Shown: one piece after another, positions 1 through 64,000 of the stretch
Position numbering within the stretch: position 1 is the stretch's first letter
Layout: each line of letters starts with the position of its first letter
Assembly (NCBI GenBank): GCA_963422465.1
Contig: OY730171.1
Location: 3,782,001 to 3,846,000, forward strand
DNA from: Lichina pygmaea
Taxonomy: Eukaryota > Ascomycota > Lichinomycetes > Lichinales > Lichinaceae
Length of the DNA stretch: 64,000 nt
Direction of reading: 5' to 3'
Translations under genes and position numbers: made by a program
The notes under the pieces: model-generated
What the model saw: only the letters and a program-made list of their open reading frames with translations
Database searches by the model: none
What the model was told of the DNA's origin: nothing

Positions 1-800
1 AACCAACCAATGTTGTGAAAGCTTCGCTGTTGACGCTTTTCTCTTTTGGGACTGAACAGGGCCATGGAGGCCTGGACACCTTTGTCCAGGGAGACCGCTC
101 TCTTGCAAACTCCACCAGTGTGTGGTTGTCTAGCGATTGACGGAGAACTCGGTTTCTCCCTGTGTGTATATATATCTGGTGGTCTCAAGATAAAGAAGAT
201 ACCTGAGTCCATGAACTTTCATCTTCTTCTAGGGTGTTAGAGTGTCGCTGTTGACACTGTTTTCACTTAGGACTGACGCACGTCATGGAGGCTTGGAAAC
301 CAAGTCTGCTCATTCCTAGTCATATTTGGCTGGAACCTGAAGCTCCCCGTCGAGATGTACACCGATACATCCAAGCTTACCCCTGGCTGATACTTCAGCC
401 AAGTTCAAAGATGAGAAGAAAAATTGTTGCGGTACGACTTTTTTTGTGTTCTCTGCCGCAGAGAAAAATTGCAACACCTACCGGTATCGGATGAAGCTGA
501 GGCATTGTTGCGGCCGCAGGCAGGGCTAGGGCCTGGCCAGCCTTACCGTAGTCAGCTGTTAGTCAGCTTAGCTAGACGGGCTTATAGCCCTCGAGCCCAA
601 GAGGGCCTCAATGGACATTATCTTCTTCTCTCTCTGAGCAGGCCGATGCCTTTGTAGCTCCAGCAGCCATGGTGGATTTCGCAACTATATACCAGCACTT
701 CTTCAAGACTACGGAGGTTCACAGGTCTCCTTGCTGACCGTCGAACTAGAGTGTGTTCTGACAGCACTATTAGCCACGATCTTATATTCTCCACTACGGT
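1..800. repeat. Degenerate duplicated segment, no gene
   Basis: No convincing coding region is seen. Two stretches, about 24-75 and 245-298, read alike: both start with CGCTGTTGAC and both end with CATGGAGGC and TGG. This points to an old duplication about 220 bases apart. The short open frames here have no recognisable motif. The segment may be the edge of a larger repeat that begins outside the window. The last bases (801-814) are the target-site duplication of the LINE fragment that follows. Confidence 0.4.
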
Positions 801-814
801 ACCGTACGGAAGTA

Positions 815-1994
815 TGTATGTATGTATTCCTACTCCATTCTAAAACTAGGTAGGCTAGATTATGCTGGGAAGACTATATAGTTGGTAAGGAAAACCTCAG
901 GTCACATCTACATGACCAAGGGCGAAAAACCTCCCCTGCGGCCCCTAGGCGGTGGCCATCCAGTCGAGTCGCTATGAACTGGTGGATGACTGCGCTGCAG
1001 TCAGGCAGGGGGAAGCTGATCTTGGACCAAGGAAAACTGGGGGAGAAGGTTCAGCTGAAGGAACCACGTTGTCAGGGCGGTGGCGGCCCGGGGGTTAGAG
1101 GTTAGCTGCTGGAAGTCAGTGGTGGCAGCTGCCAGTCGCAACCACCTCTGTTCAATGTGAAATCTGGGGCAGTCCAGCACTATGTGTCGGGCTGTTTCTT
1201 GGTGCCATCCACAGGGGCAGGCCGGGGACTCGAAGCCGGGTACCCGGCAGGTGTGCAGGAAGCCTGCCAGTCCAATCTTCCCTGTGCAGATCTGGGTGAG
1301 TAAACTATTTTGTGGCCTCGGGAGATCGGCGTGGAGGCGGAGGGTCACTGCCTTGTACGGCATCTTCTCTGGTCTCCAGCCTCCGCCAGGGTCGGGGTCG
1401 GTGCTGCGGTGGGGGACTGGTGGGCCTCCTTTGAGTTCTTGCCAGTGATCCCAGCACTATTGCTCGGCCAGTTGGTACGCCTGCCACAGGGACTGTGCAG
1501 GTGGGCGCCTATCCGGCGGGTGGGTGGTTGCCGGGCAGGGGTTGTCTGACCATGGGGGAAGGCCCAGGTTTGTTGCAATGGACTCCAGGCGGCGTTGTTG
1601 TTGCCAGAGGATCCTCTTGGCCCAGTCGTGCTTCTGCCTCCGCTGGCGTGGGTCCGGGGGTGCGGTGGGGCCCGCGCTGTGGCCTGAGTTGGTCTTGTAG
1701 GCGGCGGCATGCAGTACTGATTTCCTGCCGGGCCCCGGAGGCTTCCATCCGAGCGCGGGCTTGGAGCTAGAGGCGCGCTATGTGGGCTTGTAGTGGGGGT
1801 ACGGCGGCTTCGTGTTCGAGTACAGGCCTGCTGGTGGCCTTAAAGGCGCCGGTGACTGCCCGGAGACACTGCTGTTGTACTCGTTCCAGGGGCTTGCCTA
1901 TCCAGTGTCGCTTTGCCGGTCGGAGGGTGCCATTGAGCGGGGCTCAGACTGTCGCGCCGTAGGTGAGGCATGGGCGTACCACCGCTGGGTAGAC
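815..1994 (-). mobile_element. Tad-like LINE relic, 5'-truncated
   Basis: This is the 3' end of a non-LTR retrotransposon on the minus strand. It is bounded by a perfect 14-base target-site duplication, ACCGTACGGAAGTA, at 801-814 and 1995-2008. From its 5' end it reads in pieces through the post-catalytic part of reverse transcriptase (PCLTYGA, then CLRAVTGAFKATS and VPPLQAHIARL). It ends with a zinc-knuckle-like C terminus (CPCG, then ETARHIVLDCP) whose frame stops at 1001. A Trp-to-stop change (TGG to TGA) and frame shifts break the reading frame. The 3' tail is a short CATA repeat at the left edge rather than poly(A). The same family recurs at 14530-16099. The assignment to a Tad-like clade rests on the C-terminal motif and the fungal setting. 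Confidence 0.75.
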
Positions 1995-2008
1995 ACCGTA
2001 CGGAAGTA

Positions 2009-2981
2009 CCGTACAACAAGCTTGATAAAATCACAGTACAGCACCAAGCCCCTGATCCCATGACTCAGTATTGGAAGATGGCCAGGACTATCATAGTCAA
2101 AGTCAAGACATCTGACACCTCTTCAAGGGAAAGACTGGAGGACAAGTCCTCCAATATATTTTTTTTCGCACAGCTACTGTACAGCTTATCGAGCAGTTAG
2201 ACTAGGTTTTCATTGACAAGGCCCATCTTGTCCCGACAACAAGCAGCTATCAACTCTCGATGACTCTACTCCACAGGCTTCGACCCCTCAAGTCTCAATC
2301 ATCACTCTTAGCATAACTCTCCAACCCACACTCATCCAAGATTCCCGCATAAGCATGGATATGGCTTGTCCGACTGTTGTTCACTCCAGTGCCGACCAGC
2401 TGAATCCGAACTGTTCAGCTCAGCTTGGTACACCCCAAGGAATATGGAGGTCAGACATCAACAGTACATGTAATTGGGAGGGGGGGGGGGGTACAGTCTA
2501 GTGGGAACCATCAATCAGTCAACACTTCGTTCCAAGCACTAGAAGCGCTTTGTCCCAATAGGCATAAAGGTGTGCACGGGCAATCCTACACCTCGAGTCG
2601 TTGAGCGATGAAGCAAGACACCTCCATGAATGTATGCCTACACATGATCCTGCCGTCGACCAACTATCCGAACATAACTAGATGTTGAATCGACAGAAAA
2701 AGAGGGCTGGATGGGACTTGATCCACATCTGAGCTGTACAACAACAAACTGTTCCCATGTGGTTGGACAGATGTGGCGATGACGACTACGACGACTACGT
2801 AATGTAGGTACCACTGCTCCTCCCCTGGACAGAACAGGAAAGAGAATGACATGCTGTTCCTCTTTGTTTTTTTGGGATGCTTCTTACATACAGTACATGC
2901 CGACATACGGGGTAAGGATACTCCTAACTGTCGCAATGACATGGATCATTGATGGGAATCATGAGCGCCGATTCTCCCAGG

Positions 2982-3037
<56 letters not shown>

Positions 3038-3163
3038 CATCTCGTGACCCAGTTCGTCAGTCAATAAAGGTCGCTGTTGCCCGCTTCCTCGTGCTCTGCT
3101 CTTCGTTGACAGATCGGTGATATCCTTTCCCTCCAATCCCCCGCCCTCTTGAAATGGAAAAGC
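2009..3163. other. Non-coding spacer
   Basis: No gene is recognised between the LINE fragment and the forkhead stop codon. It holds a run of eleven or more G near 2479-2490 and a CA microsatellite just downstream of the forkhead gene. The 3' untranslated region of the forkhead gene should lie in its right part. Confidence 0.5.
2991..3036. repeat. CA dinucleotide microsatellite
   Basis: Twenty-three perfect CA units lie about 130 bases beyond the forkhead stop codon, probably in or near its 3' untranslated region. Confidence 0.95.
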
Positions 3164-5488
3164 TCAACAACGCGTGGTCGAATTTCGTCCCAAGTTTGGT
3201 CGAGAAGCCGCGCCGGACGCCCCTCGCGACGATGTTTCCCAGACGGAGCCCAGGATATTGTTGGTGGCTTTCTTTTCCATACAATCGTCGTCCCCGCCGT
3301 CGTCTAGGTCGACGAGGTCGTCCACGAGGAGGCTTCCGACAAAGACATTCTCTTGGCGGAACAAAGCGGTCGAACCTCGACGTCGTGGCGTCGGCGACTT
3401 GCTCGGCGAGCGCGATAAGGCCGGCGAGCGCAGGAACGGAAACTTTGGCAGAGGCGTCGCGTTCAAAGACGCGCCTCCCGCCGCGGCGGCAACGTTGGTG
3501 CGGTGGCCTGTGATGTCGGCCAGGATGTTGGCGCTCGTCCTGGCTCGGTCGAGCCGCGGCCGCTTGACGACGCACAGCTTCTCCGGCGACGCCGCCGGGC
3601 TGAGTCGTGGCGTGAAATCGAGGACGGGACTGTCGCTGAAGATGTTGAAATCGTCCGCTAGCCTGTCAGCGTCGACCTCGTCCCCGACGCCGTACTGGTC
3701 GTCCTCCAGGTTGAACGCCGGGCTCCAGGGCAACTCGTCCGTCAACGTGCCGAGCTGTCGCACGGGGGATCCGACCAGCTGACGGATCCGGTTGCGATGG
3801 TTGCGCAGGTTAGTGTTGGGCGAGACTGACGGCGGTGGAGGCGGCTTCGTTGGCACCTTGAAGGTCGTCGCCGGTGTTCGCGGCGGCAGACGCAAGCGGT
3901 TGTCGACGACGCGGGTCGGGGACGACGACGGGAGTGCCGGCCCGCCGCGGCCGCGGCCGCCGCTGCGCGGGTACAGTACCGAGCGAAGCACGGTGGGGCT
4001 GTCGTTCGAGGTGCGGCGCGTTCGCGCAAGCTCCTCTTCGGCCCGGCCGCTGTTGGTGCGCGGTCGATCGAGCTCGGCCTCGGACGTGAGGAGCGCCGCC
4101 ATGGCGTTGGGACGCAGAGCCGACGAGTCGAGGGACGACAAGTAACCGCTGTCCTGCATGGCCCGGGACTTGCGCTTGCGCGACCAGCTCGAGGGGAACG
4201 GCAGGCGCCGGGCCGAGGGCGGCGTCGCGTCACGGGCCGTCTGGAGACGCGAGACGGCGGCCGGAGGTGACGATGCGATCATGCGCGGCGGCGGTGGCGG
4301 CGGCGGCGGGGATGATTTCACGAGGCGAGACGAGGGCGAGGGATCCACGCCGTCTGTTGCTGGGTCCTGATCGCGGCTAGCCCTGTCCGACGCGGAGATG
4401 GTTGCGTCGGACGATAATTCGTCACGAGAGGTGCGCGGCGGTACAGGAGCCGGTCGCCTCGGCGCAAGTCGGCCGGTGGATGCCGCGGCATTGAGAGAAG
4501 CAGTGGCGGTAGCGGCAGCGTTCTCGCTGCGACCATGGCTGGCGGGACGACGACCATCCGACGCGGCGGGTACGGACGACGGAGGAGGTGGCGGAAGAGC
4601 GGCGGGTGCGACGCCGAGCGGGAGTGGGCGCCGACCCTGCTTCTCCTTGAGGAAGTGGCTTTCGCAGCCGGGCGCGATGAGCCAGTAGTTGCCCTTGCCG
4701 GGGTCGTCCTTGGGGCGCTCGCGCTTGACAAAGGCCTTGTTAAGGCTCAGGTTGTGCCGGATGCTGTTCTGCCAGCCCGTCTCAACGGTGCGGTAGTACG
4801 CGAAGGAGTCGGAGATCCACTTGTAGATATGGGCCAGCGTGAGACGACGGTTCGGGGCGCGCAGGATGGACATGCCGATCAGCATCGCGTAGCTGTAAGG
4901 TGGCTTGTTGCCGTCGTCCTCGACGGGGGGCATGTCGGCCGGGTCGGGGATGTGCATCTCGACGGGCTCCTCGACCCGTGCTCGTTTCGGCTGTCGATCG
5001 CGAACGTGACCGGCATCCTGGGGTGACCGCTTGGCCGACGGGTTCGGACCCTGACCGGGGCCCGACAACATCATGGCGTGCGCGTTCTCCTTGTCCGTCG
5101 GAAGGATGGTCTGGAAGGTGGTGAAGAGGGGCTGTTGCGGTCGGGCCATGGCCGAGACAGGCAACGTTGAGGGAGCGCATCTCTTCTGGGGAGAGTCCGT
5201 CGCGACCCCGGCCACGATCGGTGGCGGGATTGTGACATCGGGCCGCTTCGTCGACGGAACTTTAGGTGGAGAGCCGGACGGATGGGATTTCTTGAGCGGT
5301 GAGGGCTCGACGGGGCCAGCCGGAGGGGGCGCAAAGTTCAAGGGCCCGCCGGCCGGTGTGTTGTGTATCGGGCGTAGAGGTGCGAGCGCGGGCGAGGGGG
5401 CATTCAAAGGAGAGGACCGTCGATGATCCGACGGGGAAACCGGATCCTGGTATATCTGCAACGGTGGAGGCCGACCGGTTGACGCCAT
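3164..5488 (-). CDS. Forkhead transcription factor, Sep1/Hcm1-like
   Basis: A 774-residue single-exon gene. The forkhead (winged helix) DNA-binding domain spans about residues 195-282. It opens with KPPYSYAMLIGMSIL, has helix 3 as WQNSIRHNLSLNKAFVK, and has wing residues GKGNYWLIAPG. The N-terminal 190 residues are Pro/Ser-rich, with short motifs near residues 8-14 (PPLQIYQ) and 39-45 (RPIHNTP), plus a basic patch (RQPKRARV) just before the domain. The C-terminal 490 residues are low-complexity, with Pro, Ser and Arg runs typical of a disordered regulatory tail. No FHA domain is seen, so it resembles the Sep1/Hcm1 type of cell-cycle forkhead factor rather than Fkh1/Fkh2. That sub-assignment is inference. 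The start at 5488 is the first Met before the conserved N-terminal motifs. It is transcribed away from the myosin gene across a shared 2.1-kb spacer. Role: nuclear sequence-specific transcription regulator. Confidence 0.9.
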   Translation of the reverse strand: MASTGRPPPLQIYQDPVSPSDHRRSSPLNAPSPALAPLRPIHNTPAGGPLNFAPPPAGPVEPSPLKKSHPSGSPPKVPSTKRPDVTIPPPIVAGVATDSPQKRCAPSTLPVSAMARPQQPLFTTFQTILPTDKENAHAMMLSGPGQGPNPSAKRSPQDAGHVRDRQPKRARVEEPVEMHIPDPADMPPVEDDGNKPPYSYAMLIGMSILRAPNRRLTLAHIYKWISDSFAYYRTVETGWQNSIRHNLSLNKAFVKRERPKDDPGKGNYWLIAPGCESHFLKEKQGRRPLPLGVAPAALPPPPPSSVPAASDGRRPASHGRSENAAATATASLNAAASTGRLAPRRPAPVPPRTSRDELSSDATISASDRASRDQDPATDGVDPSPSSRLVKSSPPPPPPPPRMIASSPPAAVSRLQTARDATPPSARRLPFPSSWSRKRKSRAMQDSGYLSSLDSSALRPNAMAALLTSEAELDRPRTNSGRAEEELARTRRTSNDSPTVLRSVLYPRSGGRGRGGPALPSSSPTRVVDNRLRLPPRTPATTFKVPTKPPPPPSVSPNTNLRNHRNRIRQLVGSPVRQLGTLTDELPWSPAFNLEDDQYGVGDEVDADRLADDFNIFSDSPVLDFTPRLSPAASPEKLCVVKRPRLDRARTSANILADITGHRTNVAAAAGGASLNATPLPKFPFLRSPALSRSPSKSPTPRRRGSTALFRQENVFVGSLLVDDLVDLDDGGDDDCMEKKATNNILGSVWETSSRGASGAASRPNLGRNSTTRC

Positions 5489-7633
5489 TGCGGAGTGAGA
5501 CGCGGACGCTCAACGGCCAAAGGCCACGAAATTCGACGCGTCGAGGACGATCGTGCCGACGACGTTGGTCCTCAAGGGCCACGACCTAGTTGCCTTTCGG
5601 ACGCGATGGCTGCTGTAGCTGGCGACGACGCCGGTAAAGTGGGTTCGAGATGACAGCGCTGGATCGGACCGTGGAACCAACTATGGTGATGTCAATGTCA
5701 ATGCCAATGTCAATGCCGATGTCGAATGCGAATTTCGTGGCTGAAGATGGTGATGATGATGAGACAGCATCGACGATATCGAAAGCTCCCAAGTTTCTCG
5801 TTGTGAGACAAGATGAACTGAGGTGAGCACAATCGAACGGAGAAGAGGGGTTGAGAGGGGAAGTGGCAGTGGATATCGGGAAGGAGGATGGGAGGCGTTT
5901 TCCAAGGAAAGGATACGAGAGCGGAGAAGAAGGAGACGACCGTGGTACGGGTGTCCACTGTCGACGCGCCACGTAACATCAGGGGTGCATTAGAAGTCGC
6001 GCTAGCCAGGACTTTTGTCGCCAATCTCACCGGCGCGCGGACAAGGATTGGTGCCGACAGGGGCAACAACGGATGTGGCTCAAAAGTCTGATATGACGCT
6101 CGCAAAACGCGTTCGTTGAAGCGACGCGTTTCGACCGCGACTTGATATCTCGTGGGCGTCACGGGTCATCGGTTGACAGTCGTGCCAGTCTTGGACAAGT
6201 ACGTGATGTAGAATGTGGATACTCAGCGTGGAAAAAGCAGCATAGGCACGATAGGCACCCTATCTTAGTTGTCTAACTTACGTACAGTACGTACTGTGAA
6301 CAAAAGCTGAGCTAGTCACGTGTTCCACTGTTAGCTTAGTCATGTGGTCAGGCTTATTCAGCACGAGTATACGTACAGGTACGAAGTACGCACGTGAGAA
6401 ATAGCCGTATTCAACCGGCAACATTGGTTTTAACCTGCCACTGCCTGCAACGCCCGCTTCTAACTTACGAGGAAGTCTCTCCACATCTCTGTGCTGGGTT
6501 GGGGACAGGAGTCTGCGGTGATGTACGAGGTACTTACCAACAAGCCGAATCTACGTATGTACGTACAGAAAAAACACATCACTCTTATTACTTTTGAATA
6601 AGTTTCAGAGCTCAGTTTACATAGCCATTCATGTCCAGTACGTATGTACGTAAGTACTCCGTACATACTCATGATACTGTACGAGTACAAGTACTAACGT
6701 ATGAAGACTTACGCCATGACACTGTAGAGGCAAGTCTCCACCGTACTGGAGTACCTAAGGCACGGTAAGGGTCCTTGCTTCGGCTACTCTCAGTAATTTT
6801 GAGCATTGGCCTGACTTCAGTACAACAGACTCCAATAGTCGTGGTATGTACTAGTACACCGGCATCTACGAGGTACGGCCCGGGTGAGCGCGGCTGTTTC
6901 AGGAGGGGGCAAACAGAAGCAGTTGCTACCGGTATACCTACGAGGTAAGGGTTACTGTACAGGGATGCCAGGGGATGAATCTCGCCTGCGCCGCCGTTCG
7001 ATATTACGAGTAGGCACTGCAGTACTCCGTACGCCCGTACATACGTACGTTACGTACCAGTAAGCCCATTGTTGGGCTGGCTCCGTGGGCTCATATCACA
7101 TCACTATTGTACGGAGTACAAGCGTAGACGTCAGATCAGGGGCCTCGAGCCTGCCTGCGGATTCTTCTATGATCGTCCTGAAGTGGATGGATGGATGGAC
7201 GGGACAGGGCTTGGATGTATCGGCAATCTTGAAGTTTTTTTTTGTCGTGACAGACAAACGGGTGAGTACAACAAGCGGGCGTCAGTACGGTATACATCTT
7301 TCTTCTTCCCGTGGAAGAAGTTTCCTCATCCGTTACCTCGTCGTCGTCGTCGTCGTCGTCGTCGATAGAACTGGACTGTACGAGGTAGATCGCGAGTGGG
7401 CAGCGCAACCTTAGAAGTCCACCGAATGCGCCTGGCTTCTCGGCTTACCGGAAGGCCCTGTCTTCGGAGTTCGGCTTCGTGACGGCTCGGACCGAAAGAA
7501 GCCCCCTCTGGACCGTCCGTTGTTGGCTAGACGTGGCCATGTTTCGCCGCTCCTGCTGAAGCTGGATTTCCTCTTGCGCCTGCTCAACGTCAAGGGTAGG
7601 ACGTAGCAAAACGACCCTGCTCCCGACCCGACG
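5489..7633. promoter_or_regulatory. Divergent spacer between forkhead and myosin genes
   Basis: Both flanking genes start at the edges of this 2.1-kb spacer, so it must hold both promoters and 5' leaders. No protein gene is seen. The forkhead-proximal part holds an imperfect hexanucleotide array (TGTCAA type, about 5693-5728). From about 6170 to 7060 the sequence is crowded with GTAC, TACGTA and CGTACG palindromes, for example GTACAGTACGTACTG near 6283 and CGTACATACGTACGTTACG near 7036. A GTC triplet array lies at about 7341-7365. The palindromes may be protein-binding sites or relics of a repeat; nothing here decides which. Confidence 0.55.
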
Positions 7634-10600
7634 ATGGCGCATCTCTACGACGTCGGCACGGCCGTGTGGCAGCCGGACCCGACCGAGGGATGGATCGGCT
7701 CGGAGGTGGAAGAGAGGATCGTCAAAGGCGAGAAAGTGAAGCTGGTGTTTAGATTGGCAAACGACGAGGTAGAGGGTCCACACCACCGTCCTCTGGCATG
7801 CGGTGGCTTGCTGACCGCCGCTGTCTAGACCCGGACCTTGGAGACGACGGTGTCGGCGCTGGAAGACCGCAACCATGCGTCCAACCCTCCTCTCATGAAC
7901 CCAGCCATACTCGAAGCTACCGACGATCTGACCAACCTCTCCTACCTCAATGAGCCGGCAGGTGAGCAATGGCCCCTCGGCATCGAGGAAGGAACCCCCC
8001 GCCGTCCTAACGATGCCGCAGTCTTACATGCGATTCGGTTACGGTACAACAACCACAAGGAGATCTACACCTACAGCGGCATCGTCCTCATCGCGACCAA
8101 TCCATTTGCGCGCGTGGACTCGCTGTACGTGCCGGGCATGGTTCAGGTCTATGCGGGCAAGCAGAGATCGACCCAGGCTCCGCATCTCTTCGCCATCGCC
8201 GAGGAAGCATTTGCGTATGCGATCCCCGCCACGCAAGATGGATCGACGTTGATGGATCGACTGACGTCGGGTCTTTCAGGGACATGCTTCGTGATGGCAA
8301 GAACCAGACCATCGTCGTGTCAGGAGAATCCGGAGCCGGTAAGACGGTCAGCGCCAAGTACATCATGAGGTACTTCGCCACGAGAGACTCGCCCGAGAAC
8401 CCCGGGAAGAGGTCCAAGGGCAGGGCCGACGCCATGAGTGAGACCGAGGAGCAGATCCTCGCGACGAACCCTGTCATGGAGGCCTTTGGCAACGCCAAGA
8501 CGACGCGGAACGACAACTCGTCCAGGTTCGGCAAGTACATCGAGATCATGTTCGACAAGGCCCGGGGCATCATCGGGGCCAAGATTCGAACCTACCTCCT
8601 CGAGCGGTCGCGGCTGGTGTTCCAACCGCTCAAGGAGCGCAACTATCACATCTTCTATCAGCTCGTCGCCGGCGCGACCGACTCGGAACGGGAACGACTG
8701 GGGCTGCTGGCCGTCGAGCACTTCGACTACCTCAACCAGGGTGGCTCTCCCTCCATCGACGGCGTCGACGATCGAGCCGAGTTCGACGCGACACGGGCCT
8801 CGCTGGGCAAGATCGGGGTCTCGCACGACAGCCAGGCCGAGATCTTCCGTATCCTCGCCGCGCTGCTGCACCTGGGCAACGTCAAGATCGGTGCCGCCCG
8901 CACCGACGCCACCCTCTCGCCCGACGAGCCCTCCCTCGTCCGAGCCTGCGCCTTGCTGGGCGTCGACGCCTCGGCCTTCGCGAGGTGGACCGTCAAGAAG
9001 CAGCTCGTGACCCGGGGCGAGAAGATCATGTCGAACCTGACGCAGCAGCAGGCCACCGTCGTGCGAGACTCCGTCGCCAAGTTCATCTACTCGAGCCTGT
9101 TCGACTGGCTCGTCGACATCATCAACCGCAGCCTCTCGACCGACGCGGTGCTCGAGCGGGTCAACACCTTCATCGGCGTGCTCGACATCTACGGCTTCGA
9201 GCACTTTGCCAAGAATTCCTTCGAACAGTTCTGCATCAACTTCGCCAACGAGAAGCTGCAGCAGGAGTTCAACCAGCACGTCTTCAAGCTCGAACAGGAG
9301 GAGTACTTCCGCGAGCAGATCGACTGGAAGTTCATCGACTTCTCCGACAACCAACCCTGCATCGACCTGATCGAAGGCAAGATGGGCGTGCTGTCGCTGC
9401 TCGACGAGGAATCGCGCCTGCCGATGGGCTCGGACGACCAGTTCGTCACCAAGCTGCACCACCACTTCGCCGCCGACAAGCACGCCTTCTACAAGAAGCC
9501 ACGCTTCGGCAAGTCCGCCTTCACCGTCTGCCACTACGCCATCGACGTCACGTACGAGTCGGAAGGCTTCATCGAGAAGAACCGGGACACCGTCCCGGAC
9601 GAGCACATGGACGTGCTGACGCATTCGACCAACGTCTTCCTCAAGGAGGTCCTCGCCGCCGCCTCCGCCGTCCGCGACAAGGACTCGGCCGCGGCCGGGA
9701 CGATGCGCGTCGCCGGGGCCGGGCCCGGTCGCCGCATCGGCGTCGCCGTGAACCGCAAGCCGACGCTCGGAGGCATCTTCAAGTCGTCGCTGATCGAACT
9801 CATGAACACGATCAACTCGACCGACGTGCACTACATCCGCTGCATCAAGCCGAACGAGGCCAAGGAAGCCTGGAGGTTCGAAGGGCCGATGGTGCTGAGC
9901 CAACTTCGGGCCTGCGGCGTGCTCGAGACGGTTCGGATCAGCTGCGCCGGATACCCGACGAGGTGGACGTACGAGGAGTTCGCGCTGCGGTACTACATGC
10001 TCGTTCCGTCGTCGCGCTGGACGTCCGAGATCCGGTCCATGGCCGACGCGATCCTCCGGACGGCCTTCGGCCCGGAGGACGAGGACGGCATCGACAAGTA
10101 CCAGCCCGGCCTGACCAAGATCTTCTTCCGAGCCGGCATGCTCGCCTACCTCGAGAACCTGCGCACGACGAAGCTGAACCAGTGCGCCGTCATGATCCAG
10201 AAGAACCTCCGCTGCAAGTACTACCGGCGGAAGTACGTCGAGGCCCGTCGCTCGATCGTCGACTTCCAGGCCTTGACCAGGGCGCACCTGGCGAGGATAC
10301 AGGCGCAAGAGGCGCGGACGACCAGGGCCGCGACGACGATCCAGAGCGCATGGCGAGGACAACGGCAACGCAAGGATTACGGCCGCACCCGACGCAGCGT
10401 CATCCTCGCGCAGGCCGTCGCGAGAGGTTTCACGCGCCGTCGCATCATCCAAGAGACGAGGGTCGGGAACGCGGCCAGGACGATCCAGCGGACGTGGAGG
10501 TCGTGGCGACAGCTGCGCTCGTGGCGCCTGTACCGCCGGAAGGTGGTCCTCATCCAGAGCGTCTGGAGGGGCAGGAGCGCACGACGGACCTACAAGAAGA

Positions 10601-13118
10601 TGCGCGAGGAGGCGCGGGACCTCAAGGAGATATCCTACAAGCTCGAGAACAAAGTCGTCGAGCTGACGCAGACGATCGGCGTCATGAAGCGCGAGAACAA
10701 GGCTCTGGCGACGCAGGTCGACAACTACGAGGGCCAGCTCAAGTCGTGGAAGACCCGGCACAACGCGCTCGAGGCGCGGTCCAAGGAGCTGCAGGCCGAG
10801 GCCAACCAGGCCGGCATCAACGCCGCCCGTCTGGCCGCGATGGAGCAAGAGATGACCCGTCTGCAGCACAACTTCGAGGAGTCGGTCGCCAACACGAAAC
10901 GGCTGCAGGAGGAAGGCCGGTCGCTGCGCGAGTCGCTCCGGACCGTCACGGACGAGCTGCAGGACGCACGGGCGCAGATCGCCGAGCGCGAGTCCGACGA
11001 GACGTCCCTACGGCAGCAGCTCGCCGAGTTGCAGGATCAGCTCGACCTGGCCAGGAACGCATCGCCGCCCCAGGTCGAGCCGGTCAACGGCACGGCCGCG
11101 CCGCCGCTGGCCAACGGCCTGATCAACCTCGTCTCGTCGAAGAAACCGAAACGGCGCAGCGCCGGCAACGAACGGGTCGACAACGAGCGGTTCCCTGGCG
11201 CGTACGACCCGCGGCCGGCGTCGATCGCCGCTATCGGCAACGGCACGCAGCAGCAGCAGCAGCAGCAGTTTGCCAGGTCGCTCGACCCCGTGGCCGACAG
11301 CATCGAGTTCGAGCTCGATGACATGTTGTCCGAGGAGGAGGCGCTCAACGACGAGGTCGCCGTCGGTCTCATCCGGAACCTGAAAATCCCCTCGCCCGGC
11401 GCGATACCGGCGCCGGTGGAGAAGGAAGTCCTGTTCCCATCCTACCTCATCAACCTGGTCACGTCGGAGATGTGGAACAACGGATACGTGCAGGAGTCGG
11501 AGCGTTTCCTGGCCAACGTCATGCAGTCGATCCAGCAGGAGGTGATGCAACACGAAGGCGACGACGCCATCAACCCGGGCGCGTTCTGGCTGTCGAACGT
11601 GCACGAGATGCTGTCGTTCGTGTTCTTGGCCGAGGACTGGTACGAGGCGCAGAAGTCGGACAACTACGAGTACGAACGTCTGCTGGAGATCGTCAAGCAC
11701 GACCTCGAGAGTCTCGAGTTCAACATCTACCACACCTGGATGAAGACGTTGAAGCAGAAGCTGGTCAAGATGATCGTGCCGGCCATCATCGAGTCGCAGT
11801 CGCTGCCGGGCTTCGTCACGGTCGAGAACAATCGGTTCTTGGGCAAGCTGCTGCAGACCAACACCGTGCCGGCGTACACGATGGACAACCTCCTCAGCCT
11901 CATGAACAACGTCTTCAAGGCGATGAAGGCGTACTTCTTGGAGGACTCGATCATCTCGCAGACGATCACCGAGCTTTTGCGGCTGGTTGGCGTCACGGCC
12001 TTCAACGATCTGCTCATGCGCAGACATTTCCTGTCCTGGAAGCGTGGTCTGCAGATCAACTACAACATCACCCGGGTAGAGGAATGGTGCAAGAGCCACG
12101 AGATGCCGGAGGGGACCCTGCAACTAGAACATCTCATGGTTAGTCGACCATTCGATTGCCCAAGCCGGTCGACCATATGCTAAGACTGGAACAGCAAGCG
12201 ACGAAACTGTTGCAACTGAAGAAAGCCACCATAGCCGACATTGAAATCATCCAAGATATCTGCTGGATGTAAGTTGGCATTGTTTGATCTGTGGCGACTG
12301 TTGCTCGAGCTAACACCGAGACAGGCTCACACCGAATCAGATTCAGAAGCTGCTGAATCAGTACCTCGTTGCGGACTACGAGTCACCGATCCACGGGGAC
12401 ATTCTGAAAGCCGTCGCGTCCAGGGTGACGGACAAGGAGGATGCCCTGCTTCTGGCAGCGGTCGATATGGACGACAGCGGACCATACGAGATTGCAGAGC
12501 CGAGGTCGATTTCGGCGCTGGAAACGTTCATACCATCCTGTAAGTTGCATCATGCTAAGCTCGTCTATAGTCCTTCTTCTCCGCCGCTCAGATGACCAAT
12601 CTTCCGACGTCTAACCCACTCGTCCCGATACAGGGCTTCAAACACCGCGACTGAGACGACTGGCCGAGATCGTCTCGCAACAAGCAATGGACATGGTAGA
12701 AAAGGACGACGCTGAAGAGGCCGAGGAGGATGAAGAAGGCCAAGAAAAAGAAAAAGGAGAAACAGAAAAGGTCATGCCAGACGATGGAACGGGTGATCCA
12801 AGCGCTGTTTTCAACTACGACCATCAGCAGGACCGCGTCCTCGACAGGCTCGACACCGAAGGTCTCGCCATCACTGGTGCCGATCAACAGCAGCCACCAC
12901 CACCCCTAGAAGAAGAAGAAGAAGAAGAAGAAGAAGAAGAAGAAGAACAACAGCAACGACAGCAACAGCAGCAACAACAGCAACAACAGCAACGACAGCA
13001 ACGACAGCAACAACAGCAACAGCAACAACAAATACAACCACAAGAGAAGCGGCTAGATGACTGGGACCCGAGCCCGACGTCTGAACAGGGGCGAAAGCCG
13101 TACGATGGCACATTCTGA
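7634..13118 (+). CDS. MYO2: Class V myosin heavy chain
   Basis: Actin-based cargo motor of hyphal tip growth (the Myo2 or MyoE type of fungi). My model has seven exons: 7634-7768, 7829-7961, 8022-8214, 8280-12138, 12195-12268, 12325-12539 and 12634-13118. It gives 1697 residues. All six introns (56-94 bases) are GT..AG and keep phase. The motor domain covers about residues 1-790, with the P-loop GESGAGKT at 169-176, switch I NDNSSRFGK at 231-239 and switch II DIYGFE at 456-461. About six IQ motifs follow (roughly 790-935), beginning IQKNLRCKYYRRK. A coiled coil comes next, then a cargo-binding DIL domain from about 1205 to 1600, ending in a conserved SWLQTPRLRRLAEIV block. Beyond it lies a tail of about 150 residues with a run of 13 Glu and a long Gln-rich run coded by triplet arrays (12909-13035). 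That tail is unusual for the family. The gene is GC-rich, unlike the surrounding transposons. Confidence 0.95.
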
Positions 13119-14517
13119 GCCCATGATTGTTGTGTCCACGAAGCGTCGGCTGCCGCTGTCTCTTTCACTCTGTCGTTGTGGTTGTTTTCGTTGTTGTCGT
13201 CGCCGTCGCCGTCATATCGGCACCCGCATCAGCACCGCACGGGCGCCTCTCAACTTCAGCCTCTTGTTTTTTGATTGCGTTCCTCCGCCTGACGCGCTTC
13301 TTCCAGCTGCGCTCGATGCGGGACTGTTTCGCCGTCTGATCTCGGTATCTCGATATCGTAGTTTTTGGACTACGTGTGCACACCAAGACCACCACCATCA
13401 CTACCAACATCAACGATCATGACGACAACCGACGATCTCTCTCCCGCGCTCCACTTGATACACAATCTCCATCTAATGCGCATCTCGAGCAAATCTACAT
13501 TACAAGCAAGCCACAGCAGCGATGTCATCTACCACCACCACTTCTACGATTCATACCCAGACCAAAATAGATCATCTAACGCCTGCTGTCATCATCATCG
13601 TCGGGATCACGGGCCTGTCGTCTTTGTCTTGTGTTCTGTTACTACAGCGGTTGAGCATGGTCGCTGGATTCCCTCACGTTCGTCTTTTCACTTTCTCGGC
13701 TCTTTCCCCCCACCCTCCCTCTTTTCCCCCTCGTTTCGTCAACCGTCGTCCTCATCGTATTCTTGCTCTTTTCATGTCTTTTTCTTGGTTAAAGCATCAA
13801 TCACCGTTTTCGCTCCGTCGAGGCGGGCATCTTGGATCAATCGCTCGCCCCAGCAAGTAACAGCAACGAGGGTGTCTTTTTCCGCTACGAGACATCCGGG
13901 CTCTTGATCGCTGCTGTTGTCGACGATTCAGCATCAGCATTGGCATCGCCCTTTTGGTTTCCTACGTCTGGTATCGTGTTGCCTTCCTTCTTGAATTAAT
14001 CTGGTTGCGACAGAATGCAACAAGGACGAGATTCGATGTCATGCTATGGAGGTAATGACTGGGACTTGGCGTTATTGTTCATTAAATTTCTTCTCCTCGT
14101 CACCAGCTCAACCTCTTTCCCGCCTCATTCCCCTATCCTCGTTCTTGCCCTTCCAGCGACCTTAATTCCTATTCGTCAAGTCTGCAACAGGATCTGCTCA
14201 GGTCATATCATGTCTGTTGGGGAACAGCATCAATTGTTCAAAGCACGTTCCTGCTCCGTCACCTAGTGAGCAAGCTATTGCATCACACCTCCATCTCTGC
14301 TTTACTGGGAGGTTCTGAGATCGTCATCCCCACCCTACGCAGAGATAAGGTGAGGATGCCAAAAGCATTGACCTGCCCCACAGGCAATCATGCCATGTCG
14401 TTTCGTATCACATCATATTGTACGACCTAAGAGAGGAGGACAACCTGGAAAGAGTAGAAAGGTTTCTGAAGCAGGAGCCAGACTTTAGAAATCATGTACG
14501 AGCGTTCTCCATACGGT
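13119..14517. other. Non-coding region downstream of myosin
   Basis: About 1.4 kb without a recognisable gene. The first part (13160-13900) is pyrimidine-rich with imperfect GTT/GTC and ACC triplet tracts. Short open frames on both strands are low-complexity and look like by-products of these tracts. The 3' untranslated region of the myosin gene should lie at its left end. Confidence 0.5.
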
Positions 14518-14529
14518 ATACAGCAACAC

Positions 14530-16099
14530 CCGGCCTGCGAAGACTCAAACCTCCACGCGGTGCAGGCTGGGAACCTCGGAGCAGCGATGGCAGGCAGTCT
14601 CCCAAGCTGCTTGTAGTCGCTGCACCGAGAGCTAATTGAGTCACCGGTCGAGCTGCTGGTGCCCGTGGAGCGACGGGCCACCGGAGGTGTCGCGCAGGCA
14701 CCCTGGACGCCCCTGTGAAGCGACATCAGCAGAACAGAGGACTTCGACCAAACTGGTTATGAAAACCACCCGACGGATGTCTACCGTGTACGCTACGGCC
14801 CGAAGCCAGCCTTGCAACTGGTGGATGTGAAGTCTAGACACCCGACAGGGCACCTCTGGAGTAGACGAGAGGAGTTCCTATCGCACACCCCCTTTCTAGC
14901 AGAGTCTCCAGCAGCTGATGCATCGAGGATCTTGTTCTAGGAGGGGAGCGATGTCTGTACTGTGGCGTTGTTAATCGAACAGGGACTACATGTTAAAGAA
15001 GGCGAGCAGGTGGCACAAAGGGTTTCCACCACTCCAGTACCTAAGGGCCGTGTGATAGTCAAAGTGCTGGCTTGATGGTTTTGCCTAAGGTCTTGCCACA
15101 GATTCTCTTCAGGCCACCTACGGACTGGGGCTAGGGCACTGGAGGTTCTCCAGTGGGCCACCACGTACATCCGGGGTCCCACAGGCGACAGCGGGCAGAC
15201 GGAGACTCCTCCCTACTTGGTTAGTGGACTGGAAAGGCGGTCCTGCAGGTGCTGGCATGGCCTGTAGGGTCTGTAGAGCCTGCAAGGCATGGTTGGCCTC
15301 TGTACAAGAGATCTACAGAGGTAACGCGAAACAACAAGAGCTGCGGGGCGTGGCATATAATAGCAGTGACAGCAGTAGGGTCTGGGCCTACTACAAGACT
15401 GTCTATATGGCCCGAGAGGACAGAAGCGCATGCCGGTCCGTACAGAGTGCAGGCTCAGGCTGCAAATGACGGGCTCAAGGAGCAAACTGCAGTTGGAGTG
15501 TGGGCTCCGGGCTGGCAACCCGGCGCTCTGAAGCAGGACCTAGGGGTGAGCGTACACAGCGGAGCGCAAAAGGCCTCAGGACTGCGGGGAAGCGTGCCAG
15601 AGACCCTGCACGGGATGTCGACTCTGCGCTATGCCTCGGCATAGCTCAACTGTGGCTGGCAGCCTTCCTCTGCAGGCGACGAGTCCCCGGCTTCCCGACG
15701 CCGGCTTGTTGCTGCGGAGCGCAGTGGGAGACTGCCAAGCATGTTGTTCTAGAGTGCCCACGCCTGCAGCGAGTACGCCGCAGTCTTTACACTGCGACTG
15801 CTACTACTGACTACCAGGTGATGAGCTCGCGCCCGTGGCCCGCCGCCGCCCTCACCTCGTGGATCCTACGCCACGGAGTTCTCTCCCAGTTCTCCTGGGC
15901 TCAGGAGCAGCTGGATACTGGTTACTAACCAGTCACCCCCCCATGTTCTACAGATTACTCGAGAGGATAGCGCTGCCTGAGGCGCTGCAGGGAGAGGTTT
16001 TCTACTCGGTTGAGTTTTCCTAGCCTAATTCTATAGTTGACCCAGCGTAGCCTAGATACACTAGTGCTAGAATGGTGTAGGTATTCAATCAATCAATCA
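14530..16099 (+). mobile_element. Tad-like LINE relic, second copy
   Basis: A 5'-truncated, heavily decayed non-LTR element. It is bounded by a 12-base duplication, ATACAGCAACAC, at 14518-14529 and 16100-16111. Only the C-terminal part still reads clearly: 15650-15928 carries RRVPGF, then ETAKHVVLECP and a tail of the form ALTSW-x-L-x6-QFSW. This aligns with the minus-strand copy at 815-1994. The 3' end shares GAATGG and GTAGG with that copy but finishes in a CAAT repeat instead of CATA. The 5' kilobase is too decayed for me to assign domains, so it could include other sequence. Confidence 0.65.
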
Positions 16100-16223
16100 A
16101 TACAGCAACACTCTCCAGCAAGTCACCCGTACTTTCCCGCTTTCGACCATCACGTGGCTTTTGCCTTGGATGATTCGGGTGACCAGGTGTTCGGGAGTGG
16201 CTCCATTAGTAACAGGGCACCGT

Positions 16224-19181
16224 TTCTGGGTACATAACCTGTACTTCACACCTACAAACCAGGAAAACTACAGAGCATCAGCAGAAGCTCTACTGGATGT
16301 ACTGGCCCAGGCACTGGAGAAAGAAGGAGAACATATTCTTCTGACTGACTCAAACCTCCACCACCCATCCTGGTCAAAATCTTCCCAACTCTACTCTGAA
16401 CTAGCTACTAAGTTCAAAGAACTCACAGATGATCAAGGACTAGAGCTGGCAATAGCACCTTTCACACCAACAAGAGCAAGAACACTGGCAGAGCCTCCCT
16501 CCTCTGCTATTGACTTATCTTTTATTTCTATGTCACTTCTTAATTCCTTTATTTCTTCCCAGATTAACCTAGACTTCCACACAGGTTCAGACCACAGACC
16601 AGTTTAGACAATCCTAAGTCTGGAAACACCAAAGAAAGCCAGAACCCACCAAAGAAACTGGAGAACACTAGATCTGGACCAAGTCAAGAAAGAAGCTAAG
16701 AATCTTCCCCCTATTCCACCACTACTTAACAGAGAGGAAGTGGACAACTATCTGGAGAACCTGGACAAAGCTCTTCAAGAACTGGCTGACAAGACAACAA
16801 GACCTCTGAGAGACTCAAAGTACACTGTTCCCTGATGGAACCAAGAGATTAAAGAGAAAATTAAAGAGGAAAGAAAACTAAGAAGAAAAGTCTTCCAAAA
16901 CCAAGAACCAGTCTACAAACTTGAAAAGGTAATAAAGGAAAAGAAACACCTGATCAAGAATGCTAAAAGAAAGATATTCAGAGAACAACTCCAGAACTTG
17001 GCTGAAACACAAAAGCACTGGAAAATAGCCAAGTGGGGGAAAGAAAAAGCTGGCAAACCACCAGAACTTCCAATTGTTCCAGAGCTCACAAAGCAAGATG
17101 GAGAAACTGCCAGAACTTTCACAGAAAAGGTAGAAGTATTCAAAACCCAGTTCTTCCCTCTACCTCTCCAGCCAGTACCAGAATCCCAGGACCAGCCAGC
17201 CAACCACCAACAACACCAGCTATCTCAGGAAATCTCCAAAGAAGATATACACAATATTTTGAAAAAGAAAAAACCTTTTACAGCTCCTGGGAAAGACACT
17301 CTACCCAACAGATTTCTAAAGGTATTAGGAGACTCTTTCAATGAAAAGATAGCCAAAGTTCTGGAAGCCTGCTGGAAGCTAGAATATTTCCCTGACAGAT
17401 ACAAAGCAGCCAGAACAATATGCTTGAGAAAGCCTAGCAAAGGATCCTATTGCTATGCCAAAGCTTGGAGGCCAATAGCACTTCTCAACACAATTGGGAA
17501 GCTGATGGAAGCTCTGGCAGCCACAAAGCTAAGTGAACTGGCTGAGAAAGAAAACCTGCTACCAGAAATCCAGATGGGCTTCAGAAAAGGAAGATCAACT
17601 GAGTCTGCACTATTTCTACTCACTTCCCAAGTTGAAAAAGTCTGGAAGGAAGGAATGGTAGCCAGTCTTCTTTCTCTGGATATCTCAGGAGCTTATGATA
17701 GAGTTCTGCCAGAAATTCTCAAGAAAATTCTGGAGAGAAAAGGAATCCCCAGCTGGTTTGTTAACTGGATCTTTTCTTTCACTACCCAAAGAAAAACCTC
17801 TCTTGTTTTTGATGATTCAGAGTCTTCTTTGTTTCCAGTACACTGTGGAGTCCCTCAAGGTTCACCTCTCTCTCCTATTTTATTTCTTTTCTATATTTCA
17901 GATCTTTATAATATTGTTCATACACCAGAGAAAGGAGTATCAGCTCTGGGCTTTGCAGATGACACAAACCTTCTGGCATTTTCCCCTTCTCTTAAAAGCA
18001 ATCTCCTGAAGCTAAAGTCTACTCACTCCAAGTGTTTAGACTGGGCAAGAAAACATGGAATGAAGTTTGCACCTGAAAAGTATGAACTTCTCCATTTTTC
18101 TAGAAGAAGAACAGATAATCTTCAGCTCAGTCTAAGACTTGGAGAAGTGGTACTACAGCCTAAGGAAGAAGTGCGTATTCTGGGACTACACTATGATTCC
18201 AAGCTTCTCTGGAAAAAACACCAGAAAATCATGTTACAGAAAGCTTCCAAGTTTTTCTCAGCACTTTCCAGAACTACTTTTTCTACATGGGGTCTACCTG
18301 TTCTCTCTGCTAGACTTGTCTACACTGCAATACTGAGATCACTTCTCAGCTATGCAGTAGGAGTCTGGTTCAATCCCCACAAAAAACCTTCTAATATTTC
18401 TTCTCTAAATCTTTTCCAGACTAAATGTCTAAAAACTATAGGAGGTGTCTTCAAAGCTACTCCTACATTTCTTATTGAAGGAGAACTATTCCTACCACCT
18501 CTTGATCTTTATTTCAAATTCAGAACAGCAACTTTCCTACAATCTTTCTATTTTTCTAATACTTCTTCTAATCCTCTCTCCTCACTTCTCTATAAGCTCT
18601 TTTCCCAGATCACTGTTTTTGTTTCTACTCTGAGAACACCTCCAAAGTCTCTGTCTACTGTCACACCTAACTGGAAAGCAAGATGGCTAGAAGAACTAAT
18701 CACTAACCAAGATTACTCTAAGAAACAATTTCAAGAAGTGTTTCAGAAAGAGTGGGAAGCCAGATGGCAGGCAAACAGACAGAAGTGTTCTCCAGTCTGG
18801 GAGCTATTTTGCAGACTACCCCAAAGGAAAAATCTCAAAGTTTTCAAAGACTTGAGAAAAGCTGAAGCTAGTCTTTACTTGCAGATTCTATCAGCAAGGA
18901 TAGGACTAGCCAGCTTTCTTTTCAGAGCAAATGTTCCAGACTTCCAATCCCCTCTATGTTCCTGTGGTTTTGGAGAAGAGACTGCTCAACATATCACTTT
19001 CTCTTGTAACAAGTTTCTTACTCAAAGACAGCAAGCCACTTTTCTTTCCTACAATTTCTCTACTTTACTTCAAAAGCCTAAAGTGCTTAAAGAATTTCTT
19101 CTCTGGTTTATGTCTTTGAAAAGACTAGACCAGTTTAACTTAGCACACCAACTCTTACCAGAAAACCTACCATCTCTGTGA
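16224..19181 (+). pseudogene. LINE ORF2 (endonuclease/reverse transcriptase), two stops
   Basis: One reading frame of 986 codons runs from the truncation point to the stop at 19181, with only two internal nonsense codons (16605-16607 TAG and 16833-16835 TGA). The first 130 residues are the end of an AP-like endonuclease domain (LLTDSNLHHPSW, then SDHRPV). The reverse transcriptase follows, with fingers motif MGFRKGRSTESALF, LSLDISGAYDRVLP, HCGVPQGSPLSPILF and the catalytic FADDTNLLAF. The C terminus has a Cys/His motif (CSCGFGEETAQHITFSC). The TGA falls where the sister copy has Trp-Trp. From Met 16998 onward, 727 residues stay open, including all catalytic motifs. The missing N-terminal endonuclease should make it non-autonomous. 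Confidence 0.9.
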
Positions 19182-19349
19182 TTTTATTTTCTCCAGACAC
19201 TGCATATTCTCCCAGATAATTCCCTAGTCTTACCCAAGTCTCAGTTTTTATTCCTCCAAAGGTTTTCTGGGAAAAAAAAGTATGTATCTAGAAGTTCTGC
19301 ATGGCTCACCAGCCAAATCAGAGTAAGAATAAAATAAAAATAAAATAAA
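16224..19349 (+). mobile_element. CpG-depleted LINE, 5'-truncated copy
   Basis: A non-LTR retrotransposon insertion bounded by a 12-13-base duplication (ACAGGGCACCGT) at about 16211-16223 and 19350-19361. It starts inside the endonuclease domain and ends in an A-rich AAAAT-type tail. The 3' untranslated end, about 19290-19340, resembles the 3' ends of the SINEs at 48975, 50825 and 51994. By eye there is no CG dinucleotide from 16981 to 18171, in sharp contrast to the host genes. A related copy on the minus strand lies at 45647-48730. Confidence 0.9.
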
Positions 19350-19361
19350 ACAGGGCACCGT

Positions 19362-19494
19362 GGACGAAATCCTTAGTCTACAACAACAACAACTTGCCTA
19401 CTGCATAGTCATACATACCTCGGCACAACCATGGCTTCAAATTCTTTCTTGGCGGAAGGGAGATTCTGCGGTTCTCATGAAGATTGATACGATA
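19362..19494. other. Short non-coding spacer
   Basis: Sequence between the LINE target duplication and the first Fot-like inverted repeat. It continues the pre-insertion sequence at 16112-16223. It contains a CAA triplet run near 19380 and no gene. Confidence 0.5.
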
Positions 19495-21626
19495 CCGTAG
19501 TCAATCACGTGACACTTGTTATCACCCAACGCTCGGTATTTGTAGATTTTGACCTTTTTTTTATATCACCATGGAGAGGTCAAACAATGACTGAATGAGT
19601 GATGCTCTTGCTGAGCTGGACCTAGCGGATCGAATCAACTATACAGCAACTGCTGTAAAGCATGATATCAGTTGTCATGCACTTTCTTGTCACCACCAGG
19701 GGAAGAGCACCTCCCGAAAAGAAGTCAACTCCACGATTGTCAAAGCTCTCTCTGATAGCCAGGAAGCAGTTCTGGTAGAGTGTATCAGTGCTCTGAGCCT
19801 TAAGGGATGGCCAATGACACCTCAGGTTGTCCGAGACTTGGCAGAACATATTGCCAGAAGACCTCTTGGGAAGTGCTGGACACAACACTTTGTGCAATGT
19901 CATTTGGACACTATTGAAAGTGTCTACCTGAAGTCTATAGATAAGAAGCGTAAATAGGCAGAATCTATAGCCCAAATCAAGACTTTTTACCAGCTGGTAT
20001 TACTATCCCCAGTATTACTGATGAATTCTTGCTAATCTTCATATAGCTAGATGACACTATTGAGAAACACCACATCACAGTGGATAACATCTACAATGTT
20101 GACAAGAAAGGCTTCCTTATTGGCCAGAGGCATGCCACACAACAAATTGTCAACAAGAAGGCACAGAAAGCTGGCAGGATTCTAGGTGTTAATCAAGATG
20201 GGAGTCAAGAGTTTGTGACTCTAGTTGCATGTGTTCAAGCAACTGGATCATATATCCCTCTAACTCTTATCTACCAAGGTCAATCTCATGACCTTCTTGA
20301 TACCTGGGTGCAAGATCTGAACAATACTGAGGTATATTTTGCTGTCTCTGAGAAAGCGTGGACTAATAATGATCTAGGTCTGCAATGGTTGGAGAAAGTC
20401 TTCAACAAGTCTACCAGAACTCAGACAGGACAAAGCTGTCATCATCTTCTTATTGTTGATGGCTATTCTAGCCATGTTAATCTTCCTTTCCTTGAATACA
20501 CTGATGCAAATAGTATTATTATTCTTGTACTACCTCCTCATACTACCCATTGATTACAGCCCCTTGATGTTGGTCTTTTCTCTCCCCTAGCACAACACTA
20601 TTCCCAACAGCTTGATGTTGTGATGCGTAACAGCTTAGGCATTACATCTATCACAAAACACATCTTCTGGCCTATCTTCTATTCTGCGTGGCAAAAAAGC
20701 TTTACAACTCAGAATATTCAGTCAGCTTTTGAGGCTACTGGTATCTTTCCCCTGAATACTTCTCAAGTACTTGATGTTCTTAATCCACCTTCTCATACAT
20801 CTCAGAAACCTGCCCCTATCTGTGCTAAGACTCCTGTTACATTCAAATCTTTCTGTTATGCAATTCAAGTGCAGAAGAAAGCTACTTCCTCAGAAGGGCT
20901 TGAGCAGATCAGTGATGGCTTTGCAAAAGTTATCACAGAGCAAGATCTCTACAAAGCTACAGTGGAACAGCTAACACAGGCTCTAATAATGGAGAAGAAG
21001 AAGAAACAGCAAGGAAAGCAGCTCAATCTGCTTGGAGAGGAGGATAATAAGTCTCAGATCTTCACTCCAACAAAAATCCAAGCTGCACTTGCAAGAAATG
21101 CTGAAAAGGAGTAGGAGGAGAAGCAGAAGAAGGAGGAGAAGGATAGAAAGAAGGGGGAGCATACACAAAAGCAATTGGAGAAGGAAGAGCAACAGGCTGA
21201 CCAAGAAATTACTTGTCAAGTGGCAAGAGAAGAGAAGGCCAAAAAGCTGCAATTGTGAAAGCTAATAGGGAGGCCAAAAAGCAGGCAGCAGGAAAGGAGA
21301 AGGTCCAGGGAGGCTCAGAGACTGTTGAGGAGTCTTCTCCACCAAGCAAGGAAGCTCCTATCATTGAAGATGACAAAGATAAGTGGAGCTCTGAGGAGGA
21401 GGCTCCTAAACTGACTTCATGTGGTCAAGTCTTGAAGAAGCCATCACACTTTGTACACTAGACTTCTATTGTTCACTATCTCTTCTATACATGCTATTCT
21501 ATCATATATCCAAGTTTGAGATAGTTCCGACAAATTTTCATTAAGTTATTCAACTTTTCCTTGAGGGGGTGCTTGGTCACTCAACAGAGTGTTGGGTGAT
21601 AACAAGTGTCGCGTGATCGACTACGG
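19495..21626 (+). mobile_element. Fot1/pogo-like DNA transposon, copy 1
   Basis: Bounded by imperfect terminal inverted repeats of about 40 bases (left CCGTAGTCAATCACGTGACA; the right end is its complement at about 21588-21626) and by TA dinucleotides on each side, as expected for Tc1/mariner-superfamily insertion. The ends match those of copy 3 (25244-40488) and differ from copy 2. It encodes one broken transposase. Confidence 0.85.
19571..21461 (+). pseudogene. Fot1/pogo-like transposase, broken
   Basis: The frame starts at ATG 19571 but meets TGA eight codons later; copy 3 has CGA at this point. The N-terminal third has a helix-turn-helix DNA-binding region (GWPMTPQVVRDLAEHIA). A 50-base intron at 19997-20046 is inferred from GT..AG ends, and its removal joins FYQL to LDDTIEKH. 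The DDE catalytic region follows: NVDKKG for the first Asp, VDGYSSH for the second, and QPLDVGLF near the third. Stops at 19955-19957 (TAG in place of Trp), 20551-20553 (TGA in place of Arg) and 21112-21114, plus a frame shift near 21240, inactivate it. The C-terminal part is Lys/Glu-rich and ends in KKPSHFVH. Confidence 0.85.
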
Positions 21627-21721
21627 TAGCTGTGGGAGCTCTACTGTATCTGATCACATGATGGTTGATATCAGGTGGTGAGCAATAAATGCAGTTTCCA
21701 ACTCTCTTTTTTCAAATCACC

Positions 21722-23623
21722 ATGGAGAAGCTGTACAACAACTGAATGAGTGATGCTCTTGCAGAGCTTAATCTAGAAGACCAAATCAACTATTCTGCCA
21801 CTGCTTCAAGGTACAATGTCAGCTGCCAGACACTTTCTTGACAGCACAAAGGAAAAAGCATGTCCCACAAGCTGGTCAATGCAACAGTCTGACAAGCACT
21901 TTCCAGGATCCAAGAAGCAAAGCTAGTGGAGTGCATTAGTGCCCATAGCATTCAGGGATGGCCAATGACCCCCCAGGTTGTCCGGGACCTAGCAGAGTGT
22001 ATTGCTGGAAGGCTGCTAGAAGAGTGCTGGACTCAACACTTTGTACAACACTATTCTGATGAGCTTAAAAGTGTCTTCCTTAAGCCAATTGACAAGCAAC
22101 ACAAATGGGCTGAGTCTGTAGTCTATATCAAAGCTTTCTATCAGCTGGTAACATTATCTATAGTCTTATTTATGAATAATATACTAAATTTTGTCTAGTT
22201 GTCAGACACTGTTGAGAAATACCAGATCACAGCAGACAACATCTACAATGTTGATAAGAAAGGCTTTATGATTAGTCAAGGACATGCCTCCTGACAAATT
22301 ATCAACAAGAAAGCCCACAAAGCTGGCAAAATCCTCAGCACTAATCAAGATGGGAGCTGGGAGTTTGTGACTTTTCTGGCATACATCTGAGCAACTGGAT
22401 CATGTATCCCACCAACACTGATCTACCAGGGTCAGTCGCATGATCTTCTGGATACATGGGTGGAGGGTCTGAACAACACAGAGGCGTACTTTGCTGTCTC
22501 TGAGAAGGGGTGGACTAACAATAAGCTTGGTCTTCAATAGTTAGAGAAAGTTTTTGATAAGTGTACTAAAGATAAGGTAGGGCAGAGCCATCATTGTCTT
22601 CTTATTGTTGATGGTCATTCTAGTCATGTTAATCTACCTTTCCTAGAATATGCCTATTCTCATAGTATTATTGTTCTTGTTTTCCCCCCTCACACTACAC
22701 ATCATCTACAGCCTCTTGATGTTGGTCTTTTCTCTCCTTTGGCAAAGCGCTATTCCCAAGAACTTGATACTATGATGCACAATAGTCTTGGTATCACATC
22801 AATCACCAAGCAGATCTTCTGGTCCTTATTCTATTCTGCTTGGCAGAAAAGTTTCACAACTGAGAATATCCAGTCAGCCTTCAAAGTGACTGGTATCTTT
22901 CCTATCAACTCTTCTTATGTTCTTGATGCTCTGAATCCTCCCCGAACACCCCAAAGATCTGCCCCAGTACAAGCTAAAACTCCTGTCACTTTCATTTCTT
23001 TTTGTTATGCTATTCAGATGCAGAAAAAGAAGCCTTCTACCAAAAGACTTAAGAAGATTGAAGATAGCTTTGCAAAAGTTATTACAGAGTGGGATCTGGA
23101 TAGAGTGACTGTGGGCCAGCTCACAACAGCTCTAGTGGTAGAGAAGAAGAAGAAGCAACAAGGAAAGTGACTCAATTTGCTGGGAGAAGAGGATGTTGGG
23201 CTGCAAATCTTTACTCTGACCGCAATCCAGATTGCTCAGACTTGAAAAGCTGTCAGGGAGGAGGAAGAAGAGCAGAAGAAAGATGAGAACAAGAAGAAGA
23301 GAGAAGAGGTAGTGCAGCAACACTTGAAAAAGCAGTCAGAGAAGGAAGAACAACAGGTGGCACAAGAAACTGCCTGACAACAAGTGTAAGAAGAGAAGGC
23401 AGAAAAGCAAGCAGAAAAAACTGCCAACAGAGAAGCTAAGAAGTAGGCAGAGAAGGAGAAGAAGGTTCAGCAAGCTGCAAGGGGTGCTAAAAAGCCTTCC
23501 CCACCAACCAAAGAGGTGCCTACCCCCGGTGATGATGGAGATGAGGGGGGGGAGAAGGATGAGGTCCTGAGGACCACTTCACATGGTCGTGTCTTGAGAA
23601 AACCATCACGCTTTGTACAATAA
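21722..23623 (+). pseudogene. Fot1/pogo-like transposase, broken (copy 2)
   Basis: It is colinear with the copy 1 transposase but clearly diverged. It carries TGA eight codons after its ATG, like copy 1. The helix-turn-helix reads GWPMTPQVVRDLAECIA, and the same intron position is kept (22148-22198, GT..AG, with TACTAA before the acceptor). The DDE region reads NVDKKG, VDGHSSH and QPLDVGLF. Many nonsense codons interrupt it. The end reads GRVLRKPSRFVQ. Confidence 0.8.
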
Positions 23624-23755
23624 ATTCATGTTGCTCAATATCTTTTCTCTATATACTACTCTATCTCATATTCAAATCTGAGGTGATTCCGACTGGTAGA
23701 AGTTGAGTTATTCAAAAAAATCCTTGAGGGGGTCCTTGGTCGGTCGACTGCTCAT

Positions 23756-23920
23756 TGTTGGAGCTGGGAGGCAGGGAAGAGCTGTTATCAATTTCTTTAG
23801 GGAAAAAGCACTCGCTATATACACGAATTCAACCCCTGCTCAGTTCCCTATTCAGCCTCTATTCTGCAGCCTGCCGTGTCCTTCCCGAGATTGGACCTTG
23901 GCAGTGTTGCAATCCTAACA
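23756..23920 (-). repeat. 3' LTR of gag-only copia-like element
   Basis: 165 bases. A purine tract (GAGGGGGGG on the minus strand, 23921-23929) abuts it on the internal side, which sets the element's orientation. Confidence 0.9.
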
Positions 23921-23945
23921 CCCCCCCTCAACACTGGCAGGGTTG

Positions 23946-24833
23946 TCAGAATACCAAATCCGACGATGATGAAGTGACTGCTAGATGGGCTGTGTGCTTC
24001 CGCTGCTGTCTCTTCTTTTCCCCTTTCTTCTTGCTCCGATAGTCTGTTTCGTCCTTCGAATCTGAGTCCGAGGCCAAGTCGTCGTTCGGTCGAAGTTCCG
24101 GGTGTTTCGTCCAGCAGTTCTTGCTCCGGTGCCCTATCTTCCGACAGTGTCCACATCGTCCTTTTCCTTTTGCTGAGTCTGTAGCTCGTAGAGCCCGCTC
24201 TAGCTCCTGTTCTTCCAACCCCATCCGCCAACTTTCATCAATGATGTTGGCAACCAGCTTATCAAAGCTGATTGTTTTGTCCGTACGGTAAACCTGGGTC
24301 GTGAAGGAGACGAAAGCCTTGTAGCTCCCATCCAATCCTTGCAGTAGTGCCATGGCCAAGATCTCATCGTGGACCTCAAAGCCTGCGTCCTTCAACTGCT
24401 CCACTATTGACCGTATCTCCTCCGTGTACTCAATCGCCGACTTGTAGCCCCGTAGCTCGGCCTTGAACAGCCGCTGCCACAGCCAGTGGCAAGTCGAGAA
24501 ACCAGTTTGGCTGTACAGGTCGTGTAGCTTCTTCCAAAGTTGGACTGGATCACGGATGCCTCGTACATTCCTGCCGACGCTGTCGCTGAGGTAGAGAAAG
24601 ATTGTGGCTGTTGCTTGTTCAGCCTCCTCATCAAATGCCAGCTGGGTGTCCGTTGGCTCGTCCGAGTCCTCCTTTTCTTTTCCTTTCGCCTTAGGCCTCG
24701 TCTTCTTCTCTGAGACGACTGCCCAGAGGCGCTCCCAGATCAACAGCATCTCCATCTTCGTCTTCCATGTGTCGTAGTTGTACGCCGTGAGCTGGTCAAT
24801 CCTGACCGACAGCTTGCTGGTGGACGCCGACAT
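23946..24833 (-). CDS. Copia-type Gag protein
   Basis: An intact 295-residue frame. The N-terminal 200 residues match the UBN2-type Gag of copia elements: LTAYNYDTWKTKME near the start, then LWKKLHDLYSQTG and MALLQGLDGSYKAF. A CCHC zinc knuckle follows (CGHCRKIGHRSKNC), then an acidic stretch and a basic stretch. It forms the virus-like particle and binds RNA in this family. Its stop lies 25 bases from the 3' LTR, so there is no room for pol. Unlike every other retroelement frame nearby, it has no nonsense codon. The nearly identical LTRs fit a young insertion. Confidence 0.9.
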   Translation of the reverse strand: MSASTSKLSVRIDQLTAYNYDTWKTKMEMLLIWERLWAVVSEKKTRPKAKGKEKEDSDEPTDTQLAFDEEAEQATATIFLYLSDSVGRNVRGIRDPVQLWKKLHDLYSQTGFSTCHWLWQRLFKAELRGYKSAIEYTEEIRSIVEQLKDAGFEVHDEILAMALLQGLDGSYKAFVSFTTQVYRTDKTISFDKLVANIIDESWRMGLEEQELERALRATDSAKGKGRCGHCRKIGHRSKNCWTKHPELRPNDDLASDSDSKDETDYRSKKKGEKKRQQRKHTAHLAVTSSSSDLVF

Positions 24834-24889
24834 CGCAGTGATCGCAGGTGGGATTGCTCGTTGACCGACTGACTGCTTCTCGCTGCAGA

Positions 24890-24990
24890 AACCGACTTAG
24901 CTTCTCGTAGCTAGTGAACGACTCAGACTTCTCGTAGCTGGTGAACGACTCAGACTTCTCGTAGCTGGCAGACGACCTGGCTTATCGCAG
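24890..24990. repeat. Short tandem repeats in copia-like leader
   Basis: Three to four imperfect units of about 29 bases (each containing CTTCTCGTAGCTGGTGAACG or a variant) lie between the primer site and the gag start. Their role is unknown; a packaging or translation signal is one possibility. Confidence 0.7.
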
Positions 24991-25019
24991 CTGGTAGGCG
25001 GACGGCTTCAACTTGCACA

Positions 25020-25037
25020 GATTCCGGGCTCATAACC
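25020..25037 (-). other. Primer-binding site, half-tRNA type
   Basis: Directly after the 5' LTR the minus strand reads GGTTATGAGCCCGGAATC. GGTTATGAGCCC is complementary to the anticodon arm of initiator tRNA-Met (GGGCTCATAACC), not to a tRNA 3' end. This matches the half-tRNA priming known for Drosophila copia. Confidence 0.75.
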
Positions 25038-25202
25038 TGTTGGAGCTGGGAGGCAGGGAAGAGCCGTTATCAATTTCTTTAGGGAAAAAGCACTCGCTAT
25101 ATACACGAATTCAACCCCTGCTCAGTTCCCTATTCAGCCTCTATTCTGCAGCCCGCCGTGTCCTTCCCGAGATTGGACCTTGGCAGTGTTGCAATCCTAA
25201 CA
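25038..25202 (-). repeat. 5' LTR of gag-only copia-like element
   Basis: 165 bases, next to the primer site. It differs from the other LTR at two positions, both C in this copy and T in the other. Confidence 0.9.
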
Positions 25203-26642
25203 CTCATCACCTGATATTGATCATCACGTGATCGAATACGGTACCGTGGTCGATCACGTGACGCTTGTTATCACCCAACGCTCGGTTGAGCGACCAAGCA
25301 CCCCCTCAAGGAAAAGTTGAATAACTTGATAGATATTTGTCGGAACTATCTCAAACTTGGATATATGATAGAATAGCATGCATAGAAGAGATAGTGAACA
25401 ATAGAAGTCTAGTGTACAAAGCGTGATGGCTTCTTCAAGACTTGACCACGTGAAGTCAGTTTAGGAGCCTCCTCCTCAGAGCTCCACTTATCTTCGTCAT
25501 CTTCAATGATAGAAGCTTCCTTGCTTGGTGGAGAAGACTCCTCAACAGTCTCTGAGCCTCCCTGGACCTTCTCCTTTCCTGCTGCCTACTTTTTGGCCTC
25601 TCTATTAGCTTTCACAATTGCAGCTTTTTTGGCCTTCTCCTCTCTTGCCACTTGACAAGCAATTTCTCAGTCAGTCTGTTGCTCTTCCTTCTCCAATTGC
25701 TTTTGCGAACACTCCCCCTTCTTCCTATCCTCCTCCTCCTTCTTCTGCTTCTCCTCCTACTCCTTTTCAGTATTTCTTGCAAGTGCAGCTTGGATTTTTG
25801 TTGGAGTGAAGATCTGAGGCTTATTATCCTCCTCTCCAAGCAGATTAAGCTGTTTTCCTCGCTGTTTCTTCTTCTCCATTAGTAGAGCCTGTGTTAGCTG
25901 TTCCACTGTAGCTTTGTAGAGATCTCGCTCTGTGATAACTTTTGCAAAGCCATCACTGATCTGCTCAAGTCCTTCTGAGGAAGTAGCTTTCTTCTGCACT
26001 TGAATTGCATAACAGAAAGATTTGAATATAACAGGAGTCTTAGCACAGATAGGGGCAGGTTTCTGAGGTGTATGAGAAGGTGGATTAAGAACATCAAGTA
26101 CTTGAGAAGCATTCAGGGGAAAGATACCAGTAGCCTTAAAAGCTGACTGAATATTCTCAGTTGTAAAGCTTTTTTGCCACGCAGAGTAGAAGATAGGCCA
26201 GAAGATATGTTTTGTGATAGATGTAATGCCTAAGCTGTTACGCATCACAACATCAAGCTGTTGGGAATAGTGTTGTGCTAGAGGAGAGAAAAGACCAACA
26301 TCAAGGGGCTGTAATCGATAGGTAGTATAAGGAGGTAGTACAAGAATAATAATACTATTTGCATCAGTGTATTCAAGGAAAGGAAGATTAACATGGCTAG
26401 AATAGCCATCAACAATAAGAAGACAACAACAGCTTTGTCCTGTCTGAGTTCTGGTAGACTTGTTGAAGACTTTCTCTAACCATCGCAGACCTAGATTATT
26501 ATTAGTCCACTCTTTCTCAGAGACAGCAAAATATACCTCAGTATTGTTCAGATCTTGCACCCAGGTATCAAGAAGTTCATGAGATTGACCTTGGTAGATA
26601 AGAGTTAGAGGGATATATGATCCAGTTGCTTGAACACATACA

Positions 26643-27242
26643 TGTTGCGGTCTGTACCGTACTGTCCTATCCGAGTATAGGATTAGGGCGAGAGGTGGAA
26701 GGCGGGTTGGTTCTCGCAGGAGAGGAGTGTCAAGGAGTGCGAAGGGGTTTGGTGGAACGTGGTGGTGGTGACACCTGATCAACAGCTTCGTACAAAGGAT
26801 TGTATTGAAGTAGATCTAGTTGTCTGGATCACAACATGAGTTGAAGACGATCGTTCCATAAGGGAACTATCACCGGACTATATAGTGCTGGCCTGTCAAG
26901 ACAATCGAGATTTTCTCGACAGTCTTGATGTCGAGACAGGTGAGATTGTCTTGACAGTCCCACCATGTTATGCACTCTGCGTCGAGACAATTGAGATTGT
27001 CTTGATACTTCATGCACCCTGCGTCGAGACTGGTGAGATTGTCTCGATGCTTCATGCATCCTGCGTCAAGACTGGTGAGATTGTCTCGATGCTTCATGCA
27101 TGCTGCGTCAAGACTCCCGTGTGTGTCTCGACAGTCACGTGACCCCTTGTTGGTTGGTCACTTGACTTCCATGGTGTCCTCTTGCCTGGCCCGCGGCCTG
27201 ATTGCCTATAAATGAGTGGCTCCCATCCTCTGGGTCATAACA
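26643..27242 (-). repeat. 3' LTR of chromovirus I-a
   Basis: 600 bases. On the plus strand it starts TGTTGCGGTC and ends CATAACA. The middle holds about four imperfect units of 42 bases (GAGAC..GTGAGATTGTCTC), each with a short inverted repeat. A TATAAA box at 27207-27212 on the plus strand faces the antisense frame. Confidence 0.95.
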
Positions 27243-27286
27243 CTACCCTCCTCTTCTTCATTCATCGTCCTGATGAATTCTTGAGT

Positions 27287-27787
27287 ATGTCTGCAAAATC
27301 ACGTGCCTCTGCTTACTGAAACCAACTGGCAGCCCAGATCTGTGATCATAACTTCGTGTCGCTTGCTCTGTGTGACTTCTGTGTTTTGAACCACAAGCCC
27401 TGCTTCCAAATGTCTGACGACAACGATAAGTTGAAGTGTGCTGAATGCACTCATCATGGGAAGTCCTGTGTGTCACTTTCTTGGGAGTCACTGAACATGA
27501 CTCGGGATAACCTTCGCGAGGATTTGGCTGTCGATGAGGCCAAGCGGGATACTCTTGTTGAGCAGCTTGCCGAGCTGCAGGCTTGTGTGTCCTGAAAGCG
27601 AAAAGTTCTTGAGGGTGCTGAGAGTTGAGCAAAGAAGAAGCTCCAGTGCCTTGTTGCTGAAATGGAGGCGGATGGTGAAGATTTGTCAGCGACAGTCATT
27701 GACGTGTCCGCGCTGCAGGCCGAGCTGTTCAGTCCTGCTTCTGCCGGAACTGCTGCAGGAGGAGCTGGCAGTTCGCGAGGTTCCTGA
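27287..27787 (+). pseudogene. Antisense Zn2Cys6-like frame, decayed copy
   Basis: Same length (501 bases) and place as the open copies at 29811 and 57625. It has at least two nonsense codons of the CGA-to-TGA type, one at codon 11 and one after CVS (27593-27595). All six cysteines of the C-x2-C-x6-C-x11-C-x2-C-x6-C pattern remain. Confidence 0.8.
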
Positions 27788-29173
27788 GTGGCTCCCAGGT
27801 ATTTTCCGAGTCTGGGTAGTTTTTCCACTTGACAAGGTATCGCTGACCTTTTCTCTTCAGGATCTGTTCGGCCTCGAATTCCTGTTCTTCCTCTGGTTGG
27901 TAATGAAATGTTTCCTGCAAGGGTGTGCTCTGGTCAGCTAATTTGATTATTAAGATGTGAAAGTTTGGGTGTACCTGAGCGTCTCTCGGTAGTCGCAGTC
28001 TGACGTTGACTGGTCCAGTTTTTTCTTCGACTGAAAATAGTCTGACCTTGACATAGTCTAGTTTCTTTGTTCTTGGTTTCTTTGTTTTCCAATTTCTTGT
28101 GAGGAGGTAGACTTTATCCCCCTTCTTTAGCTGAGGTGCCATTTTCGATTTCTTGTCCATTTGACATTGCATTCTTTCTGAGGTCTCTTGAAGGTAGTGC
28201 CTCATCATTGTGTGCGTTTGTCATAGGAGCTTGTCGTGTTGGAGTGCTTTCTCCGTGTTTGGTGAAGCTCTGCTTGGCATCCTGATATTCGCATGTTGTC
28301 CAAAATTGGCAAAAAATGGTGATTCCTTTGTTGAGTCTGATCTGTGCTGGTTGATTGCCAGCTGTGCCACCGGTAATAACTGTACCCAATTGCTGTGGGT
28401 CTTGTTGATGTAATACTGTAAGTAAGTCTCCAGGACTTGGTTCACTTGCTCTGTCTGGCTATCAGTTCATGGGTGATAGGCCGTAGATATTTTGGGTTTT
28501 GTTCCCATGGCTGCACTGATTGTCTTCCAGTAGTTGGATGTGAAGAGTTTGTCTCTGTCTGTAATGATCGTGATCGGAACTCCGTGGTCTCTGACCAATC
28601 TGTCCAGTAAGAGGTGTCCCAACTGTTCTGCTGTGTGGGTCTCCTTGAATGGTACCGCTATTAGATATTTTGTGAATCTGTCCACTATCACCATAATCAA
28701 GTTGTAGGTGATCTCTGTGACTGGGTCTTTGAACTTGGGTAGCTTTGTGATGAAGTCCATTGACACGTCTTCCTACGGGCCTCTCGGTATTGTGTTCGGG
28801 TGTCCTTCTCCGTATAGCTTATGTCTTCCATGTTTGTTTTTCTGGCATAGTAGACACTTGCTGATGTAGTTTGTGACATGTTGTCAGAGGTTAATGACAT
28901 TGTTCCCTGCCTGTTGGATAAGGTCTGTGGTCTTGGAGATTCCTGGGTGACCATGTGCTGGATTATCATGGTAGTTCCTTATTAGTTCTTCAGTGTCTTC
29001 TGCCGTGAGCTCGTTGATCTGTGGTTGAGGCACCAGGTTTCCTTGCTGGTCCTGCTGTAAGATTGTTCCTTGGTGTTCATCATCTTCCATGTGGTTTTTT
29101 CGTCAGCTTAGTACGTCTGCTCTCCTATTGTCTTGTCCAGGGGTGTACAAGATCTTGAACTTGTGTTGCCCTA

Positions 29174-29767
29174 TGTTGCGGTCTGTACCGTACCGTCCTA
29201 TCCGAGTATAGGATTAGGGCGAGAGGCGGAAGGCGGGTTGGTTCTCGCAGGAGAGGAGTGTCAAGGAGTGCGAAGGGGTTTGGTGGAACGTGGTGGTGGT
29301 GACACCTGATCAACAGCTTCGTACAAAAGGATTGTATTGAAGTAGATCTAGTTGTCTGGATCACAACATGAGTTGAAGACGATCGTTCCATAGGGGAACT
29401 ATCGCCTGGCTATATAGTGCCCAGTTCGTGAGCAGAGTGAGCTCTGCTCACTTTGCTCACTTTTCATGCACGCTGCAGTGAGCTGGGTGAGCTCTGCTCA
29501 CTTTGCTCACTTTTCATGCACGCTGCGGCGAGCTGGGTGAGCTCTGCTCACTTTGCTCACTTTTCATGCACGCTGCGGCGAGCTGGGTGAGCTCTGCTCA
29601 CTTTGCTCACTTGTTCGTGCATATGCATGCTGCGGCGAGCACCCCCTGGTTTGTCTCGCCGGTCACGTGACCGGTTCCTGTGTCACGCTGTCTGGTACTT
29701 CTGTCCAGTATCCTGTCTGCTGCTTTCTGTGAGTATATAAAGACTGTGTTCCTCCTGGGTCGTAACA
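29174..29767 (-). repeat. 3' LTR of chromovirus II
   Basis: 594 bases. It contains four units of about 51 bases carrying GTGAGCTCTGCTCAC, itself an inverted repeat. It shares roughly the first 245 bases (plus-strand view) with the type I LTRs. Confidence 0.95.
29734..29740 (+). promoter_or_regulatory. LTR TATA box facing the antisense frame
   Basis: TATATAA on the plus strand near the inner end of the LTR, 77 bases upstream of the antisense ATG at 29811. The type I LTRs have TATAAA at the matching place (27207 and 57546, 80 and 79 bases from their ATGs) in otherwise different sequence. The conserved spacing supports a real promoter; transcription has not been shown. Confidence 0.55.
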
Positions 29768-29810
29768 CTATCCTCCTCTCTATCTTTCATCGTCTCGATG
29801 AAATCTGGTC

Positions 29811-30311
29811 ATGCCTCCAAAGTCACGTGCGACTGTTAGCCGAACTCAGCTGGCTGCTCAAATTCACGATCGGGGTTTTGTTTCGCGTACGCCCTGCGAC
29901 TTTTGTGTTCTCCGTGGTCGTCCATGCTTCCAGATGCTGGGAGAAGACGATAAGTTGAAATGTGCTGCGTGCACTTGGCGCGGAAGGTCTTGTGTCTCTG
30001 TGTCCTGGGAATCTTTGAACATGTCCCGGGACAACCTCCGTGAGGATGTTGCCGCTGACGAGGCAACACGTGATGCACTCTTTGAACAACTTGCCACAGT
30101 GCAGGCTCGTCTGTCTCGGAAACGAAAGGTGTTGGAGGGCGCCGAGGTCCGTGCGAGGCAGAAGCTTCAGTGCTTGGTGAAAGAGATGGAGTCAGATGGC
30201 GAGGATTTGACTCGATCAGTCATTGACGCGTCCCTCCTGCAGGCCGAGCTGTTCGGTCCTGCTCCTGCTGAAACTGTCGCAGAAGAAGCTGGCAGTTCGC
30301 GAGGTTCTTGA
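29811..30311 (+). CDS. Antisense Zn2Cys6-like protein of chromovirus II
   Basis: An open frame of 166 codons on the strand opposite to gag-pol, between the 3' LTR and the end of pol. It overlaps the pol 3' end tail to tail by 92 bases. Residues 29-61 fit the fungal Zn2Cys6 spacing exactly: CDFC, then PC, then KCAAC, then RGRSC (C-x2-C-x6-C-x11-C-x2-C-x6-C). The usual Lys/Arg run between cysteines 2 and 3 is weak (VLRGRP), so DNA binding is uncertain. Residues 70-130 have heptad-like Leu/Val spacing and high charge, suggesting a coiled coil. The C terminus is acidic and Ala-rich. The copy at 57625 has the same length with no gaps and about 64% identity by hand count. I know of fungal hypothetical proteins of this general build, but not of an assigned function. 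Confidence 0.7.
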   Translation: MPPKSRATVSRTQLAAQIHDRGFVSRTPCDFCVLRGRPCFQMLGEDDKLKCAACTWRGRSCVSVSWESLNMSRDNLREDVAADEATRDALFEQLATVQARLSRKRKVLEGAEVRARQKLQCLVKEMESDGEDLTRSVIDASLLQAELFGPAPAETVAEEAGSSRGS

Positions 30312-33300
30312 GTGGTTCCCAGGTATTCTCCAAGTCTGGGTATCCTTTCCACTTGACGAGGTATTGCTGACCTTTTCTAGCCAGGATCTGTTCAACCTCA
30401 AACTCTTGTTCTTCTTCAGGTTGGTGATGAAATGTTTCCTGCAAGGGTGTGCTCTGGTCGGCTGGTTCAATCATTGATATATGAAAGTTTGGATGGACTC
30501 TGGCATCCCTTGGTAGTCGCAGTCTGACGTTGACTGGTCCAGTTTTTTCTTCGACTGAAAATGGTCCGACCTTGACATAGTCCAGTTTCTTTGTTCTTGG
30601 TTTCTTGGCTTTCCAATTTTTTGTGAGGAGGTAGACTTTATCCCCCTTCTTCAGCTGAGGTGCCATTTTCGATTTCTTGTCCATTTGGCGTTGCATTCTT
30701 TCTGAGGTCTCTTGAAGGTAGTGCCTCATCATCGTGTGTGTTTGTCGTAGGAGCTTGTTGTGTTGGAGTGCTTTCTCCGTGTTTGGTGAAGCTCTGCTTG
30801 GCATCCCGATGTTTGCATGTTGTCCAAAATTGGCAAAAAATGGCGATTCCTTTGTTGAGTCTGATCTGTGCTGGTTGATTGCCAGCTGTGCCACCGGTAA
30901 TAACTGTACCCAATTACTGTGGGTTTTGTTGATGTAATGCCGTAGGTAAGTCTCCAGGACTTGGTTCACTCGCTCTGTCTGGCTGTCGGTTCGTGGGTGA
31001 TAGGCCGTAGACATTTTGGGTTTTGTTCCCATGGCTGCACTGATTGTCTTCCAGTAGTTGGATGTGAAGAGTTTGTCTCTGTCTGTAATGATTGTGATCG
31101 GAACTCCGTGGTCTCTGACCAATCTGTCCAGTAAGAGGTGTCCCAACTGTTCTGCTGTGTGGGTTTCCTTGAATGGTACCGCTATTAGGTATTTTGTGAA
31201 TCTGTCCACAATCACCATAATTGAGTCGTAGGTGATTCCTGTGACTGGGTCTTTGGACTTGGGTAGCTTTGTGATGAAGTCCATTGACACATCTTCCCAC
31301 GGGCCTCTCGGTATCGTGTTCGGGTGTCCTTCTCCATATGGCTTGTGTCTCCCATATTTGTTTTTCTGGCATAGTAGACACTTGCTGATGTAGTTTGTGA
31401 CATGTTGTCAGAGGTTAATGACATTGTTCCCTGCCTGTTGGATCAGGTCTGTGGTTTTGGTGATTCCTGGGTGACTATGTGCTGGATTATCGTGGTAGTT
31501 CCTTATTAGTTCTTCAGTGTCTTCTGCCGTGAGCTTGTTGATCTGTGGTTGAGGCACCAGGTTTCCTTGCTGGTCCTGCTGTAAGATCGTTCCTTGGCGT
31601 TCATCATCTTCCATGTGGTCTTTTCGTCGGCTTAGTGCGTCTGCTCTCCTATTGTCTTGTCCAGGGGTGTACAAGATCTTGAACTTGTGTTGCCCGAGGA
31701 GTTCAGCCTATCTGACTTGCCGTCTGTTCAGCTTCTTGGTTGTCGTGAATGTTGTCAGATTCTTGTGGTCTGTGAGAACAGTGAGTTCAGAACTGCTTTC
31801 CGCGTACACTCTCCAGTGTTCGAGTGCGTTGACGACTGCCAGTAGCTCTTTGTCGTGGATATCATAGTTTCGTTCTGCTTGTGACATTTTGCGTGAGTAG
31901 TAGGCAACTGGGTGCCACTTGCCGTCTGCCTGTTGGCATAGACATGCTCCCACCGCTTGGTCTGAAGCGTCTGTTTCGATTCGTGTTGGCTGGCCTGTCT
32001 TGAAGTTGAGGAGAACTGGTTCCTTGGCGCAAGCGTCCTTGAGCTGTTGGAATGCTTTTTGTTGTCTCTCCGTCCACCGGTACTCCACGTCCTTCTTCGT
32101 GAGTTCTGTCAGTGGAGTTGCCATCTGTGAGTAGTTCTTGATGAACTGTCAGTTGAAGTTGGCAAATCCTAGGAAAGCTTGTACTTCCTTAACTGATGTC
32201 GGTGTTGGCCATTGCTGAATCGCTTTGATTTTCTCAGGGTCAATCTTGATCCCTTCAATCCCTATGATGTATCCGAGGAATTCAACTTCCGGTTTGTTGA
32301 ACTCGCATTTCTTTGGGTTGAGCTTGAGCCCTGCCTTTTGTAGGCATCGTAGAACATCCTTCACATGTTTGGTATGTTCCTGTTGCGTGTTCGAGTAGAC
32401 AAGAATGTCGTCCAGGTAGACGATAGCTGTTTGGTCCAGGTGTGCTCTGATGACGTTGTTGATCAATGCTTGACATGTTGCTGGTGCGTTCGTGAGTCCG
32501 AATGGCATAACCAGATACTCGTAGTGTCCGTATCGGGTTCTGAAGGCTGTCTTCCATTCTTCTCCTTCTTTCATGCGTATCAGGTTGTATGCTCCTTTCA
32601 AGTCCAGCTTGGTGAAGATTGTAGCTTGACTGATCCTGTCTCGCAATTCGTTCGCATTTGGCAACAGATATCGGTTTTTGATGGTAATGTCGTTGAGTTT
32701 CCTGTAATCCACACAAAGTCGAAGACTTCCGTCTTTCTTTGGTGCAAATAGTATCGGGTATCCTGCTGGTGATTGAGATTCTCGAATGAAACCCTTTTTC
32801 AGGTTTTCCTCCAGGTACTCGCGAAGTACTTGGAGCTCTTTCTCTGATAACTGGTAAATTGGTCCAAATCCTGGCTCCGTCCCTGGTTGCAACTTGATCT
32901 CATGATCCCAAGGTTGGTGCTTAGGCAACGCTGCTGTCGTTGTCTCTTCCTGAAAGAGGTTATCATACCCAGGTCGGTACTCTTCAGGGATCTCCAGAGG
33001 GTTAACAACTTCCTCTCTCTTCATCTCTGACTGTTTGGCCACCTGGTTCCGGGGTGTGCCTGTCGAGGCAGACCTCTTCTTTTGAGAGTCGTCCTTTCTG
33101 TCGGTGAGGTTCCACTGAGGACTCCTTCCCTCATCTGTCCACGCCTTCTGCGGCTGGTAACAGGTCCGAGCTGTGTTGTTAGTGCAGTTCCTAAACGTGA
33201 GTACTCCTGTCTTCCAGTTAACAACTGGGTTGTGCTTCTTTAGCCAAGGCATCCCCAAATAGATATCCTGAGTGGCCAACTCGACGATATCAAGGTGGAT

Positions 33301-33552
33301 CCTTTCAGCATGGTGTCCGGTAACCATTTCCATTGGCTGCGTCTCATGGCAGACTAGCTCTGTCTGTCCATTTGCCATCGCGAGCTGATAGGGCTGCTGC
33401 TTGCGTCTCCTTCCAGTGCCGAGGGTATCGTAAAGTTGTCTTGAGATGTAGTTTCCACTGGCTCCAGAGTCAACAAGTGCGTATGTCTGTACTGGCGTGT
33501 TGGCGTGTAGTGACACAGGCAATCGCAGGTGCTTTGCGTTGCTAGGGGTCAT
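30220..33552 (-). pseudogene. Chromovirus II pol, three nonsense codons
   Basis: One frame of 1111 codons. Order: aspartic protease ([12 protein letters not shown] near residue 27), reverse transcriptase with YLDDILVYS intact, RNase H (TDASDQAVGACL), zinc-binding and integrase core (DFITKLP, then DRDKLFTSNYWK), and a chromodomain near the C terminus (YLVKWKGYPDLENTWEP). Three in-frame stops lie near 32150, 31708 and 31409. In each case the relatives or the context suggest Arg CGA or Trp TGG as the original codon. A chromodomain at the integrase C terminus marks the chromovirus branch, which targets marked chromatin. Of the three gypsy I/II copies, this is the one that keeps all the catalytic residues I checked. 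Confidence 0.9.
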
Positions 33553-33590
33553 GTTGTTGAGCTCCCGATGTCGCCCCTTGACAAGGGAGT

Positions 33591-35090
33591 TCAGTCTTTT
33601 CCCGATCGAAGTGTCTTACCACTGACTGGGCAATGGGTCCAGCCATTCCCATCAGTTCTGAGGAATCTGTTCATGAATTTGTCTTGCTGATGCTTGTCAC
33701 ATCCAGGCCTGAGGCAGTACTGCCAATTGTCAACGTAGCAGTTGTAGTTGTTGCCTTGCTGTAGGAACATGAGGTGTTCGTGCCAATCATGTGTGTGCCC
33801 GGGGAATGCGGTGTGTTGGCGTTTGTCCCAAAGATGGATCTCACACGCATCCTTCTCGCAATTGACCCAATGCTTGTGGCAGGTGGCGTGGTAGGGTGAA
33901 TGTCCTCCGTACCTTCGTAGTTGTTCGTGGTAGGTGCAGTAGTGCTTCGTGCAAAACCTCCACTGTAGTTCGCCGTGCCGTAGATTTCATGGGTCCATGC
34001 TGTAAGCATAGCTTCCTCGTGGTATTTCTTCTTTGATAGACGCAGGTTTATCTCGGTCCCCATCAGAGGTGGTTAAGGGCTCCTGTCCCTTGTCCTGACC
34101 TGTTAGTTCTGGTAGGTCCTTGCCTCCTGATGTTGCCAGTTGGTGGGCTGCTTCCAATATCTGATCGTAGTCGTCCCATTGTTCGAGGGATAGCTGAGCC
34201 TCTCCTGGTGGGTCCTCTGGCTCGATGACATTCCAGTCTCCGTCGAGTGTATTAAGTTGCTGTCGGTGCACCTTGTTCTTTGAACGACAGTCTTTCGCCA
34301 TGTGGCCTAGCTTGCCACAGGCATAGCACTTCAGTGCTTTCCCCTTTTTGTTGTTCCTTCCCTTTGTGAACCTTCCCTTGTGGTGGACTGCATCCAGTTC
34401 CATGGGTGCATAGCCATATGGATCATGTGGTGGTGCCTTGTTAGGCGGCTTGTAGTGGTTGCTCACATACCATGCGGGGCGGCTGTATCCTCCGTCGTGG
34501 CGTTTCTCCATCGCTCGCTCGAATAGTTTGTCATCGATGTCGATTGCTTGTGCGATGAGTTCATCCAGTGTGTCGACTGCTTGTCCGTCGAAGGTGATCT
34601 CATCCTTCACGTTTTCCTTGAGTCCACGTCGGTACATGACCATCAGGGCGTCGTTGTCCCAGTCGGTCAGTACTGAGTATTGTTTGAACTGCGTGGTGTA
34701 CTCTGCGGCTGAGCGTCGTTGTTTGATGTGCTGGATCATTCGTATAGCCACTTTGTCTTTGTTAGATGGTCCAAGGATCCTTTTGATCTCGTCCTTGAAT
34801 CGTGTCCATTTTGTCATCCATTCCATTGTGCCGTCGTGGTCTCCGTTTCCTGAGAGGTGTTTGTTGACGTAGGGCTTGATCCATCGATAAGCATTGCCTC
34901 TCATGTAAGTGGTTGCGAAGAGGGGCCACTTCTCCTTAGGCAGCTTTGTCTCTGGTTGGAATTGAAAGTAGACTTGGAGTTGCATGAGCCAGTCGTCAAC
35001 CTTGTTTCTTTCGCCGTAGAACAGGTCTGGCTTGGCAACGCTAATCTTTCCATCTGGGAAGTTGGGGTTGGTTGCTCCTGAGGTACTCAT
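33591..35090 (-). pseudogene. Chromovirus II gag, one premature stop
   Basis: The ATG at 35090 lies 19 bases from the end of the 5' LTR. The frame is open for 367 residues to TGA at 33987-33989. The same frame continues to 33591, giving about 500 codons in all; the I-a copy has CGA at this stop. It contains the capsid region (ATTYMRGNAYRWI), a CCHC knuckle (CYACGKLGHMAKDC) and a Cys/His-rich C-terminal region. Pol starts 39 bases later in another frame. Confidence 0.85.
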
Positions 35091-35108
35091 CCTTGAGGGT
35101 CTTCAAAG

Positions 35109-35738
35109 TGTTGCGGTCCGTACCGTACTGTCCTATCCGAGTATAGGATTAGGGCGAGAGGTGGAAGGCGGGTTGGTTCTCGCAGGAGAGGAGTGTCAAG
35201 GAGCGCGAAGGGGTTTGGTGGAACGTGGTGGTGGTGACACCTGATCAACAGCTTCGTACAAAAGGATTGTATTGAAGTAGATCTAGTTGTCTGGATCACA
35301 ACATGAGTTGAAGACAATCGTTCCATAGGGGAACTATCGCCTGGCCATATAGTGCCCAGTTCGTGAGCAGAGTGAGCTCTGCTCACTTTGCTCACTCGGT
35401 GAGATAAGTGAGCTCTGCTCACTTTGCTCACTTTTCATGCACGCTGCAGTGAGCTGGGTGAGCTCTGCTCACTTTGCTCACTTTTCATGCACGCTGCGGC
35501 GAGCTGGGTGAGCTCTGCTCACTTTGCTCACTTTTCATGCACGCTGCGGCAAGCTGGGTGAGCTCTGCTCACTTTGCTCACTTGTTCGTGCATATGCATG
35601 CTGCGGCGAGCACCCCCTGGTTTGTCTCGCCGGTCACGTGACCGGTTCCCGTGTCACGCTGTCTGGTACTTCCGTCCAGTATCCTGTCTGCTGCTTTCTG
35701 TGAGTATATAAAGACTGTGTTCCTCCTGGGTCGTAACA
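35109..35738 (-). repeat. 5' LTR of chromovirus II
   Basis: 630 bases, 36 longer than its partner because of one extra partial repeat unit (about 35390-35425). Most base differences between the two LTRs are C/T or G/A at CpG. Confidence 0.95.
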
Positions 35739-37636
35739 CCCTAGGAGTTCAGCCCATCTGACTTGCTGTCTGTTCAGCTTCTTGGTTGTCGTGAACGTTG
35801 TCAGATTCTTGTGGTCTGTGAGAACGGTGAGTTCGGAACTGCTTTCCGCGTACACTCTCCAGTGTTCGAGTGCGTTGATGACTGCCAGTAGCTCTTTATC
35901 GTGGATATCATAGTTTCGTTCCGCTTGTGTCATTTTTCGTGAGTAGTAGGCAACTGGGTGCCACTTGCTGTCTGCCTGTTGGCATAGACATGCTCCCACT
36001 GTCTGATCTGAAGTGTCTGTCTCGATTCATGTCGGTTGGCCTGTCTTGAAGTTGAGGAGAACTGGTTCCTTGGCGCAAGTGTCCTTGAGCTGTTGGAATA
36101 CTTTTTGTTGTCTCTCTGTCCACCAGTACTCCACGTCCTTCTTCGTGAGTTCTGTCAGTGGTGTTGCCATCTGTGAGTAGTTCTTGATGAACTGTCAGTT
36201 GAAGTTGGCAAATCCTAGGAAGGCTTGTACTTCCTTAACTGATGTTGGTGTTGGCTATTGCTGAATCACTTTGATTTTCTCAGGGTCAATCTTGATCCCT
36301 TTGATCCCTATGATGTATCCGAGGAATTCAACTTCCGGTTTGTTGAACTTGTATTTCTTCAGGTTGAGCTTGAGCCCTGCCTCTTGTAGGCATCGTAGAA
36401 CATCCTTCACATGTTTGGTATGTTCTTGTTGCGTGTTCGAGTAGACAAGAATGTTGTCCAGGTAGGCGATAGCTGTTTGGTCCAGGTGTGCTCTGATGAT
36501 GTTGTTGATCAATGCTTGACATGTTGCTGGTGTGTTTGTGAGTCCGAATGGCATAACCAGATACTTGTAGTGTCTGTATCAGGTTCTGAAGGCTGTCTTC
36601 CATTCTTCTCCTTCTTTCATGCGTATCAGGTTGTATGCTCCTTTCAAGTCCAGCTTGGTAAAGATTGTAGCTTGGCTGATCCTGTCTCACAATTTGTTCG
36701 CATTTGGTAACAGATATCAGTTCTTGATGGTAATGTCATTGAGTTTCCTGTAATCTACACAAAGTCGAAGACTTCCGTCTTTCTTTAGTGCAAATAGTAT
36801 CGGGTATCCTGCTGGTGATTGAGATTCTCGAATGAAACCCTTTTTCAGGTTTTCCTCCAGGTACTCGCGAAGTACTTGGAGCTCTTTCTCTGATAACTGG
36901 TAAATTGGTCCAAATCCTGGCTCCGTCCCTGGTTGCAACTTGATCTCATGATCCCAAGGTTGGTGCTTAGGCAACACTGCTATTGTTGTCTCTTCCTGAA
37001 AGAGGTTATCATACCCAGGTCGGTACTCTTCAGGGATCTCCAGAGGGTTAACAACTTCCTCTCTCTTCATCTCTGACTGTTTGGCCACCTGGTTCTGGGG
37101 TGTGCCTGTCAAGGCAGACCTCTTCTCTTGAGAGTCGTCCTTTCTGTCGGTGAGGTTCCACTGAGGACTCCTTCCCTCATCTGTCCACGCCTTCTGCGGC
37201 TGGTAACAGGTCTGAGCTGCGTTGTTAGTGCAGTTCCTAAACGTGAGTACTTCTGTTCTCCAGTTAACAACTGGGTTGTGCTTCTTTAGCCAAGGAATCC
37301 CCAAATAGATATCCTGAGTGGCCAACTTGACAATATCAAGGTGGATCCTTTCAGCATGGTGTCCGGTAACTATTTCCATTGGCTGCGTCTCATGGCAGAC
37401 TAGCTCTGTCTGTCCATTTGCCATCGCGAGCTGATAGGGCTGCTGCTTGCGTCTCCTTCCAGTGCCAAGGGTGTCGTAAAGTTGTCTTGAAATGTAGTTT
37501 CCACTGGCTCCAGAGTCAACAAGTGCGTATGTCCGTACTGGCGTGTTGGCGTGTAGTGACACAGGTAATCGCAGGTGCTTTGTGTTGCTAGGGGTCATGT
37601 TGTTGAGCTCCCGATGTCACCCCTTGACAAGGGAGT

Positions 37637-39136
37637 TCAGTCTTTTCCTGATTGAAGTGTCTTTCCACTGACTGGGCAATAGGTCCAGCCATTCCCATCA
37701 GTCCTGAGGAATCTGTTCATGAATTTGTCTTGCTGATGCTTGTCACATCCAGGCTTGAGGCAGTACTGCCAATTGTTGACGTAGCAGTTGTGGTTGTTGC
37801 CTTGCTGTAGGAACATGAGGTGTTCATGCCAATCATGTGTGTGCCCGGGGAATGCGGTGTGTTGGCGTTTGTCCCAAAGATGGATCTCACACGCATCCTT
37901 CTTGCAATTGACCCAATGCTTGTGGCAGGTGGCGTGGTAGGGTGAATGTCCTCCATACCTTCGTAGTTGTTCGTGGTAGGTGTAGTAGTGCTTCGTGCAA
38001 AACCTCCACTGTAGTTTGCCGTGCCGTAGATTTCGTGAGTCCATGCTGTAAGCATAGCTTCCTCGTGGTATTTCTTCTTTGATAGATGTGGGTTTGTCTC
38101 AGTCCCCATCAGAGGTGGTTAAGGGCTCCTGTCCCTTGTCCTGACCTGTCAGTTCTGGTAGGTCCTTGCCTCCTGATGTTGCCAGTTGGTGGGCTGCTTC
38201 CAATGTCTGATCGTAGTTGTCCCATTGTTCGAGGGATAGCTGAGCCTCTTCTGGTGAGTCCTCTGGCTTGATGACATTCCAGCCTCTGTCGAGCGTATTA
38301 AGTTGCTGTCAGTGCACCTTGTTCTTTGAACGACAGTCTTTCACCATGTGGCCTAGCTTGCCACAGGCATAGCACTTCAGTGCTTTCCCTTTTTTGTTGT
38401 TCCTTCCCTTTGTGAACCTTCCCTTGTGGTGGACTGCATCCAGTTCCATGGGTGCATAGCCATATGGATCATGTGGCAGTGCCTTGTTAGGCGGCTTGTA
38501 GTGGTTGCTCACATGCCATGCGGGGTGGCTGTATCCTCTGTCGTGGCGTTTCTCCATCGCTCGCTTGAATAGTTTGTCATCGATGTTGATTGCTTGTGCG
38601 ATGAGTTTGTCCAGTGTGTTGACCGCTCATCCGTCAAAGGTGATTTCATCCTTCATGTTTTCCTTGAGTCTACGTCGGTACATGACTATCAGGGCGTTGT
38701 CATCCCAGTCAGTCAGTACTGAGTATTGTTTGAACTGCGTGGTGTACTCTGCAGCTGAGCGTTGTTGTTTGATGTGCTGGATCATTCGTATAGCCACTTT
38801 GTCTTTGTTAGATAGTCCAAGGATCCTTTTGATCTCATCCTTGAATCACGTCCATTTCGTTATCTATTCTGTTGTGCCGTTGTGGTCTCCATTTCCTGAG
38901 AGATGTTTGTTGACGTAGGGCTTGATCTATCAATAAGCATTACCTCTCATGTAAGTGGTTGCAAAGAGGGGCCACTTTTCCTTAGGCAGCTTCATCTCTG
39001 GTTGGAATTGAAAGTAGACTTGGAGTTGCATGAGCCAGTCGTTGACCTTGTTTCTTTCGCCATAGAACAGGTCTGGCTTGGCGACGCTAATCTTTCCATC
39101 TGGGAAGTTGGGGTTGGTTGCTCCTGAGGTACTCAT
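37637..39136 (-). pseudogene. Chromovirus I-a gag, broken
   Basis: A 1500-base frame with several nonsense codons. It keeps the knuckle (CYACGKLGHMVKDC) and the open C-terminal segment 38044-37637, which shows a Cys/His-rich region (HATCHKHWVNCKKDACEIH, later CLKPGCDKH). That part is read here but cut off by a stop in the inner element. Confidence 0.8.
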
Positions 39137-39154
39137 CTTTGAGGGTCTTCAAAG

Positions 39155-39754
39155 TGTTGCAGTCCGTACCGTACCGTCCTATCCGAGTATAGGATTAGGG
39201 CGAGAGGTGGAAGGCGGGTTGGTTCTCGCAGGAGAGGAGTGTCAAGGAGTGCGAAGGGGTTTGGTGGAACGTGGTGGTGGTGACACCTGATCAACGGCTT
39301 CGTACAAAGGATTGTATTGAAGTAGATCTAGTTGTCTGGATCACAACATAAGTTGAAGACGATCGTTCCATAAGGGAACTATCGCCGGACTATATAGTGC
39401 TGGCCTGTCGAGACAATCTCGATTGTCTCGACAGTCTCGACGTCGAGACGGGTGAGATTGTCTCGACAGTCCCACCATGTTATGCACCCTGCGTCGAGAC
39501 AGGTGAGATTGTCTCGATGCTTCATGCACCCTGCGTCGAGACTGGTGAGATTGTCTCGATGCTTCATGCATCCTGCGTCGAGACTGGTGAGATTGTCTTG
39601 ATGCTTCATGCATGCTGCGTCGAGACTCCCGTGTGTGTCTCGACAGTCACGTGACCCCTTGTTGGTTGGTCACTTGACTTCCATGGTGTCCTCTTGCCTG
39701 GCCCGCGGCCTGATTGCCTATAAATGAGTGGCTCCCATCCCCTGGGTCGTAACA
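39155..39754 (-). repeat. 5' LTR of chromovirus I-a
   Basis: 600 bases, same type as 26643-27242. More of its repeat units retain CGAGAC/GTCTCG than in the 3' LTR, where many read CAAGAC or GTCTTG. Confidence 0.95.
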
Positions 39755-40488
39755 ATACAACTAGAGTCACAAACTCTCAACTTCTATCTTGATTAACACC
39801 TAGAATCCTGCCAGCTTTCCGTGCCTCCTTGTTGACAATTTGTCGTGTGGCATACCCCTGGCCAATGAGGAAGCCTTTCTTGTCAACATTGTAGATGTTA
39901 TCCACTGTGATGTGGTGTTTCTCAATAGCGTCATCTAGCTATATGAAGATTAGCAAGAATTCATCAATAATACTGGGGATAGTAATACCAGCTGGTAAAA
40001 AGCCTTGATTTGGGCTATAGATTCTGCCCATTTACACTTCTTATCTATAGGCTTCAGGTAGACACTTTCAATAGTGTCCAAATAACGTTGCACAAAGTGT
40101 TGTGTCCAGCACTTCCCAAGAGGTTTTCTGGCAATATGTTCTGCCAAGTCTCGGACAACCTGAGGTGTCATTGGCCATCCCTTAAGGCTCAGAGCACTGA
40201 TACACTCTACCAGAACTGCTTGCTGGCTATTGGAGAGCTTTGACGATCGTGGAGTTGACTTCTTTTCGGGAGGTGCTCTTCCCCTGGTGGCAACGAGAAA
40301 GTGCATGACGACTGATATCATGCTTTACAGCAGTTGCCGTATAGTTGATTCGATCCGCTAGGTCCAGCTCAGCAAGAGCATCACTCATTCGGTCGTCGTA
40401 TGACCTCTCCATGGCGATATAAAAAAAAGGTCAAAATCTACAAATACCGAGCGTTCGGTGATAACGAGCGTCACGTGATCGACTATGG

Positions 40489-40712
40489 TACAGGTAAATC
40501 GTGTATATTCCCTTTGAGCGTCGAGTAGCAAGCCGCACTGTTCTCGATTGCCGTACCCAGGACTCGGTGTTAGAAACGCTCTTTCTACGAAGTACCTTGT
40601 ATCAGTCCTGCCTTCGCTGGGCGTTCGATATCTGCGGTTGCCTTGTCCGATTTCTTAACCCAACATTTACTTCTTCTCAAGTTGCACCACAGCAAAAAAA
40701 GGAGGAGTAAAA
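40489..40712 (+). promoter_or_regulatory. Upstream region of FAP7
   Basis: Only 222 bases lie between the end of Fot-like copy 3 and the FAP7 ATG. The FAP7 promoter and leader must lie here, in the transposon end, or both. The start context is AAAAATGAG. No clear TATA box is seen. Confidence 0.4.
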
Positions 40713-42032
40713 ATGAGGTCACTTCCAAACATCCTTGTCACCGGAACGCCAGGCGTTGGCAAGACTAGCCTTTGTCAAGATTTACAGGAAGCGCTGTCCG
40801 GGCTGGACGTAAACTCGCCTGTCTTGCCCTCCACCGGCGTCGTTCTTGATGGACTTGGACGTGCGCTGGATCTGAGCGAGCAAAGATGTGTCAACTGGTC
40901 TCGCAGGCAGGATTTATCGGATGAGCGTGAGTTTTCTACTCTGAGTTTTACGACGTTCACTGGGTTGGGTCTTTCTGGCCGACAAGGATGTCTGGAGATC
41001 GTCGACTGCGTCTGATCTTCCAAATCGAATTGAAGCAAGAAGATTGGGTGCCACAGACCCCTTGCTTGAATCCGAAACGATTATTTATTGCGGTAGGTTA
41101 ATGGAGCAAGTCTGACCGACGAACAGAAATGCAGTGTATCGAATTGGGCAAGAAGATGAAGCACTTATCAATCAATGACATCATCAAGCAGCGAAACTTG
41201 CACGAATCAAGGGATCGTGAAAGAGATTGTTGGGTGGTTGACGAGGACGCTGTGAGTGCCTCAATCTTTCTTACTAGTTTTGATGCCAATGTGCTAGTCC
41301 CATTGATCCATGACGTTGACTGTGACCCATGGTCAACTGCGTGCCTTGATCTTTCGATGTCTAGACCAGGATCTTTCTTTCAACTGTCAATCATCTGTCC
41401 TCGCAGATCTTTTCCTGCACGCTATCCGAGAGCTTTCAGTTCTATGGCAGGACCAAAAACGATACTATGGCGAAGGGTGATGTCCAGAAAGTTGGGCTGA
41501 TATGATCACAGCTTCTGGATCACCTCGAGGGCACTGTCCCTACCCAGGGAGGATATGTCATCGATTGGCATATTCCAGATATCTTCCCTCGGTCGTGGAT
41601 TGACCTCGCGGTTGTTCTACGAGCCGATACGGCGGTCCTCTACGACCGACTAGCTGCTCGGTGGGTCATGATCGGGGTTCTATTTCATTGTGTCCCACTT
41701 GGATTGGGGGGTTTGTTCTACCTTGACCACCCCAATTTGTCTGCGAGATCGTACCCGCCCATGTTCTTTCTGTCGAGCAGCATGAAACAAGCCTGTGCAG
41801 CCATGAAGTGTCATGGCTAAACTCCTCGAGTCTTCCGCGCATCGTCTAGTCTTTCGCAAAAAACCAGATTTATGCAATTCATTTCCCAACGGCCAATTCC
41901 CCGCCCCAGTTGCTTACACAATACGGATACAGAAGCTACTCCGAGTCGAAGCTACAGGAGAATCTCGACGCCGAGATTATGCAGGTGGTGCTTGAAGACG
42001 CCAAGGACGCCTTCGAAGGAGACGATGACGAT

Positions 42033-42063
<31 letters not shown>

Positions 42064-42299
42064 GCAACCCCAACGCCGACGACGGTGCCAGCCGCAATCG
42101 TGACGACGAGGCGAGCCGGTCCGAGCAGATTCACAGCGCCCTGCGGCGGAATCGAACAGTGGTCGTCTTTCCTAGCAGCGCCCACGACGACGTGCGGCTG
42201 AATCAAGAGTCGCTCCAGGTCTGGACTTTGGCATGGATTGCCTTGACAAGAGAAGAGTGCCGGAGCGAGGGAGACGGAGAAGGGGAGGTGGCGGTGTAG
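40713..42299 (+). CDS. FAP7: Adenylate kinase isoenzyme 6 / Fap7-type NTPase
   Basis: Small nuclear P-loop NTPase needed for maturation of the small ribosomal subunit in yeast (Fap7) and animals (AK6). My model has four exons: 40713-40808, 41135-41251, 41512-41660 and 41933-42299. It gives 242 residues, with introns of 326, 260 and 272 bases, all GT..AG and in phase. The P-loop GTPGVGKT is at residues 11-18. HLSINDIIK, WVVDEDA, VIDWHIPDIFPRSWIDL, VLRADTAVLYDRLAAR and SKLQENLDAEIMQVVLEDAKDAF follow in family order. After that comes an inserted acidic stretch of about 40 residues starting with a run of 13 Asp coded by a GAC/GAT array (about 42022-42061). The conserved tail (RTVVVFP, then VWTLAWI) resumes after it. 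The family is normally about 170-200 residues, so the insert is unusual. Exon 1/2 joining is the least certain point. Confidence 0.85.
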
Positions 42300-42610
42300 A
42301 GTGGCAGATCTTTGTCATGCATTTTGGACCGGTACGTATCTACTTTGCTCCTCTCGTCCTTTTGGTCGTCGTCTACGTTACGTACTTATTACATAAGTTC
42401 TTTTCGCCATGCTCTCTTCTACTTTTTTCTCTTCCTGCCTTCTGACTTTGCACTCCCAGGAAACACTCCCAGGAAATCACGCCAATGTCTCACAGCCGTC
42501 CACAACTTGCACCTTGTCGTCTAAACCTACCACCTCACTAGCACACAACACATACCCGCTCTTCCCCCCTCTCCCCCTTATCCCACCCGCCACCAATTGC
42601 GGCCCAGAGG
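42300..42610. other. Convergent 3' region of FAP7 and HAM1
   Basis: 311 bases between two convergent stop codons; no gene. Both 3' untranslated regions must lie or overlap here. Confidence 0.6.
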
Positions 42611-43011
42611 CTATGATCTCGCGAGGAAATAGTCTCTCATCTTCCCCAACGCCTTAAACCGATGGGAAACCATGTTCTTCTCGTCCCCAGTCATTTCGGC
42701 GTAGCTACTCGGTGCAAATGAGGTGTTTTTTCTTTTGGTTAGCACAGGGTCAATTCGCCTCCGCGGGGAACGGTTTCCCAGGAGCGTATGAAAGGTACTT
42801 TCATGCTGAGAGACGTCTGGGGAATAGACAGAGAGGAGAAGAAGCAAAGACAGGTGGTGGGTTGAGGAGGTCACTTACGTCTTCCCTTGATGCTCGAAGA
42901 TCGGATCCCAGCCTATGAAGAACGGATCAGATGATGTCGATCACATGTACCCTTCTGCAACGTCATGGCTCGTTGGTCTCGAGATTCTTGCGACCTCCTC
43001 GACCTAACATT

Positions 43012-43042
<31 letters not shown>

Positions 43043-44461
43043 CCCTTTCTCCCTTGCACAGCAGATGACAAAACCATCAAGAGCAAGAACTTCTCGAGGT
43101 CGAGAAGCAGAAGACGAAGAGGAAGAAAATCGTAAATCTGGTCAACGTACCGAAAGTATTAGGTCCCCTCGGAGAAACAATTTTCCCCTGTATAACAGCA
43201 GACCTCTGTCAACGACACCACCCCAAGCCAGCTTCTACGGGACTCTGGCCCTGACACCAGAATCTACTTTTCGGCTGCGTGACGGGAGCAGAAGCAGGAG
43301 AAGGAGGAAAGGATGTGGCAAGAGATGAGTGTCAGGTACCTGAGTTCTGCCTTGGAACAGCACGATGCCATCATCATCATCATCATCATCATCTTCATCA
43401 TCATTATCATCTTCGGCAGGGCTGTCTTCTATTTTCTCTGCGCGCATGGCCCGGGTCGTGGGAAGCCCGGCAGAGTACGCAAAGGTGCAGATCGCTTCGG
43501 CGGATTTATCTTCGTAGGCGGCGAGGAGATTGTTCAAGCCTGTTTCGTTCTGTTTAATCTTCGACCCATATCAACCATATGATCATCTTAACTCTTTCCC
43601 CCTCCCCCCCAATTCAAATTCTACAGAGGATTCTTTCCAGGGCAAAATGGGTAGGGCAACTCTGGTGCGTTCATGCCGTAGTAGTAGAAGACCGAAGACG
43701 ATTGAGAGCGAGCGAGGAAAATCATCCTTACCCTGATGTCCTAGCGCCGAGAGGAACCATTTTCTATGAACGAGAAGGAAAGAAAAGTTAGAGAGAGAGA
43801 GAGAGAGAGATCAGACACCCGGTATGATACGCAAGGAAAGAGAGTTCTATCCTCGTGAACAGCGCGCTTTCCGTCTCTTGAGGATGACAACTGCTCTACA
43901 TCCCCATCCCCTCCCCCCTCCCCCCTCCCCCCTTTCCCCTTCCCCCTTCCCTCTTTCCCCTCCCTCCCTGGCCCACAACATGAGATTTGCATCGAACATA
44001 AACAAAAAAAAGGGGGGGGGGGGGGACATTGTATTCGTAAACCAAGTGACGAAGGGATATACGCAACCCCGCAACGAAGATGGGAAACACCCCCCCCAAT
44101 TTCCAACAGCAAACAATTTCGGGTGAAAATCGCTCTGTGGTGGAAAAACGTACATGTACGCCCCGGGCAAACCTCGGAGGGCGGTGAAGCTCAGGGCCGT
44201 GTCCTCGACGAGGACCGGTCCTCGCACCAGTTCTCGCGCCCGCCGACATTTGTCGCGGCAAATCTCTTCGATCGTGCCGGCCTGTATCTCTGGGACGGGC
44301 AGGTCTGCGTTGGTCAGGCTGATCATGACGGTCGGCTGCGGCGGTGGCGGCGGTTGGGCTTGGGAAGACGGGGCGTTCAGGATGGCTTGCACCTCACGCA
44401 ACTTGTTCGCGTTGCTCGTTATGAATGTTATGCGTATCTCTTGGGCTTTTACTTCAGACAT
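42611..44461 (-). CDS. HAM1: Inosine triphosphate pyrophosphatase (HAM1/ITPA family)
   Basis: Hydrolyses ITP, XTP and related non-canonical NTPs to monophosphates, keeping them out of DNA and RNA. My model has six exons on the minus strand: 44461-44154, 43763-43732, 43539-43340, 43187-43151, 42912-42879 and 42704-42611. It gives 234 residues. All junctions are GT..AG and in phase. Family motifs occur in order: [77 protein letters not shown] and [19 protein letters not shown]. Two insertions are unusual: a Pro run after residue 32 and an acidic run of about 20 residues (mostly Asp) in exon 3, coded by an ATC/GTC array at about 43369-43416. The family is usually about 190 residues. The introns (152-390 bases) are long and rich in homopolymers. 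Confidence 0.88.
43012..43040. repeat. Run of 29 C in a HAM1 intron
   Basis: A perfect C homopolymer on the plus strand, so 29 G in the HAM1 transcript, inside the fourth intron. Length may vary by slippage or sequencing error. Confidence 0.9.
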
Positions 44462-44884
44462 GGCGGCGGTGTTGTTGCTGTTGTTGTTGTTGGTGACGAT
44501 GGTGATGGCGCTGGTGATGGTGGTGGTTATGGTGATGGCGTGAGTTATTGTACGAAGTTAAAAGCGTACCTGCGAATTGCCCCTTGCGGCTAGGCCACTG
44601 CCGCTTTGGGCAAAGCTTCTCACTTCGCTTCCCACCCCGCTCACATGTCATGGCTATAAGATCTGACTCTTTCCCCTCTCACCATCCTAAGTACAACTTC
44701 CGTCTGCTCTTTACTTGTCTTCTTGCCTGTCTTGCCAGTACCTACACCATCTGCCAGCCACCAGCCAAGTATTTCTGCCTAACCTCTGCTGTCAAGCTGT
44801 TGGTTTCAGATCATGAGGTGTTTTTCTTTTTGGTGCCAGTGCCAACTAGAGCATGTACAAGGTAATTACCACTGTCTATTTCCC
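44462..44884. promoter_or_regulatory. Upstream region of HAM1
   Basis: The first 90 bases upstream of the HAM1 start are an imperfect GTT/GGT triplet tract on the plus strand (AAC on the sense strand), probably in the 5' leader. No other gene is seen up to the repeat block starting at 44885. Confidence 0.45.
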
Positions 44885-45416
44885 TGTCAGGAGCCGCGCA
44901 GCTTGCGCGAGCGCCTGACTGGGTTCGGCTGCATGTCATCTTGCTTAGCAGTCACGTGACATGTACGTACAAGTCACGTGATCATTAAGTGAGATTCATA
45001 TAACCAGGCCTCCCCCCGACACTGGTTGAGAGGCCAGTTGTCAGTTTCTATCCATTGAGTGATACCCTACAGACTTACTTGATGACACCTTCCAAGCATC
45101 TTTCAGTAGCCACCTAGAGAACAGGCCTTTATCACAACTCTGTCCTGCTAAGACTCTAGCACCCTTACATTCCCCAACACCTGCTCTTGTGTTGAACAGA
45201 ATCAAGGTGTAACAAAGTCTGCAGCTGGCTGGATCATGTAGTGATTGAAAGTTTGACCTTGTGACCAACACCACCAATCTGACTTTGAGAGTGCCAGTAG
45301 TGATGTATCTGGCCAAAAATAAGTAACTCCATAAAGAACATCTTGCATCACACAACAATACATGATGGTGGTGCCACACACTGTTGGTCCTAAGACCAAG
45401 CAGAGTTGTTATTCTG

Positions 45417-45553
45417 TGTTGCAGTCTGTACTGTACTGTCCTACCCAAGTGCAGGATTAGGGTGAGATGTGGAAGGTGGGTTGGTTATCACAGAAAAGAA
45501 GTGTCAAGAAGTGTGAAGAGGTTTGGTGGAATGTGGTGGTGATGACACCTGAT
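45417..45553 (-). repeat. Gypsy LTR fragment
   Basis: 137 bases matching the start of the chromovirus LTRs (TGTTGCAGTCTGTACTGTAC). Nearly every CpG is changed to TpG or CpA relative to them. It is older than the complete LTRs or has been mutated harder. Confidence 0.8.
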
Positions 45554-45646
45554 GTAAGAGTGCTAGAGTCTTAGCAGGACAGAGTTATAATAAAGACCTG
45601 TTCTCTAGGCAGCTACTGAAAGGTGCCTGGAAGGTGTTGTCAAGTA

Positions 45647-48600
45647 TTTTTATTTTATTTTATTTGATTCTTACACTGTTTGTAGCTTTACAGCCATGCA
45701 GATCTTCCAGCTAATAGTGAACTTCTTCAGAAAACCTTTAAAGGAATAAAAACTGAAGACAGGGAGGTGACTAGAAAGTGTAGCAAAAGGAAATCTTGTA
45801 GTGTCTGGTAGGAAAAGCTTCTAGATGTTGGAGTGTGAATAGTGAAGTTTGAAAGCCAGATTAAATTGGTTTAGTCTTTTCAAAGACATAAACCAGTACA
45901 GAAACTTCTGTAGAAGCTCTGGGTTTGAAATAATAGTAGTGAAATCTTGGGGGTTAAAGAGAGCATGTTGTCTTTGACTTGAGTAGAGAGAGCATGAAGA
46001 GGTGATATGCTTTACTGTCTCTTCTGCTTGACCACACATGCATAGGGGGGTAGGAAAGTCAGGGACTCCAGCTCTGAAAAGAAAACTTGCTAGACCAATT
46101 CTCCCAGTTCTGGTTTGCAGTAGTAGACTTGCCTCAGCTTTCTGTAGCTCTTTGTAGAGCTTTAGGTTGTTGTAGTGAGGTTTTTGGCAAAACACCTGCC
46201 ATCCAGCATAGCCTTTTCTTTTCTTCTCCTCCCATTGGTTTTCCCACTCTTTAGTAAAGAGTATTTGTAGTTCTTTCTTTGAACTAGCCTGGTTAGTAGT
46301 TATTTGACTTAACCAAGTGAACTTCCAATTAGGAGAGATAGTTGAGGATTTCTTTAAAGGTTTCCTCAGTGAAGAAGCATAGGAAGAAATAGTAGCAAAG
46401 GTACTGTCAAGAAAGTCTTTCAGAGAGGAGGTTTGGATAGAAGATAGAAAACAAGCTGTGCGAAATTTAAAATAGAGATCTAGAGGTAAAAGAAAAAGCT
46501 CACTCTCTAATAGAAAAGAAGGAGTGGCTTTGAAAGCACCCCCAATAAGTCTCAGACATTTGTTTTGGAATATGATAAGAGAGGAAATATTAGAGAATTT
46601 TCTGAGTGGGTTGAACCAAATTCCCACTGCATAGCTCAGTACAGATCTGAGTATTGCAGTGTACACAAGGCGTGCTGTGAGAACTGGAAAGCCCCAGGTG
46701 GAGTAAGAGGTTCTAGAAAGAGAAGATAGTGCTTTTTGTGCTTTTTGAAGAATAATTCTCTGGTGTTTGTGCCAGTGGAGTTTGGCATCCAGGTACACTC
46801 CCAATACTCGCACTTCTTCTTTTGGTTTTAGAATCACATTCCCAAGTCTAAGCTTGAGCTGCAGATTGTCTGATCTTCTTCTGGAAAAATGAAGTATTTC
46901 ATATTTCTCAGGAGAGAAGACCATTCCATGTCTTGCAGCCCAAGATAGACATTTAAGATGTGTATTCTTCAACTTCAGAAGGTTGCTTTTAAGAGAGTGT
47001 CCAAATGCAAGCAGATTTGTATCATCTGCAAATCCCAGAGCAGAAACACCAGTAGTAGGAGAATGTACAGTTTCATGAAGTTCAGAAATATAGAATAGAA
47101 AAAGAATAGGAGACAAAGGGGAACCTTGGGGAACTCCACAGTGAATAGGAATAGAAGAGGACTCAGAGTCATCAAAAACTAGGGTGGTGGTACGTCTGGT
47201 ACAGAAAGAGAAGATCCAAGAAGTTAGCCAGAGAGGGATTCCTTTTCTCTCCAGAATCTTTTGAAGAATCTCTGGAAGAACTCTGTCATATGCTCCTGAG
47301 ATGTCCAGAGAAAGTAGAGATGCAACCATGCCTTCTTTCCAGACTTTTTCCACTTGGGAAGTTAGAAGGAAAAGTGCTGATTCAGTTGATCTGCCTTTCC
47401 TGAACCCCATCTGGATTTCTGGCAAGAGTTTAGCCTCTTCTGCTACCTTGCTTAGTCTGGCTGCTGTAATAGCTTCCATCAGCTTGCCAGTTGTGTTTAG
47501 CAGAGCTATAGGGCGCCAGGCTTTAGCTTGGTTATAGATTCCCTTGCCAGGTTTTCTTAGACAGACTGTTTTTGCATTCTTGAATTTCTCTGGAAAGTAT
47601 TCCAGTCTCCAGCATGTTGATGTGAGAACAGCTATAGCTTGGCAGAACTTGGGACCCAGAGCTTTCAGAAATCCATTTGGCAGCTTGTCTTTTCCTCCTG
47701 CTGTAAAAGGTTTCTTCTTGTTCAGAATTTGCTCCACTTCTTCAGTGGTAACCTCCTGAGAAAGCTGGATCTCTGGGGTACTCTGGTGACTTTCTGTACT
47801 TGGTTCTGGAACACGTGCTTCTGGAAAGAATTGAGCTGAGAAAGATTTTGTCTTCTCCTCAAAGCTTTTGGCTAGTCCTTCTTGAGTCTCCAGATCAGGG
47901 ACCAGAGGAAGATCAGGGGTCTTGTTAGCTTTTGATTTTCCCCACTTTGCAAGCTTCCAGAATTTTGAGGAACTGGCTAGCTCATGAACTTGTTTTCTGA
48001 AGGTGTTCTGTTTGCCTTCTCTGACAGCTTTCTTCTTGAGCTTAGTTGCTTCTTCTAGCTCTTCTTGGCTTGCCTGTCCTCTGAGCACTTGTCTTCTTAT
48101 TCTTCTTTCCTGCTTAACTTTAGTTTGGATCTCTTGGTTCCACCAGGGGACTGAGTGGCTAGATTGCTTCTGGAGTTCTGTGCATCTGTCTGCTATTTCT
48201 TGGAGAAAGTGGTTAAGATATTCCAAGTACTCATCCACTTCATGTTTATCTTGAAAGTGGAAGAGCAGCTGCAAATTATTACACTCTTGTTTTGCCAGGT
48301 TTGTGTCCAGTGTTTTCCAGTTCCTTTCTGGCTTCCAGGTTTTTCTTGGTGAGTCCAGGTCCAGGCTAGTTAGCACAGGTCTGTGGTCAGACCTATGAAA
48401 GAACTGCAAAGCAATTTTAGAAAAGATTAGAGAGTTAGAAAGAGAAGAAGATATAAAGGAAAGATCAATAGGTGAACAGGGTTTGTGGGAAAGAGATCTA
48501 GCTCTTGTGGGTGTAAAAGGTGCAATAGCTAACTCCAGATTTGAGTTTTTCATTAGAGTTTGGAACTTGTGTGCAGTGTCAGAATATAGTCTTCTTTTCT

Positions 48601-48730
48601 TTGACCAGTCAGGGTGGTGAAGATTTGAGTCTGTAAGAAGAATATGCTGCCCTTTTGCTTGTAAAGCATTTTGGAGTAGACAGAGAAGAGCTTCTGATGC
48701 TTGTAGGTAGTTCTCTTGACTTGAGGGAGT
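45647..48730 (-). mobile_element. CpG-depleted LINE, second copy
   Basis: Inserted with a 13-base target duplication, GTGTTGTCAAGTA, at 45634-45646 and 48731-48743. The 3' end faces left and ends in an AAAAT-type tail after CAGTGTAAGAATCAAAT, which is also found in the SINEs. It is 5'-truncated in the endonuclease region, within about ten codons of the truncation point of the copy at 16224. Confidence 0.92.
45821..48730 (-). CDS. LINE ORF2, 5'-truncated but otherwise open
   Basis: From the truncation point the frame is open for 969 codons without a stop; the first Met is at 48553. Order: C-terminal half of an AP-like endonuclease (LLTDSNLHHPDW, SDHRPV), a basic linker (VPWWNQEIQTKVKQERR), reverse transcriptase (MGFRKGRSTESALF, LSLDISGAYDRVLPE, HCGVPQGSPLSPILF, FADDTNLLAFGH) and a C-terminal Cys/His motif (CMCGQAEETVKHITSSC). 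It aligns along its length with the copy at 16224-19181. The endonuclease N terminus is missing, so independent insertion is unlikely. Reverse transcriptase activity is possible if the frame is ever translated. Confidence 0.9.
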   Translation of the reverse strand, partial: TPSSQENYLQASEALLCLLQNALQAKGQHILLTDSNLHHPDWSKKRRLYSDTAHKFQTLMKNSNLELAIAPFTPTRARSLSHKPCSPIDLSFISSSLSNSLIFSKIALQFFHRSDHRPVLTSLDLDSPRKTWKPERNWKTLDTNLAKQECNNLQLLFHFQDKHEVDEYLEYLNHFLQEIADRCTELQKQSSHSVPWWNQEIQTKVKQERRIRRQVLRGQASQEELEEATKLKKKAVREGKQNTFRKQVHELASSSKFWKLAKWGKSKANKTPDLPLVPDLETQEGLAKSFEEKTKSFSAQFFPEARVPEPSTESHQSTPEIQLSQEVTTEEVEQILNKKKPFTAGGKDKLPNGFLKALGPKFCQAIAVLTSTCWRLEYFPEKFKNAKTVCLRKPGKGIYNQAKAWRPIALLNTTGKLMEAITAARLSKVAEEAKLLPEIQMGFRKGRSTESALFLLTSQVEKVWKEGMVASLLSLDISGAYDRVLPEILQKILERKGIPLWLTSWIFSFCTRRTTTLVFDDSESSSIPIHCGVPQGSPLSPILFLFYISELHETVHSPTTGVSALGFADDTNLLAFGHSLKSNLLKLKNTHLKCLSWAARHGMVFSPEKYEILHFSRRRSDNLQLKLRLGNVILKPKEEVRVLGVYLDAKLHWHKHQRIILQKAQKALSSLSRTSYSTWGFPVLTARLVYTAILRSVLSYAVGIWFNPLRKFSNISSLIIFQNKCLRLIGGAFKATPSFLLESELFLLPLDLYFKFRTACFLSSIQTSSLKDFLDSTFATISSYASSLRKPLKKSSTISPNWKFTWLSQITTNQASSKKELQILFTKEWENQWEEKKRKGYAGWQVFCQKPHYNNLKLYKELQKAEASLLLQTRTGRIGLASFLFRAGVPDFPTPLCMCGQAEETVKHITSSCSLYSSQRQHALFNPQDFTTIISNPELLQKFLYWFMSLKRLNQFNLAFKLHYSHSNI

Positions 48731-48974
48731 GTGTTGTCAAGTAAGCCTGTAGAGTATTGCTCAATGGATAGAAACTGACAACTGGCCTCTCAACCAGTGT
48801 TGGAGGGAAGGTCTGCTTATATGAATCTTGCTTAATGATCACATGACTTGGTACATACATGTCACATGACTGCTAAGTAAGATGACATACAGTCAAACCC
48901 AGTCAGGCACTTGTGCAAGCTGTGTGGCTTCTGACAGGTCCCCCTCTTCTAGAGTTGCAGTCTCTCACAACTAT

Positions 48975-49414
48975 TTTTGATTTGATTTGATTTGATTCTT
49001 ACACTGATTTGGCTGTTAAGCTATGCAGAACTTCTTGAAGAATTTTTGTCTCTGGTAGACTTGACTCAGAGACCTCACACATTTACTGTACACTCTGTGG
49101 TTTGTAGTGTACATACTATAGGAAAACTCCAAACCCTGTAGAGAAAATAGGAAAACCACAGTATTAAGAGTTTTGTGGATCTTGATGGATATTGGGTGAG
49201 CTATTTCTGTGGGAGTTTTCATACATCTTGCAAGAAGTACATCTTAGACAAGTTCTATGAATCTTGGGGGTTTTTGTGGCAGAATGTGGGGTGAGTCAGA
49301 TTCAAACTGATAACTAGTTTAGTCAGGTTCTCCAGGCCTGACACCACTAGTTCTGGGTCATGGGTGCCACATAGTGGGAAACTCTCACCAGCTTCCCACT
49401 ACACCATGCCACCC
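48975..49414 (-). mobile_element. tRNA-derived SINE, copy 1
   Basis: About 440 bases with a 14-base target duplication, TCTCTCACAACTAT, at 48961-48974 and 49415-49428. The 5' end (right side) has an A-box-like TGGTGTAGTGGG and a B-box-like AGTTCAAATCT that sits in a T-arm-like hairpin. The 3' end has GCTGTTAAGC and the LINE-like CAGTGTAAGAATCAAAT, with an ATCAA repeat tail. Confidence 0.88.
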
Positions 49415-49449
49415 TCTCTCACAACTATACTAGGCACATAGACTATCAT

Positions 49450-49719
49450 TTTTTTTATTTTTATTTGATTCCTACACTGATAGTAGCTTTTCAGCCATGC
49501 AGATCTTCTAGCTAAGAGTGATTTTCTTCAGAAAACCTTTAGAGAAATAAAAACTGAAGACTGGGGGTGACTAGAGGATGTAGCAAAAGAAAATCTTGTA
49601 GTGACTGGTAGAAAGAAGACTTCTAGATATTAGAGTGTGAATAGTGGAGTTTGAAAGCCAGATTAAACCGGTTCAGTCTTTTCAAAGACATGAACCAGTT
49701 TTCAAAGACATGAACCAGT
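49450..49719 (-). mobile_element. LINE 3' fragment
   Basis: A 270-base 5'-truncated copy of the CpG-depleted LINE with a 14-base target duplication, ACATAGACTATCAT (49436-49449 and 49720-49733). It keeps the last codons of ORF2 (MSLKRLN-like) and the 3' untranslated end. Its 5' edge has a 20-base direct duplication (TTCAAAGACATGAACCAG unit). Confidence 0.9.
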
Positions 49720-49780
49720 ACATAGACTATCATAGAGCACTACATACTTTTCTGTACTTCTCCACCCAGGCTCTGCCAGT

Positions 49781-50136
49781 TGTGACGAGGCAATGGCAGA
49801 GCAGAACTCGAGCCTAACTGATTCAGTAACCTTGACCTGACTTGGCTTGAGACTTGAGACTTGGATTGATGTACAAGACGAAAGACAAGGAAGGAAGAAA
49901 AAGAGAAAAGAAGAAGAGGAGAAGCTGGGGGAGCAAGAGAAGTTCTTATAGGCAGGGGATCAGGCAACAGCGGAGCAAACAGGCAACAGTGCAGATGGGA
50001 CTTCCCGGCAAGGTGTGTGACTTGTGCCAGATGTGCAACTGGGCCAGAACCGAGCAAGCAGGCAACAGTGCAGATGGGACTTCCCGGCAAGGTGCGTGAC
50101 TTGTGCCAGATATGCAACTGGGCCAGAACCGTGACA
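49781..50136 (-). repeat. Solo LTR of gypsy family 2
   Basis: A 356-base LTR (TGTGAC..GTGACA) with target duplication CCAGT (49776-49780 and 50137-50141), left by LTR-LTR recombination. Compared with the LTR at 52943-53209 it has a tandem duplication of about 80 bases containing GTGCAGATGGGACTTCCCGG. Confidence 0.9.
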
Positions 50137-50141
50137 CCAGT

Positions 50142-50762
50142 AGAGCTAGCTCTACTGCTCTTCACATCATAGATGTGCTGTCTGTAGATTACTGTCAGGT
50201 GTACACCCTAGTGAGACACCTGCAGTGTGGAATGTAGTCTCTCTTGTAGGTCTATTACAGGCCTACCAGAACTCTTCCCAGAACCACATTCTTCAAGGAC
50301 CATCATTTTTGATAAACACCACAATTTGTCATATGTTCTGGAAAACAGCTGAGTTCCTCTCTGAAACCACTCAAACCTTAAGGTGAAAACCCATCACCTT
50401 TGAGAATCACACCTGTTTGTCAAAAGTTGTGATCTTGAATCCACAATCTTCTTCAACAACCAGCAATCTACCCACAACCAGAGAGAGAGTCTCAGGATAA
50501 GAGGAATGGTTAGAGTCTGACTGACTCTGGAGCTAGCAGAGACTTTGGCTCAAGGAAAGTCTAGATAGGGGGTCTGGTCCCTAGTCTAGGTTAATACTTC
50601 TAGCTTTGCCCAGAGCTTAGTTGGAAAAAGCTGCCCAGGAAAGTCTAGTCTTGGGGATTGGTCCCAGGACTAGATTATTACTGCTGGGAAACCAGGTGAC
50701 TCTTCTTTCTGGCAGTACTCTGCAGACAGAAAACACCCAACCAGTGCCAAACAATCTCTAAC
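50142..50762 (+). other. Possible 5' leader of a LINE
   Basis: No gene. It directly precedes LINE ORF1, so it may be the element's 5' untranslated region. It contains two partly similar stretches around AGTCTAG (near 50560 and 50643). Its left limit is unknown because the solo LTR interrupts it. Confidence 0.4.
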
Positions 50763-50824
50763 ATAGCTCCCAAGAAGAAAAAACCCACCTTTTCAGAAAG
50801 TAACACCAGAGCTACACCAGCTAT

Positions 50825-51270
50825 TTTTGATTTGATTTTATTTGATTTGATTCTTACACTGATTCAGCTGTTAAGCCATGCAGAACTTCTTGAAGGAATT
50901 TTTGTCTCTGGTAGACTTGACTCAGGAGCCTCACGTATTTACCGTACACCCCGTGGTTTGTAGTGTACGTACTGTGGGAAAACCCCAAACCCTGTAGGGG
51001 AAATAGGAAAACCACAGTAATAAGGGTTTGTGGATCTTGACGGATATTGGGTGAGCTATTTCTTGAGAGCTTTCATACATCTTGCGAGGAGTACATCTTA
51101 GACAAGTTCTATGAATCTCAGGGGTTTTTTGTGGCAGAATGTGGGGTGGGTCAGATTTGAACTGACGACTAGTTTAGTCAGGTTCTCCAGGCCTGACACC
51201 ACTAGTTCCGGGTCATGGGTGCCACGTAGTGGGAAACTCTCACCAGCTTCCCACTACACCATGCCGCCCC
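50825..51270 (-). mobile_element. tRNA-derived SINE, copy 2
   Basis: 446 bases with a 13-base target duplication, CTACACCAGCTAT, at 50812-50824 and 51271-51283, inside LINE ORF1. Minus-strand 5' end: GGGGCGG, A-box-like TGGTGTAGTGGG, a perfect 10-base hairpin (GTAGTGGGAA with TTCCCACTAC), then GTCAG-TTCAAAT-CTGAC followed by CCACCCC. The T-arm and acceptor strand are placed as in a tRNA. The central part is longer than in a tRNA. Confidence 0.9.
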
Positions 51271-51993
51271 CTACACCAGCTATACTCTCCCAACCAGCTT
51301 CCAGTCTGGCTAGCACCCAGTCCAGCTCTTCTACCCTCCAACCAGCTCCCCAGAGTGACTACAAACTAGTAGACTCCTGGATCAAAACCCAACCAGTCCC
51401 AGAATCTATTCTGAAAAGCTGGGAAAATATCAAAAAGAACTCCTTCTCTACAGAAGCCCAGTCTAGCTCTACTGGCCTCACCAACAGAATCTTCCAGAAG
51501 CTGGAGAATATCAACAAGCAGCTGGACAAACAAGAAGCCAAGCTATCATATGCCCAGGCTGTCCAAAAATCTATTCCAGCACAAATCCCTCTACCTGCAA
51601 GAATTCTCAAAGAAGTTCTTGTACATCCTGGTATCCAGCCACCTGACATGGCTAATAGAACTCACATCCAGCTTTTCCAGACTCTTCAAGACAGACTACC
51701 CAGCCTCTACAACAAGCAGGTCAGAGCAGTAAGAAAACTTCCTTCAGGGGATATCCTTATTAACACAGAAAGCCAAGAGACTAAAGTCTTCCTAGAGAAA
51801 AACCCTGCCTGGGTATCAGCTATCTTCACAAAGGAAGCAACCATCCAGCCCAAGAGATTTCTAGTTCTGATCCATGAAGTCAGAACAGAAGATATCCAAT
51901 CTGAAGACCTGGAGAAAACCTGCCAGATAATCCAGAACAGCAACCTATCTCTGAGCAAGCAAATCACCATCCTGAGAGTCTACTGGTCTAAGA

Positions 51994-52437
51994 TTTTGAT
52001 TTGATTTGATTTGATTTGATTCTTACACTGATTTGGCTGTTAAGCCAAGCAGAACTTCTTGAAGGATTTTTGTCTCTGGTAGACTTGACTTGGGGACCTC
52101 ACACATTTACCGTACACCCTGTGGTTTGTAGTGTACATACTGTGGGAAAACCCCAAACCCTGTAGGGGAAATAGGAAAACCACAGTAATGAGAGTTTTGT
52201 GGATCTTGACAGATATTGGGTGAGCTATTTCTTGGGGGTTTTCATACATCTTGCGAGGAGTACATCTTAGACAAGTTCTATGAATCTTGGGGTTTTTGTG
52301 GCAGAATGTGGGGTGGGTCAGATTTGAACTGACGACAAGTTTAGTCAGGTTCTCCAGGCCTGACACCACTAGTTCTGGGTCATGGGTGCCACGTAGTGGG
52401 AAACTCTCACCAGCTTCCCGCTACACTATGCCGCCCC
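51994..52437 (-). mobile_element. tRNA-derived SINE, copy 3
   Basis: 444 bases with a 12-base target duplication, ACTGGTCTAAGA, at 51982-51993 and 52438-52449, also inside LINE ORF1. Same structure as copy 2, with a tail of about five ATCAA units. Confidence 0.9.
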
Positions 52438-52942
52438 ACTGGTCTAAGAAGGCTATAGCTTAAAAGAAGCCAGTTACCTCTCTCCATCTGGATCTGGCTA
52501 CCCCTGAACAAGCCAATCTTTTGATTGAGAGTGGGCTAGTGCTGGGGCACAGGATGCATGAAGCAGAACCTTTCCTGGCAGACACAGTTATTGCACAATG
52601 TTTCAAGTGCTTTGGCTATGGGCACCAAGTACACTTCTGCAAGAACAAAGCTGTGTGTAGTGTCTGTGGAGGCCAGCATGAAAGGAGAGCCTGCCAAGTT
52701 CCTGAACAGCTTCTCAAGCCAAAATGCTGCAACTGCAGAGGAGCTCACCCAGCCTGGGCCAGTGTCTGTCCAGTACGCCAGGAAGCAGCCAAGAAGGCAA
52801 GAGAAGCATGGAACACACACCCAGGAAAATATGAGATCCCAACAGCTACTTCTGTTCCAGCTCTACAACCCCCCCCAGTTATGTCTTTCCCTCTCTCTCA
52901 GTCTCTACCAGGAGGGAAAAAACATAAAACAGCTGAGCCAAG

Positions 52943-53209
52943 TGTGACAAGGCAATGGCAGAGCAGAACTTGAGCCTAACTGATTCAGTAACCTTGACCT
53001 GACTTGGCTTGAGACTTGAGACTTGGATTGATGTACAAGACAAAAGATAAGGAAGGAAAAGAGAAAAGAAGAAGAGAAGAAGCTGGGGGAGCAGGAGAAG
53101 TTCTTATAGGCAGGGGATACAGTGGAGCAAACAGACAACAGTGCAGATGGAACTTCCCGGTAAGGTGTGTGACTTGTGCCAGATATGCAACTGGGCCAGA
53201 ACTGTGACA
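52943..53209 (-). repeat. 3' LTR of gypsy family 2
   Basis: 267 bases, TGTGAC..GTGACA, homologous to the solo LTR at 49781-50136 but without its internal tandem duplication. Confidence 0.9.
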
Positions 53210-53214
53210 TTACC

Positions 53215-56200
53215 TCCCTCCTTCACATAGCAGACTTCTGTGAGCCTCAGGCCACTTGTGGGCGTAGTTCTGTGGCTGTGGTTTCCTTGGGTATTTCTCA
53301 TGGAAGTTGTAGATAGTGTCTTTGGTGTTGTCAAGATGCTCAATAGGCTCTTCAGTGGCATCTTCAATTGGCCATCCAGACTATTTAACCAGGTACTTGA
53401 ACTTCTGTCAAGATATTGCTAGCTTGGAGTCAAGGATTTCTTCAACCTGGAACTCTTCATCTGTGTCTTGACCAATGACAGGGCCAGAGTGTTCATTTGA
53501 TTGGCCAGGGATAGGATTAGCAGGTGTCAGACATAGAAGGGAAACATGAAAGACAGGGTAGATCTTGAGAGTGTGTGGAAGCTCCAGATGGCAGGCACAG
53601 CTTCTGACTGTCTTCAACATCTTGAATAGTCCAATCCACTTGTCATCAAGCTTTTTGCATAGGTGGTGTGCCCTGATATTCTTGGTATTCAGCTGAACAA
53701 GATCTCCAGTTTGATAGGACAGTGACAGGACTTGATGCAAATTGGTAGTGTGAGCTTGAGCTTTCTGGGATAGTCAGAGTTCAGCTTGCAACTGTTCCAG
53801 AATCTACGTCATTTCTCCAGAGATTTCCATAGCATCTTGGTTGCAGGCTTCACTCATGGGTGTGATGCTGAGCTGTGGATAGAACTCTTTGTTGGCAAAG
53901 AACAGTGATATACCAGAGGAATCAGACTGGGAGTTGTTCTGTGTGAACTCTGCCAGAGGAAGCTATTGGACTCAGTTATCTTGGAGATAGTTGACATAGG
54001 ATCTCAGGTAGTGTTCAAGCTCCTGATTCTCTTGTTCTGTCTGACTATCTGTCTCTGGGTGGTGTCCTGAGGATAGTCGTAGCATGACGTTGAGATGGGT
54101 ACAGAGTGCTTTCCAGAATAAGCTGACAAACTGACCTCCTCTGTCTGAGACAATACTTCTGGGCAAGCCATAGGTATAGACAACAAACTGGATGAACATC
54201 CAGACAAGATGTGAGGTTGTCATCTCAGCACATGGTACAAAGTGGTATTCTTTGGTAAGACAGTCAGTAATAACCCAGATATGCTTGGCACCAGGGAAGC
54301 AGGTATCTCTTGACTTAGGCAAGTCAGTAATGAAATCCATAGCCAGATCCTGCCAACATTGCTGAGGCATGGGAAGAGACAGCAGCTCTCCTTGGCAATC
54401 ATGGGCAGACTTTGCTTGAGAGCAGACATGATAATTCCTGATGTACTGCTGTATGATGTTCACTATCTTTAGCCAATAGTACTAACAAGACAGAAGATTG
54501 TGGGTCTTGGCAATCCCAGTGTGGCCAGCCATTGCTTGGTCATAGACTGCTTGGAACAGGTGTAGGTGTAGCTTATTGTTCTCAGGGATCCAGAGTCAGT
54601 TCTTATAGAAGAGACAGTCATTTTCCAAGCTGCAGTCTGAGAGAGATACTTCTTGACTGTGCCTGACACTATCCCTTAGCATCTGTGACACTATTGCCAC
54701 TGGATCACCTTCAGCAAGGTTGTTATAGGCAGCTTGGATGACATCTGAAAGAGGTGTAGCATCAGGTTTAGTGTTAACTGGTGCAGCTTCTGAACATCTC
54801 AGGATCTGCATAGGCTTGACTTGAACCTCTGAATGTGCAAGATTCTTGGGCTTGAGGACAACTTGCTCCATGAAGTCTTGACAGGGATCACTGTCTGACA
54901 GGAGGTCTTGGGAACATTGAGTGAGGGTGTCAGCCTTGCACTGACTGCCTGGACAGTAGCTGATCTTGAAATTGAAGTGTGACAAGAACTTGCTCCAACA
55001 GGCTTGACAGCAGGAAAAGTATTTTGACAACATGAAGTACTCCAAGTTCTTATAATCAGAGATCACCTTGACAGGTTCTGGAGATCCTTCAAGCTCTGCT
55101 TGCTATTCTTCAAAAGCACAGACAATTGCCAGCAACTCTTTGTTGTAGATCTTGTAGTTGCATTCTGCTGGCAGGTGGTGGCGTGACAAGAAGGCAACAG
55201 GGTGTAGAACTCCTTCATAGTCTGGCTGTGACAGGACAGCACCAGAGACATAGTCAGAAGCATCAGTCTCAACAACACACTCCTTCTCCAGATCAAAGTA
55301 CTGCAGGATAGGTGTAGTGCTGAACACCTTCTTGATGTTTTCAAACAAGCACTGCTCTGGGGTTTCCCACTTGAAGGCAATATTCTTCTTGGTCAGAGCT
55401 GTGAGTAGGGATGCAAGCTTGGCAAAGTCTTTGATGAACCAGTGGTAGAAGTTTGCAAAGGTAATGAAGCTCTGCACTTCCTTGAGACTGGTAGGAGGAT
55501 TCCACTCCTTGATAGTGTTGGTCTTGGCTGGGTCTATGCTCACAGATCCAGGTTGGCCATCTTCAGTGGCAGACTGAATAATAAAGCTAAGGTACTTGAC
55601 TTGATGTACTTCAAAGTCACACTTGGAGATGTCAACTTGCAGGCTTGCATCTTGTAGTCGACTGAGAACAAGCTTGATGTACTTCTGGTATTCCTTGAGT
55701 GTCTGACTGTAGACAAGGATGTTATCCACATAGGTAGTACCAAAGACATCAAGGATGTCAGGTCCCAAAACATTATTGATGTAGTTCTGGAACATGCTTG
55801 GAGTATTAGCAAGACTAAAGAGCATGATAAGGTATTCGTAGAGGCTTGAGTGTGTGCGGAACACAGTCTTCCATTCTTCACCTTCCTTCATCTGGATACA
55901 GTTGAAGGCACCAACAATATCAAGCTTGGTGTACCACACAGCTTTGCAAAGCTGGTCCAACATCTCCTGGATCAGTGGTAGGGGGTAATAGTTCTTGATG
56001 GTGATAGTGTTGAGTGCTCTGTACTCTACACAGAAATATAATCCACCTCCTGGCTTCTTGACAAAAAGGACTGGTGCAGCAGTAGGTGATGAAGATGCTT
56101 GAATGAAGCCCTTGTTCAGGTTCTCTGTCAGGTACTTCTTGAGAACTTCAAGTTCTTCTCTGGTCATGCTGTACAGAGGTCCAGAGGGTGCCTGGGTTCC

Positions 56201-56905
56201 TGGTTCCATCTTGATCTTGTGGTCAACTCCTGGGTGTAGAGAAGGAAGCTTGTCAGCATCATCCTTGCTGAAGATGTCCAGGAACTTGTGGTACTGAGCA
56301 GGGAGAAGTGTGGCAGGATCCACACACTTCTTTAGCTTCAACACCTGCTCAATGTCTCTCAGAGAAACACTGAACACCTGGTGATCTGGCTTGGCAGCAA
56401 GGAGAGAAAATGTGGTAGTATTTATGGGGATTGGTGTGGCAGAAAGGGGCTTGGGATCCTGAGACTTTCCAGCAGACATCTTGGCTTCAAGATCCAAAGA
56501 GATTGGATAGCTATTGTTTGACTTGAGGCATGCAGATCAGTAGTGATCTGACTTGAACATGATTGAGGTGTTTGTCCAATCAATGTGTGGCCTGTACTTC
56601 TGGAGCCATGGCATCCCCAGAATCATATCATAGTGAAGACCAGAAGACACAAAGAGAGAGACTTCTTCCTGGTGCATGCCATGTACTGTGGTCATGATTG
56701 TCTTGGTGAGATGTGTGGTTTGTGACATCTTGCTATTGAATGATCACAATATGCGTGAGTAGGGGAGAGGTTCTTGGTGAAGAGATTGCGCAAAGGAAGC
56801 ACTAATGCAGCCAAATACTGAACAGCCAGAGTCAATAAGAGTATTGCACTTGAATTTCCTATCTAGGATACAAGGAAGAAACAAGCACTTGCTGTCTAAT
56901 TGCTG
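53215..56905 (-). pseudogene. Gypsy family 2 pol, broken
   Basis: Mostly one frame with many stops; the last part before the LTR appears frame-shifted. Order from the right: protease (LIDSGCS near 56845), LGMPWLQKYRPHIDW (about 56620), reverse transcriptase (56497-55103; KMEPGTQAPSGPLYSM, TKLDIVGAFNCIQM) with YVDN in place of the catalytic YVDD, RNase H (VVETDASDYVSGAVL), integrase core (ITDLPKSRDT, SDRGGQFVSLFWK at about 54150) and a chromodomain-like end (EFQVEEILDSKL near 53440). Loss of the Asp and the stops make it inactive. Confidence 0.85.
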
Positions 56906-56982
56906 GTCTGGAGACAGATAGCCAATATGGAGATCTTTTTTATGTTCTTGGGCATGATGATAACCAAGGACTACTTGTTTTC

Positions 56983-57580
56983 TGTTGCGGTCTGTACCGT
57001 ACCGTCCTATCCGAGTATAGGATTAGGGCGAGAGGTGGAAGGCGGGTTGGTTCTCACAGGAGAGGAGTGTCAAGGAGCGCGAAGGGGTTTGGTGGAACAT
57101 GGTGGTGGTGACACCTGATCACAGCTTTGTACAAAGGATTGTATTGAAGTAGATCTAGTTGTCTGGATCACAACATGAGTTGAAGACGATTGTTCCATAA
57201 GAGAACTATCGCCGGACTATATAGTGCTGGCCTGTCAAGACAATCAAGATTGTCTTGACAGTCTTGACATCAAGATGGGTGAGATTGTCTTGACAGTCCC
57301 ACCATGTTATGCACCCTGCGTCGAGACTGGTGAGATTGTCTTGATGCTTCATACATCATGCGTCGAGACTGGTGAGATTGTCTCAATACTTCATGCATCA
57401 TGCGTCAAGACTGGTGAGATTGTCTTGATGCTTCATGCATCATGCGTCAAGACTCCTGTGTGTGTCTCGACAGTCACGTGACCCCTTGTTGGTTGGTCAC
57501 TTGACTTCCATGGTGTCCTCTTGTCTGGCCCGTGGCCTGATTGCCTATAAATGAGTGGCTCCCATCCCTGGGTCGTAACA
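56983..57580 (-). repeat. 3' LTR of chromovirus I-b
   Basis: 598 bases. Differences from its partner at 62923 that I can see are C/T or G/A, mostly at CpG. TATAAA at 57546-57551 on the plus strand faces the antisense frame. Confidence 0.95.
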
Positions 57581-57624
57581 CTACCCTCCTCTCCTTCATT
57601 CATCATCCCGATGAATTCTTGAGT

Positions 57625-58125
57625 ATGTCTGCAAAATCATGTGCCTCTGCTTACCGAAACCAACTGGCAGCCCAGATCTGTGATCATAACTTCGTGTCAC
57701 TTGCTCCGTGTGACTTCTATGTTTTGAACCACAAGCCCTGCTTCCGAATGTCTGACGACAACAATAAGTTGAAGTGCGCTGAGTGCACTTGTCAGGGAAA
57801 GTCCTGTGTGTCACTTTCTTGGGAGTTGCTGAACATGACTCAGGATAACCTTCGCGAGGATTTGGCTGTCGATAAGGCCAAGCGGGATGCTCTTGTCAAG
57901 CAGCTTGCCAAGCTGCAGGCTTGTGTGTCCCGAAAGCAAAAGGTTCTTGAGGGTGCTGAGGGTCAAGCAAAGAAGAAGCTCCAGTGCCTTGTTGCTGAAA
58001 TGGAGGCGGATGGTGAAGACTTGTCAGCGACAGTCATTGATGTGTCTGCGCTGCAGGCCAAGCTGTTCAGTCCTGCTCCTGCCGGAACTGCTGCAGGAGG
58101 AGCTGGCAGTTTGCGAGGTTCCTGA
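57625..58125 (+). CDS. Antisense Zn2Cys6-like protein of chromovirus I-b
   Basis: Fully open, 166 codons, gapless relative to 29811-30311 (107 of 166 residues identical by hand count). The cysteine pattern is kept except that the second Cys is Tyr (CDFY), which should weaken one metal site. The coiled-coil-like region (residues 70-130) and the end (AGS, RGS) are conserved. The frame overlaps the pol 3' end tail to tail by 59 bases. The pol and gag of the same element carry many stops while this frame has none. That is suggestive of constraint but not proof, because the frame is short. Confidence 0.65.
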   Translation: MSAKSCASAYRNQLAAQICDHNFVSLAPCDFYVLNHKPCFRMSDDNNKLKCAECTCQGKSCVSLSWELLNMTQDNLREDLAVDKAKRDALVKQLAKLQACVSRKQKVLEGAEGQAKKKLQCLVAEMEADGEDLSATVIDVSALQAKLFSPAPAGTAAGGAGSLRGS

Positions 58126-61100
58126 GTGGCTCCCAGGTATTTTCCGAGTCTGGGTAGTCTTTCCACTTGACAAGGTATCGCTGACCTTTTCTCTTCAGGA
58201 TCTGTTCAGCCTCGAATTCCTGTTCTTCCTCTGGTTGGTAATGAAATGTTTCCTGCAAGGGTGTGCTCTGGTCGGCTAATTCGATCATTGAGATGTGAAA
58301 GTTTGGGTGTACCTGAGCATCTCTCGGTAGTCGCAGTCTGACGTTGACTGGTCCAGTTTTTTCTTCGACTGAAAATAGTCTGACCTTGACATGGTCCAGT
58401 TTCTTTGTTCTTGGTTTCTTCGTTTTCCAATTTCTTGTGAGGAGGTAGACTTTATCCCCCTTCTTTAGCTGAGGTGCCATTTTCAATTTCTTGTCCATTT
58501 GATGTTGCATTCTTTCTGAGGTCTCTTGAAGGTAGTGCCTCATCATTGTGTGCGTTTGTCGTAGGAGCTTGTTATGTTGGAGTGCTTTCTCCGTGTTTGG
58601 TGAAGCTCTGCTTGGCATCCCGATGTTCGCATGTTGTTCAAAATTGGCAAAAAATGGTGATTCCTTTGTTGAGTCTGATCTGTGCTGGTTGATTGCCAGC
58701 TGTGCCACCAGTAATAACTGTGCCCAATTGCTGTAGGTCTTGTTGATGTAATGCTGTAAGTAAGTCTCCAGGACTTGGTTTGCTCGCTCCGTCTGGCCAT
58801 CAGTTCGTGGATGATAGGCCGTAGACATTTTGGGTTTTGTTCCCATGGCTGCACTGATTGTCTTCCAGTAGTTGGATGTGAAGAGTTTATCTCTGTCTGT
58901 AATGATCGTGATCAGAACTCCGTGGTCTCTGACCAATCTGTCCAGTAAGAGGTGTCCCAACTGTTCTGCTGTGTGGGTTTCCTTGAATAGTACCACTATT
59001 AGATATTTTGTGAATCTGTCCACTATCACCATAATCAAGTTGTAGGTGATTCCTGTGACTGGGTCTTTGGACTTGGGTAGCTTTGTGATGAAGTCCATTG
59101 ACACATCTTCCCACAGGCCTTTCGGTATCGTGTTCGGGTGTCCTTCTCTGTATGGCTTATGTCTTCCATGTTTGTTTTTCTGGCATAGTAGACACTTGCT
59201 GATGTAGTTTGTGACATGTTGTCAGAGGTTAATGATATTGTTCCCTGCCTGTTGGATAAGGTCTGTAGTCTTGGAGATTCCTGGGTGACCGTGTGCTGGG
59301 TTATCATGGTAGTTCCTTATTAGTTCTTCAGTGTCTTCTGCCATGAGCTTGTTGATCTGTGGTTGAGGCACCAGGTTTCCTTGCTGGTCCTGCTGTAAGA
59401 TTGTTCCTTGGTGTTCATCATCTTCCATGTGGTTTTTTTGTCAGTTTAGTGTGTCTGCTCTCCCATTGTCTTGTCCAGGGGTGTACAAGATCTTGAACTT
59501 GTGTTACCCTAGGAGTTCAGCCCATCTGACTTGCTGTCTGTTCAGCTTCTTGGTTGTCGTGAATGTTGTCAGATTCTTGTGGTCTGTGAGAATGGTGAGT
59601 TCGGAACTGCTTTCCGCGTACACTCTCCAGTGTTCGAGTGTGTTGACGACTGCCAGTAGCTCTTTATCGTGGATATCATAGTTTTGTTCCACTTGTGTCA
59701 TTTTTCGTGAGTAGTAGGCAACTGGGTGCCACTTGCTGTCTGCCTGTTGGCATAGACATGCTCCCACTGCCTGATCTGAAGCGTCTGTCTCGATTCGCGT
59801 CAGTTGGCCTGTCTTGAAGTTGAGGAGAACTGGTTCCTTGGCGCAAGTGTCCTTGAGCTGTTGGAATACTTTTTGTTGTCTCTCTGTCCACCAGTACTCC
59901 ACGTCCTTCTTTGTGAGTTCTGTCAGTGGTGTTGCCATCTGTGAGTAGTTCTTGATAAACTGTTGGTTGAAGTTGGCAAATCCTAGGAAAGCTTGTACTT
60001 CCTTAACTGATGTCAGTGTTGGCCATTGCGGAATTGCTTTGATTTTCTCAGGGTCAATCTTGATCCCTTCAATCCCTATGATGTATCCGAGGAATTCAAC
60101 TTCTGGTTTGTTGAACTCGCATTTCTTTGGGTTGAGCTTGAGCCCTGCCTCTTGTAGGCATCATAGAACATCCTTCACATGTTTGGTATGTTCTTGTTGC
60201 GTGTTCAAGTAGACAAGAATGTTGTCCAGGTAGGCGATAGCTGTTTGGTCCAGGTGTGCTCTGATGACGTTGTTGATCAATGCTTGACATGTTGCTGGTG
60301 CGTTTGTGAGTCCGAATGGCATAACCAGATACTTGTAGTGTCTGTATCAGGTTCTGAAGGCTGTCTTCTATTCTTCTCCTTTTTTCATGTGTATCAGGTT
60401 GTATGCTCCTTTCAAGTCCAGCTTGGTAAAGATTGTAGCTTGGCTGATTCTGTCTTGCAATTTGTTCACATTTGGCAGTGGATATCAATTCTTGATGGTA
60501 ATGTTGTTGAGTTTCCTGTAATCCACACAAAGTCGAAGACTTCCGTCTTTCTTTGGTGCAAATAGTATCAGGTATCCTGCTGGCGATTGAGATTCTTGAA
60601 TGAAACTCTTTTTCAGGTTTTCCTCCAGGTACTCGCGAAGTACTTGGAGCTCTTTCTCTGATAACTGGTAAATTGGTCCAAATCCTGGCTCCATCCCTGG
60701 TTGCAACTTGATCTCATGATCCCAAGGTTGGTGCTTAGGCAACACTGCTGTTGTTGTCTCTTCCTGAAAGAGGTTATCATACCCAGGTCAGTACTCTTCA
60801 GGGATCTCCAGAGGGTTAACAACTTCCTCTCTCTTCATCTCTGACTGTTTGGCCACCTGGTTCTGGGGTGTGCCTGTCAAGGCAGACCTCTTCTCTTGAG
60901 AGTCGTCCTTTCTGTCAGTGAGGTTCCACTGAGGACTCCTTCCCTCATCTGTCCACGCCTTCTGCGGCTGGTAACAGGTCTGAGCTGTGTTGTTAGTGCA
61001 GTTCCTAAACGTGAGTACTCCTGTCTTCCAGTTAACAACTGGGTTGTGCTTCTTTAGCCAAGGCATCCCCAAATAGATATCCTGAGTGGCCAACTTGACA

Positions 61101-61366
61101 ATATCAAGGTGGATCCTTTCAGCATGGTGTCCGGTAACCATTCCCATTGGCTGCGTCTCATGGCAGACTAGCTCTGTCTGTCCATTTGCCATCGTGAGCT
61201 GATAGGGCTGCTGCTTGCGTCTCCTTCCAGTGCCGAGGGTGTCGTAAAGTTGTCTTGAAATGTAGTTTCCACTAGCTCCAGAGTCAACAAGTGCGTATGT
61301 CCGTACTGGCGTGTTGGCGTGTAGTGACACAGGCAATCGCAGGTGCTTTGCGTTGCTAGGGGTCAT
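58067..61366 (-). pseudogene. Chromovirus I-b pol, broken
   Basis: A colinear 1100-codon frame with several nonsense codons (for example near 60788, 60484 and 59504). Protease [12 protein letters not shown] is intact. The reverse transcriptase has YLDN in place of YLDD. Integrase (DFITKLPKSKD, DRDKLFTSNYWK) and chromodomain (YLVKWKDYPDSENTWEP) are readable. Confidence 0.88.
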
Positions 61367-61404
61367 GTTGTTGAGCTCCCGATGTCACCCCTTGACAAGG
61401 GAGT

Positions 61405-62904
61405 TCAGTCTTTTCCTGATTGAAGTGTCTTTCCACTGACTGGGCAATAGGTCCAGCCATTCCCATCAGTCCTGAGGAATCTGTTCATGAATTTGTCTTG
61501 CTGATGCTTGTCACATCCAGGCTTGAGGCAGTACTGCCAATTGTTGATGTAGCAGTTGTGGTTGTTGCCTTGCTGTAGGAACATGAGGTGTTCATGCCAA
61601 TCATGTGTGTGCCCGGGGAATGCGGTGTGTTGGCGTTTGTCCCAAAGATGGATCTCACACGCATCCTTCTCGCAATTGACCTAATGTTTGTGGCAGGTGG
61701 CATGGTAGGGTGAATGTCCTCTGTACCTTCGTAGTTGTTCGTGGTAGGTGCAGTAGTACTTTGTGCAAAACCTCCACTGTAGTTCACTGTGCCGTAGATT
61801 TCGTGGGTCCATGCTGTAAGCATAGCTTCCTTGTGGTATTTCTTCTTTGATAGACATGGGTTCGTCTTGGTCCCCTTCAGAGGTGGTTAAGGGCTCCTGT
61901 CCCTTGTCCTGACCTGTTAGTTCTGGTAGGTCCTTGCCTCCTGATGTTGCCAGTTGGTGGGCTGCTTCCAATATCTGATTGTAGTTGTCCTATTGTTCAA
62001 GGGATAGCTGAGCCTCTCCTGGTGGGTCCTCTGGCTTGATGACATTCCAGTCTCTGTCGAGTGTATTAAGTTGCTGTCGGTGCACCTTGTTCTTTGAACG
62101 ACAGTCTTTCGCCATGTGGCCTAGCTTGCCACAGGTATAGCACTTCAGTGCTTTCCCCTTTTTGTTGTTCCTTCCCTTCGTGAACCTTCCCTTGTGGTGG
62201 ACTGCATCCAGTTCCATGGGTGCATAGCCATATGGATCATGTGGTGGTGCCTTGTTAGGCGGCTTGTAGTGGTTGCTCACATGCCATGCGGGGTGGCTGT
62301 ATCCTCCGTCGTGGTGTTTCTCCATCGCTCGCTCGAATAGTTTGTCATTGATGTCAATTGCTTGTGTGATGAGTTCGTCCAGTGTGTTGACTGCTCGTCC
62401 GTCAAAGGTGATTTCATCCTTCACGTTTTCCTTGAGTCCACGTCAGTACATGACCATCAGGGTGTTGTTGTCCCAGTCAGTCAGTACTGAGTATTGTTTG
62501 AATTGCGTGGTGTACTCTGCGGCTGAGCGTTGTTGTTTGATGTGCTGGATCATTCGTATAGCCACTTTATCTTTGTTAGATGGTCCAAGGATCCTTTTGA
62601 TCTCATCCTTGAATCACGTCCATTTTGTCATCCATTCTGTTGTGCTGTCGTGGTCTCCGTTCCCTGAGAGGTGTTTGTTGACGTAGGGTTTGATCCATCG
62701 ATAAGCATTGCCTCTCATGTAAGTGGTTGCAAAGAGGGGCCACTTTTCCTTAGGCAGCTTTGTCTCTGGTTGGAATTGAAAGTAGACTTGGAGTTGCATG
62801 AGCCAGTCGTCAACCTTGTTTCTTTTGCCGTAGAACAGGTCTGGCTTGGCAACACTAATCTTTCCATCTGGGAAGTTGGGGTTGGTTGCTCCTGAGGTAC
62901 TCAT
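61405..62904 (-). pseudogene. Chromovirus I-b gag, broken
   Basis: A 1500-base frame with several stops. It keeps the capsid segment (ATTYMRGNAYRWI) and a knuckle whose second Cys is kept but reads CYTCGKLGHMAKDC. Confidence 0.82.
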
Positions 62905-62922
62905 CCTTGAGGGTCTTCAAAG

Positions 62923-63520
62923 TGTTGCGGTCTGTACCGTACTGTCCTATCCGAGTATAGGATTAGGGCGAGAGGTGGAAGGCGGGTTGGTTCTCGCAGG
63001 AGAGGAGTGTCAAGGAGTGCGAAGGGGTTTGGTGGAACGTGGTGGTGGTGACACCTGATCACAGCTTTGTACAAAGGATTGTATTGAAGTAGATCTAGTT
63101 GTCTGGATCACAACATGAGTTGAAGACGATTGTTCCATAAGGGAACTATCGCCAGACTATATAGTGCTGGCCTGTCGAGACAATCAAGATTGTCTCGACA
63201 GTCTTGACGTCGAGACGGGTGAGATTGTCTTGACAGTCCCACCATGTTATGCACCCTGCGTCAAGACTGGTGAGATTGTCTTGATGCTTCATGCATCATG
63301 CGTCAAGACTGGTGAGATTGTCTCGATGTTTCATGCATCATGCGTCGAGACTGGTGAGATTGTCTTGATGCTTCATGCATCATGCGTCAAGACTCCTGTG
63401 TGTGTCTCGACAGTCACGTGACCCCTTGTTGGTTGGTCACTTGACTTCCATGGTGTCCTCTTGCCTGGCCCGCGGCCTGATTGCCTATAAATGAGTGGCT
63501 CCCATCCCTGGGTCGTAACA
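62923..63520 (-). repeat. 5' LTR of chromovirus I-b
   Basis: 598 bases, the partner of 56983-57580. It lies 18 bases upstream of the gag ATG; that short leader contains TTGAAGAC right after the LTR. Confidence 0.95.
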
Positions 63521-63525
63521 TTTTC

Positions 63526-64000
63526 CAACTCTGGAGTAGTCTTAACAGTGGCAGACTTGGTGGTGGTTGTGGTGGTGGCAACAACAGGCATACTTTTCAC
63601 TAGACAGAAGGTTGAGACATGACCTTGGTTCCTATAGTAGAAGTAGAGGCCTTTACTTCAGTGATGTTCTCACTCTTCTGGTGTCAGCTTAGAGTGGCTG
63701 AGATCTATGGTAGGACTTGGTGGCTGTGGTGTGAAGACTGGCTTGATGAACCCTGGACACAGAACTGAAGCTCCTGACTGTGGAACTGAGGCTTGGGTGG
63801 GAGGTGCTTGACGTGGATGGCAAGAGTTGGCAGAAGTGGCATGCAACTGGTTATCCTGCAGCTGGCATTCCTCAACAAGCTTCTGATAGCTGATGTCCTT
63901 GAGGTTGATGCTGACAAGCTGCTTGGCAAGCTTTTCAGAGACAGCGCATTGAAGATAGTACTTCAAGACCTTGTTTTTGAAGCCTGTGCATGGAGTATAC
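63526..64000 (-). pseudogene. Gypsy family 2 gag, partial and decayed
   Basis: The C-terminal part of a Gag. It has a Pro/Gln-rich region and a decayed zinc knuckle near 63605-63650, where YFYYRNQGHVSTFC has Tyr in place of the first two Cys (TGY to TAY). The upstream part (63670-63966, YLQCAVSEKLAKQLVS) is open. It continues beyond the window. Confidence 0.7.

Follow-up and report, generated by a model that had tools for sequence, protein, structure and literature searches.

A selected antisense gene beside the 3′ LTR of a chromodomain Ty3/gypsy element from Lichina pygmaea and its apparent exchange together with U3

A complete chromodomain Ty3/gypsy element in a window of Lichina pygmaea DNA (the whole stretch analyzed, 64,000 nucleotides of contig OY730171.1, to which all plain coordinates refer) carries, in antisense orientation to gag-pol, a real protein-coding gene that is under strong purifying selection. 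As judged from the divergence of its copies, this gene and the U3 part of the adjacent LTR appear to form a single exchangeable block.

Elements of the window and copies of the antisense gene

The following features are referred to throughout (types A and B designate the two main forms of the antisense gene and its block):
26643–39754, minus strand: element B1, hosting the nested element A; B1 target duplication TGTAT
27287–27784, plus strand: antisense gene of B1, type B, containing stops
29174–35738, minus strand: element A, Ty3/gypsy with chromodomain, complete; target duplication TAGGG
29174–29767, minus strand: 3′ LTR of element A, of the form TGTTACGACC ... GACCGCAACA
29416–29767 (approximate), minus strand: U3 portion of the element A 3′ LTR, with 18 type A half-sites; part of the putative exchangeable block
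29734–29742, plus strand: antisense TATA box in U3 of the 3′ LTR, TATATAAAG, of conserved position
29811–30311, plus strand: antisense gene type A, 166 amino acids plus stop; six-cysteine cluster at residues 29–61, predicted long helix at residues 66–128
30220–30308, both strands: tail-to-tail overlap of the pol end and the antisense gene, 89 bases
30220–35102, minus strand: gag and pol of element A, pol with stops
35103–35738 (low end approximate), minus strand: 5′ LTR of element A
56983–63520, minus strand: element B2, with type B block; 5-bp target duplication GAAAA
57625–58125, plus strand: antisense gene type B of element B2, open, second cysteine lost

Element A is a chromodomain Ty3/gypsy element in that gag, protease, RT, integrase and chromodomain follow one another in this order, with an SH3 domain between the latter two (as read in the scanned pieces of the element). 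Its LTRs differ in a repeat array that is 42 bases longer in the 5′ LTR. The element is inserted in the older, related element B1, and the antisense frame is located on the plus strand in A, B1 and B2 alike. A long inverted repeat adjoins element B1 (22390–23156 / 25861–26630, about 2.7 kb between; arms of 552 nt with 79% complementarity, further arms of 220 nt), and two long LINE-like reverse-transcriptase frames are present at 16836–19178 (plus strand) and 45824–48736 (minus strand), the latter with an endonuclease domain.

The frame of the type A gene covers positions 29811–30308 (stop codon 30309–30311; 166 codons, plus strand) and is open already from 29802; its length, strand and place had been read correctly from the sequence alone. 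With pol on one side and the 3′ LTR on the other, the gene has the placement of an aORF-3R (antisense to gag-pol, in the interval between pol and 3′ LTR); 409 of its 498 bases are situated outside pol and the final 89 are doubly coded. The search of the whole genome (32.47 Mb, 8 contigs) yielded 511 candidates, 150 of which were scored per query: all 150 scored places matched over nearly the full length, with the A and B queries alike (gene matches counted), i.e., the gene is conserved in most copies of the LTR retrotransposon, as is characteristic of an aORF-3R.

Most of the scored copies are broken, with 8/150 (A search) and 26/150 (B search) free of stops. The compared sets consisted of the best 30 of the 150 scored loci for type A and of 15 copies for type B (13 genome loci and two from the window); the proportion of open copies therein (6/30 A, 5/15 B) is biased toward intact genes, because the loci were picked by protein score. 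C-to-T changes account for the internal stops in the compared copies, with 51 of the 53 located at CpG and two at CpA. The C-to-T rate amounts to 12.6% at CpG and to 2.2–3.4% at other sites; decay is thus highest at CpG and not, as in classical RIP, at CpA (3.4%), a pattern that suggests CpG methylation or CpG-biased RIP.

Two statements of the sequence-only reading hold with a qualification. The second copy at 57625 is indeed gapless with 64% identity to type A; its cysteine motif is incomplete, since the second cysteine is gone (CDFY), a residue that is kept in 14 of the 15 type B copies compared. The statement that the sense genes carry stops beside open antisense frames is true for the stops and uninformative as evidence: across 1,132 codons, pol of element A is interrupted by 3 in-frame stops, a rate at which only about 0.4 stops are expected per 166 codons. 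Separately, the type B copy L036 (G000 C1:2424771) contains an open gene with all six cysteines and has no upstream LTR; the sequence preceding its ATG is unlike the element, and L036 is possibly a detached gene copy.

Coding status, antisense promoter and predicted protein

Comparison of the copies gave pN/pS values of 0.39 within type A, 0.42 within type B and about 0.25 between the types (pN 0.186, pS 0.732, dS saturated; codons 1–136, 6 open A × 5 open B copies); the value near 1 across many copies, which the earlier reading had named as counterevidence, was not seen. In a neutral simulation of one pair, pN/pS had a mean of 0.79 and a minimum of 0.47 in 1,000 runs, against an observed value of 0.24. 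The fixed transversions in the part outside the pol overlap are distributed over codon positions 1, 2 and 3 as 17, 8 and 29, and transversions are not a product of C-to-T decay. Over the 30 codons that overlap pol, pN/pS was 0.67. Of the other five frames (codons 1–136), four had dN/dS values of 1.2–1.9; the mirror frame had a value of 0.19, yet contained stops in 11/11 open copies.

The antisense TATA box (TATATAAA) at 29734 is situated in U3, 77 bases upstream of the ATG, as had been noted. A TATA box at −75 to −80 is present in 44 of 45 copies (type A: −77, −75 in one copy; type B: −79/−80), the sole copy without it being L036, where the LTR is absent. Its position is kept although the local U3 identity of A versus B2 is only 47%, and the LTR edge of a third type, C (see below), contains a TATA box as well. 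The relatives P0014, P0026, P0030 and P0033 have an N-terminal extension, RNT or CNT, as translation of the LTR edge would give, which suggests that their genes occupy the same place in their own elements. The picture of a selected, element-carried gene in a position to be transcribed out of the 3′ LTR is upheld by pN/pS, by the conserved place and by the conserved TATA box. In the 5′ LTRs, the same antisense TATA (at 35705 and 63486) faces outward into the flanking DNA.

Zn2Cys6 (PF00172) domains are characterized by the spacing C-x2-C-x6-C-x5-12-C-x2-C-x6-8-C. The spacing reported previously for the copy at 29811–30308, C-x2-C-x6-C-x11-C-x2-C-x6-C, is exact. Protein searches returned 23 (E ≤ 0.001), 165 (E ≤ 1; best 120 of 165 listed) and 118 (E ≤ 1) relatives, own-genome copies included; relatives are also present in other assemblies, among them a Watsoniomyces obsoletus MAG, and the aligned ones keep the six cysteines at identities as low as 34%. 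The complete six-cysteine motif was found in 22 of 31 aligned rows (middle loop 8–12), all 22 with the Zn2Cys6 (PF00172) spacing; among the remaining nine, eight are short with the first half absent, and P0142 deviates from the motif. Zn_clus is the Pfam family touched by most members (9/31 at E ≤ 1, best 0.0019). The curated cut-off of PF00172 was not reached in the five rows with bit scores (10.2–16.3 of 21 bits), and the residue following the second cysteine is Arg or Lys in 0/22 rows, in contrast to Arg in 7/8 Zn2Cys6 domains of the same genome.

Comparison of the profile with these eight same-genome domains resulted in a probability of 49% over 35 columns with the six cysteines in register, a score exceeding 20/20 column shuffles (maximum 1.4%) and 20/20 shuffles in which the cysteines were kept (maximum 11.8%). 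DUF3716 (PF12511) attained nearly the same level (46%) over 12 columns, and its cut-off of 22 bits was not reached (13.8 bits, E 0.058). The sequence profile gave 19 rows among PDB chains to E 10, none of them significant, with a splicing factor first (E 0.074), GAL4 second (0.46), and LEU3 (1.3), CBF3B (3.0) and Pho7 (3.2) among the others. The structure model (31 sequences; mean pLDDT 82.7) predicts short helices at 33–38 and 55–60 in the cysteine half-repeats (pLDDT 81–84 there) and a single long helix at 69–131 (numbering begins three residues before Met); structural comparison of this model gave no significant fold match. The earlier description as Zn2Cys6-like is borne out by the likeness in spacing and profile, whereas membership is not supported: in view of the scores below cut-off and the missing basic residue, the protein is not assigned to Zn2Cys6 and the term "Zn2Cys6-like" is used.

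Divergence of the gene and U3 and the half-site arrays

Elements A and B2 are 92–98% identical over 30654–35153 (0–3 transversions per 300 bases), as opposed to 69% and 75% identity over 29754–30353 (37 and 26 transversions); per 60 columns, their identity is 47–73% in the gene plus U3 and 95% and more in R/U5. The fixed differences between 30 A and 14 B copies (80% rule) follow the same division: they number 15, 21, 14, 14, 16, 14 and 14 per 60 columns in codons 1–140 and 0 in the 1,260 pol columns 30531–31790, and the R/U5 side has six in 260 columns, five of which occupy the last five columns directly upstream of the sense TATA, with one in 255 columns left for the shared part of R/U5. Since pol and R/U5 are shared whereas the gene and U3 are diverged, A and B represent a single element family in which two blocks occur. 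On its right-hand side, the block ends near the expected U3/R junction, the position at which transfer of the strand to another RNA copy would place this border.

Between block and shared backbone, the pol end with the chromodomain (30231–30530) shows an intermediate A–B divergence (3–7 fixed differences per 60 columns, 28/300), perhaps the result of a second exchange. In the pol tree of 43 copies, A and B are mixed (4 changes) and B is a single clade in 0% of 200 bootstrap trees; a single B clade was not rejected by the AU test on this tree (p 0.09), and the pol tree is in consequence no proof of exchange. A further block, type C, was observed in two copies, L059 and L060/L062 (G000 C3:4397789, C7:1389267). 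In both, an inverted LTR adjoins the antisense gene at its start or within the start, and the sense promoter of this LTR faces the gene; the type C gene of L060 is open. On account of the inverted LTR beside the gene at both loci, it is a presumption that gene C and U3 C belong together.

The U3 portions contain numerous inverted repeats: 7-mer inverted pairs amount to 14 in A, 15 in B2 and 31 in B1 (shuffle means 1.2–1.4, maxima 8–10) and to 0 in R/U5. In U3 of A, 18 half-sites of the six-base form NYGAGM are present, 16 of which make up four units in the order forward, forward, reverse, reverse with 9-base steps. U3 of B (5′ LTR of B1) has 17 half-sites, chiefly TCGAGA, and U3 of type C has 19 (L059) and 15 (L060), namely TCGAGC and GCGAGC plus the A-type GTGAGC. 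Half-site pairs at step 9 were counted 12 times in A, 10 in B (B1), 11 in C (L059) and 8 in C (L060), against about 0.1 on average in shuffles; B2, which is more decayed, retains 8 half-sites and 3 such pairs, and R/U5 of A and C contains 2 half-sites and no step-9 pairs. Relative to the sense TATA, the half-sites are located upstream and at most about 240 bp away. These counts depend on a motif and a 9-bp grid that were set after inspection of the sequence; in a motif-free count, inverted pairs at distance 18 were high in 4/4 U3s with other distances equally high, distance 9 was among the top six only for A, and, the arrays being tandem repeats, the pairs are not independent.

Array and gene type are strictly linked. 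GTGAGC (A-type) occurs with a mean of 12.9 per copy in the 30 A and 0 in the 14 B copies, TCGAGA with its decay forms (B-type) with a mean of 13.6 in the 14 B and 0 in the 30 A copies, and GTGAGA in both (0.4 and 3.7); 30/30 A genes are accompanied by A-type sites only and 14/14 B genes by B-type sites only (L036, the 15th B copy, lacks an LTR and is left out), a linkage that is expected of adjacent DNA without any function. A CACGTG palindrome (TCACGTGA; e.g. near 29665, minus strand) is kept in U3 of A, B and C despite their strong divergence.

Proposed function and comparison with known systems

As the gene and the U3 arrays are one linked block, the reading that fits best is that of a DNA-binding regulator, Zn2Cys6-like and with a coiled coil, whose target would be its own U3, a proposal that we regard as evenly poised: inverted arrays that differ by type, next to a gene for a cysteine cluster and coiled coil that differs likewise, would be expected if the protein were a regulator that binds these sites as a dimer. 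The antisense RNA would start about the LTR edge, driven by the U3 TATA; the protein would fold into a two-zinc six-cysteine cluster followed by a long dimerizing helix, and the dimer would bind the inverted half-sites in U3 of its own type and thereby control the sense promoter, be it by self-activation, by self-limitation or by holding off silencing. The block exchange was probably brought about by retroviral-type recombination, with the strand transfer near U3/R and one template switch near the pol end. More tentatively, and with somewhat less confidence than the regulator itself, the gene plus U3 could constitute a self-recognition block, by which lineages change their specificity in swapping gene and array through template switching, gag-pol remaining constant. 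If the pairing of A and B proteins with their sites is true, retrotransposons would control themselves via a dedicated DNA-binding protein, and recombination would yield new specificities.

Alternatively, although this appears rather unlikely, the gene might encode an accessory replication protein, i.e. a zinc-knuckle coiled-coil protein that binds the element RNA or the pre-integration complex (nuclear import, packaging) and not U3. Plant antisense genes have been suggested to act in ways that resemble retroviral accessory proteins (passages of PMC7264820). A six-cysteine protein with two knuckles could conceivably bind RNA, and the presence of the gene in 150/150 scored places (of 511 candidates) agrees with such a role; the joint divergence of gene and U3, with gag, pol and R/U5 shared, and the type-specific inverted arrays would, however, be left unexplained. 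Still less probable is a block devoid of any cis-trans pairing, in which neighbors are exchanged together, the arrays bind host factors and the protein acts elsewhere, e.g. generally on host silencing. LTR elements commonly have U3 repeats to which host factors bind; moreover, linkage follows from adjacency alone, the CACGTG palindrome is common to each U3 type read, and some half-sites are common to A and C. This explanation is at odds with the change of the A–B half-sites throughout the array under retention of inversion and spacing, whereas host-factor sites would be expected to be alike within one host.

A function of the antisense transcript at the RNA level (double-stranded RNA, small RNAs), with the frame being incidental, is very improbable: antisense LTR transcripts may feed silencing (passages of PMC7264820), but selection acts on the amino acids and the protein is conserved in distant relatives; the pN/pS result refutes it as the only function, and an RNA role could exist alongside the protein. 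A frame that is open by chance and kept so by the sense strand, for which the doubly coded last 89 bases might speak, has a negligible probability and is refuted by the dN/dS of 1.2–1.9 in other frames and the stops of the mirror frame in 11/11 copies, with 409/498 bases outside pol; chance, which the sequence-only reading had itself considered, is equally contradicted by the full-length genome matches (150 scored of 511), by the relatives in other assemblies and by purifying selection.

The same reading had left open whether fungi are known to have such genes: for the chromodomain element Boty of Botrytis cinerea, an extra antisense gene, brtn, has been recorded (Zhao et al. 2011, Virology 417:248, per passages of PMC8365987, PMC7264820, PMC4227169, PMC5987419). 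Both Boty and the present element are fungal gag-pol elements with a chromodomain plus an additional antisense gene, and further additional ORFs occur in other Botrytis elements (passages of PMC8365987). Unlike the features reported here, a zinc cluster of BRTN, block exchange and U3 arrays are not mentioned in those passages of the citing literature on Boty. A relationship of the present gene to brtn is possible, in which case the gene would be a new member; measured against the same passages, the gene-plus-U3 block and the arrays are new, whereas an antisense gene in this place is already known. In plants, Grande gene23, RIRE2 and Retand TRP28 are likewise antisense genes in the interval between pol and 3′ LTR that are kept in most copies (passages of PMC7264820, PMC11963269). 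Retand differs in its non-chromovirus lineage, in its protein domain and in repeats that are mostly outside the LTR, and for none of the three is a gene-plus-U3 block described in the passages cited. The role of antisense genes in LTR elements is considered an open question (passages of PMC7264820). With the natural types A and B, which share gag-pol and differ in protein and DNA sites, this question becomes directly testable.

With the fungal factors GAL4, LEU3, HAP1, Pho7 and CBF3B, the protein has the six-cysteine spacing in common, here followed by a long predicted helix, and the corresponding rows are weak but repeated; it is unlike fungal Zn2Cys6 factors in remaining under the curated cut-off in all rows with bit scores and in having no basic residue after the second cysteine.

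VANDALs are DNA transposons and not LTR elements. The VANC proteins of Arabidopsis VANDALs pair with short tandem-repeat motifs in the non-coding DNA of their own element, motif and protein changing in concert (passages of PMC5735166), and the present elements similarly contain motif arrays in their own non-coding DNA that change with the protein type (here A, B), a comparison limited by the overlap of type C half-sites with those of A. The motifs of VANC21 stand in one orientation, while the half-sites described here are inverted; binding and methylation loss were shown by experiment for VANC (passages of PMC5735166), whereas here they are only predicted. If the proposed self-recognition block is true, it would be the retrotransposon counterpart of VANC/VANDAL, and element lineages within one genome would become mutual regulatory strangers.
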